Assembly: GCA_020725105.1 (NCBI GenBank)
Contig: DYFQ01000009.1
Coordinates: 1 to 64,000 of the forward strand
Direction of reading: 5' to 3'
Length of the DNA: 64,000 bases
Origin: Symbiobacterium thermophilum
GTDB taxonomy: Bacteria; Bacillota; Sulfobacillia; DYFQ01
Part shown: positions 1 through 64,000 of the stretch, in pieces
Layout: the number at the start of each line of letters is the position of its first letter
Position numbering within the stretch: position 1 is the stretch's first letter
Position numbers and translations under genes: made by a program
Notes under the pieces: model-generated
The model's database searches: none
What the model saw: the letters and a program-made list of their open reading frames with translations, nothing else
What the model was told of the DNA's origin: nothing

Positions 1-183
1 CTGGTGGACACCTTGCGGGAGCAGGCCGGCCGGGTCCGCGGGGAACTGCGGCAATAGGTGGAGGGCCGGCTCGGCGCGCTCCCGGTTCAGCTGGCCCTGG
101 TGGCCATGGCCTGCTTTCTGCCCATGGTGATGGCGCTGGTGGTGTTACCGAGCTTGCTCGCGTTCATAGAGGGAGGCTGGTAA
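1..183 (+). pseudogene. C-terminal end of a TadB/TadC-type (T2SSF) pilus membrane protein, with in-frame TAG
   Basis: Frame 1 enters from the left edge. It reads LREQAGRVRGELRQ, then a TAG at 55-57, then continues in the same frame with VEGRLGALPVQLALVAMACF and a second hydrophobic stretch to TAA at 181-183. A charged linker followed by a terminal membrane helix is how TadB/TadC inner-membrane platform proteins end, and Flp and TadE-like genes follow directly. I infer one broken or read-through gene. Alternatively, a 41-residue one-helix protein starts at the GTG at 58. The left part is outside the window, so the family assignment rests mostly on context. Confidence 0.5.
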
Positions 184-185
184 CC

Positions 186-410
186 GTGGCGGGAAGGTTC
201 GTGGCGTGGTTCGGACGGCTGCAGGCGGCCGCCTACTGGTGGTTCAGGGGCGCGGCGGCGCTCCGCGGCGAGCGGGGCGCCGCCACGGCGGAGTACGCGC
301 TGCTGGTCACCCTGGTGGCGCTGGGATTGGTGGTTGCCCTGGGCAACCTCCGGGAGGCCCTGGTGGCCAAGATCCAGAGCATCATCAACCAGTTGAACGG
401 GGCCCAGTGA
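186..410 (+). CDS. Flp/Fap-type pilin subunit
   Basis: This 74-residue protein carries the Flp signature ERGAATAEYALLVTLVALGL. It has a short basic leader, a processing region before A-x-x-E-Y and one hydrophobic helix that packs into the pilus core. Flp pilins are the major subunits of tight-adherence (Tad) pili and are trimmed by a prepilin peptidase. The start is a GTG three bases after the preceding stop, so the gene is probably translated with the Tad platform gene. TadE-like genes follow at once. The mature subunit of about 40 residues is normal for the family. Confidence 0.85.
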   Translation: MAGRFVAWFGRLQAAAYWWFRGAAALRGERGAATAEYALLVTLVALGLVVALGNLREALVAKIQSIINQLNGAQ

Positions 411-419
411 GGCCGGACC

Positions 420-848
420 GTGTCGGGTCGACGGCGCCCGGCGGGCCCGCGGCGCGGCGAGTCGGGCGCAGCCCTGGTCGAGTTCGCCCTGGTGGGGAGC
501 CTGGTCATCCTCATCCTCTTCGCCGTGGTGGAACTGGGGATGCTGGTCAACGCCCGCCTGGTCCTGGCGGCCGCGGCCCGCGAAGGGGTGCGGCGGGCGG
601 CCGTGGAGGGGGGCGACACGGCCCGGGTGCGGCAGCGGATCGCCGAGGAACTGCGGCTGGGCGGGATCGACGCCGACCAGGTTAACGTGACCATCCGGCC
701 GAGGAACGCGACCTACGGTACGACGGTGACCGTCAGGCTGGAGTACGGGTACCGGCTGGTCACCCCGATCCTGCGAGAGGTGGTGGGTGGGCTGGTGCCG
801 CTGGCCGCGGAGGTCTCGGCCCGGAGCGAGCGGGTGCGGCCGCCGTGA
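420..848 (+). CDS. TadE-family pilus assembly protein
   Basis: This 142-residue protein has a short basic N-terminus, then the TadE core GESGAALVEFALV followed by a hydrophobic helix and the typical VNARLVLAAAAREGVRRAA segment. TadE/TadF proteins are pilin-like pseudopilins of Tad secretion systems. They are processed like pilins and stay membrane-anchored with a periplasmic domain. The GTG start lies just after the Flp gene, and the last four bases overlap the start of the next gene (GTGA), so flp-tadE-tadG form one operon. Confidence 0.85.
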   Translation: MSGRRRPAGPRRGESGAALVEFALVGSLVILILFAVVELGMLVNARLVLAAAAREGVRRAAVEGGDTARVRQRIAEELRLGGIDADQVNVTIRPRNATYGTTVTVRLEYGYRLVTPILREVVGGLVPLAAEVSARSERVRPP

Positions 849-1396
849 GCCGGAACGTGGGGCAGGGCCGGCGGAACCGGGGCGCGGGCGCGGAAGAACC
901 GCTGCCCGGGGACGCTCTGCGCGGCGGCCAGTCAGGGGCCGTCCTGGTGCTGGTGCTGCTGGCCCTGCCCGCCTTTGTCCTGCTGCTTGGCCTGGTGGTC
1001 GACGTGGGCCTGCTCTACCTGGCCCGAGTGCAGCTCCGAGCAGCCCTCGACATGGGGGCGCTGGCCGGGGCGCAGGAACTGGACCTCGATGCCCTGGCGC
1101 GCGGGGAGTTGCGGCTGGTGGAGGAAGCGGCCCGGCGGGAGGCCACGGCCCTCACCCGCCGGAACCTGGTCGCCGCCTTCGGCGCTGAAGTCCTTGACCG
1201 CGCCGTGATAAGGGTCGTGGTGTACCAGGCCGGTCCCACCGCGCCCCTGGTGCACCAGGTGACCGGCCGGAGCCTGGTGGACCCGACGGTGGGGGTTGTC
1301 GCCGAGGTCCCGGTACGCCTGGCGGTGCTGGGCCGGCTGCTGCCCGAGGTGACCCTCCGGGCCCACGCCGACGCCAGCGTGGTCGGGCGGGAATGA
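845..1396 (+). CDS. TadG/TadE-like pilus protein
   Basis: This 183-residue protein starts by a GTGA overlap with the preceding TadE gene. After about 30 hydrophilic residues it has GQSGAVLVLVLLALPAFVLL, a Tad-type N-terminal helix, then a small extracytoplasmic domain beginning VGLLYLARVQLRAALDMGAL. This is the Tad domain seen at the N-terminus of TadG-like proteins, though those are often longer. It is the last gene of the Tad operon in this window. Its 3-prime part is overlapped on the opposite strand by the tail of the broken ERCC4 nuclease reading frame. Confidence 0.75.
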   Translation: MSRNVGQGRRNRGAGAEEPLPGDALRGGQSGAVLVLVLLALPAFVLLLGLVVDVGLLYLARVQLRAALDMGALAGAQELDLDALARGELRLVEEAARREATALTRRNLVAAFGAEVLDRAVIRVVVYQAGPTAPLVHQVTGRSLVDPTVGVVAEVPVRLAVLGRLLPEVTLRAHADASVVGRE

Positions 1397-2480
1397 CCGG
1401 GCCGGCAGGTTCTTCGAGCCTCTCGACCGTCCCCTGGTGCGTTGGTGCCGTCGTCCGCTCCCGGCACCAGCACGTAGCGGCAGCCGCGGCGGGAACCTTC
1501 GGCGCGGAGGACCCCCAGTTCTACCAGTGCCCGGAGGTCCGCCCGGGCGGCGTGCTGGCTGATGCCGAAGCGCCGGGCATAGGCCCGGGTGGTCCAAACC
1601 GTGCCGTCCTCGCGAGCCATACGCAGCGCCTGGGCGCGCCGGTCAGCGGCGTACCCGGGCACGGGTGCCGGCGAGGGCTCGGGGCCCGCGGCGGCCTGCG
1701 CCTGGTGGTAGGGTTCGGCCGCCTCGGCCACCCGTCCCGGAGCCAGGTCCGTCGCTCCCGGCAGGCCGAGATCGGCGGGTTCCGCCGGCCCCGCGCGGGC
1801 CGCGGCCCTGGCCGCGGCGGCGAGCCAGCGGTAGGCGAAGTCTTCGGCAAGGCGCCTGGTTTCCGCGAACATCCAGGTAACCCTGGGATATTCCACCTGC
1901 AGCGCGGCGATCAAGTTCAAGAGCCAGCCCGCCCGAACGCCTTCCGCCTTCAGCAGGTCGGAAAGCCGCCCCTCGACCACCAGCGCTCCGTGGGGCAGCG
2001 TGCTGAACTCCGCAAGGGTGAAGGCGAGTTCCCCGGCGACGGCGGCGGTGGCCAGGTCTTCAACGGACTTCCGCTCGACGCACGCCAGCAGGCGGTTCCG
2101 GACCAGCACGCCGTAGTCTCCGACCGGAAGTTCAACCCGCGTCGCCTCGCCCCCGAACCGGGCGAACCGCCAGGGATAGCGCTCGCGGGTGTCCACGGCC
2201 ACCTTGATGGGTGCCTCCAACGCCCGGGCCTGCGGCACGCGGATGCCGGGCCTTGCCCCCTTCATGCTGGTGGGTGAGCGCCAGAAGATGAGGGATCGCC
2301 CGCGGCTAGAGGTCCATACGAAGATGGATCGGCGGCGGCGCCGCCGCTGCAGCACCAGGTGTCCCGCGTGGCCAGGATCACGGGGTCCTCGCCGGCCACC
2401 GGCAGGTAGACGAGGTACGGTAGCCTGCTGTCCGGGTTGGGGTTCAGGGCCACCCGGAACCGGTCCGGTCCGCTCGGCAC
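1015..2480 (-). pseudogene. ERCC4-domain (XPF-like) nuclease, frameshifted and internally deleted
   Basis: Translation would begin at a GTG (base 2480) behind a strong GAGGAG site and read PSGPDRFRVALNPNPDSRLP through RDTW. The frame then dies at a TGA near 2264. From about 2345 a second frame carries SIFVW, the ERCC4 nuclease motifs VDTRERYPW and ACVERKSVEDL, and a C-terminal helix-turn-helix-like segment (TTRAYARRFGISQHAARADL). Relatives have roughly 45-50 residues between the two parts, so a deletion and a frameshift coincide at a GCC/GGC-rich run (2327-2353). The recognisable protein ends near 1400. The frame has no stop until 1015, running antisense through the Tad gene. An unbroken start at 2265 would give only the C-terminal piece. 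In the intact family this is a structure-specific DNA nuclease. Confidence 0.7.
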
Positions 2481-2652
2481 GGCATTCTCCTCGGTACGGT
2501 GTCGCCTCACCGAATACCGCTCCCGGTACCTTCATTCCTACCGTCAGCAGCCTCGCAGTCCCAGGCCCCTGGCCTTCATCCGGGTAGTGCGTGTTGCTTG
2601 ACGGCCGGCAGCCCGGCCAGGGCGGCCGGGGACACCACCGGAGACCGCGCGC

Positions 2653-2678
2653 AGGAAGAAAGGGTCCGGCTCGCGAAT
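2653..2678 (+). promoter_or_regulatory. Sigma-H-like promoter upstream of the acyl-AMP ligase
   Basis: AGGAAGA and CGCGAAT are separated by 12 bases, close to the sigma-H consensus (RnAGGAwWW, N11-12, RnnGAAT) with a C in place of the first purine of the -10 element. The rest of the 2481-2837 gap, divergent between the nuclease and the ligase, shows nothing else I can name. A chance match is possible in DNA this G+C-rich. Confidence 0.35.
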
Positions 2679-2837
2679 GCTCGCGGAGCCATCGCCCACG
2701 AACTCGCCCGGGCCACCCAGGTGCGGCCGGCAGCCTGGGTCGCCCGCCGCCCCCTGCGCACATTGAGGACCATACCAGGGGAGGGGCTTGGCGCGGCCCT
2801 TCCACCATCCATCGGGGCGACGGGGGAGGAATGGCCG

Positions 2838-4556
2838 ATGCTGGCCGAGTCCCTGGTGACCCGGATCCGCCGAGCCGCCACGGGCCCGTCGGGCATCACC
2901 TTCGTCGGGTCCGCGGCCCGCGGCTCCGGCCAACCGTACCTGCGAGTGACATGGTCACAGCTCCACGAGGACGCCCGCGCGGTGGCGGCCGCCCTGCAGG
3001 CGCTGGGCGTGGCTCCCGGCGATCACGTCGCCATCCTGAGCCTCACCAGCCGAGCGCTGGTCACCGCCGTCCAGGGGGTCTGGCTGGCCGGCGCCTGCGT
3101 GACGGTCCTGCCCCTGCCGGTGAGGCCGGGTTCCCTTGAGGAGTTCGTGGCGCAGACCCGGGCCTGTCTGCTCCACGGTGACGCCAGGTTGCTGCTGCTC
3201 GACGACGACCTGGCCGGCTTCTACGAGCCGGCTCCCGGCGACCCCGCGGTGGCGCTGCTGAGCCAGGTGCAGCCGGGCCCTGGCCGGCCGACCGCCGGCG
3301 ACCTGGAGGAAATGGTCGACGACCCCCATCGCCTTGCCATCCTGCAGTTCACCTCGGGCTCCACCTCGGAGCCGAAGGGCGTGATGCTGCCCCATCACGT
3401 GGTCGTCGCCAACATCGACGGGATGCTCGGCGCGGCCGGCGTGGATCCGGCGACCGATGTCATCGTGTCCTGGCTGCCCCTGTACCACGACATGGGCCTC
3501 GTGGGGATGCTGTCGGTGTCCATGAGCGCGGGCTGCTCGCTGGTGCTGGCTGCGCCTCAGGACTTCCTGACCAGTCCGGGCGACTGGATGCGCTGGCTGA
3601 GTGAGCACCGGGGCACCATTACCGCGGGACCCAACTTCTCGTGGGTGCTCGCCACCCGGGCCCTCCGGCGCATGGCCGACACCGGCGAGCGCCTGGACCT
3701 GTCGGCGGTCCGCATTGCCCTGAGCGGCGCCGAGCCGGTCGATCCCGACGCCGTCGAGGAATTCGTGGCGTGCGCCGTCCCGCATGGCTTCCGGCCGAGC
3801 GCCGTGTTCTGCGCGTTCGGCATGGCGGAGGTGGCCGTCGGCGGCACCTTCCCGCCGCCCATGCGGGGGATGGTCTGCGACGCGGTTGACCGGGTGGCTC
3901 TCGAATCCGAGGGCGTGGCCCGCCCGGCCGACCCCGGCGCCCCCACCACCCGGCGGCTGCCGTTGCTGGGCCGGCCGATACCCGGTTTGGAGATGCGGAT
4001 CCGCGACCCGCGCACCGGCGTAGTGCTGGGCGAACGCCAGGTCGGCGAGCTCGAGCTCCGGGGCACGTCGCTGACGCCCGGTTACTACAGGCGGCCAGAC
4101 CTCACCGCCGAGCTGTTTCACGAGGGCTGGCTGCGCACCGGTGATCTGGCCTACCTCGTGCCAGGCCCGGACGGCGGGTTGCCGGAACTGGTGGTGTGCG
4201 GCCGGCTCAAGGACGTGATCATCGTCGGGGGACGCAACATCTTCCCCGAGGACCTCGAGCGGGCGGTCGGGGCCCTCGACGGCGTGCGCGCCGGCAACGT
4301 CATCGCCTTCGGCACCGGAACCCGCAAGGGCAAGGAGTCCATCGTGGTGGTGGCCGAGGTGCGCACGGACGACGCTTTGGCGCTGCGTCGGGCGATCCAT
4401 CGGCGGGTGTTGCAGGTGTGTGGGGTGCCCCCGCGCGAGGTGGTGCTCGTGAAGCCGGGCACCGTGCCCAAGACCAGCTCGGGCAAACTGCAGCGCGGCC
4501 TTTGCCGCGAGCGGTACCTTCGCCGGGCGCTGGCGCCCGCGGATGAACCTGCCTGA
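2838..4556 (+). CDS. Acyl-AMP ligase (FAAL-like, AMP-binding superfamily)
   Basis: This 572-residue enzyme of the ANL superfamily activates a fatty or other carboxylic acid as acyl-adenylate. Visible motifs are the P-loop-like TSGSTSEPKGVMLP (about residue 175), YHDMGLVGMLS typical of fatty acyl-AMP ligases, GWLRTGDLAYL with the ATP-binding Asp, GRLKDVIIVGGRNIFPEDLE, and the C-terminal catalytic lysine in PKTSSGKLQRGLCR. I chose the ATG that follows GGAGGA by seven bases. The frame is open further upstream, but those codons look unlike protein. No carrier protein or polyketide synthase gene is nearby, so the product is unknown. A sigma-H-like promoter lies about 170 bp upstream. Confidence 0.8.
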   Translation: MLAESLVTRIRRAATGPSGITFVGSAARGSGQPYLRVTWSQLHEDARAVAAALQALGVAPGDHVAILSLTSRALVTAVQGVWLAGACVTVLPLPVRPGSLEEFVAQTRACLLHGDARLLLLDDDLAGFYEPAPGDPAVALLSQVQPGPGRPTAGDLEEMVDDPHRLAILQFTSGSTSEPKGVMLPHHVVVANIDGMLGAAGVDPATDVIVSWLPLYHDMGLVGMLSVSMSAGCSLVLAAPQDFLTSPGDWMRWLSEHRGTITAGPNFSWVLATRALRRMADTGERLDLSAVRIALSGAEPVDPDAVEEFVACAVPHGFRPSAVFCAFGMAEVAVGGTFPPPMRGMVCDAVDRVALESEGVARPADPGAPTTRRLPLLGRPIPGLEMRIRDPRTGVVLGERQVGELELRGTSLTPGYYRRPDLTAELFHEGWLRTGDLAYLVPGPDGGLPELVVCGRLKDVIIVGGRNIFPEDLERAVGALDGVRAGNVIAFGTGTRKGKESIVVVAEVRTDDALALRRAIHRRVLQVCGVPPREVVLVKPGTVPKTSSGKLQRGLCRERYLRRALAPADEPA

Positions 4557-4597
4557 TGCTCCGGAGAGCGGGTGGCGCGGCGGATCCTCCCGCCCCG

Positions 4598-7273
4598 TCA
4601 GAGTTCAGAAACCGGCACGGGCCGGCCGACGCGATCGCCCTGCGCGTAGTCGACGCCCAGGGCCCGCACCTTCTCCAGCGTGGCCTTGTCTTCGACCCAC
4701 TCGGCGATGGTCGCCCGTCCCAGCCCCCGGGCGAGATCGGCGATGGCCCGCACGATCTGCTGGTTCTGGGCGTCGGCCACCAGGGTGCGGGTGAAGGTGC
4801 CGTCGATCTTCACGTAGTCCACGGGCAGGTGCCGCAGGTAATATAGCGACGAGAAGCCGACGCCGAAGTCATCGAGCGCCAGCCGGCAGCCCCGGGCCCG
4901 CAGAGTCTCCACGCAGCGCAGGGTCTGCGCCACGTCGCCGACGGCGGCGGTTTCCGTGATCTCCAGCACCAGGTTGGCCGGCGAGACCCCCGACGCGTCC
5001 AGCTCGGCCGCGATGGCCCGGATCGCCCCGTCGTCGCGGAGGGTCCTGGCCGAGAGGTTCACGTGCACGCAGGCGTTGCGGCGGCCGATGAGCCGCAGGG
5101 CCTGCCGGCAGATCCACACATCGATCTGCTGGACGAGGTCGAGGCGCTCGGCGACGGGCAAAAAGGCGGCGGGCAGCAGCACCTGCGTCCCCTCGGGGAG
5201 CCGGATCAAGAGTTCCCACCCCGAGGTCTGGTCCCGGCGGAGGTCGAGGATCGGCTGGGCATAGGCGGCCAGCCGGTCGCGCGCCAGCGCGTCCCGCAAC
5301 CGCTCCGCCCAGGCCGGCGGCACCCGCAGCCGGTCGCGCCGGGCGGGGTCCGGCACCGAGACCACCGCCCGGTCGCCGCCCTGGTCCTTGGCGGCGTAGG
5401 CGGCGAGATCGGCGGCGGCCAGCACCTCGTCGGCCGTCAGGCCGTGCTCTGGAAAGAGCGCTATCCCGCAGCTGGCGGTCAGCCGGACCGGCCGGCCGCC
5501 CAGCAGCACCACCTGCTCCCGCACCGCGGCCAGGATCCGTTCCGCCGCGGCCCGGGCCTGCTCGGCGTCGGCCGGGGCGAGAAGCACGCCGAACTCGTCC
5601 CCGCCCAGGCGGGCAAACACGTCGCTCTCCCGCAGCCGCCCCCGGATGGCCTGGGCGATGGTCCGCAGCATGTCGTCGCCGGCCCCGTGGCCCAGGTGGT
5701 CGTTGACCTCCTTGAAGTTGTCCAGGTCCACAAACAGCAGGGCGCTGCTCTGGCCGGAGCGCCGGGCCTGCGCCATCTGGCGGGCCAGCTCCTCCTGGAA
5801 CCGGTGCCGGTTGAAGACCCCGGTGAGCGCGTCGTGGTTCGCCAGGTAGAGCACGTCCGCCTCGAAGCGTTTGCGGGCGGTGATGTCCTCCACGCTGCCC
5901 TCGTAGCATGCCGGCCGCCCCTCCGCATCGCACACGGTCCGGGCCGTCTCCCGGACCCAGACGACCGTGCCGTCGAAGCGGCGCCACTGCGCCTCGAAGT
6001 CGGCCAGCACGCCCGTGCGGTGGATCAGCCGCTGCCACCGCGCGCGGTCCTCCGGGTTGGCGTAGAGCCCGGCCGCGTGCGTCGCCAGCAGCGTCGCCCG
6101 GTCCGGGTAGCCCAGCAGCCGGACCAGCGCCTCGTTGACCTCCAGGATCTGCCCGGCGGGCGTGGACCGGTACAGCCCGACCGGGACCCGCTCGAACAGC
6201 ACGCGGTAGCGCCTGTGCTCCCGCGCCCGCTCCACCGCCGCCGCCGTCACGCCGGCGATGAGGGCGGCGAAGCGCAGCTGCTCGTCGCTCAGCGGCCGCG
6301 GGGTGAGGTAGTCGGCCATGATGACGCCCGACGGCACGTCGCCGGCCCGCATGGGCAGGTTCACGCAGACCCGGACGCCGGCGCGCCGCACCGGCTCGGG
6401 GGTGGCAAAAGGCGCATCCGGCCTGGTATGGTCCTCGACCACCGGGCTCCCCACGTGCAGGGCCCAGGCCGGGCCGCTGGCGTCCGGCGGGTCCAGCGGA
6501 AGCTGCAGCCGGCCGATGTAGGCCTCGCTCCAGCCCTGGGCGGCCACCAGCTCCAGAAAGCTGCCGGATGGGTCGGTGACCAGCAGGCTCAGGGCATCGG
6601 GCCCGAGGTGTTCCCGGAGCACGGCGAACACCGCCGCCCCGATCTCCTCGAGGGCGGTCAGGCCCAGCAGGGTCTGGGTCAGGCATGCGGCGGCCTGTTG
6701 CTCCTCCCGCCGGGTCGCTTCCTCGCGCCCGTGGAGCCTGGCCCGCTCGATGGCCACGCCCAGGGTGTCTCCCACCAGGCCCAGCAGCGTCAGGGTCTCC
6801 TGATCCAGGGGCTGCTTCCCGGCGCGGGCGAGGTTCATGACGCCCAGCACCCGGTCCCCCGCCCGCAGAGGGACGCTCACGTGCGCACGCACCCTCCCGG
6901 CGGGCCCGGCGGCGGCCACCGGGCCGCCGCCGGCCGGCGCCCCGCCGGTGCGCTCCAGCCGCTCGCAGTGGACGATGGTGGCGGGCTCGGTGAGCTCCCC
7001 GTCAAGCAGCATCCGCTGGCAGCGGCACGGCGGCCCGCGGAGCGCGGCCCGGTCGCCGGCCGCCAGCGCGGGTGGCAGGCCGTGGGCGGCGGCCAGGGAG
7101 AAGCGCCCCTCGTCGTCCAGCAAGACGATCCAGCCGGTTGCAAGGTCCAGGAGCCGCAGGACGAGGGCGAGGGTGGGGGCGAGCATCGGCTCCAGGGCGA
7201 CGGTGCGGTTGAGGTGTTCGGCCACGGCGGCGAGCACCTCGAGCCGGCGGCGGGCGTGTCGCGGACCGGGCAT
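4598..7273 (-). CDS. Cyclic-di-GMP turnover protein, GAF-GAF-PAS-GGDEF-EAL
   Basis: This 891-residue soluble multidomain sensor has two GAF domains (about residues 15-180 and 195-350), a PAS/PAC domain (about 355-480, with YRVLFERVPVGLYR and GSVEDITARKRFE), a GGDEF domain (about 485-640) and an EAL domain to the end. The cyclase signature GGDEF is intact. An RESD sequence sits five residues before it, matching the RxxD product-inhibition site. In the phosphodiesterase part, ELLIR replaces EALLR, and VNLSA, LEITE, DDFGVGFSS, VKID and EWVE are present, so both activities look possible. The ATG was chosen over upstream GTG and TTG codons. The neighbouring type IV pilus operon is a natural target of c-di-GMP, but this link is inference. 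Confidence 0.9.
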   Translation of the reverse strand: MPGPRHARRRLEVLAAVAEHLNRTVALEPMLAPTLALVLRLLDLATGWIVLLDDEGRFSLAAAHGLPPALAAGDRAALRGPPCRCQRMLLDGELTEPATIVHCERLERTGGAPAGGGPVAAAGPAGRVRAHVSVPLRAGDRVLGVMNLARAGKQPLDQETLTLLGLVGDTLGVAIERARLHGREEATRREEQQAAACLTQTLLGLTALEEIGAAVFAVLREHLGPDALSLLVTDPSGSFLELVAAQGWSEAYIGRLQLPLDPPDASGPAWALHVGSPVVEDHTRPDAPFATPEPVRRAGVRVCVNLPMRAGDVPSGVIMADYLTPRPLSDEQLRFAALIAGVTAAAVERAREHRRYRVLFERVPVGLYRSTPAGQILEVNEALVRLLGYPDRATLLATHAAGLYANPEDRARWQRLIHRTGVLADFEAQWRRFDGTVVWVRETARTVCDAEGRPACYEGSVEDITARKRFEADVLYLANHDALTGVFNRHRFQEELARQMAQARRSGQSSALLFVDLDNFKEVNDHLGHGAGDDMLRTIAQAIRGRLRESDVFARLGGDEFGVLLAPADAEQARAAAERILAAVREQVVLLGGRPVRLTASCGIALFPEHGLTADEVLAAADLAAYAAKDQGGDRAVVSVPDPARRDRLRVPPAWAERLRDALARDRLAAYAQPILDLRRDQTSGWELLIRLPEGTQVLLPAAFLPVAERLDLVQQIDVWICRQALRLIGRRNACVHVNLSARTLRDDGAIRAIAAELDASGVSPANLVLEITETAAVGDVAQTLRCVETLRARGCRLALDDFGVGFSSLYYLRHLPVDYVKIDGTFTRTLVADAQNQQIVRAIADLARGLGRATIAEWVEDKATLEKVRALGVDYAQGDRVGRPVPVSEL

Positions 7274-7784
7274 GGTCACCCGCTCCAAGCCGGTACGGCG
7301 CCGCGGCGGCTGTTAGCAGACGCGCGCCGCATGCGAGAAAGAGCGCGCAGGCAGCCCGGCCACATTCGCGGCACGGCCGCGTCCATCAACGCCCCCTCCC
7401 TCCCGTTTGCAGCAGTGGCGGATCGACCGATCAACGACTCACACTCACTTCCAATTTGCGCCAACGAGCCCGCTGTTCCTGCCGGCCTTGCCCCGCACGG
7501 GCGCCGGGAAGCCGCTCGAGGGCCCCCGGAAAGCCGCTCCGGGGTCGGTCCTCTCCGTTCCGCGCTCACTCAAATTATCGGCGAGCCGGCACGCGGGCTT
7601 AAGGCAATCGGATCTTCTGGTGGTCTGCCCCCGCCCGGCAGGCAGGGCAGGAGTGGCCTTCCGGACCGTCGAAGCCCACGCGGGAGGGTAGTCTCGCCCC
7701 GCCTGCCAGCTTTCGCCAGCAACGGTGCATCCTATCCTGGGGCCCGGGGACACCCCGGCGCCCGCCGGAAAGGAGGGCTGGTTG
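7274..7784. other. Long intergenic leader upstream of gcvT
   Basis: There is no convincing gene here. The region holds divergent upstream sequences for the GGDEF-EAL gene and gcvT, a sigma-H-like promoter at 7649-7674 and an imperfect 12-base inverted repeat around it (7637-7648 with 7696-7707, 11 of 12 paired). I looked for a glycine riboswitch and did not find its conserved core. A 33-base piece (7645-7677) recurs, with three mismatches, upstream of gcvH at 21753-21785. Confidence 0.6.
7649..7674 (+). promoter_or_regulatory. Sigma-H-like promoter of gcvT
   Basis: AGGAGTG, 12 bases, GTCGAAG. The last base of the -10 and the A/T positions after AGGA deviate from consensus. Support comes from conservation: the same element recurs as AGGAACG-N12-GTCGAAG in the gcvT remnant before gcvH. 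It would give a leader of about 100 bases before the gcvT start. Confidence 0.4.
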
Positions 7785-8903
7785 ATGAACCACCGGCCCA
7801 CTGACACGCCCCGCAAGACGCCGCTGTGGTCGTGGCACGTGAACCACGGCGCCCGGACGGTCGAGTTCGGCGGCTGGAGCATGCCCGTGCAGTACGCGGG
7901 GGTCATCGAGGAACACCGGGCCGTCCGCTCGGCGGCCGGGCTGTTCGACGTTTCCCACATGGGTGAGTTCCGCCTCTCCGGGCCTGACGCCCTCAGGCTC
8001 GTGAACCGGGTCATCACCAACGACGCCGGCCGCCTCAAGCCCGGCAAGGTGCTGTACGCGCCCGTCTGCTGGCCGGACGGGGGCATCGTCGACGACTGCC
8101 TCGTGTACCGGCTGGGCGAGGACCGCTTCATGATGGTGGTCAACGCGGCCAACACCCGCAAGGACTTCGAGTGGGTGGCCGAGCACGCCCGCCACTTCGA
8201 TGTCGAACTGGAGGACGTGTCCCTGGAGACGGGGCTCGTGGCCTGCCAGGGACCGCTGGCCCCGGCCATCGTGCAGCGAATTACCGCCACGGACCTGTCG
8301 ACCCTGGGCACCTACTGGTGCCGGGAGGGGGTCGAGGTGGCGGGCAAGACCTGTCTGGTATCGAGAACGGGATACACCGGAGAGGATGGCTTCGAGATCT
8401 ACTGCCGCTGGGGCGACACCGAGGCCATCTGGACGGCGCTGCTCGACGCCGGCGCCGGCGACGGCCTGGTGCCGGCCGGCCTGGGGGCCCGGGACACCCT
8501 GCGCCTCGAAGCCCGGCTGCTGCTTTACGGCAACGACATCGACGACCGGACCACGCCCCTCGAGGCGGGGCTGGAGTGGACGGTCAAGTTCGACAAGCCG
8601 GACTTCATCGGCAAGGCGGCCCTCCAGCGGCAGCAGGCGGAGGGAGTCCGGCGGCGGTTGGCGGGGTTTGTCATGGCCGACCGGGGCATCCCCCGGCACG
8701 GCTACCCCATCGCCCGCGACGGGGTGGAGGTGGGGACGGTCACGTCGGGGACGTACTCCCCGACGCTGGAGCGGAACATCGGCCTGGGCTACGTGCCGCC
8801 GGACCTGGCCGTGCCCGACCGCGAGTTTGACGTGCTGATCCGCGGCCGGCCGGCGAGGGCGCGGACGGTCAAGACTCCCTTTTACCGGCCGTCCAGGGGC
8901 TAG
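7785..8903 (+). CDS. gcvT: Aminomethyltransferase, T-protein of the glycine cleavage system
   Basis: This 372-residue protein has family-typical length. The T-protein takes the aminomethyl group from lipoylated H-protein and transfers its one-carbon unit to tetrahydrofolate, releasing ammonia. Visible hallmarks include the N-terminal LWSWHVNHGARTVEFGGWSMPVQY, SHMGEF, the TGYTGEDGFEIYC motif near residue 205, and GLGARDTLRLEARLLLYG. The ATG follows AAGGAGGG by eight bases. The gene stands alone, 13 kb from gcvH-gcvPA-gcvPB, where a broken gcvT copy remains, so this copy appears to be the working one. Confidence 0.95.
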   Translation: MNHRPTDTPRKTPLWSWHVNHGARTVEFGGWSMPVQYAGVIEEHRAVRSAAGLFDVSHMGEFRLSGPDALRLVNRVITNDAGRLKPGKVLYAPVCWPDGGIVDDCLVYRLGEDRFMMVVNAANTRKDFEWVAEHARHFDVELEDVSLETGLVACQGPLAPAIVQRITATDLSTLGTYWCREGVEVAGKTCLVSRTGYTGEDGFEIYCRWGDTEAIWTALLDAGAGDGLVPAGLGARDTLRLEARLLLYGNDIDDRTTPLEAGLEWTVKFDKPDFIGKAALQRQQAEGVRRRLAGFVMADRGIPRHGYPIARDGVEVGTVTSGTYSPTLERNIGLGYVPPDLAVPDREFDVLIRGRPARARTVKTPFYRPSRG

Positions 8904-8946
8904 TCGGCGTTCCGGCCCCGGTGGCCTGCCCTGGCGACCGCCCTCG

Positions 8947-9420
8947 TCACGGCGGGCAGGGCCCGTCTCCCTCGAGGACCTCTATCCGCGCGGCGGCACC
9001 GGTGACGGCCACCCGAACGCGCCGGCCGCCCTCGCTCGCCAGCCACACGCAGCCCGCGGCACTGGCGACGCCGCCGTAACCAAAAGAGACCACCGGCTGC
9101 CCGCCGAAGTCGGCCGCCACGAGCCTGACCCCGGACCGCACCGCCGCCGGCCCCTCCACGGCCATAGCCTCCCGGTACACTCCGTAGGCCGAGGCCGCAA
9201 CGTCGAACCTCACCTCCCAGCGGGCTCCGTCGGCCAGCGACCGCTCCTGGACCCACCGGAGGGTCGTTTTCAGCTCCGAGGCAGCCGCATTGAGGGCCGC
9301 GCGGTCCAGAGTCGCCCGGTAGACAGGGATAATCAGGCCGGCCAGGACCGCCACGAGAGCCAGGACGAGGACCAGTTCGGCCAGGGTCGACCCGCGGGGG
9401 GAAGGCAGGCCACCGTCCAC
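8947..9420 (-). CDS. GspH/FimT-like minor pseudopilin
   Basis: This 157-residue protein has a prepilin signal ending in RG before STLAELVLVLALVAVLAGLI. That is a class III signal with serine in place of the usual phenylalanine after the cleavage glycine, and the Glu+5 is kept. The C-terminal domain resembles GspH-type pseudopilins. It is the last gene of the minus-strand pilus operon and converges on gcvT. Minor pilins of this kind prime pilus assembly. Confidence 0.75.
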   Translation of the reverse strand: MDGGLPSPRGSTLAELVLVLALVAVLAGLIIPVYRATLDRAALNAAASELKTTLRWVQERSLADGARWEVRFDVAASAYGVYREAMAVEGPAAVRSGVRLVAADFGGQPVVSFGYGGVASAAGCVWLASEGGRRVRVAVTGAAARIEVLEGDGPCPP

Positions 9421-9424
9421 GGCC

Positions 9425-9970
9425 CTACCGGCCGGCCCCGGCCAGGGTTACCACCGAGACGACGTAGCTGCCGGCATAGCCGCCGCCAGGCGTCCGCGAA
9501 ACCTCGAAGGCGTCCACGGTGACCAGCCGGCCGGAGCCCTCCAGGAACTCAAGAAACGCGACCTGGCCGGCGTAGGACCCTTGCACCGTCAGCGCCAGGG
9601 GGTGACGCCGGTAGGCCCCGCCGTCAACCGGTTCCATGAGGCGTATCGCCTCGATGGACACGCCCGCTCTGCGACCGGCGGCCTCCGCCGCCTCCAGAAA
9701 GGCGGGCAGGTCCGCCGGAGCGGCCAGTCGGGCTTCGGCCGCGGCGAGCCGCTGTCTGAGCCTTTCCACGGCCGCTTCCCTGGCCGGAACTTCAGCTGCC
9801 AGCGCCTGGGCCCGCGCCAGGGCCTGACGAGCCAGGTCGATCTCCTCCGCGAGGGCGGCCTGCCGTTTCACCAGGGGCTCATGGACGTACACGTAGCCGC
9901 CGGCCCCCAGGGCCAGGATCAGCGCCACGACGATCAGGACCCGCTCGCGCCGGGTCAGCCGCCGCCACAC
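9425..9970 (-). CDS. pilO: Type IV pilus alignment protein PilO
   Basis: This 181-residue protein has one N-terminal membrane helix (VLIVVALILALGAGGYVYV), a coiled coil rich in Ala, Glu and Arg (about residues 40-85), and a ferredoxin-like C-terminal domain. This is the plan of PilO, which with PilM and PilN forms the alignment complex joining the cytoplasmic motor to the pilus. The gene starts three bases after pilN ends. The order pilM-pilN-pilO is the normal one. Confidence 0.85.
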   Translation of the reverse strand: MWRRLTRRERVLIVVALILALGAGGYVYVHEPLVKRQAALAEEIDLARQALARAQALAAEVPAREAAVERLRQRLAAAEARLAAPADLPAFLEAAEAAGRRAGVSIEAIRLMEPVDGGAYRRHPLALTVQGSYAGQVAFLEFLEGSGRLVTVDAFEVSRTPGGGYAGSYVVSVVTLAGAGR

Positions 9971-9972
9971 GG

Positions 9973-10494
9973 CTAGCCGCCTCCTGCCTTGACCGCAAAC
10001 GTCAGCCCGAACCCGCCAGGGGTCACCTCCACCGCCAGCAGGGTGGGACTACCGAAGGCCGGGGCGGCATCGAGGGCCCGGAGGTACTGGGCCCCCTGGG
10101 CCAGCGACCTCACAAGCACGCGGACTTCGAGCTGGCCGGCAGCCACCTCCCGGACCGATTCCAGAGTCACGCCGGGACCGGCCAGCGCCTGGAACTCCCT
10201 GAGCACGGGGCTGACCGGCCGGGCGCTGATGGCTTCGACGGCTGCCACCCGCTGGGCGAGGGCCTGCTCCTCGGCGGCAAGGCGCGCCTGGCGCTCCACC
10301 TGCTCGCGTAGCGCCGCCCGGTGCTGCTCTAGCGCGTCGAGTTCCAGCTGGGCCGCGGTCACCGCCGCGCTCAGGCGACCGTAGTACCAGCCGGCGATCA
10401 CGGCCAGGGCCATCGCCGCCAGTGCCACCAGGATCCCGGTCCACGGAATCCGGCGGCCGACGCGGACCGGGGCCAGGAGGTCGACCCGCATCAT
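9973..10494 (-). CDS. pilN: Type IV pilus assembly protein PilN
   Basis: This 173-residue protein has a short cytoplasmic tail beginning MMRVDLLAPVRVGR, whose early N-x-L-like stretch contacts PilM in relatives. One membrane helix (WTGILVALAAMALAVIAGWYY), a coiled coil (about 50-95) and a small periplasmic domain follow. The first ATG overlaps the pilM stop (AATGATG), implying translational coupling. A second ATG one codon later is equally usable. Confidence 0.85.
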   Translation of the reverse strand: MMRVDLLAPVRVGRRIPWTGILVALAAMALAVIAGWYYGRLSAAVTAAQLELDALEQHRAALREQVERQARLAAEEQALAQRVAAVEAISARPVSPVLREFQALAGPGVTLESVREVAAGQLEVRVLVRSLAQGAQYLRALDAAPAFGSPTLLAVEVTPGGFGLTFAVKAGGG

Positions 10495-12131
10495 TGAGGA
10501 GGCGCCTCCCGCAAGGCCAGCCCCAGGGCCAGCATGAACTCGGGACCCATGGGCGGGCGGCTCGAGGCCAGGTCGGGGTGAAGCGGTACCCGGCGCGTCG
10601 GGCGGCCCACCACCACCTCGGTGCTCTCCTGGCCGACACGCCGTGCCAGTTCCCTGGTGATGATCTCGGTGGCCAGCTCCGGAAGACCCAGGAGGCCCGC
10701 CACGCCGCCCGTCAACACCACCCGGGCGACGCCCGGCACTGCGTGGCGGTCCAGGCAGAACTCGACGGTCTGAGCCACCAGCAAAAAGAGGTTTTCCAGC
10801 TCCGCCCGCAACACCCACCCGGCCTCGCCCCGGAGCCCGTCGCGCCTCAGCCCCGCTTCGGCGGCGGCCGGATCGGTGCCCAGCGCCCCCGCGACCCGCT
10901 GTACCAGGGTCAGGCCTCCCGGCTGCAGGACCCTCTGGAGCACGGGAAACCCATGGGCGAACACGGCTACTTCCGTGGCACCGGCGCCAAGATCCACCGT
11001 CACCAGTGCCCCGGCTTCGTCGTTTTCCGGGGCGTAGCCGTTGGCGGCCACGGCCCGGTACAGGGCGACGGTCCGCACCTCCAGGGCGCTGAGGTCGAGC
11101 CGGGCCTGGCGCAACTGCCGCCGGGTGTCGAGGACGGCCTCCCGCGGCGCGGCTACCAGTAGCACCCGCGCGGCGCCTCTGGCTGGACCGTCACCGAGCA
11201 CGGCGAGGTCGTGAACGGTCCCCTCCTGCGGCAGGGGAACGTACCGGTCCCACTCCACCCGGACGGCCTCGCGCACTTCCGGCTCGCTCATGGGCGGGAA
11301 CTCGACGATCCGCACCAGCACCCCGTGGCCGCCAAGGGCCGCCACCACCCGTCTTTGAGCTACACCGAAGGCACCGAGAAAACTCCTCAGGCCGGCCGCG
11401 TACCGGACATCTGCTCCGTTGCCGGGCCCCCTGGCCACGGCCCGGGCCTCGCCGGCGTTCACGATGGTCGGGCCCTCCGCCCCGGGCAGGACCTGCACGA
11501 ACCGCCAGCGCCAGGTGCCCAGGTCCAGACCCAGCAGCGTCCGCCGCTGCGAGACAGCGACCCGTCGCGGAAGAGGCTGGTCCCAGGGGACCGGCGCCGG
11601 CTCCCGCCCGGCTGGGGCGGGGGCCGGTCCCGGTGCCGGCACGGCCGTCGCGACCGGAGGCGGCGGCTCGGCCGGCCGCTCCGCCGGTTCCTCGTGGCCC
11701 CCGCCCACTTCGGCGGCGGGGGGCTCGGGCCCCGTAGCCGGCGGCGGGCCGGGCGGAGCTTCCTCAACCGGCGCCGCGGACCTCCAAGCCAGCCGGCGGA
11801 CGCCGGCGAGCAACACGACGGCGACCACCAGGCCGCCGGCCGTCACGTGAAGGTCGGGAAAGGCCGTCAAGTGACCGCGGGTCTGCAACCAGCGGGTCCC
11901 CGCCACCAGCAGCCCCGCCAGACCCAGGGCCGCCAGGCCCTCGGTCAGGTCCTGCCCGGTGGCCAGCCGGCGGCCGGCGTGCTCGGCCCGCTTTCTGTCG
12001 CTCCGCCTGGGACGCGAAGGGTAGGGAAAGGGTTCCACGTCGGCCCCCCCGCTTCGACCCCCGATTCGGGCACCCGCCGGACCGGGCTCCTCAACCCGTA
12101 GTTGGCGGCTCAGGGCGGGACCTCCTGCCAC
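10491..12131 (-). CDS. pilM: PilM-like actin-fold pilus protein with an N-terminal membrane extension
   Basis: The C-terminal about 350 residues are PilM: RTLLGLDLGTWRWRFVQV (phosphate-1 motif), VVAALGGHGVLVRIVEFPPM, ALVTVDLGAGATEVAVF and VVLTGGVAGLLGLPELA. PilM is a cytoplasmic ATP-binding ring protein that binds PilN. Ahead of it are about 190 residues not found in ordinary PilM: two hydrophobic segments (about residues 68-82 and 98-112) and a long Pro/Ala/Glu-rich linker. The start is uncertain. A GTG at 12131 overlaps the previous gene by 22 bases, and another in-frame GTG lies at 12038. Both keep the membrane segments. Confidence 0.8.
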   Translation of the reverse strand: MAGGPALSRQLRVEEPGPAGARIGGRSGGADVEPFPYPSRPRRSDRKRAEHAGRRLATGQDLTEGLAALGLAGLLVAGTRWLQTRGHLTAFPDLHVTAGGLVVAVVLLAGVRRLAWRSAAPVEEAPPGPPPATGPEPPAAEVGGGHEEPAERPAEPPPPVATAVPAPGPAPAPAGREPAPVPWDQPLPRRVAVSQRRTLLGLDLGTWRWRFVQVLPGAEGPTIVNAGEARAVARGPGNGADVRYAAGLRSFLGAFGVAQRRVVAALGGHGVLVRIVEFPPMSEPEVREAVRVEWDRYVPLPQEGTVHDLAVLGDGPARGAARVLLVAAPREAVLDTRRQLRQARLDLSALEVRTVALYRAVAANGYAPENDEAGALVTVDLGAGATEVAVFAHGFPVLQRVLQPGGLTLVQRVAGALGTDPAAAEAGLRRDGLRGEAGWVLRAELENLFLLVAQTVEFCLDRHAVPGVARVVLTGGVAGLLGLPELATEIITRELARRVGQESTEVVVGRPTRRVPLHPDLASSRPPMGPEFMLALGLALREAPPQ

Positions 12132-13249
12132 TCCAGCAGGACCGCCCGCAGCCCGGGCAGTCCCGGCGGCAGCGCCGCGGGGGGCGGCACGGCGTGGGTC
12201 GCCTCCAGCCGGGTCGGCCAGTAAGCGGCGGCGGCAACCAGGGCGCCGTCCAGGCTGACTCGGGCGCCCAAGTGGGCTTCGCCGTAAACGTAAAGGAGGG
12301 CTTCCACCCGCCGGCCCGGCGCCACCACCAGGTCCTGCAGGCCGATCAGGGCAAGCCCGTCGGCGGGGTCACCCCGGAGCAGGTCGCGGGAAACCACGAC
12401 CTGTCCCGTGACCACAATGGTGCCGCGGCCGCCGTAGGTCCCCCGGATCGTCAGGTCCCCGCGTACGACCAGTACCTCGTCGGCCAGCACCGGATCCACC
12501 AGTTCCCGGTCGCCGTCCAGGACCGTGGTGGCCAGGGCCTCATACCACCCCAGGGGCGGCAGTGGCCGGGTCACCGGGGCCACCCCTTCGAAGACGCCCC
12601 CGGACGCCTCGACGCGGGCCCGCTTGCCCACGTTGACCAGACGCCCGGTCAGGTAGACGGACCCGTCTACCTCCACCCGGGCCCGGTTGGTCAGGTCGCC
12701 GTTCACAAACACGTCCCCCGTCAGGCTGGCAGCATCACCTGCCACGTAGAGAGAGACGTCGCTGAAGAGCACGTACCGGACGGCTTCCGGCGGCTCCAGG
12801 CCGACCAGTCCCTGCACCGCCCGGGCCGCCCGGGCGACCGTGCCGGCGGAACGTACCAGCACGGTGTCGGGTGCCGGCTGGCTGAAGGTGACGCGGTAGG
12901 CTCCCAGGTGGGTGCCGAAGTCGAACGGGTCGTTTATGCGCGGCTGCCCGCCGGGGCCCCGGTAGTCGTTGGTGATGGTTTCCCGCCAGCCGGGTCTCGT
13001 CTCCAGCAGGGAAATGGCCCGCTCCAGCCCGGCCTCGGCCACGTGCAAGGCCTGGACCGCGTCCCGGTGGTAGGCGGCCATCTGCAGCTCCCGGGTGCCG
13101 CTCCAGACAACGCTCACCGCCACCAGGGACAGGAGGGCAAGACCCAGCACCACCCCGAGCAGGGCCACGCCCGCCTCGCCTCGCACCCTTCCGGCGAGCC
13201 CGGTTGGTCCCGGTGACAGCCCCGGCCAACCCGTGCCCACGGCAGTCAC
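12110..13249 (-). CDS. PilX-like pilus assembly protein
   Basis: This 379-residue protein has an N-terminal GEAGVALLGVVLGLALLSLVAVSV pilin-like helix and AYHRDAVQALHVAEAGLERA, the typical PilX sequence in which added residues lead into the helical stalk. It is followed by a large repeat-rich extracellular domain (VFVNGDLT, SVYLTGRLV, VVRGDLTIRG) that looks like a right-handed beta-helix. The GTG start overlaps the pilW stop as GTGA. PilX-type proteins are low-abundance pilus components. The beta-helical part is an inference from the repeat pattern. Confidence 0.75.
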   Translation of the reverse strand: MTAVGTGWPGLSPGPTGLAGRVRGEAGVALLGVVLGLALLSLVAVSVVWSGTRELQMAAYHRDAVQALHVAEAGLERAISLLETRPGWRETITNDYRGPGGQPRINDPFDFGTHLGAYRVTFSQPAPDTVLVRSAGTVARAARAVQGLVGLEPPEAVRYVLFSDVSLYVAGDAASLTGDVFVNGDLTNRARVEVDGSVYLTGRLVNVGKRARVEASGGVFEGVAPVTRPLPPLGWYEALATTVLDGDRELVDPVLADEVLVVRGDLTIRGTYGGRGTIVVTGQVVVSRDLLRGDPADGLALIGLQDLVVAPGRRVEALLYVYGEAHLGARVSLDGALVAAAAYWPTRLEATHAVPPPAALPPGLPGLRAVLLEWQEVPP

Positions 13250-13788
13250 CGGCCGTTCCGCAGCACGGCCCCGGCCTTGAGGACCACCGGCCGGCCGTCG
13301 TCGGTTTCGGCCCTGACGGTGACCACCACCAGCGGAGCGCCGGCCAGCAGGTGCTCGAACCGCACCGAGGTGAGTCCCCCGGCCACCGGCTGGGCCTCTG
13401 CCTCGGCCGGCGGACACCCCCCGCCGTCGCACCGGCGCCAGAGGGCAAGCCTGCCGCCGGCCTCCGGCTCGGTCCAGAACCTGACGGTAGCGCCGGGTCG
13501 CCACAGGAGCTCCAGGCTGTCGCCGGCCGCGCCGGCGGGCGGCAGGAGCACCGCGCGGGCCTCCCTGGCGGCGGCCGTGACCCGGACCACGGCCAGCCTC
13601 ACGCTCTGCTGCCGTTCCAGCAGCCCCTCGGCGGTCCGCCAGGCCCGCAGCCCGAACCCCTGCAGCGACAGGACGGCCGCCGCCACCAGCCCCGCGATTC
13701 CCAGGGCGACCACCACTTCCATCAGGGTGAACCCCGCCTGCGCCAGGGTGAACCCCGCCTGCGGCCGCGCCGGGGGGGGCCGGCTCAC
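13246..13788 (-). CDS. PilW-like minor pilin with a duplicated processing site
   Basis: This 180-residue protein begins with a GTG that overlaps the preceding minor pilin stop (GTGA). Its N-terminus reads QAGFTLAQAGFTLMEVVVALGIAGLV, so the prepilin peptidase site GFTL occurs twice. This comes from a perfect 20-of-21-base tandem repeat at 13723-13764. Only the second copy has Glu at +5 and leads into the helix. The rest is a PilW/PilJ-like globular domain with a CDGGGC loop. The gene sits in the minor-pilin run of the operon. Confidence 0.8.
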   Translation of the reverse strand: MSRPPPARPQAGFTLAQAGFTLMEVVVALGIAGLVAAAVLSLQGFGLRAWRTAEGLLERQQSVRLAVVRVTAAAREARAVLLPPAGAAGDSLELLWRPGATVRFWTEPEAGGRLALWRRCDGGGCPPAEAEAQPVAGGLTSVRFEHLLAGAPLVVVTVRAETDDGRPVVLKAGAVLRNGR

Positions 13789-14210
13789 GGCCCGCCCCAC
13801 CCCTCGGCGAGGCCCTGGCCAGCGTGGATCAGGGTGATCAGGCGCGTGGTCCGCCCGATCCCTCTCAGGTGCCACCGGACCTCCACGGTGACCCGCCCGA
13901 GGTTGTAGGCCACGGAGGGGTCGACGCAGGTGCGGGCTTCGAGCCCGGCGGCCTCGGGCACCTCGGGGTCGGCGACCGGCTCCCACGGCCCGCAGCCGGA
14001 GCCCTCGCCCAGCGCCCGAAGACCGGCCGCCCTGATCTGTTCCAGGCGGCCCTCCGCCGTCAGGACGGCCGCCGTGTGGTAGCGGGCGTCGGTGACGGCC
14101 CAGAGGCCGGCCACCATCAGCCCCAGGATCCCGGCGGTCATCAGCCCCAGGATCCCCAGGGCCACCACCACTTCCAGAAGGGTCAGCCCCTTGCTGTCCA
14201 GCCGCCGCAT
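13785..14210 (-). CDS. PilV-like minor pilin
   Basis: This 141-residue protein starts MRRLDSKGLTLLEVVVALGI, a class III prepilin signal with KG before LTLLE. The helix then contains a tandem repeat, ILGLMTAG ILGLMVAG, from a 24-base duplication starting at 14115 (17 bases of the second copy identical). The ATG follows GAAGGTGG by about eight bases. Minor pilins of this type take part in pilus initiation and adhesion. Two cysteines (about 80 and 105) could form a disulfide outside the cell. Confidence 0.75.
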   Translation of the reverse strand: MRRLDSKGLTLLEVVVALGILGLMTAGILGLMVAGLWAVTDARYHTAAVLTAEGRLEQIRAAGLRALGEGSGCGPWEPVADPEVPEAAGLEARTCVDPSVAYNLGRVTVEVRWHLRGIGRTTRLITLIHAGQGLAEGWGGP

Positions 14211-14348
14211 GTTCGTGGCGCCACCTTCTCGGGCCCCGCGGGCAAGGCAGCACGCGAAGACACGTTCCCTGCCGCCGCGGGTGCATTCCCTGTCCCGGGC
14301 CCGGGAACCTGCCCCCGGACCGTCGCGATCGGGCAGACCGAAGGGCGC

Positions 14349-14376
14349 GAGCCGGCCCGCTGGCGCGGGCCGGCTC
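14349..14376 (-). terminator. GC hairpin between pilin and minor-pilin genes (possible attenuator)
   Basis: A perfect 12-bp stem (GAGCCGGCCCGC with its complement) and a four-base loop lie in the 227-bp gap. No U-run follows on either strand, so it is not a classical intrinsic terminator. It could reduce transcription into, or protect the 3-prime end of, the pilin message so that pilins exceed minor pilins. A 14-base palindrome (TCCCGGGCCCGGGA, 14293-14306) lies in the same gap. Confidence 0.4.
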
Positions 14377-14437
14377 ACGCCGGCTTCTCTCGCCGGTCGC
14401 GTCACGCGTTTGAGGTGGATTTAAGGGGTGAAGTCGA

Positions 14438-14923
14438 TTACGGTCCGGAGCCTGCGTTGAAGTCGATTCCGTCGGGGGTGATGCTAATGTGCCGCTGCGC
14501 GGCGGTCGTGTCCCGGATGACCAGAGTGAAAGTGGTGGGCCGAGCAGCAGTCGCAGCGGAACCGTCGTCGTAGCTCCTAAAGGTGAATACAGCGTCCGCG
14601 TCAGTCGTCGGCAGGCTGATGTACGGTGAGAGGACCGTGCGCAGTGTAGCGTAATCGTAAACCCGTTCGGTGACAGTGACGTTGTCGGCGACGTTGTTGT
14701 CCGCCGCGTAGTAACCCTTGTCCTTGAAGAAGCGCTCCAGCGCGACCCGCAGCTCCCGGGCGGCCAGGTTCGCGCTGCCCTTGCGGGCGTCCTCCATGGC
14801 CTGGCCCACCCGGGGGATCACCAGCGCGGCCAGGATGGCGATGACGGCGATGACCACCACCAGCTCCAGCAGGGTGAAGCCGCGCTCTCCCTTGAGCCCG
14901 GCCAGCCGCTTGCGGAATCCCAT
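14438..14923 (-). CDS. Type IV major-type pilin 1
   Basis: This 161-residue prepilin has GERGFTLLELVVVIAVIAILAALVIPRV with cleavage after RG and Glu+5. The same VIPRVG-x-A-EDARKGSA-LAARELR pattern occurs in the paralogue next to it, so the two arose by duplication. The globular domain ends HISITPDGIDFNAG. An AAGGAGGTG site precedes the ATG by about ten bases, and an in-frame GTG four codons earlier is possible. It should be the structural subunit of the type IV pilus or one of a pair. Confidence 0.88.
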   Translation of the reverse strand: MGFRKRLAGLKGERGFTLLELVVVIAVIAILAALVIPRVGQAMEDARKGSANLAARELRVALERFFKDKGYYAADNNVADNVTVTERVYDYATLRTVLSPYISLPTTDADAVFTFRSYDDGSAATAARPTTFTLVIRDTTAAQRHISITPDGIDFNAGSGP

Positions 14924-15012
14924 GCTCCCTTGCACCTCCTTTCAGCGCCTGCCGCGCCCGGGTCGGGGTTCGGGCCAGGCGCCCAGAGTTCGGCAGGTTC
15001 GCCCGCCTTTTG

Positions 15013-15546
15013 CTATTCGGACGTGATCTCCCGCTCGGTGATGGTGATCAGCTTTGCCGCCGCCGAGCGGTCCCGGATATTCAAGGTGAACCGCTGGGGC
15101 CGGTTAGGGCTGGCGTCCGTGCCCGAGCCCTCCGTTGCATAGCTCTCAAACGCGAACGGGGCGTCGTCCTGCGTCGCCGGCATGCTGACGTAGGCGGCCA
15201 GCACCGTCCGGAGGGTGGCGTAACCGGAGACCGTGTCCGCTCCGGGCGTGTCGCGGTCGTCCTGGTCAAGGGGATAGTAACCCCTGTCGATGTAAAAGCG
15301 TTCCAGGGCCGCCTTCAGTTCCCGTGCGGCAAGGCGGGCAGAGCCCCTGCGGGCGTCTTCAAGGGCGGTACCGACGCGCGGCAGCACGAGGGTGGCCATG
15401 ATGCCGATGATGGCCATGACGACCACCAGCTCGATCAGGGTGAAACCTCGGTCGTCCGTGAGCCGCCTCCGGCGCGTCCCTGCAGCCCGGTGGACTCCCA
15501 CCCGCGGTCTGCCGCGGGGGCCGAGCCACCGCATCCCTACTTTCAT
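15013..15546 (-). CDS. Type IV major-type pilin 2
   Basis: This 177-residue prepilin has an unusually long basic leader (about 33 residues) before DRGFTLIELVVVMAIIGIMATLV. It shares YATLRTVL-x-Y-S-P and the A-RELK-ALERF-D-GYY block with pilin 1. The start has AGGAGG four to five bases upstream. It is the first gene behind a strong promoter region on the minus strand, so the pilins can be made separately from pilBTC. Which of the two pilins is the major subunit cannot be told from sequence. Confidence 0.88.
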   Translation of the reverse strand: MKVGMRWLGPRGRPRVGVHRAAGTRRRRLTDDRGFTLIELVVVMAIIGIMATLVLPRVGTALEDARRGSARLAARELKAALERFYIDRGYYPLDQDDRDTPGADTVSGYATLRTVLAAYVSMPATQDDAPFAFESYATEGSGTDASPNRPQRFTLNIRDRSAAAKLITITEREITSE

Positions 15547-15621
15547 CGCCTCCTCTTCAGCACTGCCCTGGCTGCGCGGGGCCGGTCAGGGTCACGGTCT
15601 CAAGGGGGGTGAGACTTTGAG

Positions 15622-15660
15622 ATTCGACAACATGCTACACGATCCTGCTCACAATGGCAA
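15622..15660 (-). promoter_or_regulatory. Overlapping sigma-H and sigma-A-like promoters for the pilin genes
   Basis: On the minus strand AGGATCG (15646-15640), 11 bases and GTCGAAT (15628-15622) match the sigma-H consensus closely. Overlapping it, TTGCCA and TAGCAT with a 17-base spacer (15660-15632) form a fair vegetative promoter. The stretch is an A+T-rich island between pilC and the pilins. Two overlapping promoters would allow both growth-phase and transition-phase expression. Confidence 0.6.
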
Positions 15661-15687
15661 GCTTTTCCGCAATGGTCGAATCTTCGG

Positions 15688-16905
15688 TCACCCGAACAGC
15701 GTTATCAGGTCGTACAGCGGCAGGAACATGGACACCACCACTACCGCGACAATGACTCCCAGCAAGAGCACGAGCACCGGCTCCAGGAGCGCCGTCAGCT
15801 GGGTGGCCATGGCGTCCACCTCGCGGTCGTAGTAGTCCGCCAGGCGGGCCAGCATGGCGTCGAGGGTCCCGCTCTCCTCGCCCACGGCCACCATGTCCGC
15901 CAGCATGGGCGGGAAGTGGGGGTGGCGGCGGAAGGGCTCGGCCATGGGCCGCCCGGCGGTGAGGGCGGTCCGGGCCGCCCTCACCCCGTCGGCCAGCAGC
16001 CGCAGGTGAAGGGTGCGCTCGGCGACGGCCAGCGCCTCGGCCAGGGGCACCCCGCTCCGGTAGAGGGCGCCGAGGGTCCGCGCCAGCCGGGACACTTCAC
16101 GCAGCTGCAGCAGGCGGCCGCCCAGCGGCAGGGCCAGCACCAGCCGTTCCAGCCGCCGGCGCCCGGCTGTGCTTGCCGCCCAGGCCCGCGCCCCCACGGC
16201 TGCCGCCGCGAGTCCGGCGGCGAGGACCCAGCCGTAGGCCCGCAACCACTGGCTGGTGGCCAGCAGCGCCCGGGTGGGGGCGGGCAGGGGCGCGTCGAAC
16301 TGCTGGAAGAACTGCACGAAGATGGGAAACACGTAGGTCACCAGCAGGGTCAGGACCCCCAGGGCGGCCGCCAGCACCACCGCGGGGTAGGCCAGGGCGC
16401 TCCGGACCTTCCGGGCCACGGCGTACTCCTTGTCGTAGTGGTCGGCCAGGCGCAGCAGGACCTCGTCCAGGATTCCGCCCGCCTCTCCCGCGGCCACCAT
16501 GTTCACCACCAGGGGCGGCACCAGCGCGGCGCGCTCCAGGGCGCCGGTCAGACTTTCGCCCCCCTCAAGGGATGCCAGGACGCGCTCCAGGCCCGAGCGG
16601 ACGCCGGGGCGGGCCCCGGGGCTCAACGTCTGCAGCGCGCCGCGGAGCGAGACGCCGGCCGCCACCATGGTGCCGAGCTGCCGGCAGAAAAAAGCCAGGT
16701 CCCGGTGGCTCATCCTCGCGCCCGGCCTGCGCGACCGGAGCCAGGCCCGGACCATGTTCCCCAGGTCCCGGTCGGGCTCCACGCCGGTCACCGTCAGGCC
16801 CCGGCGTCTGAGCCTCGCCAGCGCCTCGCCGGCATCGGCGGCCTCGATGCTCCCGCCGTGGAGGCGACCCGCGGCGTCCCGGGCGCGATAGGCGTAGCGC
16901 GGCAC
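15688..16905 (-). CDS. pilC: Type IV pilus inner-membrane platform protein PilC
   Basis: This 405-residue protein starts MPRYAYRARDAAGRLHGG and has two T2SSF repeats (about 70-190 and 270-395). It contains FCRQLGTMVAAGVSL and MVAVGEESGTLDAMLARLADYYDREV, plus three long hydrophobic segments. PilC is the membrane platform on which the PilB and PilT motors act. It lies downstream of pilT and upstream of the pilin promoter. Length and motifs are complete. Confidence 0.92.
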   Translation of the reverse strand: MPRYAYRARDAAGRLHGGSIEAADAGEALARLRRRGLTVTGVEPDRDLGNMVRAWLRSRRPGARMSHRDLAFFCRQLGTMVAAGVSLRGALQTLSPGARPGVRSGLERVLASLEGGESLTGALERAALVPPLVVNMVAAGEAGGILDEVLLRLADHYDKEYAVARKVRSALAYPAVVLAAALGVLTLLVTYVFPIFVQFFQQFDAPLPAPTRALLATSQWLRAYGWVLAAGLAAAAVGARAWAASTAGRRRLERLVLALPLGGRLLQLREVSRLARTLGALYRSGVPLAEALAVAERTLHLRLLADGVRAARTALTAGRPMAEPFRRHPHFPPMLADMVAVGEESGTLDAMLARLADYYDREVDAMATQLTALLEPVLVLLLGVIVAVVVVSMFLPLYDLITLFG

Positions 16906-16911
16906 CCGTGG

Positions 16912-17940
16912 CTACCTCCCGGGGCCCGGTGGCGGCCCGGTGCCGGTGATGATTCCCTGCCGGGCCAGTTCCTGACGGGACACCTCAAAACTCCTCATCC
17001 CGAACCGGGCGCCCGTTTCGATGGCCGCGGGGAGCTGGTGGGTCTTTCCTTCCCGGATCAGGTTCCGGACGGCGGGGGTGGCCACGAGCACCTCCAGGAG
17101 GGCCACCCGCCCGGGCCGGTCGACGCGGGGCGCCAGGGTCTGGGCAACGACACCCACCAGGCTGCCGGCCAGTTGCTGGCGGATCTGCTGCTGCTGGTGG
17201 GGCGGGAAGGCGTCGATGATGCGGTCGACCGTCTGGGGGGCGCTGGCCGTGTGCAGCGACGCCAGGACCAGGTGGCCGGTCTCGGCGGCGGTGATGGCGG
17301 TGGCAATGGTCTCCAGGTCCCGCATTTCCCCGACCATGATGACGTCGGGGTCCTCCCGCAGGGCGGCGCGGAGCCCGCGGGCAAAGGACTCGGTGTCGCT
17401 TTCCACTTCCCGCTGGTTGACGATGCTCTGCCGGTGGCGGTGCAAGAACTCGATGGGGTCCTCCAGGGTGATGATGTGGTAACGGTACTCGGTGTTGAGG
17501 AGGTCCACGATGGCCGCCAGGGTCGTGGACTTGCCACTGCCGGTCGGACCCGTGACCAGGATCAGGCCCTGCGGCGCCCGGGCCAGGTCGGCCACGACGC
17601 GCGGCAGGCCGAGTTCGTCCAGGGTAAGGATCCGGGTCGGGATGACCCGGATGGCCAGGCCCACCGAACCCCGTTGCCGGTAGGCGTTGACCCTGAACCG
17701 CGCCAGCCCGGGGACGCTACAGGAGAAGTCGGCGTCGCCCGTGGCTTCGAACCGGGGCCGCAACTGGGCGGGCAAGATTTCGTCCAGCAGCGCCCGGGTG
17801 TCCTCGGGCCCCAGCACCGGCTCCGGCAGGTCTTCGAGCTTGCCGTGGACCCGGACCACCGGCGGACGCTCCACCGTCAGGTGCAGGTCGGAAGCGGAAA
17901 CCTCCAGAGTCCGGCGCAGGAGGTCCTGGATCGACCGCAT
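16912..17940 (-). CDS. pilT: Pilus retraction ATPase PilT
   Basis: This 342-residue hexameric ATPase powers pilus retraction. It shows SASDLHLTVERPPVVRVHG at the N-terminus, Walker A GPTGSGKSTTL (about residue 130), the Asp box ITLEDPIEFLH, Walker B VIMVGEMRDLETI and the His box TGHLVLASLHT. The C-terminus has the QGIITG ending seen in PilT proteins. The ATG lies one base after the pilB stop, so the two motors are translated from one message. Presence of PilT implies twitching or DNA-uptake pili rather than a simple secretion system. Confidence 0.93.
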   Translation of the reverse strand: MRSIQDLLRRTLEVSASDLHLTVERPPVVRVHGKLEDLPEPVLGPEDTRALLDEILPAQLRPRFEATGDADFSCSVPGLARFRVNAYRQRGSVGLAIRVIPTRILTLDELGLPRVVADLARAPQGLILVTGPTGSGKSTTLAAIVDLLNTEYRYHIITLEDPIEFLHRHRQSIVNQREVESDTESFARGLRAALREDPDVIMVGEMRDLETIATAITAAETGHLVLASLHTASAPQTVDRIIDAFPPHQQQQIRQQLAGSLVGVVAQTLAPRVDRPGRVALLEVLVATPAVRNLIREGKTHQLPAAIETGARFGMRSFEVSRQELARQGIITGTGPPPGPGR

Positions 17941-17941
17941 G

Positions 17942-19651
17942 TCACGCCTCCCGGAAAGCGGCCCGGCGTACTTCCTCCAGGCTGGTGATGCCGGCCAGCG
18001 CCTTGTCCACGCCGTCCTTGAGCAACGGCGCCATGCCTTCGGCGATGGCCGCCTCGCGCAGTGCGTCGGCCGAAACCCGCTGGTCAATGAGGGACCTGAG
18101 CCTGGCGTTCACCGCCAGCACCTCGAAGAGGCCGGTGCGGCCGTGGTACCCCTGGCCGCCGCAACCGGGACAACCAATGGCCCGGTAGACGGTGACCCGG
18201 CCCTTCCCCAGCCCCAGCGCGAACCGTTCAGGCGCGTCGGGGTCAAGGTCCTCGGGCGACCGGCAGCGAGGGCACAGCACCCGCACCAGCCGCTGGCCCA
18301 CCACCCCCACCAGGGCGCTGGCGATGAGGAAAGGCTCCACGCCCATGTCCAGAAGCCTGGCCACGGCCCCGGCGGCGTCGTTGGTGTGGATGGTGGAGAG
18401 CACCAGGTGGCCGGTGAGGGCGGCCCCCACGGCGGTGTCGGCCGTGTCGGGGTCTCTGATCTCGCCGACCATGATGATGTTGGGGTCCTGGCGGACGATG
18501 GCCCGCAGGCCCCGGGCAAAGGTGTAGCCGGCCCGCTCGTTCACCTGGGTATGGTTTACCCCGGCCACCTCGTACTCCACCGGGTCCTCGATGGTCACGA
18601 CGTTCTTGGCGGGATCGTTGAGGGCGGTAAGGGTGGCCAAGAGCGTGGTGGTCTTGCCGCTGCCCGTCGGGCCGCTGGCCAGGAGCAGGCCGAAGGGCGC
18701 CCTGATCAGCCGGCGGTAAAGCTCGAGGGTGGCGGGGGCCATCCCCAGCCCGTCCAGGGCGGTGATGACCCGTCCCTTGTCCAGTAGCCGCATGGCCACC
18801 TTCTCCCCGTAGATGGTTGGCAGGGTGGCCACCCGTAGGTCGATATCGATCCCGTCCCGGCGCAAACGGAAGTGGCCGTCCTGGGGCGCCCGGCGCTCGG
18901 AGATGTCCATCTCGGCCATGAGCTTGAGCCGCGACACCAGGGCCGGGTGGGTCTCGGGGGGCACGGTCATCACTTCCCGCAGGACGCCGTCGATGCGGTA
19001 GCGAACCCGAGCGGAGTCCTCCAGCGGCTCCAGGTGGACGTCGGAGGCCCGCTCCTGGATGGCCCGTTCGATGATGGTGTTGGCCAGGCGGATCACGGGC
19101 GCGCTGTCGGCGTCGGCGGCGGGCTGGCCGCCGGGTTCGGGTCGCGCCGGCCGGGCAGCCATGGCGGGCGCTCCGGCCGCGGGCCGGCCGGGACCTTCGG
19201 CCTGGGGCCCTGCCTGAGGAGGTCCCGGCACGCGGTAAGCCAGGGCCAGGGCCCGTTCGATGCCCTGCTCGGTCACGGCCGCTGCCCGGACCGGGCGACC
19301 GGTGAGGGCGCTGATGTCGTCGAGGGCCAGGACGTCGAGGGGGTCGGCCATGGCGACGACCAGGCTGTCGCCTTCGAGCGCGATGGGAACAGCGCGGTAA
19401 CGCCGGGCCGCTTCTTCGGACAGCAGGCGTGCCGCCGCCCGGTTCACGGTCAGTTGCTCGGCGGGCAGGAAAGGGATGCCCCGCTGTTCGGCCAGAAAGC
19501 GGGCGACGTCCACGTCACTGACGAAGCCGAGCGCCACCAGGATCTCGCCCAGGCGCTTGCCCGACTGCTCCTGCACCTTGAGGGCCTGCTGGAGTTGCTG
19601 GGGCGAGATTACCCCCGCCTCCCGGACCATGTCCCCCAGGCGGCGCTTCAT
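17942..19651 (-). CDS. pilB: Pilus extension ATPase PilB
   Basis: This 569-residue ATPase drives pilus polymerisation. An N-terminal MshEN-like domain (KRRLGDMVREAGVISPQQL) is followed by the nucleotide-binding core with Walker A GPTGSGKTTTLL, ITIEDPVEYEVAGV, Walker B IIMVGEIRDPDTAD and TGHLVLSTIHTND. A zinc-binding region near the C-terminus contains LCPRCR and GCPGCGGQGYHGRTG. MshEN domains can bind c-di-GMP, which fits the c-di-GMP enzyme encoded nearby. The ATG at 19651 is my choice. A GTG at 19669 is also in frame, and neither has a well-placed ribosome site. Confidence 0.93.
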   Translation of the reverse strand: MKRRLGDMVREAGVISPQQLQQALKVQEQSGKRLGEILVALGFVSDVDVARFLAEQRGIPFLPAEQLTVNRAAARLLSEEAARRYRAVPIALEGDSLVVAMADPLDVLALDDISALTGRPVRAAAVTEQGIERALALAYRVPGPPQAGPQAEGPGRPAAGAPAMAARPARPEPGGQPAADADSAPVIRLANTIIERAIQERASDVHLEPLEDSARVRYRIDGVLREVMTVPPETHPALVSRLKLMAEMDISERRAPQDGHFRLRRDGIDIDLRVATLPTIYGEKVAMRLLDKGRVITALDGLGMAPATLELYRRLIRAPFGLLLASGPTGSGKTTTLLATLTALNDPAKNVVTIEDPVEYEVAGVNHTQVNERAGYTFARGLRAIVRQDPNIIMVGEIRDPDTADTAVGAALTGHLVLSTIHTNDAAGAVARLLDMGVEPFLIASALVGVVGQRLVRVLCPRCRSPEDLDPDAPERFALGLGKGRVTVYRAIGCPGCGGQGYHGRTGLFEVLAVNARLRSLIDQRVSADALREAAIAEGMAPLLKDGVDKALAGITSLEEVRRAAFREA

Positions 19652-19972
19652 GATATCCGGTGAAACCACCCTTGTGGGCCGTGCCCGGCAACATCTTTCG
19701 AGGCCAGGCCACCTTCATCTTCCGCGAGGGTGCCTGGACGTGTCAAGCTCCGAGAGGAAGTCGGCGGCCGGGCGCGCGGTCCGGCCCGTCTTTCGCCCCG
19801 GGTCGGGTATGAGGAACATCACAGCCCGCCCGGCGAAGGCCGGCTAACCTGGAGCTGCACGCAGCCTTGTGCCTGTCGACAGGCCGCCGACCTGGAGCAG
19901 GGAGCCGGAGCCCGTGGTGGCTGTTCCGCCGCCAGGTGGAGGCATGAACGTCGCGGGGAGGGGACCTGAGAG
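19652..19972. other. Divergent intergenic region between pilB and a lipoprotein gene
   Basis: No gene is apparent. It holds a perfect 14-base palindrome GCCTGTCGACAGGC (19871-19884), two direct copies of ACCTGGAGC on either side of it, and a small hairpin around 19830-19845. This is a plausible regulator-binding site for the pilus operon promoter. I checked both strands for a c-di-GMP-I riboswitch and could not assemble its core. Confidence 0.4.
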
Positions 19973-20395
19973 ATGCTGGCCTTGAAGCGCGCGGGCGGGC
20001 CGGCGCGGCTGGCGGGCCTGGCCTTGGTGGCGGTGTGGCTTGGTGCCGCGGGGCTCCTGCTGCCGGCCTGCCGGGCGCCGGGCCTGGAGTACCGGGGCGA
20101 GTCCGGCCCCGTGGTCCTGCGGGCGGAGCCGTGGCCGCCGCGGGCCAGGACCGATCTGGCGTTCGAGGTCCAGTTCCGCGGCGGGAGCCTGCCCGTTCAG
20201 GCGGGCGAGGGCATCCGGCTGGTGCTGTTCATGCCCGACATGGACCACGGGGACACCGCCGTCACGCTGGAACCGGCCGGCGGCGGGCGCTACCGGGGTA
20301 CCGGCCGCCTGGACCACGGGGGCCGCTGGGTGGCCGAGGTGGTGGTCGGGGACCGCGGGCCGGTGGCCCGCTTCGAGCTGGTCGTGGAGCCGTAG
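19973..20395 (+). CDS. FixH/YtkA-like lipoprotein
   Basis: This 140-residue protein has a lipoprotein signal with the lipobox LLPAC, so it is anchored on the outside of the membrane. The mature part is a single beta-sandwich domain with EVQFRGGSLPVQAGEGIRLVLFMPDMDHGDTA and GTGRLDHGGRWVAEV. This is the pattern of YtkA/FixH-type domains, in which Met and His near MPDMDHG can bind copper. The ATG is preceded by GGGGAGGGG. It is divergent from pilB. The metal role is family knowledge, not shown here. Confidence 0.7.
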   Translation: MLALKRAGGPARLAGLALVAVWLGAAGLLLPACRAPGLEYRGESGPVVLRAEPWPPRARTDLAFEVQFRGGSLPVQAGEGIRLVLFMPDMDHGDTAVTLEPAGGGRYRGTGRLDHGGRWVAEVVVGDRGPVARFELVVEP

Positions 20396-20437
20396 CGGGC
20401 CGCCACGGGGGGAGGAACGCGGGAGGGGCCGGCCGAA

Positions 20438-20572
20438 ATGGTCCGCCGCGGCCGCAGCAAACGTCGCGGTGAGGCGGGTGCCATGTATCCCCGGTTCCGT
20501 CGACAGCGAAACCCGGCTCCAGGCCGTCCTCGGCGACCCCGGCGGCCGAGGGCCTTCGGGTGCCGGCCGTGA
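20438..20572 (+). CDS. Possible small Arg/Pro-rich protein upstream of pilD
   Basis: A 44-residue frame starts MVRRGRSKRRGEAGAMYPRF. A GGGAGGGG site lies about nine bases ahead, and its TGA overlaps a GTG start of the prepilin peptidase (GTGA). The composition is mostly Arg, Pro and Gly, as random G+C-rich sequence would give, so it may only be a leader or nothing. Confidence 0.25.
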   Translation: MVRRGRSKRRGEAGAMYPRFRRQRNPAPGRPRRPRRPRAFGCRP

Positions 20573-21345
20573 GCGCCGCCTGGGCTTTCCTCGACCCCCG
20601 GGTCCAGGTGGGCCTGGCCTTTCTCCTGGGGGCGGTGGTGGGCAGCTTTCTGAACGTGGTCATCCACCGGCTGCCCCGGCGCCAGTCCCTGCTCTGGCCC
20701 GGCTCCTACTGCCCCGCCTGCCGGGCGGCCCTGCGCCCCTGGGACCTGGTGCCCGTCCTCAGTTACCTGGCGCTGCGGGGCCGCTGCCGCTACTGCGGGT
20801 CCCCCGTCGGCTGGCGGTACCCGGCCGTGGAGGTCCTCACCGGGCTGGCCTACGCCCTGGTCTACCAGCGGCTGGGCTGGGGCTGGGAGTTGCCGGGGGC
20901 TTTCGTGCTGGTGGGAGTGGTGACCGCCGCGGCCTTCATTGACCTGGAGCACGGTATCATCCCCAACCGGCTGGTCCTGGCGGGGGCGGGGGCAGGCGTG
21001 CTTCTCTTCTGGTGGCCGACGCCCCTGAGACTGGCGGACGGCCTGTTGGGGGCCGCGACCACCGGGGGGCTGTTCCTGGCCGTCGCTCTCGCCTACCCCG
21101 GCGGCATGGGCGGCGGCGACGTGAAGCTGGCGGCGCTGGTCGGTTTCTACCTGGGCTGGCGGCTGGGGCTGCTGGCCATGGTTCTGGCGGTCGTCCTGGG
21201 GGGCGCGGTGGGCCTGGCGCTGGTGGCCTGGCGCGTCAAGGGGCGGAAGGACCCTATCCCCTTTGGCCCCTTTCTGGCCGCCGGGGCGGTGCTCGCGCTG
21301 GCCTGGGGGCCTGACCTGATTCGCTGGCTGTGGGGAGTGGGTTAG
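20569..21345 (+). CDS. pilD: Prepilin leader peptidase/N-methyltransferase PilD
   Basis: This 258-residue integral membrane aspartic protease cleaves and N-methylates prepilins, here those of the type IV operon and perhaps the Tad system. It has the N-terminal GAVVGSFLNVVIHRLPR, two CxxC zinc pairs (CPAC and CRYC), and the catalytic aspartates in FIDLEHGIIPN and GGGDVKL. About seven hydrophobic segments follow. I start at GTG 20569. A GTG three codons earlier is also in frame, and no strong ribosome site separates them. Confidence 0.92.
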   Translation: MSAAWAFLDPRVQVGLAFLLGAVVGSFLNVVIHRLPRRQSLLWPGSYCPACRAALRPWDLVPVLSYLALRGRCRYCGSPVGWRYPAVEVLTGLAYALVYQRLGWGWELPGAFVLVGVVTAAAFIDLEHGIIPNRLVLAGAGAGVLLFWWPTPLRLADGLLGAATTGGLFLAVALAYPGGMGGGDVKLAALVGFYLGWRLGLLAMVLAVVLGGAVGLALVAWRVKGRKDPIPFGPFLAAGAVLALAWGPDLIRWLWGVG

Positions 21346-21355
21346 GCGGGCGCGC

Positions 21356-21634
21356 TCAGAAGCCCCTGGGTTCGGCCACGGGGAGGTTCAGAACCCGGTC
21401 GTCACCGCTGTCCAGTCCCAGCGCGGCGGCGGCCTCGGCCCGCATGGCAGGGCTTGACAGGCGCCCTTCCAGGTCCGGACGGAGCCGCAGCCACAAGGCG
21501 CGTATCTCGTCGGTCCGTTCCTCCAGGCCCAGGCGGTCGCAGACGCTGGCCACCGCGTGAAGGTGCCTCACCAGGGCCGAGAGGATCCGTGCCGAACCGG
21601 GTGCCTGTTCCAGGCCCGGGAGCGTCCGGTGCAT
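21356..21634 (-). CDS. Hypothetical small helical protein
   Basis: This 92-residue protein, predicted helical (HRTLPGLEQAPGSARILSAL and LGLEERTDEIRALWLRLRP), converges on pilD. The ATG has an excellent GGGGAGGGG site seven bases upstream, which is the main reason to believe it. The frame continues upstream to 21676, but those codons lack a ribosome site. I do not recognise a family. Confidence 0.5.
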   Translation of the reverse strand: MHRTLPGLEQAPGSARILSALVRHLHAVASVCDRLGLEERTDEIRALWLRLRPDLEGRLSSPAMRAEAAAALGLDSGDDRVLNLPVAEPRGF

Positions 21635-21752
21635 CAGGTTCCCCTCCCCGAACACCTTGGCCGGCAGGGCGCACACCTGCCGCTGTTCCTCATATCGGTC
21701 ATTTGGCTCGGGAAATTCACCGTCGCCGTGCGGGGCCGGTGGGATCCGGCAA

Positions 21753-21904
21753 GGGCAGGAACGGCCTTTCGGACCGTCGAAGCCCGGCCCGCGGACTGTC
21801 GACGCTGGGCACCTACTGCCGGGAGGGGGTGGACGTGGCGGGTAAGACGTGCCCGGTGTCGAGAAGGGGATACACTGGAGAGGATGGTCTCCCTTTTACC
21901 GGCG
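21753..21904 (+). pseudogene. Collage-like gcvT remnant with its promoter, upstream of gcvH
   Basis: Three separate parts of the intact gcvT locus are joined here. Bases 21753-21785 match the gcvT promoter element (33 bases, three mismatches). Bases 21792-21888 match gcvT 8291-8389, including the DNA for GYTGEDG, with a 3-base and a 2-base gap. Bases 21889-21904 match the gcvT 3-prime end (CTCCCTTTTACCGG). The order is that of gcvT with the intervening parts deleted. I infer an ancestral gcvT-gcvH-gcvPA-gcvPB operon whose gcvT collapsed. The sigma-H-like promoter AGGAACG-N12-GTCGAAG may still serve gcvH. Confidence 0.8.
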
Positions 21905-22000
21905 CCCCGCGGGATAGGGCGGGCGCAACGGCGGCAGCGGAGCACCACGGCGGCCCGCGGCCGCGCGGGAACCGGTCAGGGGGCAGGGAGGGAGCGACGG

Positions 22001-22381
22001 GTGTACCCCGAGGAGCTCAGATATTCGAAGGAACACGAGTGGATCAGGGTGGAGGACGGCGAGGGGGTAGTCGGCATCACCTGGTTCGCCCAGGACCAGC
22101 TCGGCGACGTGGTGTACGTCGAACTGCCCGAAGTGGGGCGGAAGGTGGCCAAGGACGAGGCCTTCGGCGTGGTGGAGTCGGTGAAGTCCGTCTCCGACGT
22201 CTACGCCCCGGTGGGCGGTGAGATCGTCGCCGTCAACGAAAAGCTCGTCGACCACCCGGAACTGGTGAACCAGGACCCGTACGGGGAGGGCTGGTTCATC
22301 CGCCTGCGCATCGGCGATCCGGCCGAGCTTCGTGACCTCCTGGACGCGGCGGGTTACCAGGAACTGATCGGCCAGGCCTAG
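22001..22381 (+). CDS. gcvH: Glycine cleavage system H-protein
   Basis: This 126-residue shuttle protein carries the aminomethyl group on a lipoyl-lysine. The lipoylation motif VVESVKSVSDVYAPVGGEIV is intact, with the lysine at about residue 64. The N-terminus YPEELRYSKEHEWIRVEDG and GITWFAQDQLGDVVYVELP are canonical. The GTG start follows AGGGAGGGAG. gcvPA follows after 12 bases. The gcvT remnant lies directly upstream. Confidence 0.95.
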   Translation: MYPEELRYSKEHEWIRVEDGEGVVGITWFAQDQLGDVVYVELPEVGRKVAKDEAFGVVESVKSVSDVYAPVGGEIVAVNEKLVDHPELVNQDPYGEGWFIRLRIGDPAELRDLLDAAGYQELIGQA

Positions 22382-22393
22382 GAGGGCGACGGC

Positions 22394-23728
22394 ATGCGCT
22401 TCAACCCGCACACCCCGGAGGACCGCCGGAAGATGCTGGACGCCATCGGCGTCAAGGGCATCGACGAGCTGTTCGCCGACATTCCCGAGGCGGTCCGCTT
22501 CCGGGGCACCATGGACCTCCCGCCGGCCATGTCCGAGTGGGAACTCACCAGGCACGTGGGCGACCTGGCAGCCAGGAACCGCGTGGGGCTGGCGTGCTTC
22601 ACCGGGGGCGGCGCCTACGACCACTACGTTCCCGCGGCCGTGGACCAGATCCTGTGGCGGGGCGAGTTCTACACCGCCTACACCCCCTATCAGCCCGAGA
22701 TCGCCCAGGGCACGCTCCAGGCGATCTACGAGTACCAGAGCATGATCTGCGAGCTGACCGGGATGGACGTGGCCAACGCCTCCAACTACGACGGCGCGTC
22801 GTCGCTCGGCGAGGCGGCCAACCTGGCGCTGTCGTCCACGGGACGAAAGAAGGTGCTGGTGTCGCGGGCGGTCCACCCCTACTACCGCCAGACGCTGGCC
22901 ACCTACACCAGGCGGCCCGGGGTGGAACTGGTGGAGCTTCCGCTGGACGATGGCGTCACCAGCCTTGACGCGGCCATGGAGCGCCTGGACGAGGACGTGG
23001 CCTGCCTCATCATCCAGCAGCCCAACTTCTTCGGCTGCCTGGAGCCCGGTCCGGAACTGGCCGAGGCCGTGCACCGGGTCGGGGGGCTGCTGGCGGTGTC
23101 GGCTGACCCCCTGTCGCTCGGGGTGCTGGAGGCGCCGGGCAACTACGGGGCGGACATCTGCTCCGGCGACGGACAGCCGCTGGGCCTGGGGCTCAACTTC
23201 GGTGGACCTTACGTCGGCTTCTTCGCCGCCAGGGAAGCCCTCATCCGGCGGATGCCCGGCCGGATCGCAGGCGTCACCGTCGACAACCGGGGCCGGCGGG
23301 GGTTCGTGCTGACCCTGCAGACGCGGGAGCAGCACATCCGCCGCGAGCGGGCCACCTCCAACATCTGCACCAACCAGGCCCTGTGCGCCCTGGCCACCAC
23401 CGTCTACATGTCCATCATGGGCCGGGAGGGGCTGCGGGACGTGGCCCTGCAGTGCCTGTACAAGGCGCATTACGCCCGTGACCGGCTGGCCGGGTTGCCC
23501 GGCTGGTCAGTCTCCTTCACCCGGCCGTTCTTCCGGGAGTTCGCCGTGAAGAGCCCGCACCCGGTCGAGCGGGTGCAGGAGCACCTGCTGGAGGCGGGGA
23601 TGATGGGCGGCATCGACCTGGGAACCTGGTACCCCGAGTTGAAGGGGCACCTCCTGTTCGCGGTCACCGAGAAGCGGACCCGGGCCGAGATCGACGCCCT
23701 GGCCGAGCGATTGGGGGCGATGGCGTGA
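22394..23728 (+). CDS. gcvPA: Glycine dehydrogenase (decarboxylating) subunit 1
   Basis: This 444-residue alpha subunit of the split P-protein decarboxylates glycine together with subunit 2. It begins [20 protein letters not shown], and contains [39 protein letters not shown] and [21 protein letters not shown], all family hallmarks. The PLP lysine is in the partner subunit. It starts 12 bases after gcvH and overlaps gcvPB by four bases. Confidence 0.95.
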
Positions 23729-25215
23729 ACCCGACGAATCCGCGCCACACCGAACCCCTGATCTTCGAGCTCTCGGCCCCCGGGAGGAGCACCTACTCCC
23801 TGCCGCCGGTGGAGGTGCCCGAGCGGCCCCTGGCGGAACTGATTCCCGAGGATCTCTTGCGGAAGGAACCGGCCGCCCTGCCGGAGGTCCCGGAGGTCGA
23901 CGTGATCCGGCACTTCACCCGGCTGTCCCAGTTGAACCACGGAGTGGACACCGGCTTCTACCCCCTGGGCTCCTGCACCATGAAGTACAACCCCAAGGTC
24001 AACGAGGCGCTGGCCCGCTTGCCGGGCTTCACGGGGCTGCACCCGATGAAGCCCCCGGAACTGACCCAGGGGGCGCTGGAACTCATGTGGCGGCTCGAGC
24101 GCTACCTCTGCGAGATCGGCGGGCTGGCCCGGGTGACGCTGCAGCCGGCGGCCGGCGCCCACGGGGAGTTCACCGGGCTGCAGATCATCCGCGCCTACCA
24201 CCTGGACCGGGGCGAGGACCGGCGCAAGGTCATCGTGCCCGACTCGGCCCACGGCACCAACCCGGCCACGGCGGCCATGTGCGGCTGCTTCGTGGTGTCG
24301 GTGCCGTCGGACGACCGCGGCGGGGTGGACATCGCCGCCCTGGAGAAGCTGCTGGACGACAACGTGGCCGCCTTCATGCTGACCAACCCCAACACCCTGG
24401 GGCTCTTTGACGAGAACATCGACAAGATCGCCCGGCTGGTCCATGACGCCGGCGGGCTGCTCTACTACGACGGGGCCAACGCCAACGCCATCATGGGCTG
24501 GGCCCGGCCCGCCGACACCGGCTTCGACGTGGTCCACTTCAACCTGCACAAGACCTTCTCCACGCCCCACGGGGGCGGGGGGCCCGGCTCCGGGCCGGTG
24601 GGCGTCACCGAGACCCTGGTTCCCTACCTGCCCGTGCCCATGGTGGAGCGGGACGAAGCCACCGGCCGGTACTACCTGGACTGGAACCGGCCCAAGAGCA
24701 TCGGCAAGCTCATGGCCTTTTACGGCAACTTCGGCGTGCTGGTGCGGGCCTACGCCTACATCCGGGCCCACGGGCCGGACGGGCTGAAGCAGGTGTCCGA
24801 GGACGCGGTGCTCAGCGCCAACTACCTGATGCGCAAGCTCCAGCCCTATTACGACCTGCCGTACGACCGGGCCTGCATGCACGAGTTCGTGCTGTCGGCC
24901 CGGCGGCAGAAGCAGAAGACGGGCGTGAGAGCGTTGGACATCGCCAAGGCGCTCCTGGACTACGGGGTGCACCCGCCCACCATCTACTTCCCCCTCATCG
25001 TGGAGGAGGCGCTGATGGTGGAGCCCACCGAGACGGAGACCCTGGAGACCCTGGACGCCTTCGTCGGGGCCATGGTGGAGATCGCCCGGCAGGCCGAGGG
25101 CAACCCGGACGCGTTGAAGGGCGCTCCCTACACCACCCCGGTGGGCCGGCTGGACGAGGCCCGGGCGGCCAGGCAGCCCGACGTCCGGTGGCGGCCCGGC
25201 AAGGAGGGAGCCTGA
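23725..25215 (+). CDS. gcvPB: Glycine dehydrogenase (decarboxylating) subunit 2
   Basis: This 496-residue beta subunit of the P-protein is PLP-dependent. The lysine sits in [17 protein letters not shown] (about residue 275). [29 protein letters not shown] and [14 protein letters not shown] are present. The GTG start overlaps the gcvPA stop (GTGA), so the two subunits are translated together in equal amounts. A lipoate-transfer gene follows and completes the pathway cassette. Confidence 0.95.
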
Positions 25216-25223
25216 CCAGGACG

Positions 25224-26096
25224 ATGAACTGCCCGTTGCCGCCCGAGGCCAGGCGGTGGCGGCTGCTGGATACGGGGGCCGGGTCCGCCGCCTGGAACAT
25301 GGCGGTGGACGAGGCCATGCTCTGGGCCCACACCCGGGGGGTGGTACCGCCCACCCTCCGGTTCTTCACCTGGCGCCCGCCGGCCGTGTCGGTCGGTTAC
25401 TTCCAGGACCTCGAAACCGAGGTGGACCTGGGCGTCTGCCGGGCCCGGGGCTACCAGGTGGTCCGCCGGCCGACCGGCGGCCGGGCCGTGCTCCACGACC
25501 GGGAACTCACCTACTCGGTGGTCATCCGCCAGGCCCACCTGCCGGGGAGCGTGGTGGAGAGCTACCGGGCGCTGAGCCAGGGCCTGCTGGCCGGGTTGCG
25601 GCGCCTGGGCGTCCTGGCCCGGCTGAGCGAGCCCCCGGAGACGGCGCTCATCGAGCCCGACCCGGCCGCGACCCCGGCCTACTGGCGTTCGGCGGCGTGC
25701 TTCGAGGTGCCGACCTGGTACGAGCTGCTGGTGGGCGAGAAGAAGGTGGTGGGGAGCGCCCAGACCCGCCGCTGGGAGACCATTCTCCAGCACGGCGCCA
25801 TCCTCATCGCCTTCGACCCTGACGCCGCCGCCGCCGTGCTCCGGTGGCCCGACCCGGCCTCCCGGCGGCGGGCCGCGGAAGCCATGGCCCGACGGGCCTG
25901 CGGCCTGGCCGACGCTCTCGGCCGCGAGCCGGACCCCGCCGAGGTGGCGCGGGCGGTGGCGGCCGGTTTCGAGGCGGCGCTGGGCGTCAGGCTGGAGCCC
26001 GGCGAGCTCACGGAGGAAGAAGCAGGCCGGGCGGAGTACCTGGTGGCGTCAAAGTACGCCGCGGCCGCCTGGACGCGCGCCCGGCAGGCGCGGTGA
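25224..26096 (+). CDS. lipM: Octanoyltransferase LipM-like (lipoate-protein ligase A fold)
   Basis: This 290-residue enzyme moves octanoyl from acyl carrier protein to H-protein, the first step in making lipoyl groups. It shows the family block QVVRRPTGGRAVLHDRELTYSV, a Cys in SAACFEVPTWYELLV where LipM has its acyl-accepting cysteine, and KKVVGSAQTRRWETILQHGAIL. Placement right after gcvPB, whose partner H-protein needs lipoylation, supports the role. The ATG is nine bases past the gcvPB stop. A lipoate ligase activity cannot be excluded from sequence alone. Confidence 0.88.
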   Translation: MNCPLPPEARRWRLLDTGAGSAAWNMAVDEAMLWAHTRGVVPPTLRFFTWRPPAVSVGYFQDLETEVDLGVCRARGYQVVRRPTGGRAVLHDRELTYSVVIRQAHLPGSVVESYRALSQGLLAGLRRLGVLARLSEPPETALIEPDPAATPAYWRSAACFEVPTWYELLVGEKKVVGSAQTRRWETILQHGAILIAFDPDAAAAVLRWPDPASRRRAAEAMARRACGLADALGREPDPAEVARAVAAGFEAALGVRLEPGELTEEEAGRAEYLVASKYAAAAWTRARQAR

Positions 26097-26114
26097 AGCG
26101 CGGGAGGGCAAGCC

Positions 26115-26558
26115 ATGGCGCGGGTCAGCTTCATCAACGGGCCCAACCTGAACCTCCTGGGGACCCGGGAACCGGAAATCTACGGCCGGGCCACCCTGGA
26201 GGACATCCAGCGGGAGCTTGAACAGGCCGCCCGGGAGGCCGGCGTGGAGGTGGACTTCTTCCAGTCCAACCACGAGGGGGAGATCATCGACGCCATCCAC
26301 CGCTGTCGCGGGCGCGCGGACGCGATCGTCATCAACCCGGGGGCCTTCAGCCACACCAGCCTGGCCATCCGGGACGCCATCAGCGGGGTCGGCATTCCCG
26401 CCATCGAGGTTCACCTGTCGAATCCCCAGGCCCGGGAGAAGTTCCGCCACCGGTCGGTGCTGGCGGCCGTGTGCCGGGGAACCATCGCCGGCTTCGGGCC
26501 CTTCAGCTACCGGTTGGGACTGCAGGCCGCCATCCACCTGGCGCGACAGAAGAGTTGA
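26115..26558 (+). CDS. aroQ: 3-dehydroquinate dehydratase, type II
   Basis: This 147-residue dodecameric enzyme dehydrates 3-dehydroquinate to 3-dehydroshikimate in aromatic amino acid synthesis. FINGPNLNLLGTREPEIYG, the catalytic Tyr in that segment, FQSNHEGEIIDAIH and INPGAFSHTSLAIRDAI are all visible, as is EVHLSNPQAREKFRHRS. It heads the aroQ-pepQ-efp run that is conserved in many Firmicutes upstream of spoIIIA. Confidence 0.95.
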   Translation: MARVSFINGPNLNLLGTREPEIYGRATLEDIQRELEQAAREAGVEVDFFQSNHEGEIIDAIHRCRGRADAIVINPGAFSHTSLAIRDAISGVGIPAIEVHLSNPQAREKFRHRSVLAAVCRGTIAGFGPFSYRLGLQAAIHLARQKS

Positions 26559-26606
26559 TCCCCGGATGGCGGTGGCAGGAGTCGTCGTTGAACGGGGGCT
26601 AGCCTT

Positions 26607-27719
26607 TTGAACGCTGCAACGGGAACGACTGTGGCCGCCGGGGTGCCGGGGCGCCTGAGGAGGCTGCGGGAAGGACTGGCCGAGGCCGGCGAGGACGCCG
26701 CCTGGCTCATCAGCAAGCCCGAGAACCGGCGCTACCTCTCGGGTTTCACCGGCTCCGCGGGGTTGCTGGTCATCTCCCGGGACGCGGCCTGCCTGGTGAC
26801 GGACTTCCGCTACGTGGAACAGGCCCAGGCGGAGGCGCCGGAGTACCGCGTGGTCCGCCACGGCCACCCGGTGTCCGAGGCCCTCAAACCGCTCCTTGAG
26901 GAACTCGGCATCCGGCGCCTCATGGTGGAGCAGGACCACCTGACCGTCGGCCGGTTCGAGGAGTTCCGCGAGCAACTGGCCCCCGTGGTCCTGGAGCCCC
27001 GTGCCCCCGCCGCCGACCGGCTCCGGGGGGTCAAGGACGCGGCCGAGATCGCGCTCATCCGGGAGGCGGCGGCCATCGCCACCCGGGCCCTCGCACAGGT
27101 CGTGCCCGCCGTCCGGCCCGGCGCCCGGGAGCGGGACGTGGCGCTGGAACTCGAGTTTGCCATCCGCCGGTTGGGGGCCGACGCGTCGGCCTTTCCCGCC
27201 ATCGTGGCCTCGGGCCCCCGATCGGCCCTGCCCCACGGCGCGGCCTCGGACAGGGTCATCCGCCCCGGCGAATTCGTGACCCTGGACTTCGGCGCGGCCT
27301 GCCGGGGCTACCATTCAGACATCACCCGGACCTTCCTGACGGGCGAGCCCACCGCCCGCCAGCGGGAGGTGTACGAGGCGGTGCTCCGGGCCCAGCGGGC
27401 GGCGCTGGAGGCCGTGGTCCCGGGACGGACCACCCGGGAGGTTGACGCGGTGGCCCGCGAGGCCCTGACCGGGGCCGGCCTGGGCGAGTACTTCGGCCAC
27501 GGCCTGGGCCACGGGGTCGGACTGGCCGTCCACGAGTTCCCGTCGCTCTCGCCGTCCGCCGAGGAGGTGGTCCTGGAAGCCGGGATGGTGGTCACGGTGG
27601 AGCCCGGCGCGTACCTCCCCGGGGAGGGCGGCGTGCGCGTCGAAGACCTGGTGGTGGTGACGGAGACGGGGGCCGAGGTCCTGACGGACTTCCCGAAGGA
27701 GCTCACGGTGCTGGCCTAG
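26607..27719 (+). CDS. Xaa-Pro peptidase, M24B family
   Basis: This 370-residue metallopeptidase has a creatinase-like N-terminal domain ([20 protein letters not shown]) and a pita-bread catalytic domain. The metal ligands are visible: Asp in [20 protein letters not shown] (two), His in [15 protein letters not shown], and Glu in [10 protein letters not shown] and [15 protein letters not shown]. It cleaves peptides at proline. Its constant neighbour EF-P helps ribosomes past polyproline, a known gene pairing. The TTG start follows a GGGGG stretch by about ten bases and is somewhat uncertain. Confidence 0.92.
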
Positions 27720-27825
27720 CCGGCATGCCGGGGCTCGCTCGGGCCGGGCGGCAGGTGCCGCCTGCGGCCGGAGCGAATTGCGGCCGTCGGTTCCGACGGC
27801 GGTGTCGAATCGGGGGGAAACTGGC

Positions 27826-28386
27826 GTGTCCATCTCCAGCAACGACCTGCGGACCGGGATCACCATCGAACTGGACGGTGAGATCTGGTCGGTGGTCGAG
27901 TTCATGCACGTGAAGCCCGGCAAGGGCTCGGCGTTTGTCCGGACCAGGCTCAGGAACATCAGGACGGGCAACGTCCGCGACATGACCTTCCGGGCGGGGG
28001 AGAAGCTCACCCGGGCCATCCTGGACACCCGGCTGGTCCAGTACCTTTACGAATCCGACGGGCTTTACACGTTCATGGACCAGGAGACTTACGACCAGTA
28101 CACCCTCGGTCGGGACCAGCTGGGGGACGACGTCCTCTACCTGAAGGAAGGCATGGAGTTGCACGTCCGGTTCTACCAGGGCAAGGTGGTCGGCGTGGAA
28201 CTGCCCAACTCCGTCGTGCTGGAGATCGTCGATACCGAGCCCGGGGTCCGCGGCGACACCGCCGCCGGCGGGACCAAGCCCGCCCGGCTGGAGACCGGCC
28301 TGGTGGTCCAGGTGCCGCTCTTCGTGGAGGCCGGCGAGAAGGTGGAGGTGGACACCAGGACCGGCCAGTACCTGGGCCGGGCCTAG
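27826..28386 (+). CDS. efp: Translation elongation factor P
   Basis: This 186-residue, three-domain tRNA-shaped protein rescues ribosomes stalled on proline runs. SISSNDLRTGITIELDGEIW, EFMHVKPGKGSAFVRTRLRN with the loop lysine at the tip, FMDQETYDQYTL, and a C-terminal FVEAGEKVEVDTRTGQYLGRA are typical. The GTG follows GGGGGGAAA by seven bases. The frame is open to 27778, but that part is not conserved-looking. Confidence 0.95.
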   Translation: MSISSNDLRTGITIELDGEIWSVVEFMHVKPGKGSAFVRTRLRNIRTGNVRDMTFRAGEKLTRAILDTRLVQYLYESDGLYTFMDQETYDQYTLGRDQLGDDVLYLKEGMELHVRFYQGKVVGVELPNSVVLEIVDTEPGVRGDTAAGGTKPARLETGLVVQVPLFVEAGEKVEVDTRTGQYLGRA

Positions 28387-28391
28387 CAGCC

Positions 28392-29201
28392 ATGAAGATA
28401 TTCATCTCGATGGACATGGAAGGCGTCGCCGGCGTGGTGGCCTGGAACCAGGTGGACTCGAAGGACCCCGAGTACCAGACGGCCCGGACGTTGATGATCG
28501 CCGAGGCCAACGCCGCGGTGGAGGGGGCCCTGGAGGGCGGGGCCAGCGAGGTCGTGGTCAACGACTCCCACGGCGGGATGAGAAACCTGCTCCTCGACAA
28601 ACTGCACCCCAGGGCTCGACTGATCAGCGGCAGCCTGAAACCACAGGGCATGGTGGCCGGGCTGGACGCGTCGTTCGCGGCCTGCTTCTTCGTGGGCTAC
28701 CACAGCCGGGCCGGCAACTTCGGCGTGCTCTCCCACACCTGGTCGGGCTCGGCCACGTCGGTCCGGGTGGGCGATCGCGAGTTCAGCGAGGCGGCGCTAA
28801 ACGCGACCGTGGCCGGGCACTACGGGGTACCGGTGGCGCTGGTGACGGGGGACGACCGGTGCGTGGCAGAAGCCCGCGAGTACTTCGGCGACATCGAGAC
28901 GGTAACCGTCAAGCGGGCGCTGAGCCGGTATGGCGCCGAGAACCTTCCCCACGCCGAGGCCTGCGCCCTGATCCGCCGGGCCGCGGCCCGGGCCGCCGCG
29001 GGGACACTCGCGCCCTTCCGGCCCGCCCCGCCGCTCAGGCTGGAGATCGACTTCCGCATTCCGGCCATGGCCGACGCCGCGGCGACCATGCCCGGGGCCG
29101 AGCGGGCGGGGGGTCTGACCGTTGCCTACACGGCCCGGGACGGACTCGAACTCTACCGGGCCTTCGCCGCTCTCATGGACATTGCCTCCACCGAGAGCTA
29201 G
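28392..29201 (+). CDS. dppA: D-aminopeptidase DppA-like, M55 family
   Basis: This 269-residue zinc peptidase removes N-terminal D-amino acids and forms a decamer in relatives. The metal-binding region MKIFISMDMEGVAGVVAWNQ (Asp8, Glu10), SEVVVNDSHGGMRN, GYHSRAGNFGVLSHTWSG and EAALNATVAGHYGVPVALVTGDD match the family. It starts five bases after efp, so it extends that operon. A role in using D-amino acids from peptidoglycan is likely, but the substrate is not known here. Confidence 0.92.
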   Translation: MKIFISMDMEGVAGVVAWNQVDSKDPEYQTARTLMIAEANAAVEGALEGGASEVVVNDSHGGMRNLLLDKLHPRARLISGSLKPQGMVAGLDASFAACFFVGYHSRAGNFGVLSHTWSGSATSVRVGDREFSEAALNATVAGHYGVPVALVTGDDRCVAEAREYFGDIETVTVKRALSRYGAENLPHAEACALIRRAAARAAAGTLAPFRPAPPLRLEIDFRIPAMADAAATMPGAERAGGLTVAYTARDGLELYRAFAALMDIASTES

Positions 29202-29245
29202 CCGCGAGCTTTCCGCCGCCGGCGCCGACGGTGGCGTGCCCCGTC

Positions 29246-30784
29246 CTACCGGCCCGGTAGCCGGACGACGAACACGGTGTGGCCCTCGTCGTCCAGGCGG
29301 GCGTCGACGGCCGCCCACCGGCCGTCCGGCGAAATCACGGGCGGACTGGACAGCCGGCCCGGCAGCGGGATCTCGACCACCTCACCGGGGCCGTCCACCG
29401 CCAGCAATCGCGCGTCCTGGCAGGGGGCCGCCCCCGGCGGCTCGGCCAGAACCACCAGCGTTTCCCCGGCCCAGGTCGCGGTGTGGGGCCAGACCCCCTC
29501 GAGCGGCACCAGCCGTCCCTTCTCCGGGTCGAACAGGGCGGCGGGCCTCGAGCAGCCGCTGGCGTCGGCCGCCTCTCTGGTGAGCAACAGCCGGCCGCCC
29601 GCCGAGATCGAGGCCGGCAGCCAGCCGGCCGCTGCCTCGCCCAGGGACACTGCCCGGCCCGAGGCACCGAGCGCCACCAGTTCGTGCGGCTCGGCGACAG
29701 CGCGGTAGAAGCCCGGTGGCACCGACCTGGGCGACCAGGTACCTACCGCCACGAACAGTCTGGCCGAGTCGGCGGCCCACACGGGCAAGCCGAGCACCCG
29801 GCGCCCCCGTGGCTCGTACGAGACCTCCCGTCCGGTTTCCACGTCAAGGACCCTCAGTTCGCTCCCGGCCGGGTAGGGGAACACGGCCTCGTCGTCAAGG
29901 TGCAGTTCATCCAGGGGAATCACCAGGTAGGCCACGTTCCGCCCGTCCGGTGACCAGGTCGGAAGCACGCCGGCTTCCTCGCGGCGCACCGTGTGGCGGA
30001 CGGAGCCGTCGGCGGCGACCACCTTGAACCAGGGGTGGTGGCTCGGGTCCTCGACGGCCAGGAGGTGCCGGCCGTCCGGTGCCCACCGGACGCCGAGACC
30101 AAGGTAGGGGAATTCATAAGCGGGCAGCTCCGGCCGAGCCACGGCCGGTTTCCACACCCCGACCGGCACCTGGGTGGTGGAGCCGTCAAAGCCGAAGAGG
30201 AGCAGCCACCGGCCATCGGGCGACGGGCTGAACCGGCCGGCTTCGCCGACCAGCACCGGCGCTTCGCTTTGCGGATAGGCCCAGACCTCGCGTTCGTGGT
30301 AACGGTGGACGATCAGGCCGGACCAGCCGGGGACCACCGCGACCTGGCTGAAGGAACCAGGACCCGTTCGTACCGCGACCGGCTCCAGCTGCGCCGCCCC
30401 CGCTTCCGGGCCGCGCCAGCGAAAGACGCCTTCGAGTTCCCCGAACCGGCCCGTCACCAGCAGGCTCCGGTCATGCCAGGCCAGGTACAGCACGGAGTCG
30501 AACGAACCCAACCGGAAGCCGTCGCCCCGGGCGCCGCTTTTGGCCAGCGCCTCAACTTCCAGGCGCTCGGCGGGAAAGCCGGGAGGAAGCCGGTATGCAT
30601 CGCCAGCGGGCTGCTCGCGGCCGGCGCCTTCGCCGCTCGAAAGCGGCGTTTGGGCAGGTGGCTCCGCCTGAACGGGCTGCGGTTCCGGCGGCGCGGAACC
30701 GCCGGGGCCCGCAGGCGGTGCCGGCCGGCAGGCCGCCAGCCCCAGCGCCAGGAAAACCACGACAACCACGACGACTAGCTTCAA
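29246..30784 (-). CDS. TolB/WD40-like beta-propeller lipoprotein
   Basis: This 512-residue protein begins with a TTG, preceded by GAGGCGG, and a signal peptide of valines and leucines ending in the lipobox LAAC. A Pro/Glu-rich linker (about 20-70) leads to a propeller with repeated SPDGRWLLLF, APDGRHLLAV, SPDGRNVAYL and SPDGRWAAVD blades. This places it on the outer face of the membrane. The function is unknown. It converges on dppA and is divergent from the next gene. Confidence 0.8.
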   Translation of the reverse strand: MKLVVVVVVVFLALGLAACRPAPPAGPGGSAPPEPQPVQAEPPAQTPLSSGEGAGREQPAGDAYRLPPGFPAERLEVEALAKSGARGDGFRLGSFDSVLYLAWHDRSLLVTGRFGELEGVFRWRGPEAGAAQLEPVAVRTGPGSFSQVAVVPGWSGLIVHRYHEREVWAYPQSEAPVLVGEAGRFSPSPDGRWLLLFGFDGSTTQVPVGVWKPAVARPELPAYEFPYLGLGVRWAPDGRHLLAVEDPSHHPWFKVVAADGSVRHTVRREEAGVLPTWSPDGRNVAYLVIPLDELHLDDEAVFPYPAGSELRVLDVETGREVSYEPRGRRVLGLPVWAADSARLFVAVGTWSPRSVPPGFYRAVAEPHELVALGASGRAVSLGEAAAGWLPASISAGGRLLLTREAADASGCSRPAALFDPEKGRLVPLEGVWPHTATWAGETLVVLAEPPGAAPCQDARLLAVDGPGEVVEIPLPGRLSSPPVISPDGRWAAVDARLDDEGHTVFVVRLPGR

Positions 30785-31018
30785 GCGGACCGCCTCGTCT
30801 CGGACGCGGACCTTGCCGGCCGCGGCGGAAAGCGCCCACGTGTTGGCGCTCCTGACATTGGGACGCTCCGCAGGCGGCACCGGTTCCCCTCAGCGCTGCC
30901 GGCCAGGAGCGGGCGGCCGCCCGGCATCTGTCAATATGGCTGGGTTGCTCGCCGGGCATGCTATGGTTCGAAAGCGCAGCTTGACCAGGGTCTTGCCCCC
31001 TCGAGGAGGGTTGGCCGC

Positions 31019-31477
31019 ATGCCGGACGATCTGAGACAGCAGGTATCGTACCTTGCCGGCCTGGCCGAAGGCTCGGAACTGAAGGACCGGGAGACCGGCA
31101 AGGTCATCACCGGGATTCTGGACGTCCTGGGCCGCATGGCCGGGGCGGTGGAGCAAATCCGCGCGGAGCACGCCGAACTGGAGGCGTACGTCGACTGCCT
31201 GGATCTCGACGTGGCGGACCTGGAAAGCGAGATCTGGGGCGAGATCGACGCGGCGGAGGAAGTCGAGGCCGGGTTCCTGGACGTGGTCTGCCCCGAGTGT
31301 GGCGAGCGCGTGTACTTCGACAACGACCTGTTCGAGGAGGACGAACCCCTCTCGCTGGTGTGTCCCAACTGTGGCGCCACCATTTACCAGGAACTCGCCG
31401 GCCGGGTGGAGGTGATCGACGAGCCGCGCGAAGGCCAGCCGCGCGAGGGTCGGGCGGCCCCGCCCCCCGCCCAATAG
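31019..31477 (+). CDS. CD1247-type protein with coiled coil and zinc ribbon
   Basis: This 152-residue acidic protein starts MPDDLRQQVSYLAGLAEGSEL, as in the Clostridial CD1247 N-terminal domain family, followed by an acidic coiled coil (about 40-85). The C-terminal zinc ribbon is CPECGERVYFDNDLF...CPNCG. Members of this family commonly sit between efp and spoIIIA genes in spore formers, as here. Its function is not known. A TGCTATGGT extended -10-like element (30958-30966) lies about 55 bases upstream. Confidence 0.8.
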   Translation: MPDDLRQQVSYLAGLAEGSELKDRETGKVITGILDVLGRMAGAVEQIRAEHAELEAYVDCLDLDVADLESEIWGEIDAAEEVEAGFLDVVCPECGERVYFDNDLFEEDEPLSLVCPNCGATIYQELAGRVEVIDEPREGQPREGRAAPPPAQ

Positions 31478-31541
31478 GCCACCTGGGCCTTCCTTCCATG
31501 GTCCGGCCACTGTAGGCTGGAACCAGAGGGGAGGGGGCCCG

Positions 31542-31994
31542 ATGCGCGTTCTGGTGGCGACGGACGGGTCGGAGTCGGCACGCCGGGCGGTGGAGTTCAC
31601 CTCGCGGCTGGTGCGCCCCTGGGAGGGCCTGGAGGTCATCATCCTCCACGTGGTGCGTCCGTTCGGAACCTGGTGGGTGGAACCGAACCCGGCCGTCCCG
31701 CATCCCAAGGGTATCGACCTGGCCATGGAGGCGTACGAACGGGACGTCAGGGAGCGCGGAGCACAGGTGCTGGCACAGGCGGCCGAGACGTTCGAGGCGA
31801 GCGGGGCCAAGGTCGAGTCGGTCCTCGGCCGCGGCGACGCCGCCACCGAGATCCTGGCGCTGGCAGAGGAGCGAAAGGTCGATCTGATCGTGATGGGCTC
31901 GCGGGGGCTCGGCGCCTTCCAGCGGGTCATCCTGGGCAGCGTCAGCCTCCGGGTGATGCAAGCGGCCAAGTGCCCGGTGCTGGTGGTGAAGTAG
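31542..31994 (+). CDS. Universal stress protein UspA family
   Basis: This 150-residue protein has a single Usp domain starting MRVLVATDGSESARRAVEFT and ending with the ATP-binding motif MGSRGLGAFQRVILGSVSLRVMQAAKCPVLVVK (G-2x-G-9x-G-S/T). It therefore probably binds ATP and acts as a dimer under stress. The ATG has a GGGGAGGGGG site. It stands alone between two unrelated genes. Confidence 0.9.
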   Translation: MRVLVATDGSESARRAVEFTSRLVRPWEGLEVIILHVVRPFGTWWVEPNPAVPHPKGIDLAMEAYERDVRERGAQVLAQAAETFEASGAKVESVLGRGDAATEILALAEERKVDLIVMGSRGLGAFQRVILGSVSLRVMQAAKCPVLVVK

Positions 31995-32015
31995 CCGGCG
32001 GTTAAGAGCCCACCC

Positions 32016-32495
32016 CTACCTGAATAACTCGAGCAGCGCCCGGATCTTTTCAGCGGCCAGGAAGTAGGTCCGGTGTTCGAACCGCAGAAAGTCGTGGTGC
32101 ACGTACACCGTCAGCGGCTCGCCGCGCCTGGACGTGAAGCGAAGCTCGCCCGCGATGCCACCCCCGGTTTCCCGTTCGGGCAGCTCGTCGGCCTCGTAGA
32201 CGGCCTCGGCAAGAATACCGTAGAGCCGTTCCGCCTTTTCCCGCGCCAGGACCCTCTGGGCGCCGGTAATATCGGTCAACGTGACGGTTTCGGCATTCGC
32301 CAGTCTCTCGACGGGAAACCGTCCCGCGGCGTCCGGGCCGCGCCCGCCGGACCCGTTGATCGCCCGCCACGCCAGGGCCGCGACGACGACGACGGCCGTG
32401 ACGGCCAGTATCGGCAGACCACGCCTGTTGCCCACGACCTGTCCCCCAACCAACCCGCCTGAGTTGCGAGCCAGCCGGTCCTCCTCGGCCTTCAT
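32016..32495 (-). CDS. Membrane-anchored hypothetical protein
   Basis: This 159-residue protein has one N-terminal membrane helix (LPILAVTAVVVVAALAW) and an extracytoplasmic alpha/beta domain (VTLTDITGAQRVLAREKAER and RREPLTVYVHHDFLRFEHRT-like strands). I do not recognise the family. A shrunken copy of its gene lies about 400-800 bases upstream on the same strand, so this piece of DNA has been duplicated and rearranged. Confidence 0.65.
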   Translation of the reverse strand: MKAEEDRLARNSGGLVGGQVVGNRRGLPILAVTAVVVVAALAWRAINGSGGRGPDAAGRFPVERLANAETVTLTDITGAQRVLAREKAERLYGILAEAVYEADELPERETGGGIAGELRFTSRRGEPLTVYVHHDFLRFEHRTYFLAAEKIRALLELFR

Positions 32496-32521
32496 CGGCC
32501 CGCAGCTCGTCAGACCGCTGG

Positions 32522-32880
32522 CTAGCGCGCCAACCAGCCCCCGTCGACGACCAGCGCGGAGCCCGTAATGTAGCTGGCCTCGTCACTGGCCAGAAAGAGG
32601 ATGGCCGCCGCGACCTCCTCCGGCCGGCCCACTCGCCCCATAGGCACTTCCTCCTCCGTCGCCCGGAGAGCCGCCGCCGGATCGGGCGCGCCGGCCAGTG
32701 CCCGCTGCAGCAGCGGCGTCTCCACGGGACCGGGGCAAACGCAGTTCACCCGATCACTTGCCGGCAGACAGCCTCAACAGCCGCAGCGTCCGAGACGTCC
32801 ACCAGATACATCTCGGCGCGGCCTCCGGCTCCCCGGACGGTGTCGCGCACTTGCATCAGGGCGGCTTGTTGAAGGTCCAG
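32522..32880 (-). pseudogene. Short-chain dehydrogenase (SDR) remnant, two joined fragments
   Basis: The upstream piece reads AALMQVRDTVRGAGGRAEMY and on to [18 protein letters not shown], the second Rossmann strand region of an SDR. At 32749 the frame shifts and jumps to [14 protein letters not shown]...[20 protein letters not shown] and [14 protein letters not shown], the SDR C-terminus. The N-terminal TGxxxGIG motif and the catalytic Ser-Tyr-Lys region are missing. The ATG at 32749 could express only a 75-residue tail. This is gene debris, not an enzyme. Confidence 0.8.
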
Positions 32881-32890
32881 GAGCGCGGCG

Positions 32891-33018
32891 ATAGACGGCC
32901 TCGGCAAGCATGCCGTAGAGCCGTTCCGCCTTTTCCGGCGCCAGGACCCTCTGGGCTTTGGCCAGTACCGGCAGACCGCACCTGTTGCCCGCGACCTGTC
33001 GCCCAACCAACCCGCCTG
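32891..33018 (-). pseudogene. Internally deleted copy of the adjacent hypothetical membrane-protein gene
   Basis: Bases 32960-33018 match the start region of the gene at 32016-32495 (GGLVGGQVVGNRRGLPILA becomes GGLVGRQVAGNRCGLPVLA). Bases 32891-32956 match its middle (AQRVLAREKAERLYGILAEA becomes AQRVLAPEKAERLYGMLAEA). The parts between, including the rest of the membrane helix, are gone, and the copy is fused directly to the SDR remnant. Matches are about 90 percent by eye. Confidence 0.8.
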
Positions 33019-33066
33019 AATGCTTGTCACTCTTCCAGACGGAGCCAGCCGGCGGGCAGTTCCCGC

Positions 33067-34455
33067 TTACAACGTCTCCCCCAGCGCGTCAAGGTACGCG
33101 CAGTAGGCTTCAAGGCCGCGGTCAAGAGACTCCAGCCTGAAGAACTCGTCAGGCGCGTGGAAGTTCTCGTCGGGCGAGGCGAAACCGAAGCCGACGGTGT
33201 ACGCGCCCAGCTCCCGCAGGAAGAGGGGAATGACCGGCACCGTGCCGCCGGTGCGGGCGTAGTAGGGCTCCTTGCCGTAGACCCTGGTCAGCACGGCGTG
33301 GGCCGCGCGGTTGCCGGGGTGGTCGGCCGGCATCAAGTACGGCCAGGAGTTGCCCGGCGGCCTGGTCACGGTCACCTTCACGCCGGGCGGCCGATGCCTT
33401 TCCACGTGAGCCGTGAGGAGCCGCACGATCTCCCGCGGGTCCTGGTCGGGCACGAGCCGGCAGGTGAGCTTGGCGTGGGCCTCGTTGGGCAGGACCGTCT
33501 TGATGCCCGCCCCCTGGAAGCCGCCCCAGAGGCCGTTGAACTCCAGCGTTGGCCGGGCCCACAGCCGTTCGACCGGGGTGTACTCGGGTTCGCCCACCAG
33601 CGTGTCAACCCCCAGTTCCGCCGCATAGGCCGCTTCATCGAAGGGCACCTCCGCCATCCGGCGCCGGTCCTCGGGGCTGAGCGGCCGTACCTGGTCGTAA
33701 AAGCCCTCCACCGCGACGCGCCCGGCCCCGCCGCCTGGCCGCCGCTGGTGCATGGAGGCCAGGATTTCCACCAGTGACGTAAGGGCGTTGGGCACCGCCC
33801 CCCCGAAGAGACCCGAGTGCAGGTCCGACCGGGCGCCCTTGACCTCGATCTCGATGGCCGCCAGGCCCTTCAGGCCGATCAGCAGTTGGGGCTGGTCGGG
33901 CGCCCAGAGAAAGCTGTCGGACGAGATCACCAGGTCGGCCGCCAGGAGGTCGCGGTGTTCGGCCACGAACGCTGGAAGCTGAGGGCTGCCGATCTCCTCC
34001 TGTCCTTCGAAGAAGAACTTCACGTTGAGCGGCAACCCTCCGGTCACCCGGAGCATGGCTTCAACGGCCAGGATGGGGACGAGCATGTTCCCTTTGTTGT
34101 CCGACGCGCCCCGGGCGTACACCCGCCCGTCGCGGATGGCAGGCTCGAAGGGGGGCGTCGTCCACAGCTCAACCGGGTCGGCCGGCTGGGTGTCGAAGTG
34201 GCCGTAGACCAGCACGGTAGGTTTGCCCGGCGCCTGCAGCCACTCACCGTATACCACCGGGTGGCCGCCGGTCGGCATCACCCGGACCCCCGAAACCCCG
34301 GCCCGGTCCAGCCTGGCCGCGGTCCACTCGGCCGCCTGCTGAACGTCGGCGGCGTGCTGGGGCAGGGCGCTGACGCTGGGGATGCGCAGAAAGGCCAGGA
34401 GTTCCTCGATGTGGCGCCGGCGTTCAGCCGCGAAGTAGTCGGCATACCGGCTCAT
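33067..34455 (-). CDS. M20-family dipeptidase
   Basis: This 462-residue zinc peptidase starts MSRYADYFAAERRRHIEELL, with the ATG after GGGAGGGAT. The metal site is visible: VLVYGHFDTQPAD (His, Asp), ARGASDNKGNM (Asp), FFEGQEEIGSP (catalytic Glu pair) and the C-terminal FASPDENFHAPDEFF (His). A lid domain occupies about residues 190-330. It is the PepV/CNDP-like branch of M20 and should cleave dipeptides. It follows the GTPase gene on the same strand. Confidence 0.92.
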   Translation of the reverse strand: MSRYADYFAAERRRHIEELLAFLRIPSVSALPQHAADVQQAAEWTAARLDRAGVSGVRVMPTGGHPVVYGEWLQAPGKPTVLVYGHFDTQPADPVELWTTPPFEPAIRDGRVYARGASDNKGNMLVPILAVEAMLRVTGGLPLNVKFFFEGQEEIGSPQLPAFVAEHRDLLAADLVISSDSFLWAPDQPQLLIGLKGLAAIEIEVKGARSDLHSGLFGGAVPNALTSLVEILASMHQRRPGGGAGRVAVEGFYDQVRPLSPEDRRRMAEVPFDEAAYAAELGVDTLVGEPEYTPVERLWARPTLEFNGLWGGFQGAGIKTVLPNEAHAKLTCRLVPDQDPREIVRLLTAHVERHRPPGVKVTVTRPPGNSWPYLMPADHPGNRAAHAVLTRVYGKEPYYARTGGTVPVIPLFLRELGAYTVGFGFASPDENFHAPDEFFRLESLDRGLEAYCAYLDALGETL

Positions 34456-34459
34456 GCCG

Positions 34460-34621
34460 TTATCCCTCCCGCGGGTCAGGGTGCGACGGCGCAAGCTTCG
34501 CGGCGGCCCACCCCGGGTTCCTCCGGGCAATGAGTTCGTCCCAGCCCCGCATGCCGCGCAGCCCCACCGGGTCCGGCGCGCGGGCCAGGCGGCAGTGATG
34601 GACCGCGTCCGGCTCTCTCAC
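34460..34621 (-). CDS. Possible 53-residue protein between GTPase and dipeptidase genes
   Basis: A short frame from a GTG reads MREPDAVHHCRLARAPDPVG and contains GMRGWDELIARRNPGW. It lies 12 bases past the GTPase stop in the same frame and ends four bases before the dipeptidase start. It fills the gap neatly and its sequence is not just Arg/Pro, but it has no clear ribosome site and no family I know. Confidence 0.25.
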   Translation of the reverse strand: MREPDAVHHCRLARAPDPVGLRGMRGWDELIARRNPGWAAAKLAPSHPDPREG

Positions 34622-34636
34622 GGCGAACGTGGCCGG

Positions 34637-35620
34637 TCAAACGTGTAGCTCCACGATGTCCTTGTCCGCCAGGACGTAGTCCCGGGGCACCGACTGCCCG
34701 TCAAACCGGGCGGAGCCCCAGATCCTGGCGGTCTTCAGTCGCTCGGGGAACTCCTTGTGGATCCGCTCGGCCAGTTCCAGCACGGTGGTGCCGCGCGGGA
34801 CCACGAAGGGCTGTTCCAGGTCGGGCTCCTTGCCCGGCTCCTTGCTGTAGACGCGGATGATGTCCAGTTTCTCGAAGAGCCGCCGGCGCAGAACCTCCAG
34901 GTTCCGCCCGGTGGTGGCCGAGACCGGGAGCACCTCCAGCCCGGGCGGCGCCGCCTCCCGCAGAAACTCCAGGTACCCCTCGTCGCCTTCCCGGTCGGCC
35001 TTGCTGGCGAGACACATGAACCGCTCCAGGGGGACGCTCCGGACCCCGGGGATCTCCAGGTCGGGGGAGCGCAGGATCCGGCGGGCCCGGCAGTGTTCCA
35101 GCAGGGCCTCCATGTGGGCCAGGCAGTCGTCGGAGTGGAGGTCCACCACCAGGAGGATGAGGTCGGTGGTCTGGAGCATGCTCACCAGTCCCGACGGGAT
35201 TCCTTCCTCGGTCACCGGCGGGGTGTCCACCAGCTGGATCCAGAGGTCCTCGTAGGGCATCATGCCCGGGACCGGCACCGGGGTGGCGAACGGGTAGTCG
35301 GCCACCGTCACCCGGGCCCGGGTGAGGGCGCCAACCAGGGCCGACTTGCCCGAGTTGGGGAAGCCCAGCAGCACGGCCTGGCCGGCCCCTTCCCGCGGCA
35401 CGTAAAACGGGTTGTAGCGGGCCGCCCTGGCCTTGCGCTCGCCTTCGTCCCGCAGCCGGGAAAGCCGGCGCTTCAGGTCCGCCTGGAGTTTCTCGGTCCC
35501 CTTGTGCTTGGGGATGACCGCCAGCATCTCCTAGAGGGCGGCGATCTTCTCCTCGACGGTCCGGGCCTTCTTGAAGGCGGCCTCCGCTTCCAGGTACTGG
35601 GGCGTCAGGTTCGCCGGCAC
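34637..35620 (-). pseudogene. DRG/Obg-type GTPase with TGS domain, interrupted by an in-frame TAG
   Basis: A GTG at 35620 with GGGAGG eight bases ahead opens a frame reading PANLTPQYLEAEAAFKKART and VEEKIAAL, then TAG (35533-35531), then EMLAVIPKHKGTEKLQADLK. Relatives have an unbroken ...IAALEEMLATIPKHKGTEKLQ... here, so TAG stands in for a Glu codon. The rest is intact: G1 GFPNSGKSALVGAL, G3 DTPP, G4-like SKAD, and a C-terminal TGS domain (VVPRGTTVLELAERIHKEFP). An ATG two codons after the TAG could restart translation and give a 296-residue protein lacking about 31 residues. Such GTPases are ribosome-associated. Confidence 0.8.
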
Positions 35621-35734
35621 CAGCGGATACCTCCCGTGGCCGGCCGGCCGGTCTCAGCGTGATCCGTGTTTAGCGTCGTGCGGCCGGGACTCCTGCTCCT
35701 ACGAGCCTCTTTCCAGCTTCTTCATGCCCCGCCG

Positions 35735-35845
35735 CATAAACCCGGGGTGGGACAAATATCCATGGACCGGCGGCAGGCCCCCTCGGGGGAAGCTCCCCCG
35801 AGGGTGGCCCCCCAGGAGGGTGGTCCCTGAAGGTAGCCCTCGGGG
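35735..35845 (+). promoter_or_regulatory. spoIIIA leader: A+T-rich patch and competing hairpins
   Basis: An A+T-rich patch CATAAA...ACAAATAT (35735-35759) is a candidate sporulation promoter, but it does not fit the sigma-E consensus well. Downstream, CCCTCGGGGG (35780-35789) pairs perfectly with CCCCCGAGGG (35795-35804). A second CCCTCGGGG (35837-35845) can pair with the same middle strand. Two exclusive hairpins of this kind are an attenuator-like arrangement ahead of spoIIIAA. Confidence 0.35.
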
Positions 35846-35888
35846 ATAACGGCCCCGGCCGCGGCCGGGACGGGGAGGCCGGTACCCG

Positions 35889-36902
35889 GTGGAAGTCCTG
35901 CCCCACGATATTCTGCACTATCTTCCCGAACCCGTCCGGTGCATCGTGACCCGGGCGGCGGCCCGGCAGGGTGCCGGGCCGGTGGAGGAGGTCCGGCTCC
36001 GGGTGGGGCGCGGCCTCATGTGGGTCACCGGAACGGGGGATGCCTTTCTCACCCCCGACGGCGAGGTCAGCGGCGGGCCCGAGGCGGCCTACCGGGTGAG
36101 CCAGGCCGATCTCGAGCGGGCGGTGGAACTGGTGACCCGGGGGTCGCTCCACGCGTTCGAGGAGGAACTGCGCCGGGGCTACGTCACCCTGCCCGGGGGG
36201 CACCGGGTGGGGCTCGTGGGCCGGGCGGTGCTGGAACGAGGGTCGGTCCGCACCCTGAAATGGCTGTCCGGCCTGAATCTCAGGGTGTCCCGGGAGGTCC
36301 CGGGGGCCGCCGACCCGGTCCTGCCCGCCATCCTCGGGCCGGGCGGCCGGCCCGTGAACGCCATCCTGCTCTCGCCGCCCCGGGCCGGCAAGACCACGGT
36401 CTTACGGGACCTGGTGCGCCAGCTTTCCGACGGCCGGCCGGCCCTGGGCTTTCCCGGAGTCAAGGTAGGGCTGGTGGACGAGCGGTCGGAGGTGGCCGGG
36501 TGCTACCGGGGCGTTCCCCAGCGGGCGGTGGGCGCCCGCACCGACGTGCTCGACGGCTGCCCCAAGGCCGAGGGCATCATGATGCTGTTACGGTCCATGT
36601 CACCCCAGGTCATCGCCACCGACGAGATCGGCCGGCCCGAAGACACCGATGCCGTCGAAGAGGCGCTGAACGCCGGGGTCGGGGTGGTCTGCACCGCCCA
36701 CGGCGACGGGCCCCACGACCTCTGGCGGCGTCCCGGGCTGCGCCCGCTGGCCCGGGCGGGCACCTTCGACCGCATCATCGTGCTGGGCCGTTCCCGGGGG
36801 CCCGGAACCGTGGAGGCCGTCCTGGACGGGAGCCGGCCGGGCGACGGCGTGGCGCCGGCGTTCCTTCAGGCCGCGGGGTTGCGGCAGGTGGGGCCATGCT
36901 GA
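35889..36902 (+). CDS. spoIIIAA: Stage III sporulation protein AA (ATPase)
   Basis: This 337-residue secretion-type ATPase belongs to the mother cell-forespore channel. It shows a VirB11-like core with Walker A LLSPPRAGKTTVLRDL, GLVDERSEVAGCYRG, DVLDGCPKAEGIMMLLRSMSPQVIATDEIG (Walker B) and TAHGD. The N-terminal domain includes EEVRLRVGRGL and YRVSQADLERAVELV. The GTG follows GGGGAGG. It is the first gene of the complete eight-gene spoIIIA operon, normally transcribed in the mother cell under sigma-E. Confidence 0.95.
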   Translation: MEVLPHDILHYLPEPVRCIVTRAAARQGAGPVEEVRLRVGRGLMWVTGTGDAFLTPDGEVSGGPEAAYRVSQADLERAVELVTRGSLHAFEEELRRGYVTLPGGHRVGLVGRAVLERGSVRTLKWLSGLNLRVSREVPGAADPVLPAILGPGGRPVNAILLSPPRAGKTTVLRDLVRQLSDGRPALGFPGVKVGLVDERSEVAGCYRGVPQRAVGARTDVLDGCPKAEGIMMLLRSMSPQVIATDEIGRPEDTDAVEEALNAGVGVVCTAHGDGPHDLWRRPGLRPLARAGTFDRIIVLGRSRGPGTVEAVLDGSRPGDGVAPAFLQAAGLRQVGPC

Positions 36903-37441
36903 AGCTGGCGGGGGCCGCGCTGGTGCTGGCGGCGGGCGCCTGGGCCGGGCTCACGATCGCCGCCACGTACGCCGAGCGGACCAGGGGCCTGCGGACCTGG
37001 CAGACGGCCCTGGGCTGGCTGCGGACGGAGATGCTCTACGCTTCGTCGCCGCTGCCCGAAGCCCTGGACAGGGTCATTCGCCAGCTTGACGAGATCGGCG
37101 ACGCCACCGGCTGCGGGCGGGTGCTGGGCCGCGTGAGGGCGCGGCTGGAGTCGGGACGGGGGCTCACCGGCGGCGAGGCCTGGCGGGAGGCGCTGGCGGC
37201 CGAGGGGAACGACCCGGGACCGGGCTGGAGCCTGACCCGTTCCGACGTGGCGCTGTTGCTGGAATTCGGGCAGGCGCTGGGGACCTCCGACCGGGAGGAC
37301 CAGGCGAGGCACTTCACCGCGGCCGTGGAGCGGCTGGCCGCCGAGGAGCGGCGGGCCCGGCAGGAACAGGACCGGCAGGAGCGGCTCTGGCGCTACGCCG
37401 GGCTCCTGATGGGGGCGCTGGTGGTGTTGATCCTCTACTGA
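36896..37441 (+). CDS. spoIIIAB: Stage III sporulation protein AB
   Basis: This 181-residue protein has membrane helices at both ends, and its middle part resembles a T2SSF platform domain (RTWQTALGWLRTEMLYASSPLPEAL, ALLLEFGQALGTSDREDQARHF). SpoIIIAB is the predicted platform partner of SpoIIIAA. The ATG overlaps the spoIIIAA stop by seven bases. Confidence 0.93.
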   Translation: MLKLAGAALVLAAGAWAGLTIAATYAERTRGLRTWQTALGWLRTEMLYASSPLPEALDRVIRQLDEIGDATGCGRVLGRVRARLESGRGLTGGEAWREALAAEGNDPGPGWSLTRSDVALLLEFGQALGTSDREDQARHFTAAVERLAAEERRARQEQDRQERLWRYAGLLMGALVVLILY

Positions 37442-37479
37442 CCAGGCCGGTTCGCTTCCGCGGAGAGGAGGGGCGGCCC

Positions 37480-37683
37480 GTGTCCATGGACGTCGGCCTC
37501 ATCTTCAAGATCGCCGGGATCGGCATCCTCATCGCCATCCTCAACATCGTGCTCAAACAGGCCGGCAAGGACGAGCAGGCCCAGATGCTGACCCTGGCCG
37601 GGGTGGTGGTCGTGCTCCTCCTGGTGATCCAGCTCATCAACCAGTTGTTCAACGAAGTCCGGGTCATTTTCCAGCTTTACTAG
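37480..37683 (+). CDS. spoIIIAC: Stage III sporulation protein AC
   Basis: This 67-residue protein has two membrane helices: DVGLIFKIAGIGILIAILNIVLKQAGKDEQ and LAGVVVVLLLVIQLINQLF. It is typical for SpoIIIAC, an integral membrane part of the channel. The GTG start follows GAGGAGGGG. An ATG two codons later is possible. Confidence 0.93.
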   Translation: MSMDVGLIFKIAGIGILIAILNIVLKQAGKDEQAQMLTLAGVVVVLLLVIQLINQLFNEVRVIFQLY

Positions 37684-37703
37684 AAGCGCGCCGGGGCCGG
37701 GTC

Positions 37704-38090
37704 ATGGAGATACTCCAGGTCGTTGCGGTAGGGTTTGTCGCCACCACCCTCCTGGTCATCATCCGCCAGCAGCGGCCGGAACTGGCGGTCCTGCTTTCCA
37801 TCGCCGTCGGGACGCTCATCTTCCTGTTCGTCCTGGGGCAACTGGCGACGGTCTTGCGGGCCCTGGAGGAACTGGCCGCCCGGGCCGGCCTTGACCGCTT
37901 CTATCTCACGACGGTCCTGAAGATCATCGGCGTGGCGTACCTGGCCGAGTTCGGCGCGCAGGTCTGCCGGGACGCGGGCGAGGGGGCCGTCGCGGCCAAG
38001 GTGGAACTGGCCGGCAAGGTCCTCATCCTGGTGCTGGCGGTCCCGGTCATCGTCGCCGTCCTCGAGTTCATGCTGCGGCTTCTGCCGTGA
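37704..38090 (+). CDS. spoIIIAD: Stage III sporulation protein AD
   Basis: This 128-residue protein has four hydrophobic segments (EILQVVAVGFVATTLLVIIR, then LSIAVGTLIFLFVLGQLATV). It contains the family block RAGLDRFYLTTVLKIIGVAYLAEFGAQVCRDAGE. SpoIIIAD works with SpoIIIAC in the membrane. It starts 20 bases after spoIIIAC. Confidence 0.93.
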   Translation: MEILQVVAVGFVATTLLVIIRQQRPELAVLLSIAVGTLIFLFVLGQLATVLRALEELAARAGLDRFYLTTVLKIIGVAYLAEFGAQVCRDAGEGAVAAKVELAGKVLILVLAVPVIVAVLEFMLRLLP

Positions 38091-38123
38091 CCCGCGAGAG
38101 CGGCCGGGAAGGGCGGTGGACGT

Positions 38124-39320
38124 GTGCGGCGGCTGGCCTTCGTCCTGCTGCTGGTCGGCCTGGGCCTGGTGGCGCCGGCCGGACCGGCCTCCGGGACCGA
38201 AGCGGACCGGCCGGTGCCCGACCCCGCCGGCCTGGTGCGGGAGCAACTGGCCGAGCTTGATTCCCGGGAAGTCGACCGCTTCCTGGACGAACTCCAGCGG
38301 CAGGTGGGGGAGTACGTGCCGGTGCTGAGCATCCGGGACGCGGTTGAACTCGTACTGGGGCGAAGGCCGGGCTACCGGCCGGCGGACCTTCTCGTCGGTC
38401 TCCTGCGCTACCTCTTCCGCGAGGTGGTCGCCAACTCCCGGTTGCTGGTGGGCCTGGTACTGCTGGCCATCATCTGCGCGGTGCTCCAGAGCCTGCAGGC
38501 GGCCTTCGAAGGGGAGACCGCCGCCCGGCTCGCCCATGCCGTCTCCTACCTGGTGCTGGTCACCCTGGCTCTGAGCGGGTTCACCATCGCGGCCACGGCC
38601 GGCCGCCAGGTGGTCGACGACCTGGTCAGCTTCATGCTGGCCCTCTTGCCGCTGCTGGTCACCGTACTGGCGGCAAGCGGCGCCGTCACCTCGGCAGGGA
38701 TCTTCCACCCCCTGCTGATCGTGGTGGTGCACGGGGTGTCGGTCCTGGTCCGCGACGTGATCCTCCCCCTCGTCTTCTTCGCCGCCGTGATCGAGCTTGT
38801 CTCGAGCCTCTCGGCCCGGGTGCGGGTCTCGGGACTGGCGGACCTGTTGAAGCAGGTGTCCGTGGTCCTCATGGGACTGGCTTTCGCCGTCTTCCTGGGG
38901 GTCGTCGTGGTTCAGGGGGCTGCCGGCGCGGTAGCCGACGGCGTCGGGCTCCGGACCGCCAAGTACGTGGCCCATCTCATCCCGGTGGTCGGCGCCATGT
39001 TCTCCGACGCGGTGGAACTGGTCATCGGCACTTCGCTGCTGCTCAAGAACGCGCTCGGCGTGGTGGGCCTGGTCGGGGTGTTCCTGGTGGCCGCTTTTCC
39101 CCTGGTGAAGCTGCTCTCCGTGGTCTTCGTCTTCCGGCTGGCGGCCGCGCTCGTGCAGCCGCTGATGGGCGTGGGGGAGAGCATGGTGGTTGACGCCCTG
39201 AACGGCATGGCGGGCCTGGTGTTGCTGGTGTTTGCCGCGTGTACCGCCGTGGCGCTGATGTTCTTCGTGGCGGTGGCCGCCATGGTGGGGGCCGGCAACG
39301 TGGCGGCCATGCTCCGGTGA
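38124..39320 (+). CDS. spoIIIAE: Stage III sporulation protein AE
   Basis: This 398-residue polytopic membrane protein has a signal peptide (RRLAFVLLLVGLGLVAPAGPA), then a soluble segment and about seven membrane helices. Conserved blocks are LFREVVANSRLLVGLVLLAI, VSYLVLVTLALSGFTIA and MFSDAVELVIGTSLLLKNALG. It is a core membrane part of the channel apparatus. A GTG start lies 33 bases after spoIIIAD. Confidence 0.94.
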   Translation: MRRLAFVLLLVGLGLVAPAGPASGTEADRPVPDPAGLVREQLAELDSREVDRFLDELQRQVGEYVPVLSIRDAVELVLGRRPGYRPADLLVGLLRYLFREVVANSRLLVGLVLLAIICAVLQSLQAAFEGETAARLAHAVSYLVLVTLALSGFTIAATAGRQVVDDLVSFMLALLPLLVTVLAASGAVTSAGIFHPLLIVVVHGVSVLVRDVILPLVFFAAVIELVSSLSARVRVSGLADLLKQVSVVLMGLAFAVFLGVVVVQGAAGAVADGVGLRTAKYVAHLIPVVGAMFSDAVELVIGTSLLLKNALGVVGLVGVFLVAAFPLVKLLSVVFVFRLAAALVQPLMGVGESMVVDALNGMAGLVLLVFAACTAVALMFFVAVAAMVGAGNVAAMLR

Positions 39321-39333
39321 GGAGGGCGGGCGG

Positions 39334-40014
39334 GTGGAGTGGTTTCGGGACTGGGTCCGGACCCTGGTCACCGTCCTGCTCTTCGGCACCCTGCTGGAGT
39401 TCTTGCTTCCCCGGACGGCCCTGGCCCGGGCCGCCCGGATGGCCGTGGGGCTGGTGGTGGTGCTGGTGGTGCTGCAGCCGCTGATGGCGCTCCTCGGGGG
39501 GCGGCTGGAGCTCGACCGGCTGGCCCCGGGCGAACTGTGGGGGTGGCCCCAGCCCGCTCCGCCGGGCTCCGGACTGCCCGGTCCGGCCCTCGGAACCGAC
39601 ATGAAGCGCTGGCGGGAGACCAGGACGCTCGAGGTCTACCGGGCGCTCCTGAACCAGCGGGCCGAACTGGAGGCCCTGGCCGTCCCGGGCGTGGGCCGTG
39701 CCCGCGCCCGGGTCGAGGTGGGGGAGGACGCGTCGGGGCCTGACTTCGCCCGTCCGGTCCGTATAACGCTGGTCGTCTGGCCGCGGGAGCCCGCCGGGCG
39801 GGGGGCCGCGGTCGCGCCGGAAGGTGGTAACGGCGGGTTGGAAAGGGTCGAGCCCGTCCGGATCCGCGTCGGGGAAGGGCCGGCTCCGGCGTCGCCCCGC
39901 CCGGCGCCGGTGACCGTGCTGCCGGAGGTGCTGGACGCCGTCCGGTCCCGGGTTGCCGAACGGTTCGGGCTTCCGGCCTCCCTGGTGGCGGTGCTCGCGG
40001 GAGAGGAGGAATGA
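39334..40014 (+). CDS. spoIIIAF: Stage III sporulation protein AF
   Basis: This 226-residue protein has two N-terminal membrane helices (WVRTLVTVLLFGTLLEFLLP and ARMAVGLVVVLVVLQPLMALL), then an extracytoplasmic ring-building domain (about 130-225). A Pro/Gly-rich stretch separates the two. SpoIIIAF forms a stacked ring in the intermembrane channel. The GTG starts 13 bases after spoIIIAE. Confidence 0.92.
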   Translation: MEWFRDWVRTLVTVLLFGTLLEFLLPRTALARAARMAVGLVVVLVVLQPLMALLGGRLELDRLAPGELWGWPQPAPPGSGLPGPALGTDMKRWRETRTLEVYRALLNQRAELEALAVPGVGRARARVEVGEDASGPDFARPVRITLVVWPREPAGRGAAVAPEGGNGGLERVEPVRIRVGEGPAPASPRPAPVTVLPEVLDAVRSRVAERFGLPASLVAVLAGEEE

Positions 40015-40018
40015 ACTG

Positions 40019-40696
40019 ATGGCTGGTGGCGCCGCGCCGATCCGAAGACCCCTGGACCTCGAGGGGCTGCTGGCGGCCAGGGGGCGCCGGCGCAGGCAAC
40101 TCGCCGGGGCCCTGGCCGTTGCCGTCCTGGGCGTGATACTGCTGGCCGCGGGTCGACTGGTCGAGCCCAGGCGGGCGCCCGGTTCCCAGACCGGCGGCGC
40201 CCGGACCGTGGCGTCACCCCAACCCGGGCAGCCGGCTTCCCCGGCGGGGCAGCCGTCGGCGGCTTCGGCCGCTCTGGATCCGGTGGCCTACGAGCAGCGG
40301 CTGGAGGCGGCGCTTGAGGCCATCCTCAGCCAGGTGGCGGGCGTGGGCCGGGTGGCGGTCCACGTGACCCTCGAGTCCGGAAGCCGCACGGTGCTGGGTC
40401 AGAACCTGACCACCCGGACCCGGACCTCCACCGAGCGAGACGCGGCCGGAGGCACCAGAACGGTGACCGAAACCGACGAGAGTCAGAACCTGGTGGTCGT
40501 TCGCCCCGGGGGGCAGGGCGGCGGCGAGGGTCCGGTCGTGCAGGAGCTTTACCTTCCGCGGATCCGGGGCGTGCTGGTGGTGGCCGAGGGCGCGTCCGAC
40601 CCGTCGGTCAGGGGCAGGCTCTTCAGGGCGCTCACCGCTTACCTTGACGTCCCGGCCCACCGCATCCAGGTCCTTCCCATGCAGGGGGGTAAATGA
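40019..40696 (+). CDS. spoIIIAG: Stage III sporulation protein AG
   Basis: This 225-residue protein has one membrane helix (LAGALAVAVLGVILLAAG), a Pro/Ala-rich linker and a ring-building motif domain (EQRLEAALEAILSQVAGVGRVAVHVTLESG...LYLPRIRGVLVVAEGASDPSVRGRLF). SpoIIIAG forms the large central ring of the channel. The ATG is seven bases after GGAGGAA. Confidence 0.94.
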   Translation: MAGGAAPIRRPLDLEGLLAARGRRRRQLAGALAVAVLGVILLAAGRLVEPRRAPGSQTGGARTVASPQPGQPASPAGQPSAASAALDPVAYEQRLEAALEAILSQVAGVGRVAVHVTLESGSRTVLGQNLTTRTRTSTERDAAGGTRTVTETDESQNLVVVRPGGQGGGEGPVVQELYLPRIRGVLVVAEGASDPSVRGRLFRALTAYLDVPAHRIQVLPMQGGK

Positions 40697-41256
40697 CCAT
40701 GGTCGTCGAACGGGGCGCGCTCGTCCGGTTCCTGGTGTTTGTCCTGATCGTGGTGGCGGCCGTCTACTACGTCATATCACGCCCGCCGGCGGCCCAGCGG
40801 CGGACGGCCGACGACGAGGGCCGGCCCACCGCGGCGGAACCGGCCCGCGACCTGCCGCCGGTGGCCTCGCCGGTGGACGCCGACTTCTTCGTGGACTACC
40901 GGATCGAGCGGGAGCGGGTGCGGAGCCAGCAGCTGGAACTCCTGAGGGAACTGGTGAACAACCCGCAGGTGGACGAAACGGTCCGGCGGCAGGCCAACGA
41001 GCAGTGGCTCAGGCTCACCGATGACCTGGGCAAGGAACTGGAGATCGAGGGGCTGGTGAAGGCCAAGGGTTACCAGGACGCCATCGTGTTCCTGGGCCAC
41101 AACTCGGCCCAGGTGGTGGTGAGGGTGGACGCCCTGACCGCGATCGACGTGGCCAGAATCGCCGACGTGGTGACCAGGACGGCCGGGATCCCCTTCGAGC
41201 AGATAACCGTCGTCGCCCGGCCGCCCCGGCCCGGCGGCCCGGCTCAGACCCAGTAA
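40693..41256 (+). CDS. spoIIIAH: Stage III sporulation protein AH
   Basis: This 187-residue protein has one membrane helix (VRFLVFVLIVVAAVYYVIS) and a YscJ/FliF-like ring domain (VDYRIERERVRSQQLELLRELVNNPQVDE...AQVVVRVDALTAIDVARIADVV). In the mother cell membrane it binds forespore SpoIIQ across the septum. The ATG overlaps the spoIIIAG stop as ATGA. It is the last gene of the operon. Confidence 0.95.
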   Translation: MTMVVERGALVRFLVFVLIVVAAVYYVISRPPAAQRRTADDEGRPTAAEPARDLPPVASPVDADFFVDYRIERERVRSQQLELLRELVNNPQVDETVRRQANEQWLRLTDDLGKELEIEGLVKAKGYQDAIVFLGHNSAQVVVRVDALTAIDVARIADVVTRTAGIPFEQITVVARPPRPGGPAQTQ

Positions 41257-41322
41257 CGCGGGGCACTTTCGTCAGGGACGGCGAGGGCGGCGTTCAGGGA
41301 GCCTGGCGCCGGCGGCCAGGGG

Positions 41323-41348
41323 AGGAATTTCCCCCGTGGCAGCCGAAT
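41323..41348 (+). promoter_or_regulatory. Sigma-H promoter of the asp23 operon
   Basis: GG-AGGAATT, 12 bases, GCCGAAT fits the sigma-H consensus (RnAGGAwWW, N11-12, RnnGAAT) at every specified position. It lies 67-92 bases after the spoIIIAH stop and about 180 bases before asp23. Transcription would start near 41355, just at the foot of the structured leader. Confidence 0.65.
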
Positions 41349-41350
41349 AG

Positions 41351-41461
41351 GCTAGCGTGCCTGTCGCCGGGCCCGACGAGGCCCGGCCTCGTCGTATTGG
41401 CGGCAGCGGCAGGTGCCCGAACGACAGAAGCATAGCCGTTCATGGTACGGTTCACGCTAGC
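41351..41461 (+). promoter_or_regulatory. Structured 5-prime leader of asp23 (unassigned RNA element)
   Basis: A perfect 9-bp helix GCTAGCGTG/CACGCTAGC (41351-41359 with 41453-41461) would close a 111-base domain. Inside is a strong hairpin CGACGAGG/CCTCGTCG (41374-41381 with 41387-41394). After it, GCCAGC and GCTGGC form a further helix that ends next to the AGGGAGG ribosome site. I cannot match this to a known riboswitch class. Confidence 0.4.
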
Positions 41462-41530
41462 AGGAGCCAGTTGCCAGCACGTCCGTAGCAGGAAAAGGAT
41501 TGCGGGCTGGCCAGGGAGGTGCACAGGGGC

Positions 41531-41953
41531 ATGGATCGGGAAGAGCCCACGGCCCTTTCCGGGCGGCTTCATGACCGGACCGATGACGAGGGCGGACACG
41601 TCAAGATCGCCGACGAGGTGGTGGGGGTCATAGCCGGCATCGCTGCCGGCGAGGTGGACGGGGTGGCCGGCATGGCCGGCGGCATCGTGGGCGACATCTC
41701 CGAGATGCTGGGCAAGAAGAGCCCCTCGCGCGGGGTCAAGGTGGAGGTGGGCGAGCGGGAGGCCACCATCGACCTCTACCTGATCATCGACTATGGGGTG
41801 CGGATCCCGGAAGTCGCCCAGCAGGTTCAGGAAAACGTCAAGCAGGCCGTCGAGTCCATGACGGGCCTCGAGATCGTGCAGGTCAACATCCACATCCAGG
41901 GGGTCAACTTTCACCCCCGGGAAGGCAAGCCAGAGGAAGTTCGAGTGCGATGA
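41531..41953 (+). CDS. asp23: Asp23/Gls24 envelope stress protein
   Basis: This 140-residue protein contains GHVKIADEVVGVIAGIAAGEVDGVAGM, VEVGEREATIDLYLIIDYGVRIPEVAQQVQENVKQAV and VNIHIQGVNF, all Asp23-family blocks. It associates with the inside of the membrane through AmaP, the next gene. I prefer the ATG. A GTG four codons earlier touches the ribosome site. The gene overlaps amaP as ATGA. Confidence 0.92.
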   Translation: MDREEPTALSGRLHDRTDDEGGHVKIADEVVGVIAGIAAGEVDGVAGMAGGIVGDISEMLGKKSPSRGVKVEVGEREATIDLYLIIDYGVRIPEVAQQVQENVKQAVESMTGLEIVQVNIHIQGVNFHPREGKPEEVRVR

Positions 41954-42492
41954 TGGGCCTCGGGGACAGGATCCTGCTGGCCGTGTTCACCTTCATCATG
42001 GCCCTGGTTTCCCTCGCCGCCCTTCTGGCGGCGCTGGGCTGGGAGCTTCCCTTCCTGTGGCTGGGGACAAGCCTTGCCTCGCCCGGCGGCCGGGTGGCGG
42101 TGGCCCTGACCAGCTTCGTCTTGTTTGCCGTGAGCGTGCGCTTTCTGTATTTCGGCTTCAAGCGCCGTTCCCACGTGCAGACCCTGGTGCACGACACGGC
42201 GCTCGGCCAGGTCCGGATCACCCTGGCGGCCGTGGAGAACCTGGTCCGCCGGGTCACCCGTCAGGTCAAAGGGGTGCGGGACGTCCGGGCCGCCGTCACC
42301 GGCCAGCCCGAAGGGCTGGCCGTCAGCGTCCGGACCGTGGTGAGCCCCGACGTCAACATCCCCGAGACCTCCGAGGAGATCCAGCGGACCATCCGCCGCT
42401 ACACCAAGGACGTGGTGGGGGTGGAGGTCTCCGACGTCAAGGTGTTCGTCGAGAACATCAGCGCCGAGGGCCGCCGGGGGAGGCGCGACTAG
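41950..42492 (+). CDS. amaP: Alkaline shock response membrane anchor protein AmaP
   Basis: This 180-residue protein has two N-terminal membrane helices (DRILLAVFTFIMALVSLAALL and GRVAVALTSFVLFAVSVRFLYF) and an Asp23-like soluble domain (VRITLAAVENLVRRVTRQV...DVNIPETSEEIQRTIRRYTKDVVGVEV). AmaP anchors Asp23 to the membrane. Start and stop are tightly packed with its neighbours. Confidence 0.9.
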   Translation: MMGLGDRILLAVFTFIMALVSLAALLAALGWELPFLWLGTSLASPGGRVAVALTSFVLFAVSVRFLYFGFKRRSHVQTLVHDTALGQVRITLAAVENLVRRVTRQVKGVRDVRAAVTGQPEGLAVSVRTVVSPDVNIPETSEEIQRTIRRYTKDVVGVEVSDVKVFVENISAEGRRGRRD

Positions 42493-42798
42493 ATGGGCCC
42501 CGAGCCCTCCCCGGTGCCGCCCCGCGAACCCCAGGCCGCCCGTGAGGATCCGTTCCGCGAGCTCAAGCTCGCCTGCGCCCGCGGGCTTCGCCGGCTGCTG
42601 GACTCTCACCGCGGCAAGACCTTCGGGGCGCTGGCCGGCTTTCTGCTGGCTCTTTCCGTCATGGTCCTGGGTTTCTGGTGGACCCTCTTCGTGCTCGCCC
42701 TCACCGCGGCCGGGTACTGGGTGGGCAGGCGCTTCGACGAGGAGCAGGGAGACCTGTACGAGATGCTCGACCGCTTCCTGCCCCCTGAGCACCGGTGA
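42493..42798 (+). CDS. DUF2273 small membrane protein
   Basis: This 101-residue protein has GKTFGALAGFLLALSVMVLGFWWTLFVLALTAAGYWVG, two close membrane helices in the DUF2273 pattern, then RRFDEEQGDLYEMLDRFLP. DUF2273 proteins are regularly found in asp23-amaP operons and probably belong to the same membrane complex. The ATG directly follows the amaP stop. The N-terminus is longer and more Pro-rich than usual. Confidence 0.88.
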   Translation: MGPEPSPVPPREPQAAREDPFRELKLACARGLRRLLDSHRGKTFGALAGFLLALSVMVLGFWWTLFVLALTAAGYWVGRRFDEEQGDLYEMLDRFLPPEHR

Positions 42799-43235
42799 GC
42801 CGCCGGCCCGCCAGGCGGGTCGGGCGGCGCACCGCCCGGGAACTGGCCCTGAAGGTCCTGTTCCAGGTGGACGTGGGCAAGCAGGATCCGGCGCAGGCCC
42901 TCCGGTGGGCCCTGGAGGGCTCGGGGCTGCCGCCCGACCTGGCGGACTACGCCACCAGGCTGGTGGAGGGGACCCTGAAGCACGTCCGCTCCATCGACGG
43001 TACCATCCGCCGCCAGGCCCGGGAATGGCGGCTCGAGCGCCTGGCCAACGTCGACCGCAACGTGCTCCGGCTGGCCGTCTACGAACTCCGCCACGAACCC
43101 GACGTTCCCGCCTCGGTGGTCATCGACGAGGCGGTGGAACTGGCGAAGAAGTACTCGACGGCCGAGTCCGGCCGGTTTGTCAACGGCATCCTGGGCCGCC
43201 TGGTCAGAGACGAGCCCCCCGCCGGGGAGCGGTAG
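42795..43235 (+). CDS. nusB: Transcription antitermination factor NusB
   Basis: This 146-residue all-helical RNA-binding protein is needed for rRNA antitermination. It shows RRTARELALKVLFQVDVG, VEGTLKHVRSIDGTIRRQAREW, RLANVDRNVLRLAVYELRH and ASVVIDEAVELAKKYSTAESGRFVNGILGRL. The start overlaps the preceding stop (GTGA). Its place between the asp23 group and folD is the usual Firmicutes order. Confidence 0.95.
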   Translation: MSRRPARRVGRRTARELALKVLFQVDVGKQDPAQALRWALEGSGLPPDLADYATRLVEGTLKHVRSIDGTIRRQAREWRLERLANVDRNVLRLAVYELRHEPDVPASVVIDEAVELAKKYSTAESGRFVNGILGRLVRDEPPAGER

Positions 43236-43406
43236 GCGCCGCAACCTCCTCAGCTTTACCGGCAAAGCTGGGAATGGATACACTGTGGCCGGCGTTTGCC
43301 CGGAGTCCGCTCCGGGCAACCCGCCGGAGCCCGATTCCGTCGGAGGCACTGGCCGGGCCAGCCCGGCCTGCGGCCGGGCGGTCGCCAGTCGTTTGAGGAC
43401 GTTCCC

Positions 43407-43664
43407 ATGTACACCACCACCATGTTTCACACCGTCATAAGCGTCGCCGGGGTCACGCCCGAGCACCGGGACGACCTGGAATCGGTCACCCATACCGACC
43501 TCGAAGCTCAGAACTACCGCAAGCTCTTCTTCCGGCGGGGCCGGCAGGTGGGCGCGGTGATGATCGGCGACATGAAGGGACGCAAGAAGCTCCTGGAACT
43601 CATCCGCGCCCGGGAGCCCGTCGCGGAGAAGCCCCGGCGGGTCCTGGAACTGAGCTACGCGTGA
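43407..43664 (+). CDS. Orphan C-terminal domain of an FAD/NAD(P)-dependent oxidoreductase
   Basis: This 85-residue protein, MYTTTMFHTVISVAGVTPEH...QNYRKLFFRRGRQVGAVMIG and KGRKKLLELI, matches the small C-terminal reductase domain found at the end of rubredoxin- or nitrite-reductase-like flavoproteins. The FAD and NAD domains that should precede it are absent. It has a GAGG ribosome site eight bases before the ATG and may be expressed, but as it stands it could not bind FAD alone. It interrupts the usual nusB-folD linkage. A weak promoter-like pair and a small palindrome (AGCTTT..AAAGCT) lie at 43251-43296. Confidence 0.6.
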   Translation: MYTTTMFHTVISVAGVTPEHRDDLESVTHTDLEAQNYRKLFFRRGRQVGAVMIGDMKGRKKLLELIRAREPVAEKPRRVLELSYA

Positions 43665-43827
43665 GGCGGCGAACTCGTTTCCGTGGGACGCCCCAGGCTG
43701 GCTGCGGAGGATTCCAGGGTTTCGGGTCAAAATGGGGTAGGGGATCTGCCGGAAGCGACCGTCTCCGGCCGCCGCGCCTTGACCGGCCAGACGCGCGTGG
43801 CGGGCGCGCAGATAGGGGAGACGGACC

Positions 43828-44706
43828 TTGCAGAAGACTGCCGTACTGATGGACGGAAAGGCCCTCGCCGCCGAGGTGCGCCAGGCCCTGGAGCCGCGGA
43901 TCGCCCGGGTCCGGGCGGCGCTGGGGCGGCCGCCGGGCCTCGCCGTCGTGCTCATCGGCGATGACCCGGCGTCCGCGGTATACGTGCGGAACAAGGAGCG
44001 GTCGGCCCAGAAGCTGGGAATGGCTTCCCAGGTGGCCCGGCTGCCGGCCAGCGCCAGCCGGGAAGAAGCGCTTCGCGCCATCCAGAGCCTGAACGAGGAC
44101 CCGGCGATAGACGGCATCATCGTCCAGTGGCCGTTTCCGCCCCAGCTGGACGAACTCGAGATCTTCGGGGCGGTGGCACCCGAAAAGGACGTGGACGGCT
44201 TCAACCCGGCGACCATGGGCCGGTTGCTGGCCGGGCGTCCGAGGTACGTGCCCTGCACCCCGCTGGGGATCATGACGCTTTTGCGCCGGTTCGAAGTGCC
44301 GCTGCAGGGCGCCGAAGCCACCGTCATCGGCCGGTCCAACATCGTGGGCAAGCCGATGGCCCTGGAACTGTTGCGGGCCCACGCCACTGTGACCTGGTGC
44401 CACAGCCGCACCCGGGACCTGGCGGTCCACGCGCGGCGGGCCGACGTCCTGGTGGTGGCGGCCGGCAAGGCCGGCCTGGTGACGGGGGGCATGGTGAAGC
44501 CTGGCGCCTGCGTCATCGACGTCGGGATCAACCAGACCGACCAGGGGCTCGTCGGTGACGTGGAGTTCGAGTCGGCGTCCCGGGTGGCGGGCTGGATCAC
44601 CCCCGTTCCGGGCGGCGTGGGACCCATGACCGTCGCCATGCTGATGCAGAACACGGTGCTGGCCGCCGAGCGGCGGGCCGGACTGGAGCCCCCGGAGGCC
44701 CGGTAG
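43828..44706 (+). CDS. folD: Methylenetetrahydrofolate dehydrogenase/cyclohydrolase
   Basis: This 292-residue bifunctional enzyme interconverts methylene-, methenyl- and formyl-tetrahydrofolate. It is complementary to the glycine cleavage system, which makes methylene-THF. GDDPASAVYVRNKERSAQKLG with catalytic Lys, DGIIVQWPFPPQLD, PEKDVDGFNPATMGRLL, PCTPLGIM, VIGRSNIVGKPMALELL and TPVPGGVGPMTVAML are all present. The TTG start follows AGGGGAGACGG. An ATG seven codons later is the alternative. Confidence 0.95.
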   Translation: MQKTAVLMDGKALAAEVRQALEPRIARVRAALGRPPGLAVVLIGDDPASAVYVRNKERSAQKLGMASQVARLPASASREEALRAIQSLNEDPAIDGIIVQWPFPPQLDELEIFGAVAPEKDVDGFNPATMGRLLAGRPRYVPCTPLGIMTLLRRFEVPLQGAEATVIGRSNIVGKPMALELLRAHATVTWCHSRTRDLAVHARRADVLVVAAGKAGLVTGGMVKPGACVIDVGINQTDQGLVGDVEFESASRVAGWITPVPGGVGPMTVAMLMQNTVLAAERRAGLEPPEAR

Positions 44707-44756
44707 CGGAGCGGACCGGGAGAGGGGGAGTCCCGCGACGGAAGGGAGGCGGCGCG

Positions 44757-46100
44757 GTGCTACAGGACGTCTGGAGCCGCCCCCTGACCGTGGTGGAACT
44801 CACCCGGCACGTCAAGCGGCTGCTGGACACCGACGACCTGCTCGCAGACATCGTGGTCCGGGGTGAGGTGTCCAACTTCAAGCACCACACCTCGGGCCAC
44901 ATGTATTTCAGCCTGAAGGACGAGTCCTGCGTCGTCCGGTGCGTCATGTTCCGGCGGGAAGCCCAGCGGCTGGTGGTCCGGCCCGAAAACGGGATGGACG
45001 TGCTGGCCCGCGGGGCCGTATCCGTTTACGAGCGGGACGGGCAGTACCAGCTATACGTGCAGGAACTCCGCCCCGCGGGCGTGGGGGCGCTGCAACGGGC
45101 CTTCGAGGAACTAAAGCGCCGGCTGGAGCTCGAGGGGCTGTTCGACCCGACCCGCAAGCGGCGGCCGCCGGTTCTGCCGCGCCGGGTGGGCGTGGTCACC
45201 TCGCCCACCGGCGCCGCCCTGCGAGACATCATCCAGGTCAGCCGGCGCAGGTTTCCCAACGTGGACCTGGTTCTCGCCCCGGTGCTGGTCCAGGGTCCCG
45301 AGGCGCCGGACCGGATCGTGGCGGCCATCGAGCGGCTGAACCGGTCAGGCCTGGTGGACGTGATCATCGTCGGCCGCGGCGGGGGTTCCCTGGAGGACCT
45401 CTGGGCCTTCAACGACGAGCGGGTGGCCAGGGCCATCTTCGCTTCCCGGGTACCGGTGGTGTCCGGGGTGGGGCACGAGACGGACGTGACCATCTCCGAC
45501 CTGGTGGCCGACGTCCGGGCCGCCACCCCGTCGCACGCGGCGGAACTGGTGGTCCCGTCTCGCCGGGACCTGGCCAGCCGGCTGGACGACCTCCGGTCGC
45601 TGGCCGCCAGCCGGATGCTGGGGCAGGTCGACCGGGCGCGGCAGCGGCTGGCCCAGCTGGCCGGGCGGCCCGCCCTCGGCCGGCCGGCCGACCGGCTGCG
45701 CCAATGGCAGCAGCAGGTGGACGACTTTCACCGCCGGGCGGGGCTGGGCTTTGTGCGCCTGTTCGAGGCCAAGCGGAACCGCCGGGACCTCCTGGTCCGC
45801 CAGCTTGACGCCCTGAGCCCCCTGGGTATCCTGGCCCGGGGCTACGTCATCGCCCGGAAGCTTCCCGACGGCAGCGTGCTGCGGTCGGCCAGGGCCCTGG
45901 CCCCTCGGGACCGGGTCGAGCTTCTGTTCAGGGACGGCGAGGCTCGCTGCCGGGTGCAGTCGGTGCGGCCGCGGGTTCTGGCCGGGACGGGCGAGGCCCG
46001 GCGGGCCGGCGGTGACGGGGCCGGCGGTGACGGGGCCGGCGGTGGTGTGGTGTCCGGAGCCGGCGACGCCGGGAGCGGCGGCGATCCGGTCCCCGGCTGA
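44757..46100 (+). CDS. xseA: Exodeoxyribonuclease VII large subunit
   Basis: This 447-residue protein has an N-terminal OB fold (LADIVVRGEVSNFKHHTSGHMYFSLKDE) and the catalytic domain with VGVVTSPTGAALRDIIQVSRRR, VIIVGRGGGSLEDLWAFNDE, SGVGHETDVTISDLVADVRAATPSHAAE. The C-terminus repeats GGDGA from a 15-base tandem repeat near 46005-46047 and looks disordered. With XseB it degrades single-stranded DNA. The GTG starts 50 bases after folD. Confidence 0.95.
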   Translation: MLQDVWSRPLTVVELTRHVKRLLDTDDLLADIVVRGEVSNFKHHTSGHMYFSLKDESCVVRCVMFRREAQRLVVRPENGMDVLARGAVSVYERDGQYQLYVQELRPAGVGALQRAFEELKRRLELEGLFDPTRKRRPPVLPRRVGVVTSPTGAALRDIIQVSRRRFPNVDLVLAPVLVQGPEAPDRIVAAIERLNRSGLVDVIIVGRGGGSLEDLWAFNDERVARAIFASRVPVVSGVGHETDVTISDLVADVRAATPSHAAELVVPSRRDLASRLDDLRSLAASRMLGQVDRARQRLAQLAGRPALGRPADRLRQWQQQVDDFHRRAGLGFVRLFEAKRNRRDLLVRQLDALSPLGILARGYVIARKLPDGSVLRSARALAPRDRVELLFRDGEARCRVQSVRPRVLAGTGEARRAGGDGAGGDGAGGGVVSGAGDAGSGGDPVPG

Positions 46101-46131
46101 CGCGGCAGGGGTCAAGAAGGGAGGGCCGGCC

Positions 46132-46437
46132 TTGGAGAGCCAGGCAGCCCGGCGGGTGGCTCAGCCCGAACCAGGCGAACCAACTTTTGAAGAAGCGCTG
46201 TCGCGGCTGGAGGCCATCGTCAACCAGCTGGAGTCCGGCGACCTGACCCTCGACCGGGCGCTGGTCCTGTTCGAGGAAGGCATCTCGCTGTCGCGGCTGT
46301 GCAGCAGGAAGCTGGAGGAGGCGGAAGGCCGCATCGAGCAACTGCTGGAGCGAGACGGCGAGTTGCGCCTGGAACCGCTGGTTCCGGGGGCCAGGGTCGA
46401 GCCGGGCGCATCTACCGCCTCGGAGGAAGATGGATAG
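46132..46437 (+). CDS. xseB: Exodeoxyribonuclease VII small subunit
   Basis: This 101-residue helical protein contains TFEEALSRLEAIVNQLESGDLTLDRALVLFEEGISLSRLC, the XseB signature. Several copies coat one XseA. The TTG start is six bases past AAGGGAGGG. The C-terminal tail is longer than in most relatives. It lies seven bases from ispA. Confidence 0.92.
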   Translation: MESQAARRVAQPEPGEPTFEEALSRLEAIVNQLESGDLTLDRALVLFEEGISLSRLCSRKLEEAEGRIEQLLERDGELRLEPLVPGARVEPGASTASEEDG

Positions 46438-46443
46438 CGTCCG

Positions 46444-47367
46444 GTGAACCAGGCTGACTTCCGACAGTACCTGGCTTCCCGGACCGGGGCGGTCGAGGCC
46501 GCCCTCCGGGAACTGGTGCGGGTGCCGGCGCCGGACCGGCTCAGACGGGCCATGGAATACAGCCTCTTCGGGCAGGGCAAACGCCTGCGGCCCGTGATGG
46601 TGCTGGCCGCCTGCGAGGCGGCCGGCGGCACCGAGGGGCCGGCCCTGCCCCCCGCCTGCGCGGTGGAACTGGTCCACACCTATTCCCTGATCCACGACGA
46701 CCTGCCGGCGCTCGACGACGATACTTACCGGCGGGGACGGTACTCGAGCCACGTGGTGTTCGGGGAGGCCGTCGCCCTTCTGGCGGGCGACGCCCTGCTG
46801 ACCCTGGCCTTTGACGTCCTGGTGCGGGGGGCGGCCGACCCGCGGTACGCCACGCCGGCGGACAGGCTGGTGGCCTGCGTGACGGAACTGGCGCAGGCGG
46901 CGGGGCCGGCCGGGATGGTGGGCGGTCAGGTGGTGGACCTGGAACTGTCAGGCCGGCTGCCGCCGGATCGGGACGTCGAGGCCGGTGACGCCCCGGCCGG
47001 GAGAACCCCGGTCCAAAAACCCGGCGCGGACCTGGTGCTCGACATGTACCTGCGGAAGACGGGCAGCCTGTTCAGGTGCGCGGCCCGGCTGGGGGCCATC
47101 GTGGCCGGAGCGGCCGCCGAGACCGTCGACGCCCTCGGCAGTTTCGGCGACCACCTGGGCCTTGCCTTTCAGATCCTTGACGACCTGGCCGACCTGGAGC
47201 GGGACCACGGGCGGGGTGCCCTGAGCCTGCCGCTGGTCATGGACCCGCCGGCAGCCCGGGCCCTGGCCGAGCGGCACCTGGCGCTGGCGGTGGAGGCCAC
47301 GGCTCCCCTGGGCGAGGCCGCTCTTCGGCTGAGGCAACTCGTGGCCCACCTGGGCCCCGACGGCTAG
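46444..47367 (+). CDS. ispA: Polyprenyl (farnesyl/geranylgeranyl) diphosphate synthase
   Basis: This 307-residue isoprenoid synthase condenses IPP with allylic diphosphates. FGQGKRLRPVMVLAACEAAGG, the first Asp-rich motif HDDLPALDDDTYRRG, KTGSLFRCAARLGAIVAG and the second motif FQILDDLADLERD are visible. After the second motif the usual stretch of about 15 residues with a G-K-x-T-Y-P loop is missing and the chain goes straight to GALSLPLVMDPPAAR. That may be natural variation or a small deletion. dxs, in the same pathway, lies 5 kb downstream past the thi-OLE insert. Confidence 0.9.
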   Translation: MNQADFRQYLASRTGAVEAALRELVRVPAPDRLRRAMEYSLFGQGKRLRPVMVLAACEAAGGTEGPALPPACAVELVHTYSLIHDDLPALDDDTYRRGRYSSHVVFGEAVALLAGDALLTLAFDVLVRGAADPRYATPADRLVACVTELAQAAGPAGMVGGQVVDLELSGRLPPDRDVEAGDAPAGRTPVQKPGADLVLDMYLRKTGSLFRCAARLGAIVAGAAAETVDALGSFGDHLGLAFQILDDLADLERDHGRGALSLPLVMDPPAARALAERHLALAVEATAPLGEAALRLRQLVAHLGPDG

Positions 47368-47383
47368 CGGGGAGGGAGAGCGG

Positions 47384-47833
47384 ATACTCGCGGAACTTCT
47401 TGCGAATCGCTCACTGTGGGCGGCGGTCATCGGGTGGGCCGTTGCCCAGTCCATGAAGGTGATCATCCTGGTCGAACGCAACCGGCGCCTCGACTTCCGC
47501 TGGCTCGTGGACACCGGCGGGATGCCCAGTTCCCACTCGGCCTTCGCCACGGCCCTGGCCACCGCGGTCGGCCTGGAGTTCGGCTTCGGCTCGGGGCTCT
47601 TTGCCGTGGCCGTCGCCTTTGCCGTCGTGGTGATGGCCGACGCCGCGGGCCTCCGGCGGGCCGCCGGCAAGCAGGCCGAGATCCTGAACCAGATCGTGAA
47701 CGAGATCTACACCGAGGGCCGGGTTCACCAGGAGCGGCTCAAGGAATTCCTTGGCCACACCCCGGTGGAGGTGTTTGTCGGGGCACTGCTGGGCGTGCTG
47801 ATGGCCCTTGCGTCGCTGACCTGGTGGTTGTAG
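47384..47833 (+). CDS. Divergent PAP2-family (DUF212) membrane protein, possible ATA start
   Basis: The family core [29 protein letters not shown] and [21 protein letters not shown] is clear, with [21 protein letters not shown] at the end. The first good start is an ATG at 47453 (126 residues), but this loses the N-terminal helix [20 protein letters not shown] that the family has. The frame is open to an ATA at 47384, seven bases after GGAGGG and exactly where relatives begin. I use that start, flagged as non-standard. Members are predicted lipid-phosphate phosphatase-like proteins. Confidence 0.75.
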
Positions 47834-47873
47834 GCCGCCGGCCCGGCCCGGGAGCTGCCTGGGGGGAGACTTC

Positions 47874-47902
47874 TGGACACCCGCCGCCACGTGGGTTAAA
47901 AT
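47874..47902 (+). promoter_or_regulatory. Promoter of the thi operon
   Basis: TGGACA, 17 bases, TAAAAT: five of six matches in each vegetative hexamer with ideal spacing. It lies just before the TPP riboswitch. A hairpin GCGGACG-CAAC-CGTCCGC (47907-47924) would form at the very 5-prime end of the transcript. Confidence 0.65.
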
Positions 47903-47940
47903 GGCGGCGGACGCAACCGTCCGCGAAAAACTGACGCGAT

Positions 47941-48038
47941 CGGCCGCTGGGGGAGCCCGAACCCGGGCTGAGACCGGAGCGCCAGGCACCGGAACCCCTG
48001 GAACCTGACCTGGGTAATGCCAGCGTAGGGAAGTGGGC
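47941..48038 (+). promoter_or_regulatory. TPP (THI-box) riboswitch
   Basis: The conserved thi-box core is present: GGGCTGAGA in the pyrimidine-sensor arm (47965-47973) and GAACCTGACCTGGGTAATGC followed by CAGCGTAGGGAAG in the pyrophosphate-sensor arm (48001-48033). It controls thiD-thiM-thiE-thiW. Downstream lies a 12-bp GC hairpin (48058-48086) without a U-run, then a ribosome site AGAGGAGGG. Control may thus be by terminator-like pausing or by hiding the ribosome site. Confidence 0.95.
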
Positions 48039-48122
48039 CTGAGGTCTGTTGACCAGAGCCGCCGGCCCGCGCCCCGGGCCGGCGGCCTCATTGTGCGCCG
48101 GTTGCGCAGAGGAGGGCGGTCC

Positions 48123-48943
48123 GTGACGGGCGAGCGCATCCCGCGGGCTCTGACCGTCGCCGGTTCCGACTCGGGGGGCGGGGCGGGGATCCAGGCCGAC
48201 CTCAAGACCTTCCTGGCCCTGGGCGTGTACGGCATGAGCGCCATCACGGCGCTCACCGCCCAGAACACCAGGCAGGTGACGGCCGTCCACGAGGTGCCCC
48301 CAGCCTTCGTGGCGGCCCAGATCGACGCGGTGGTCGAAGACCTGGGAGCCGACGCGGTCAAGACCGGTATGCTGGCCAACGCGGGCATCATCGAGGCGGT
48401 GGCCGACCGGGTTCGCCGGCACCGCGTGCGCCGGCTGGTCGTGGACCCGGTCATGGTGGCCAAGTCAGGCGATCCCCTCCTCCGGCCCGACGCCCGGGAC
48501 GCGCTGGTGCGAGAACTCCTTCCCCTGGCCCTGGTGGTCACGCCCAACCTTCCCGAGGCCGAGGTCCTGGTGAAAAGGCCGGTCCGGGACAGGCGGGAGA
48601 TGGAGGAGGCCGCCCGGGCCCTGCATGACCTGGGCGCGGCCGTGGTGGTGGTGAAGGGCGGGCACCAGGACACGGACGAGGCCGCCGACGTGTGCTACGA
48701 CGGGCGCACGGTGCAGGTGTTCAGGGCGCCCCGGCTGCCCACCCGCAATACCCACGGCACCGGCTGCACCTTCTCGGCGGCCATCGCCGCCTGGCTGGCC
48801 CTCGGCCTCGATCCCGCCGGCGCCGTCGCCCGGGCCAAGGCGTTCATCACCGACGCCATCCGCCAGTCCCTGGCCATCGGGGGCGGGCGGGGGCCGACCA
48901 ACCCCGGTGGCCTGGTGAGGCCGGTTCGGGACGCATGGGTGCC

Positions 48944-48947
<4 letters not shown>
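48123..48947 (+). CDS. thiD: Hydroxymethylpyrimidine (phosphate) kinase
   Basis: This 274-residue ribokinase-fold enzyme phosphorylates HMP and HMP-P for thiamine synthesis. [60 protein letters not shown] and [20 protein letters not shown] with the catalytic Asp/Cys region are all there. The GTG lies behind AGAGGAGGG. It is the first gene after the TPP riboswitch and overlaps thiM as ATGA. Confidence 0.95.
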
Positions 48948-50617
<1,670 letters not shown>

Positions 50618-50621
<4 letters not shown>

Positions 50622-51220
50622 CGCCAGCCACCTTCATGGGCCTGGTCAGCATCGGGGTCCTGGCCATGCTGGGCTGGGTGCACGCGCGCTGGTTTCCGGC
50701 CCGGTGGTCACCCAGGGCGGTGGCCCTGTCGGGCCTCCTGGTGGCCATCGGCACGCTCACCGCCCACCTGTTCTGGTTTCCGGCCGGGGTGGCCAAGGCG
50801 TTTCCGGTGCAGCACGCCATCAACGTGGTGGCCGGGGTCATCCTGGGCCCCGTGCCGGCCGCCCTGGTGGCCCTGGTGATCGGTCTGTTGCGAAACCTGC
50901 TGGGCGTCGGGACCCTGCTGGCCTTCCCCGGCGGCGTCGTCGGCGCGTTTCTGGCCGGCTGGGCTTACCAGGTCACCCGCCGCGTCGAACTGGCCGTCGC
51001 CGGAGAAGTGTTCGGCACCGCCGTCCTGGGGGCGCTGGCCTCGGTCCCCATCGTCACGCTGATCCTTGGCCGCGACGTGGCCGTCCTGTTCTTCGTGCCG
51101 CCGTTCTTCGTCTCGAGCCTGGCCGGCAGCGTCCTGGCCTATGCCTTGCTGCGGGTGCTGGAGCGGGCGCGTGTGCTGCGCCGCGACGCGGCCGGCGAGT
51201 GGGTCGCCGGGCCTCGCTAG
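50618..51220 (+). CDS. thiW: ThiW, thiazole-specific ECF transporter S component
   Basis: This 200-residue protein has about six membrane segments, beginning PATFMGLVSIGVLAMLGWVH, and the ThiW block FPAGVAKAFPVQHAINVVAGVILGP...LLRNLLGVGTLLAFPGGVVGAFLAG. It should bring in thiazole or a thiamine precursor together with a shared ECF module encoded elsewhere. The ATG overlaps the thiE stop. Its presence fits a salvage-type thi operon (ThiD, ThiM, ThiW). Confidence 0.88.
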
Positions 51221-51281
51221 CGGCCACCGCGCCTCCGGAAACGGCAAACACATGATCGCCCATCATTCACGGGGTGGTAGA

Positions 51282-51311
51282 CTGCAAGGCGAGGCGGTCC
51301 TGTGCTATAAT
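51282..51311 (+). promoter_or_regulatory. Promoter of the OLE RNA
   Basis: TGCTATAAT (51303-51311) is a perfect extended -10 element. The best -35 (CTGCAA, 18 bases upstream) is weak, as is common with extended -10 promoters. Transcription would begin near 51318, giving OLE its own start independent of the thi riboswitch. Confidence 0.7.
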
Positions 51312-51317
51312 CAAGTG

Positions 51318-52020
51318 CGCCAGAGCCTGGAACTGACAGAAGAAGGAATCTGGCGTCGTAAGGGAGAACTCAATACAGGTGCAGCCGGATGTCGGTGGCG
51401 CAGTATCCTAGTCGGTGCCACCGTCTCTGAAGGCGGGCCTAAAAATCCGCCGAGGGCACATCGATGAAGTTCCTGGTGGCGGCTGGTGACGCCCAGTCAC
51501 GGGTCGTTGCTGGGAGTTAAGGAACCCGGGCGATCTCCAACGGCATGGAGGCGTGGACCCTGGTTCCGCGGAGGCCCAAGTTCGTGGCGCCAGCAGCCGG
51601 GGCTACCCCGGGGCGATGCGTTACGGCTTGGGGGCGAAGGCGGGGCGGACTCGCGAGAGGCCGGCCGGCCGGAGCCAACCCTGCATGCGGGTAACCCTGT
51701 GTGCAGCGTAGCCTGCCCTGAGTGGCATGGGCGGATGGCCTTGCGCCAGCGGGCGCGTGGTGGCCGTCGCGGGTCGAAGGGCCCTCCCCGGCGACCGCCG
51801 AGGCTTGAAACTCATGCTGCAAAAAGGGCTAGGAGACGGCCTGGCGCTGTCGAGGAAAACTCCTAGGCTGTTCGGGACATCCGTGACGGGCCGCGGATTA
51901 CAGTGTGGTCTAAGTGGCAATCTAGCACCGTCGGTCGCGAGACGGCGGGGCGGCGACAAAGGGGAAACCGCCAGCCCGGCAACGGGCCGGAACGCCGTTG
52001 GGAAAGCCGGCTAGACCTCA
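51318..52020 (+). ncRNA. ole: OLE (ornate, large, extremophilic) RNA
   Basis: An 870-bp region has no believable gene but is full of GA-rich, unpaired-looking conserved-type stretches (GGAAAACTCCTAGG, GGGGAAACCGCC, GGGAAAGCCGGCTAGACC) among GC helices such as GGCGGGCCTAAAAATCCGCC and GCCCGGCAACGGGC. It lies immediately upstream of an oapA homologue and dxs, with ispA, xseA/B and tlyA nearby: exactly the genomic setting that defines OLE RNAs in Bacillota. The length of about 700 bases fits the class (about 600 or more). OLE forms a membrane RNP with OapA and is linked to stress and magnesium tolerance. Ends are approximate. I assign it by context and form, not by an alignment. Confidence 0.88.
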
Positions 52021-52094
52021 AGCCACAACGTTTACGCTGCCTGTTGCCACCTACCTCCGGCTCTTCTTGTCGTCAGTCGTACGGGGTGAACCTT

Positions 52095-52766
52095 GTGACA
52101 CGTCGGACCAGGGCTGCTTTCCTTGCTGGCGGACTCCGCCAGGCCTTGGTCATCGGCGGTCTCGCCTTTCTCATCGCCCTCCTGGTAACCGCGCTGGCAC
52201 AGCCGCTTGCCCGCCGGCTCGACCTGGGCCTGGCCTTTCTTGTCCTGCTGGTCATCATCGGCCTGGGCGTGGGCTTCGACATCATCGGCGTGGCGGTGGC
52301 CGTGGCGCGGGAGACGCCGTACCACGCCATGTCGGCCAAGAAGCTGCCCGGAGCGCGCCAGGCCATCCGCCTGGTGCGCCACGCCCCGCAGGTCGCCGCC
52401 TTCTGCAACGACGTCGTCGGGGACGTTTCCGCCTCGGTGGCCGGCGCCGCCGCCGCCGCCATCGCTTTCAACCTCCGGCTTTTCAGGCCTCAACTCAAGG
52501 AGGCCGTCCTGAACGCCCTGCTGATCGCCCTGGTGGCGGCGCTCACGGTGGGCGGTAAAGCGTGGGCCAAGGGTCTGGCCATTCGCCGGGCGAATGAAAT
52601 TGTTTATCAAGTCGGGAGAGTCCTGTACTGGCTGGAACGGACTACGGGCATCGTAATCCCGGGAAACGACGCGTCCAGGGAATCCCACCGCCGCAAGGCC
52701 CGCCGTGCGGCTTACCCCCCGGCCTCGGACCGCAGGAACGGTCGGGAAAGGGAGGGAGCCAGATGA
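52095..52766 (+). CDS. oapA: OLE-associated membrane protein OapA
   Basis: This 223-residue protein has four membrane segments (ALVIGGLAFLIALLVTALA, LGLAFLVLLVIIGLGVGFDIIGVA, an Ala-rich one near VAGAAAAAIAF, and AVLNALLIALVAALTVG). It contains the family blocks ETPYHAMSAKKLPGARQAIRLV and CNDVVGDVSASVAGA, the latter holding the DxxxD motif known to matter in OapA. OapA binds OLE RNA and holds it at the membrane. The GTG follows GGGGTGA. The gene overlaps dxs as ATGA, so RNA, anchor protein and isoprenoid enzyme share a transcript. Confidence 0.9.
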   Translation: MTRRTRAAFLAGGLRQALVIGGLAFLIALLVTALAQPLARRLDLGLAFLVLLVIIGLGVGFDIIGVAVAVARETPYHAMSAKKLPGARQAIRLVRHAPQVAAFCNDVVGDVSASVAGAAAAAIAFNLRLFRPQLKEAVLNALLIALVAALTVGGKAWAKGLAIRRANEIVYQVGRVLYWLERTTGIVIPGNDASRESHRRKARRAAYPPASDRRNGREREGAR

Positions 52767-54730
52767 CGCCCATCTTGCCGCACATTCGCGGCCCGGAGGA
52801 CGTGAAGGCCCTCCGGCCGGACGAGTGCGCCGCCCTGGCCCGGGAGATGCGGGAACTCATCGTGGACGCCGTGTGCAGGAACGGGGGTCACTTCGCCCCC
52901 AATCTGGGCGTGGTCGAGCTTACCATCGCGTTGCACCGGGTGTTCTCCAGCCCCCGTGACAAGATCCTGTGGGACGTGGGGCACCAGTCCTACCCGCACA
53001 AGCTGCTGACGGGCCGCGCCTCCCGGATCCACACGGTGCGCCAGCACGGAGGTCTGTCGGGCTTCTGCAAGCGTTCCGAGAGCCCCCACGACATCCTGGA
53101 GGCCGGCCACGCCTCCACCTCCATCTCGGCGGCCCTCGGCCTGGCCAAGGCCCGCGACCTGCGGGGCGAGGACTTCCACGTGGTGGCCGTCATCGGCGAC
53201 GGCGCCATGACGGCGGGGATGGCCTACGAGGCGATGAACAACGCCGGCCACCAGAAGACCAACCTGATCGTGGTGTTGAACGACAACTCCATGTCCATCG
53301 CCCCCAACGTGGGGGCGATCTCGTCTTACCTCAACAAGATCCGGAGCCACCCGGCCTACAATCGCTGGAAGCACGAGGCCGGGCGGGTCCTGAAGCGCAT
53401 CCCCTGGGCCGGCGAGAGCCTGGCCGGCTGGGCCGACAAGATGAAGGACAGCCTGAAGTACCTGCTGGTGCCGGGGATTCTCTTCGAGGAACTGGGATTC
53501 ACCTACCTGGGTCCGGTTGACGGCCACCAGATCGAAGCCGTGGAAAACGCCCTCCGCCAGGCGATCAGGACGTCGGGGCCGGTGCTGGTTCACGTGCTGA
53601 CCCAGAAGGGCAAGGGCTACCGGCCGGCGGAGGCGGACCCTGACGCCTGGCACGGGCCGGGGCCCTTCGACCCGGAGACGGGGCAGTTCATCAAGAAGCC
53701 CGGGCCTCCCACCTATAGTAAGGTCTTCGGTCAGACCCTCGTGGAACTGGCCGCCGCCGACGAGCGGATCGTGGGTATCACCGCCGCCATGCCGTCCGGA
53801 ACGGGGCTCGACCTCTTTGCCAAGGCCTTCCCTGACCGGTACTTTGACGTGGGCATCGCCGAGCAGCACGCGGTAACCTTCGCGGCGGGACTGGCCATGG
53901 GCGGCCTGGTTCCGGTGGCGGCCATCTACTCCACCTTCCTGCAGCGGGCCTACGATCAGGTGATCCACGACGTCTGCCTGATGAACCTGCCGGTGGTGTT
54001 CTGTCTCGACCGGGCCGGGCTGGTCGGCGGCGACGGGGCGACCCACCAGGGCGTGTACGACCTGACCTACCTCCGCTGCCTGCCCGGGATGGTGGTCATG
54101 GCCCCCAAGGACGAAGACGAGTTGCGGCGGATGCTCAAGACGGCGGTGGAGCACGCCGGCGCCGGCCGGGGCCCCATCGCGCTGCGTTACCCCCGGGGGT
54201 CGGGGCGGGGGGTCGCCCTTACCCCCGTGGAGGCCGTGGAGCCGCTGGAGATCGGCCGGGCCGAAGTCCTCCGGGAAGGTGAGGACGTGGCCCTGCTGGC
54301 GGTGGGGCCCATGGCCTACTTCGCCCTGGAGGCCGCGGCGGCGCTGGAACTCGAGGGCATCGAGGCCACCGTGGTCAACGCCCGTTTTGTGCGACCCCTC
54401 GACGGCGACCTCGTCGAGGCGGTAGCCCGGCGCTGCGGGCGCCTGGTCTGCGTCGAGGAACACGTGGTGCGGGGCGGGTTCGGCTCCGCCGTCCTCGAGG
54501 AACTCTCCGCCCGCGGGCTGAGGGGGATCCGCACGCGGCTTTTGGGCCTGCCTTCCGCGGTGATCGACCACGGCGACCCGAAGCTTTTTTACCGGGAGTT
54601 CGGCCTCACCCCACCCCAGATAGCGGAGGCGGCCAGACAACTGGTGCGCCCCCGCGTGGTGCGGGCGGTCGGCCACCGGCAGGTGGCGGGCGGGGCGACG
54701 GCGGGCTCGGACGGCGCCAGCCAGTCGTGA
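52763..54730 (+). CDS. dxs: 1-deoxy-D-xylulose-5-phosphate synthase
   Basis: This 655-residue thiamine-diphosphate enzyme catalyses the first step of the MEP isoprenoid pathway. FAPNLGVVELTIALHRVF, ILWDVGHQSYPHKLLTGR, the TPP motif GDGAMTAGMAYEAMNNAGHQKTNLIVVLNDNSMSI, FEELGFTYLGPVDGHQIE, DVGIAEQHAVTFAAGLA and CLDRAGLVGGDGATHQGVYDL are present. It uses thiamine diphosphate as cofactor, so the thi genes just upstream supply it. Start overlaps oapA. Confidence 0.96.
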   Translation: MTPILPHIRGPEDVKALRPDECAALAREMRELIVDAVCRNGGHFAPNLGVVELTIALHRVFSSPRDKILWDVGHQSYPHKLLTGRASRIHTVRQHGGLSGFCKRSESPHDILEAGHASTSISAALGLAKARDLRGEDFHVVAVIGDGAMTAGMAYEAMNNAGHQKTNLIVVLNDNSMSIAPNVGAISSYLNKIRSHPAYNRWKHEAGRVLKRIPWAGESLAGWADKMKDSLKYLLVPGILFEELGFTYLGPVDGHQIEAVENALRQAIRTSGPVLVHVLTQKGKGYRPAEADPDAWHGPGPFDPETGQFIKKPGPPTYSKVFGQTLVELAAADERIVGITAAMPSGTGLDLFAKAFPDRYFDVGIAEQHAVTFAAGLAMGGLVPVAAIYSTFLQRAYDQVIHDVCLMNLPVVFCLDRAGLVGGDGATHQGVYDLTYLRCLPGMVVMAPKDEDELRRMLKTAVEHAGAGRGPIALRYPRGSGRGVALTPVEAVEPLEIGRAEVLREGEDVALLAVGPMAYFALEAAAALELEGIEATVVNARFVRPLDGDLVEAVARRCGRLVCVEEHVVRGGFGSAVLEELSARGLRGIRTRLLGLPSAVIDHGDPKLFYREFGLTPPQIAEAARQLVRPRVVRAVGHRQVAGGATAGSDGASQS

Positions 54731-54736
54731 GCCCGG

Positions 54737-55630
54737 ATGAGGGTGGTCGGGGGCGGGGCAAAGCGTCAGCGCCGGGTCAGGCTTGACCGCCTGCTGGTGG
54801 AGCGCGGCCTCAGCCCGTCCCGGGAACGCGCCCGTGGCGTGATCCTCGCCGGCCAGGTCTTCGTCGGGGGCCGTCGGGTGGACAAGGCGGGCGCGCTGGT
54901 GGACCCCGGGGTCGAGGTCGAGGTCCGCTCGGACCCGATTCCCTACGTCAGCCGGGGGGGCGTCAAGCTCGCCGCGGCGCTGGACGCCTTCGGAGTCGAT
55001 CCCGCCGGCCGGGTCTGCCTTGACGCGGGCGCGTCCACCGGCGGCTTCACCGATTGTCTGCTGCGGCGGGGGGCCCGGCTGGTGTACGCCGTGGACGTGG
55101 GGTACGGGCAACTGGCGTGGACCCTCCGGCAGGATCCCCGGGTCGTGGCCATCGAGCGCTGCAACGTCCGCCACCTGGACTGGCCCGGCCTCCGGCGGCG
55201 AGCCGCCGCCGCGGGGGGGCGGCCGGACCCGGCCCGGCCTGATCTGGCCACCATCGACGTCTCCTTCATCTCCCTGGAGAAGGTACTACCCGCCGTCTCC
55301 CGGCTCCTGGCCCCGCCCGGCACGGTGGTTGCCCTGGTGAAGCCCCAGTTCGAGGTGGGGCGGGGCCGCGTCGGCCGCGGCGGCGTGGTCCGCGACCCGG
55401 CGCTGCACCGGGAAGTCCTGGAGCGGGTCTGCGCTGCCGCCGTTCGCCTCGGCTACCGGGTTCGGGACGTGGCGGCGTCCCCGCTGTTGGGACCCGAGGG
55501 CAACCGGGAATTCCTCGCCCACCTCGAACTGGCGCCGCCCGGCGAGCAGGCGGCGGCTGTTGCGGACCTGGCGGCCCGCCTCGACCGGGCCGTGGCCGGC
55601 TCCGGCGGCACTTCTCCGGAGCAGGGCTGA
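54737..55630 (+). CDS. tlyA: TlyA-family rRNA 2-prime-O-methyltransferase
   Basis: This 297-residue protein has an N-terminal S4 RNA-binding domain ([31 protein letters not shown]) and an FtsJ/RrmJ methyltransferase domain ([77 protein letters not shown]). It follows dxs by six bases as in many Firmicutes. The next usual genes (argR, recN) are absent here. Confidence 0.93.
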
Positions 55631-55657
55631 CCGCGCGCCGGGCGACGGGGCACTACT

Positions 55658-55665
55658 TGTATAAT
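55658..55665 (+). promoter_or_regulatory. Promoter -10 of the DtxR-family gene
   Basis: TATAAT (55660-55665) directly preceded by TG, with no good -35. A start near 55672 would place the GAGGA ribosome site at the very beginning of the message. Confidence 0.5.
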
Positions 55666-55686
55666 GGCAGCGAGAGGACGGTCGGC

Positions 55687-56358
55687 ATGGCGACCCTTTC
55701 TCGCAGCGCCGAGGATTACCTCAAGTGCATCTACAAGCTGGCCCGGTCGTCGACGCTGGTGACCACCTCCTCCATCGCGGCCGGCATGGCCGTGAGCATG
55801 GCGTCGGCCACCAACATGGTCAAGCGCCTGGCCCAGCTGAGACTGGTCGAGCACGCCCCCTACCAGGGGGTCATCCTGACCGACCGCGGGCGCCGGGTGG
55901 CCCTGGAGGTGATCCGCCACCACCGGCTCCTCGAACTGTTCCTTTCCGAGCATCTGGGCTTTGACCTGGACCGGGTGGACGACGAGGCGGAACGCCTGGA
56001 GCACGTACTGTCGGAAGAACTGGAGGCCCGCATCGACAGGTTGCTGGGCCATCCCACCCTCGACCCCCACGGCCATCCCATTCCCACCCGGGAGGGCCGG
56101 GTCGAGGAGATCGACTATCCGACCCTGGCGGAACTGGAGCCCGGAACGGTCGGCTTGATCCGCCGCGTGTCAGACAGCCGGGCCGACCACCTGCGGGTCC
56201 TCGCCGCGGCGGGCCTGGTGCCCGGAGCCCGGATCATGATCGTCGCCAGGGACCCCGGGTCCGACGCCACCGACCTGGTGGTGGGCGACCGCCCGGTCCG
56301 CATCGACCGGGACCTGGAGCCCGCCCTGTCGGTGGAACCCCGGCCGGCGGAGGATTAG
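55687..56358 (+). CDS. DtxR/MntR-family metal-dependent regulator
   Basis: This 223-residue protein has a winged helix (LSRSAEDYLKCIYKLARSSTLVTTSSIAAGMAVSMASATNMVKRL), a dimerisation/metal domain with VIRHHRLLELFLSEHLGFDLD and a C-terminal FeoA/SH3-like domain (about 145-215). It has the three-domain DtxR/IdeR build rather than short MntR. It should repress iron or manganese uptake when metal is bound. The ATG is behind GAGGAC. Targets are not in the window. Confidence 0.9.
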   Translation: MATLSRSAEDYLKCIYKLARSSTLVTTSSIAAGMAVSMASATNMVKRLAQLRLVEHAPYQGVILTDRGRRVALEVIRHHRLLELFLSEHLGFDLDRVDDEAERLEHVLSEELEARIDRLLGHPTLDPHGHPIPTREGRVEEIDYPTLAELEPGTVGLIRRVSDSRADHLRVLAAAGLVPGARIMIVARDPGSDATDLVVGDRPVRIDRDLEPALSVEPRPAED

Positions 56359-56483
56359 GCCCGCAAAAAGGCCGCCACAATGGCCCAAAAGAGCGATGGC
56401 AGCGCCCGCCCAGGACGCGCTATGCTACCGGCGGGGAACGTGCGCCCGTTCCCCGGAGTGCGCTCGGCCTGGAGGGAACGCTC

Positions 56484-57224
56484 GTGCCATTGGTTGAGAC
56501 GCTTGCCCGCCCTGCTACCCGTGCCGCCGATGGCTCCGGTCCCACCGTCATGGTGGTCGACGACGAGCCCTCCATCGTTCAGGTCATCCAGGCTTATCTG
56601 GAGCGGGACGGCTACCGGATGGTCACCGCCAACGACGGGATCAAGGCCATGGAGGCCTTCCACCGGACCCGCCCGGATCTGATCATCCTCGACCTGATGC
56701 TGCCCGGGCTATCCGGAACCGACGTCTGCATCAACGTTCGCAAGCAGTCCCAGACACCCATCATCATCCTCACCGCCAGGTCGGACGAGACCGACAAGAT
56801 CGTCGGGCTGAAGCTTGGCGCTGACGATTACGTGACCAAGCCCTTCAGTCCCGGGGAACTGGCCGCCCGGGTCGAAGCGGTGCTCCGCCGGGTGAGGGGC
56901 GGCAGCTCCGAGTGCGACGTGGTGGCCTTCGGCGACCTGGTCATCGACTACCCGGCCTTTTCCGCCCGGCTTGACGGCCGGGAGGTGGACCTGACGCCCA
57001 CCGAGTTCAAGCTCCTGGAGGTGCTCAGCCGCCGGCCCGGCAAGGTGTTCTCCCGGCTGGAACTGGTGGACCGGGTTCATGGCTTCGCCTACGAGGGCTA
57101 CGAGCGGACCATTGACACCCACATCAAGAACCTCCGGAAGAAGCTTGGGGACGACGCCGCCGAACCCCGGTTCATCAGGACGGTCTACGGCGTGGGGTAC
57201 AAGTTTGAGCGCCCGGCGCGGTGA
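56484..57224 (+). CDS. OmpR/PhoB-family response regulator
   Basis: This 246-residue protein has a receiver domain with VMVVDDEPSIVQVIQAYL, phospho-acceptor Asp in LIILDLMLPGLSG, Thr/Lys in ILTAR and DDYVTKPFSPGEL, then a winged-helix DNA-binding domain (LTPTEFKLLEVLSRRPGKVFSRLELVD...TIDTHIKNLRKKLG...IRTVYGVGYKFE). The N-terminus is about 20 residues longer than usual. The GTG follows GGAGGG. The partner kinase gene overlaps its end. Confidence 0.93.
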   Translation: MPLVETLARPATRAADGSGPTVMVVDDEPSIVQVIQAYLERDGYRMVTANDGIKAMEAFHRTRPDLIILDLMLPGLSGTDVCINVRKQSQTPIIILTARSDETDKIVGLKLGADDYVTKPFSPGELAARVEAVLRRVRGGSSECDVVAFGDLVIDYPAFSARLDGREVDLTPTEFKLLEVLSRRPGKVFSRLELVDRVHGFAYEGYERTIDTHIKNLRKKLGDDAAEPRFIRTVYGVGYKFERPAR

Positions 57225-58353
57225 GCCAGGGGCGGCTTCCTTCCGGTCCCGCCTGACGGCAAGGCTTTCCGACCTGCCCGTCGGCCTGCAGGTCAAGCTG
57301 CTGGTGGCCATCATCGGGTTGGTCGCCCTGGGGATCGTGCTCACCAGCGCCCTGGCCGAGACCAGGTCCATTCTGGAGGCGGGCGCCCTGGCCCTGGCGG
57401 TGGCCGTCGGCCTCGGCCTGGTGATCGCCCGGCGGCTCACCGCTCCGCTGCGCCTGATGCGGGCGGCCGCCCTCAGAATGGCCAGGGGCAGCTACGGCGA
57501 GCGGGTTCCGGTGGCTTCCCGAGACGAACTGGGCGAACTGGCGTCGGCCTTGAACGCCCTGGCCGCGTCGCTGGAGCGGGCCGAGACCCTCCGGCAGACC
57601 ATGGTCGCCGACCTGGCCCACGAGTTGCGGACCCCCCTGGCGACCATCAGGGCCACGGTGGAAGCCCTGCGCGACGGGATCATGGAGCCCACGCCCGCCA
57701 CCCTGACCGCCCTTTCCGACGAGACGCTGCGCATCAGCCGGCTGGTGGGCGACTTGCAGGAACTCGCGCTCCTGGAGGCGGGCCGCCTGACCATCGACGC
57801 TCGTCCGGTGGACCTGGGCCGGGTGCTGGAGCGGGTGCTGGCCGTCAGGGAGCCGGACCTGGCCGCCAAGAAGCTCAGGGTCGACCGCGCCGTCCCTCCT
57901 GGCGGCGCCTGGGTGGTGGCCGACCCGGACCGTGCCACGCAGATCCTCCATAACCTGCTGGACAACGCGCTGAAGTATACTCCGGAGGGCGGCCGGATCG
58001 CCGTGGAGATGTGGATCGAGGAGGGGCTGCTGTTCACCCGGGTGTCCGACACCGGGCCCGGCATCGACCCCGGCGAGCTACCTCTGGTCTTCGAGCGATT
58101 CTACCGCAGCGACAAGGCAAGGAGCCGGGGGACCGGCGGAGTGGGACTGGGCCTCACCATCACGCGGAAGCTGGTGGAAGCCCACGGCGGAACCATCGTC
58201 GCCCGCAGTCGGCCGGGGCGGGGGACGGCTTTCATCTTCAGCCTGCCGGTGGCCCCGCCGCTTGCCGCGGCCGAGCTTCCGGCAGCGGGGCCGCGCTGGC
58301 CGCCCCGGCACGAGGTCCGGACCGGGCGGCCCGACGCGGCCAGCCGGCCGTAG
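57205..58353 (+). CDS. Membrane sensor histidine kinase
   Basis: This 382-residue protein has two close membrane helices (KLLVAIIGLVALGIVLTSALA and AGALALAVAVGLGLVIARRL) with almost no external loop, so it probably senses within the membrane or cytoplasm. HAMP (about 75-125), HisKA with LAHELRTPLATIRATVEALR, and HATPase_c with NLLDNALKYTPEGG, DTGPGIDPGELPLVFERFY and GLGLTITRKLVEAHGG follow. The TTG start, 20 bases inside the regulator gene after GGGG, is my best guess. The frame stays open upstream. Confidence 0.88.
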   Translation: MSARRGEPGAASFRSRLTARLSDLPVGLQVKLLVAIIGLVALGIVLTSALAETRSILEAGALALAVAVGLGLVIARRLTAPLRLMRAAALRMARGSYGERVPVASRDELGELASALNALAASLERAETLRQTMVADLAHELRTPLATIRATVEALRDGIMEPTPATLTALSDETLRISRLVGDLQELALLEAGRLTIDARPVDLGRVLERVLAVREPDLAAKKLRVDRAVPPGGAWVVADPDRATQILHNLLDNALKYTPEGGRIAVEMWIEEGLLFTRVSDTGPGIDPGELPLVFERFYRSDKARSRGTGGVGLGLTITRKLVEAHGGTIVARSRPGRGTAFIFSLPVAPPLAAAELPAAGPRWPPRHEVRTGRPDAASRP

Positions 58354-58368
58354 GGCCGGATTGGCGGG

Positions 58369-58899
58369 GTGGTGGTTCCGACGGGCGCTGCATGGAAAGT
58401 CGGGCTGGTCGTCTCGGCCGCCTTTCTCCTGGTGGTATTCGGCGTGGCCCTCCGCGGCGGGGGAGAGCGGGAAGCGCCCGTCGTCGGGCGACCGGCCCCC
58501 GACTTCGCCCTGGGCCTTTTCGACGGCGGCACCTTCCGCCTGTCGGAGGCGCGCGGGGCGGTGGTGGTGCTGAACTTCTGGGCGTCCTGGTGCGTGCCCT
58601 GCCGCCGGGAGGCGCCCATCCTGGAGCGGACGTGGCAGGCCTTCCGCGACCGGGGCGTGATCTTCGTCGGCGTGAACGTGCAGGACAACGAGGCGGCCGC
58701 CCGGCGGTTCCTGGCGGAGTTCGGCAAGACCTACCCCGCCGGACCCGATACCACCGGTCGCATCGCCGTCGACTACGGCGTGACGGGGATTCCCGAGACC
58801 TACTTCGTGGACCGGCGGGGGCGGATCGCCGTGAAGTGGGTGGGCCCCTTTCCTTCCGAGGCCCGGCTGCGGGCCATCCTCGAAGACCTCCTGCGCTAG
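58369..58899 (+). CDS. TlpA/ResA/CcmG-like membrane-anchored thioredoxin
   Basis: This 176-residue protein has an N-terminal membrane anchor (VGLVVSAAFLLVVFGVALRG) and a thioredoxin fold with active site NFWASWCVPCRREAPILE and cis-Pro loop TGIPETYFVDRRGRI. It reduces haem-binding cysteines of apocytochrome c, matching the ccmF and ccmH genes that follow. The GTG start is 15 bases after the kinase stop. Confidence 0.9.
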   Translation: MVVPTGAAWKVGLVVSAAFLLVVFGVALRGGGEREAPVVGRPAPDFALGLFDGGTFRLSEARGAVVVLNFWASWCVPCRREAPILERTWQAFRDRGVIFVGVNVQDNEAAARRFLAEFGKTYPAGPDTTGRIAVDYGVTGIPETYFVDRRGRIAVKWVGPFPSEARLRAILEDLLR

Positions 58900-58944
58900 G
58901 CCGCCGGCGGCCGGTGGGCCATGCCTGCGACCGGCGGGCGCTGA

Positions 58945-58952
58945 TGTACAAT
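58945..58952 (+). promoter_or_regulatory. Promoter -10 of the ccmF group
   Basis: TG directly before TACAAT (58947-58952), about 80 bases before ccmF, with no clear -35. It resembles the TG-TATAAT before the DtxR-type gene. Confidence 0.4.
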
Positions 58953-59035
58953 GATGGCTGCGCCGCCGGAAACGTGAGGCCCGGCAGAGAACCCGGGACC
59001 GCCTCCGTCGCGGTGCCGGGCCTGGGAGGGACAGC

Positions 59036-61037
59036 GTGGTTGCGGAGATCGGACAGGCATCCCTGGTAGCCGCGCTCGTGGCGGCGGGCTACGGGGTGCT
59101 TGCCCTGGCGCTTGGCAGCGCGCGGCGGGACCGCCGCTGGGTCGAGAGCGGCCGCGCCGCCGTGAGGGCGGTGGCCGCCCTGGTGACCCTGGCGTCGGCG
59201 GTCCTGTTCTACCTGCTGGCCACGGGCGACTTCAGCGTGGCCTACGTGGTTCGCACGACCACGCTGGCACTCCCCCTCTTTTACAAGCTGGCGGCCTTCT
59301 GGGGCGGGCAGGCGGGTTCGCTGCTCTTGTGGCTGTGGGTGCTGGCGGGCTATGCCTGGCTGGTCGACCGGTTGCACCGCGGGCCCGAGCAGGAAGGCCT
59401 GGTGTCGCGGGCGCTTGCCCTGTTGCTGGGGGTCACCGTCTTCTGGCTGGTCCTGGTGACCTTCGTCTCGCGGCCCTTCGCCCGTCTGGCGGTCGCCCCG
59501 GCCGACGGGACCGGGCTCAACCCCCTCTTGCAGCACCCGGCCATGGCCGGCCACCCGCTGGCCCTGTACCTGGGGTTTGTCGGGTTCGCCGTGCCCTGGG
59601 CCTTCGCCATGGCCGCCCTGTGGCAGGGCGACGGCCAGGGCGCCTGGATTCGCGTCACCCGCAAGTGGACCCTGGCGGCGTGGCTGTTTCTTTCATGGGG
59701 CATCCTGCTGGGTGGCCGGTGGGCGTACGTGGTCCTCGGTTGGGGCGGCTACTGGGGCTGGGACCCGGTGGAGAACGCGTCGCTGTTGCCGTGGCTCACC
59801 GCCACCGCGTTCCTGCACTCGGCCATCGTCCAGGAACGGCGGGGGATGTTCAAGGCCTGGAACGTGGGCCTCATCACCGCCACGTTCCTGCTGACCGTCT
59901 TCGGGACCTTCATCACCCGCACCGGGGTTGTCTCCTCGGTCCACGCCTTTGCCCGGTCGGCCATCGGGCCCGGTCCCGCTCATCTTCGCCCGCTCGGGAT
60001 GCCTCCGGGACGAGCAGGCGCTTGAGTCGGCCGTCAGCAAGGAGACGGGCTTCCTCCTGAACAACCTTGTCCTGGCCGGCTGGGCCTTCGCCGTCTTCTG
60101 GGGGGTGGTCTTCCCCATGGTCGCGGAGGCCCTCCGCGGGGTGCGGGTCTCGGTCGGGCCGCCCTTCTACAACCAGGTCTCCGTTCCCCTGGCCATCGCC
60201 CTGGTGTTTCTGATGGGCGCCGGTCCCCTCATCGCCTGGCGCCGGTCCTCCTGGACCAGCCTGCGGGACAACTTTGCCGGTCCGCTGGCCGTCGCGGCCG
60301 CGGGCGGGGTGGTCCTGGCGCTCCTGGGGGCCCGCAAGCCGGCCGTCCTGCTGGCGCTGGTGGCTTGCCTGTTCGTAGCCGGCACTCTCGGGCTGGAGTT
60401 CGTCCGCGCCACCCGGGTGCGGATGGCCGCGGCGGGCGAGGGGCCCTGGACGTCCCTCGCCGCGCTCCTGGTGGGGAACCGCCGGCGGTACGGCGGCTAT
60501 CTCGTGCACCTGGCCATCCTCCTGATCGTGGCCGGCGTTGCCGTGTCCGGCGGCTACCGGTACGAGGTCGACTGGACCAACGTGGTCCCCGGCCAGGCGC
60601 TTTCGTTGCCCCACGGCTACCAGCTGGTGTACGAGGGGCTGTACGAGCGCTACCCGCCCCACATGCGGGGGGCCGTCTACGCCGAACTCCGGGTGCTCCG
60701 CGACGGCCGTCCGGTGGCCTTCCTGCGCCCGCAGAAGCAGTTCCACGTGAGCACCGACTTTGAGGGTAACGACGTCACCACCGGGGTCGCGCTCCTTAGC
60801 ACCGCCGCGCGGGACCTCTACGTGGTGCTGACGGGCTGGTCGGAAGACGGCCGGACCGCCAGCTTCCGGGTGGACGTGAATCCCATGGTGGTGTGGTTGT
60901 GGGTGGGTGGCTTCGTGCTGAGCCTGGGCGCCGGCTGGGCCTTGTGGCCGGCGGGAACCTCTCCGGCGGCCGTCCGGGGGCGGGTCCGGGAGCGGGTACC
61001 CGTGACGGTGGCGGCGCCCACCCGGGAGCCGTCGTAG
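59036..61037 (+). pseudogene. ccmF: Cytochrome c haem lyase subunit CcmF, frameshifted with a small deletion
   Basis: The first frame (to about 59975) gives a normal CcmF start with FWGGQAGSLLLWLW, the WWD haem motif LGWGGYWGWDPVENASLLPW and FGTFITRTGVVSSVHAFARS. It then reads nonsense to a stop at 60023-60025. A second frame takes over near 60000 with LRDEQALESAVSKETGFLLN and continues to the end with VSVGPPFYNQVSVPLAIAL, typical of CcmF. Relatives have about 20-25 more residues, a membrane helix, at the join. So one deletion of about 65 bases has removed a helix and shifted the frame. As read, no functional CcmF is made. Confidence 0.85.
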
Positions 61038-61038
61038 C

Positions 61039-62364
61039 ATGGCCTGGCAGGGCCGGGCGCGGCGTCGGCGGTGGTTTGTGGCGGGAGCCGGGCTGGCGGT
61101 CGGGCTGGCCCTGTGGGCCGGTCTGGCGGCCAGGGGCACGCCCGCCCCGGAGGCGGGCGTGCCCCTGGCCGTGCTGGCCCACCCCGGACTTGCCGAGGTG
61201 CTGTACGCCGGAACCGATCAGACGCTCCTGCGCAGCACCGACGGGGGCGGCCGCTGGACGCCGCTGCTGGTGGGAGTCAGGGTCACCGCCCTCGCCTGGG
61301 CGCCGGGGCCGGACGGGGAGCCGGGGCTGTGGGCGGGCGGCCACGGTTTCCTGTACTTCAGCCCGGACGGAGGGGACGCCTGGCTCCCGGTCACCACGCT
61401 TGCCGGCCCGGACGTGGCGGGGCTGGCCGGCGCGGCCGGCGGACTGCTGGCGGCGCTCTCGGGTGACGGCAGGCTCGCCGTCTCCGAGGACGGCGGGACC
61501 TCCTGGCGAGTGGTGGCGCCGCCCCCCGGGGACGAGGGACCCCGGGCCGCCGCGGCGGTGGCCCTCCACCCGGCCCGGCCGGCGACGCTCGTCGTGATTG
61601 ACTCGCAGGGGGTGGCGTGGGCGACCCACGACGCGGGCCGGGCGTGGCGCCCCTGGGGCGCCCCGTTGCCCGCGCCGCTGCGGGCCCTCGCGCCTGAGGG
61701 GGCAGCCGGGGGCTGGCTCGCTGCCACCGGGACCGGCCGGCTATTCCGCACCCGTGACGCCGGTGATGCCTGGGAGCCGGTCGAACCGGCGGCCGGATCG
61801 GGCGAGCCGGTGGCGGTGTCGGCGGGGGCCGCGGGAACGCTGGTTGCCGACCTCAGGGGCCGGCTCTGGCTCCACCGGCCGGGATCCGGCTGGGCGGGGC
61901 TGAGCCTGGCGGCGAGGACCGGCCGCGGCGAGGCCGGGCGGCCCCGGGATCCGGTGGAGGTCCGGGTGCTGGCCATCTCCGGTCGCCTTCGCTGCCCCAT
62001 CTGCGCCGGGCTATCGGTGGCCGAGTCTGACACCTTTATCGCCGTGCAGATGCGGCGCCTGGTCAGGGAACTGGTGGAAACCGGCCGCTCGGAAGAGGAA
62101 GTGGTCGCCTACTTCGTCGACCGGTACGGGCCCGAGATCCTCTGGGATCCGCCAAAGCGGGGTATTCACCTGTGGGCCTGGTTGGCGCCGCCGGCCGCCC
62201 TTGTCGCGGGCTCCCTGGCGCTGGTCTACGCCGTGTCGAGCCGCGTCCGGCGGGCGGCCGGGGATCCTCCGCTGCCGGAAGCCGATCGGGACCGGGTCGC
62301 CCGGGCGCTACGGGAGTTCGGGTCTGGTGAGACCGGGAGGTCGGGGTCCGGCGAGGCCGGATAG
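61039..62364 (+). CDS. Asp-box beta-propeller fused to CcmH-type haem lyase domain
   Basis: In this 441-residue protein an N-terminal signal anchor (RWFVAGAGLAVGLALWAGLAA) is followed by a beta-propeller with five Asp-boxes (STDGGGRW 66-73, SPDGGDAW, SEDGGTSW, THDAGRAW, TRDAGDAW 238-245). From about 305 it becomes CcmH/CycL: LAISGRLRCPICAGLSVAES, with the CxxC that handles apocytochrome thiols, then YFVDRYGPEILWDPPKRG and a membrane helix (about 379-400). CcmH normally has its own signal peptide. Here the propeller provides export. The genes are in one frame without overlap signs. Confidence 0.85.
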   Translation: MAWQGRARRRRWFVAGAGLAVGLALWAGLAARGTPAPEAGVPLAVLAHPGLAEVLYAGTDQTLLRSTDGGGRWTPLLVGVRVTALAWAPGPDGEPGLWAGGHGFLYFSPDGGDAWLPVTTLAGPDVAGLAGAAGGLLAALSGDGRLAVSEDGGTSWRVVAPPPGDEGPRAAAAVALHPARPATLVVIDSQGVAWATHDAGRAWRPWGAPLPAPLRALAPEGAAGGWLAATGTGRLFRTRDAGDAWEPVEPAAGSGEPVAVSAGAAGTLVADLRGRLWLHRPGSGWAGLSLAARTGRGEAGRPRDPVEVRVLAISGRLRCPICAGLSVAESDTFIAVQMRRLVRELVETGRSEEEVVAYFVDRYGPEILWDPPKRGIHLWAWLAPPAALVAGSLALVYAVSSRVRRAAGDPPLPEADRDRVARALREFGSGETGRSGSGEAG

Positions 62365-62378
62365 AGAGGAGGGCGGAC

Positions 62379-62693
62379 GTGGCGACTGCCATCTTCGGCC
62401 TGGCGCTGCTGGCCGCGGTGGCCTGGTGCGCCAGGGCGCTGGTCACGCCACTGGTGACGCCGGCGGGAGCCGCGGCTGATCCGGCGACGTCCGGCCAGGC
62501 AGACCACGAGGTTCGGGTGGAACTCGGCCGGCTGCTGGAAGCTCTGGCCGAGGCCGACCACGACCACGCCATGAAGAAGCTGGCCGGCCAGGACCACGTG
62601 GCGCTTCGGGACCGGCTGAGCCGCCGGGCGGCCGCCCTGCTCAAGGCCTGGGAGGTCCTGCGGGGTCCGGCCGGTCCGGAGGGGCGGCAGTGA
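62379..62693 (+). CDS. Small membrane-anchored protein of the ccm group
   Basis: This 104-residue protein has one N-terminal helix (TAIFGLALLAAVAWCARALV), then a charged helical part (RVELGRLLEALAEADHDHAMKKLAGQDH...LRDRLSRRAAALLKA). The plan and place resemble small CcmI-like parts often found after ccmH, but the sequence is too short to be sure. The GTG follows GAGAGGAGGG. It overlaps the next gene as GTGA. Confidence 0.55.
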   Translation: MATAIFGLALLAAVAWCARALVTPLVTPAGAAADPATSGQADHEVRVELGRLLEALAEADHDHAMKKLAGQDHVALRDRLSRRAAALLKAWEVLRGPAGPEGRQ

Positions 62694-63625
62694 CCCGCCG
62701 GCCTCCGGGCGGCGCCCCGGGGTTTCCGGGGGCGGTCGCGGCGGCCCGGGCCGCCGCCCCGGCCACCGTGGCGGCGGTGCTGGTGGTCGTGGCCTTGCTC
62801 GGCGTCGCCTTTGCCCGGGGCGAGGCGGCCGAGGCCGGGGTCCGCCTGCGGTCCCTGGTGGTGATGATCGTGCCCCGCAAGGCGGACCTGGCCGTCCTGA
62901 CCCTGGCCCAGCTGGAGAACACCGGCCGGGAGCCGGCCCCGGTCAGCTTCCCCTTGCCCCGGGGGGCCGCCCGGGTCAAGGTGGAGGCAGGCCTGGAGCC
63001 CCGGTCCGACCGGCCGGACCCCGCCGTCCTGACCGACGCGCGGCCGCTGGAGCCAGGGGAAGTCCGCCGGTCGAGCTTCTCCTTCGAGGTCCAGGTCGCC
63101 GCGGGCCGGCCCGTGGTCCTGGGAGCCGCCTACCCGGCCGACCGCTGGGTGGTGCTGGTTCAGGCGGACGCCCCCCTGCGGGTGACCGGCCTGGCCGACC
63201 GGGGCGTGGTCACGGTGGAGGGTACCGCTTTCCGCCAGTACGAAGGGTTCAGCCTGCCGGCCGGCTTCCAGGTAGCGGTGGAAGCCGGCCGGCCGGTCCG
63301 TCCCGAACCGGGGCCGGGTATCCGGCGGCTTCCCGGCTGGCTCCCCCTGGCGGCGGCGGGACTGGTGGCGGCCGCCGCCGTGGCCTGGACCGCCAGCCGT
63401 CGGGCCGCCGGCGCGCGGCTTGCCGCCTCCGCCGGGCGGCCGGCCGAGGCCGGCTCCGGGTCGGAAGCGGCAGCCGTTGACCCCGCCGAGGTGACGGCCC
63501 GGCTGGCCGAACTGGACGCCGCCTACGCTGACGAGCCTGAAAACCCGGGCTACCGCCGCCTGCGGCAGCGCCTGTCGGCCCTGCTGGAACCACGGCCCGG
63601 CGGCGGCCCGGAACGCGGGGCCTAG
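62690..63625 (+). CDS. Unknown membrane protein of the ccm group, external beta domain
   Basis: This 311-residue protein has two membrane segments (about 25-45 and 215-235) that flank an external beta-rich domain ([59 protein letters not shown]). A cytoplasmic helical tail holds [26 protein letters not shown], reminiscent of the tails of CcmI/TPR-type proteins. I do not recognise the family. Overlap with its neighbour ties it to cytochrome c maturation. Confidence 0.6.
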
Positions 63626-63756
63626 GCCCCGGCCCTGCTCCAACCCTCATTGCCCCGGTCTTTGTGCCCGCGCCTCCACGCCGCCTCCACACTTTGGTGG
63701 TACTAATGTCCCTGGGGCGGCCTTGCCGGTGGTTTCGGGTTGATGGAGGCACAGTG

Positions 63757-64000
63757 ATGAGCCAATCCTTACCCGACGGCATGGGCCTTTACTTGCGCGA
63801 GATCTCGAGGATCCCGTTACTGAAACCCAGCGAGGAACAGGCTCTGGCCCAGCGGGTCGCAGCGGGGGACCCCGAGGCGGCCCGGCGGCTGGCCGAGGCC
63901 AACCTCCGGCTGGTGGTCAGCATCGCCCGCCGGTACACCGGGCTCGGCGTGTCCCTGGAGGACCTGGTGCAGGAAGGGAACCTGGGCCTGTTGCGAGCGG
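63757..64000 (+). CDS. Sigma-70 family RNA polymerase sigma factor (5-prime part)
   Basis: The ATG follows GGAGG by seven bases. The 81 residues in the window read [20 protein letters not shown] (region 1.2), then [40 protein letters not shown] and [14 protein letters not shown] (region 2.1-2.2). There is no region 1.1, so it is a group 2 or primary-like sigma with a short N-terminus. The gene runs off the right edge, so regions 2.4 and 4 are not seen. Confidence 0.9.

Follow-up and report, generated by a model that had tools for sequence, protein, structure and literature searches.

Collinear remains of gcvT with an apparently intact sigma-H-type promoter upstream of gcvH in Symbiobacterium thermophilum

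Background

In the canonical gcvT-gcvH-gcvPA-gcvPB operon of Bacillota, gcvT directly precedes the other glycine cleavage genes. In the stretch of DNA analysed here (henceforth the window, 64,000 nucleotides of the S. thermophilum contig DYFQ01000009.1, assembly GCA_020725105.1), the gene order and the downstream neighbours correspond to this operon, and some relatives carry a sigma-H-type motif before gcvT. Unlike the canonical arrangement, the surviving gcvT is located 13 kb upstream of gcvH, beyond a 12.8-kb block that contains a type IV pilus cluster, and scraps alone stand at its place. This raises the question of what these scraps are, how they came to lie there, and whether they still carry the promoter of gcvH. 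The genes concerned are the following.

7785-8903 (+), intact gcvT, sole full copy in the genome (NCBIfam TIGR00528, 408.6 bits, cut-off 235.85; whole-genome search)
8947-19669 (-), type IV pilus cluster with pilB, pilT, pilC, pilins, pilX, pilM, pilN, and pilO (Pfam PilO, PilM_2, PilX_N; GspE/PilB family; gene set as in the clusters of relatives)
20560-21345 (+), prepilin peptidase pilD (Pfam A24_N_bact, Peptidase_A24)
21356-21676 (-), 106-aa open reading frame adjoining the remnant (ORF list; no family match in Pfam or NCBIfam)
22001-22381 (+), gcvH, first intact gene 3' of the remnant (TIGR00527, 167.6 bits)
22394-25215 (+), gcvPA and gcvPB (NF001696 and NF003346, above cut-off)

Three collinear gcvT pieces before gcvH

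Alignment of the segment upstream of gcvH with the intact gcvT locus recovered three collinear pieces on the + strand, at about 21746-21917.

21746-21785 (+), piece 1, gcvT promoter region with a sigma-H-type motif (identity to 7644-7677)
21796-21887 (+), piece 2, internal gcvT coding piece, approximately codons 171-201 (alignment and codon analysis)
21889-21917 (+), piece 3, gcvT 3' end with stop codon (exact match, then aligned stop)

The original prediction, i.e., three gcvT locus segments in their original order with the intervening sequence deleted, was thus borne out with a promoter, a coding, and a 3'-end piece, and its coordinates (21753-21904) were correct to within about 15 bases. 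In piece 1, 31 of 34 bases were identical (21752-21785 vs 7644-7677), and the hexamer CCGGCA immediately 5' of this match (21746-21751) was also present at 7635-7640; the score of the piece was 25 compared to a maximum of 12 in the shuffle test. Piece 2 was identical to the intact gene at 82 of 92 bases (21796-21887 vs 8295-8389) with one 3-base codon missing, and a BLAST search of the window returned it against intact gcvT at 85% identity (E = 1.9e-27). Piece 3 matched at 15/15 bases (21889-21903 vs 8875-8889), a score of 15 being equalled by 1 of 1000 shuffles, and was followed by an in-register TAG stop aligned with that of gcvT (FYRRPAG* vs FYRPSRG*). Each of the three pieces hence exceeds chance, and they are jointly collinear. 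A 10-base match considered as a fourth piece (21786-21795 vs 7741-7750) was discarded as chance, its score being reached by 433 of 1000 shuffles.

In the whole-genome search, the remnant and the intact gcvT were each other's only matches. The genome is a draft in 73 contigs, in which a chimeric assembly could have placed gcvT fragments before gcvH. This explanation is very improbable: the pieces are 9-15% divergent from the sole intact copy, they are shortened by internal deletions that the joining of reads would not create, and they are followed by the ancestral gene order downstream.

Ancestral position and decay of the remnant

Genomes used for comparison were relatives at class level, none nearer, and no intermediate state of the locus was seen among them. 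These were checked for an intact gcvT before gcvH, and gcvT was present directly 5' of gcvH-gcvPA in 29 of the 29 class loci; the remnant therefore occupies the ancestral gcvT position. Most class relatives with wider flanks carried lplA-aroQ-pepQ-efp, at least partly, downstream of the gcv genes, and gcvH in the S. thermophilum contig retains lplA, aroQ, pepQ, and efp as its ancestral downstream neighbours.

Over aligned bases, the remnant was closest to the local gcvT (87.5%), and the identity of either copy to any relative was at most 69%. Within the coding piece, 7 synonymous and 3 non-synonymous changes were counted (P about 0.009 against neutral change only). Changes specific to the remnant were T25R, L21P, and the loss of one codon, with the T to R change affecting a position that is T in 107/109 sequences. 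The reading frame of the remnant is disrupted by two large deletions and a frame change, and conserved residues are lost. As judged from the sequences, the synonymous excess together with the polarised changes in the remnant is characteristic of a pair in which one copy is constrained and the other decays, as would be expected of a duplicated gene that died later. The features by which a pseudogene remnant is recognised (collinear homologous pieces, a disrupted frame with lost conserved residues, and the ancestral position) were all found, and the remnant is accordingly read as a dead gcvT copy at the ancestral gcvT site. With its collinear pieces, deletions, frameshift, and lost conserved residues, it resembles other post-duplication pseudogene fragments and is, though attractive, a genome fossil of an ordinary kind; unlike the usual fragments, it retains an apparently intact promoter that faces the surviving operon.

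Structured RNA

The segment is situated in the 5' leader of gcvH, where a conserved regulatory RNA with a coincidental likeness to gcvT could also be placed. However, no Rfam family matched in the remnant segment, its predicted folding was not unusual (z = -0.97), no match to it as a conserved element 5' of gcvH was found in 60 class relatives, and its substitution pattern is of the coding type. The RNA reading was rejected based on the negative Rfam search and fold test, and is considered extremely improbable. Conservation as an RNA element before gcvH, which had been named as the finding that would speak against the original prediction, was thus encountered neither in the 60 class relatives nor in the Rfam and fold analyses.

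Sigma-H-type promoter motif

Both copies of the promoter region contain the same motif.

7647-7673 (+), sigma-H-type promoter motif GCAGGA-N15-GTCGAA 5' of intact gcvT (exact motif match)
21755-21781 (+), sigma-H-type motif GCAGGA-N15-GTCGAA in remnant piece 1 (12/12 motif bases retained)

The sigma-H consensus is RNAGGAWWW / RNNGAATWW (PMC8510167), and a spacing of 14-15 bases was taken from the SigH-dependent promoters listed for C. difficile (PMC7438776). The promoter piece contains the RNAGGA and RNNGAA elements within this range, sharing the AGGA and GAA cores and a 15-base spacing with known sigma-H (Spo0H) promoters. It differs from them in having ACG where the consensus has WWW after AGGA, and G for T after GAA, and is a putative promoter recognised from its sequence. 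A SigH gene is encoded in the genome (TIGR02859, 380 bits). Both spoIIAA and spoVS are sigma-H targets in other organisms (PMC7438776); in this genome, a motif-like site with one mismatch and likewise a G after GAA was present 5' of spoIIAA (GAAGGAAAATATTGCCTTCCGTCGAAGCC), and another 5' of spoVS (GCAGGAATTTT...AGAGAA).

In the window, the GCAGGA/GTCGAA motif was observed three times compared to 0.07 expected occurrences. Across 90 genomes, the motif with up to one mismatch was located within 700 bases 5' of gcvT in 11, including the genome of the S. thermophilum contig, and permuted motifs were found in a mean of 0.63 and a maximum of 3. Because of this recurrence, the glycine cleavage operon has probably long had a sigma-H-type promoter, at least in a part of the class. 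Class-wide, GCAGGA-N13-15-GTCGAA yielded 851 matches vs 182 for the backward control in the first 100 genomes (approximately 4.7-fold). The motif is an indication that glycine cleavage genes in a Bacillota class have a sigma-H-type promoter, a testable addition which, if true, would place glycine cleavage under transition-phase/sporulation control in this class. In the literature searched, glycine cleavage was not found as a sigma-H target, and nothing relevant was found on remnants of gcvT that keep their promoter.

Some further matches were noted. The third site in the window (GCAGGA-N14-GTCGAA then T, 15623-15648, - strand) is located 76 bases 5' of a prepilin gene (15013-15546). Genes 3' of class-wide motif sites included, in the loci read by eye, apparent spoIIAA and apparent cell-wall peptidases. 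A match to the promoter piece in genome L004 was a partial resemblance without GTCGAA and was set aside.

Retention of the promoter piece

It is plausible, as had been proposed, that the promoter piece persisted because it drives gcvH, with the motif suggesting a promoter of the sigma-H type. The remnant could also be a purely neutral fossil whose promoter piece has no function, gcvH being driven from another promoter. All three substitutions in the promoter piece lie outside the motif, an outcome that chance alone gives about one quarter of the time; sequence comparison indicated that retention of the piece was not statistically beyond that of the rest of the remnant, and the remnant is seen in a single genome. 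Against a neutral fossil, the 12 motif bases are all intact, the motif is correctly oriented directly 5' of the operon, and a search for other promoter-like sites, i.e., sigma-70-like promoters, as well as terminators near gcvH and gcvT gave none. A functionless promoter piece is therefore considered rather unlikely.

Proposed history of the locus

We consider it likely that gcvT was duplicated, the operon was split, the operonic gcvT decayed, and a sigma-H-type promoter now reads into gcvH. The ancestor would have had a gcvT-gcvH-gcvPA-gcvPB operon under a sigma-H-type promoter, of which the promoter and gcvT were duplicated as one unit. The 12.8-kb block with the type IV pilus cluster would then have come between the two gcvT copies, an order of duplication and insertion that we infer from the present arrangement. 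The distal copy would have remained functional, and the copy adjoining gcvH would have been shortened by two or more deletions (about 0.6 and 0.5 kb) and would have lost one codon and several conserved residues.

The same fossil could have arisen if the repeats stem from single-crossover integration of a circle that carried the pilus cluster together with a homologous gcvT, originating from elsewhere in the chromosome or from a related strain and leaving direct gcvT repeats around the insert. Direct repeats do border the 12.8-kb block, much of the divergence arose under coding constraint, and pilus clusters with the same gene set are placed elsewhere in relatives, in two of them about 22-25 kb upstream of gcvT (contig coordinates). 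However, no integrase or plasmid genes were seen in the block, its GC content is like that of its surroundings (0.72 vs 0.70), and change in the surviving gcvT accounts for the synonymous excess just as well. Integration of a circle is thus regarded as unlikely.

Following the duplication history, gcvH-gcvPA-gcvPB are now probably transcribed from the remnant promoter, because the promoter stayed. Transcription by SigH RNA polymerase would begin immediately 3' of 21781, and the transcript would cross approximately 220 bases of gcvT scraps before reaching gcvH-gcvPA-gcvPB. This is a long leader, which could contain another promoter. The other promoter copy would serve the intact gcvT, so that one kind of control would act at both halves of the split operon. 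Duplication of the promoter with gcvT may have kept the halves co-regulated, with selection holding the promoter while the gene copy rotted, a suggestion that we make tentatively. The locus represents a clear fossil of operon splitting, with the old promoter surviving 5' of the remaining genes.

Elsewhere in the window, a full-length OLE RNA (Ornate Large Extremophilic RNA; 51379-52066, + strand, 392.7 bits) and a TPP riboswitch (47939-48048, + strand, 77 bits) were identified.
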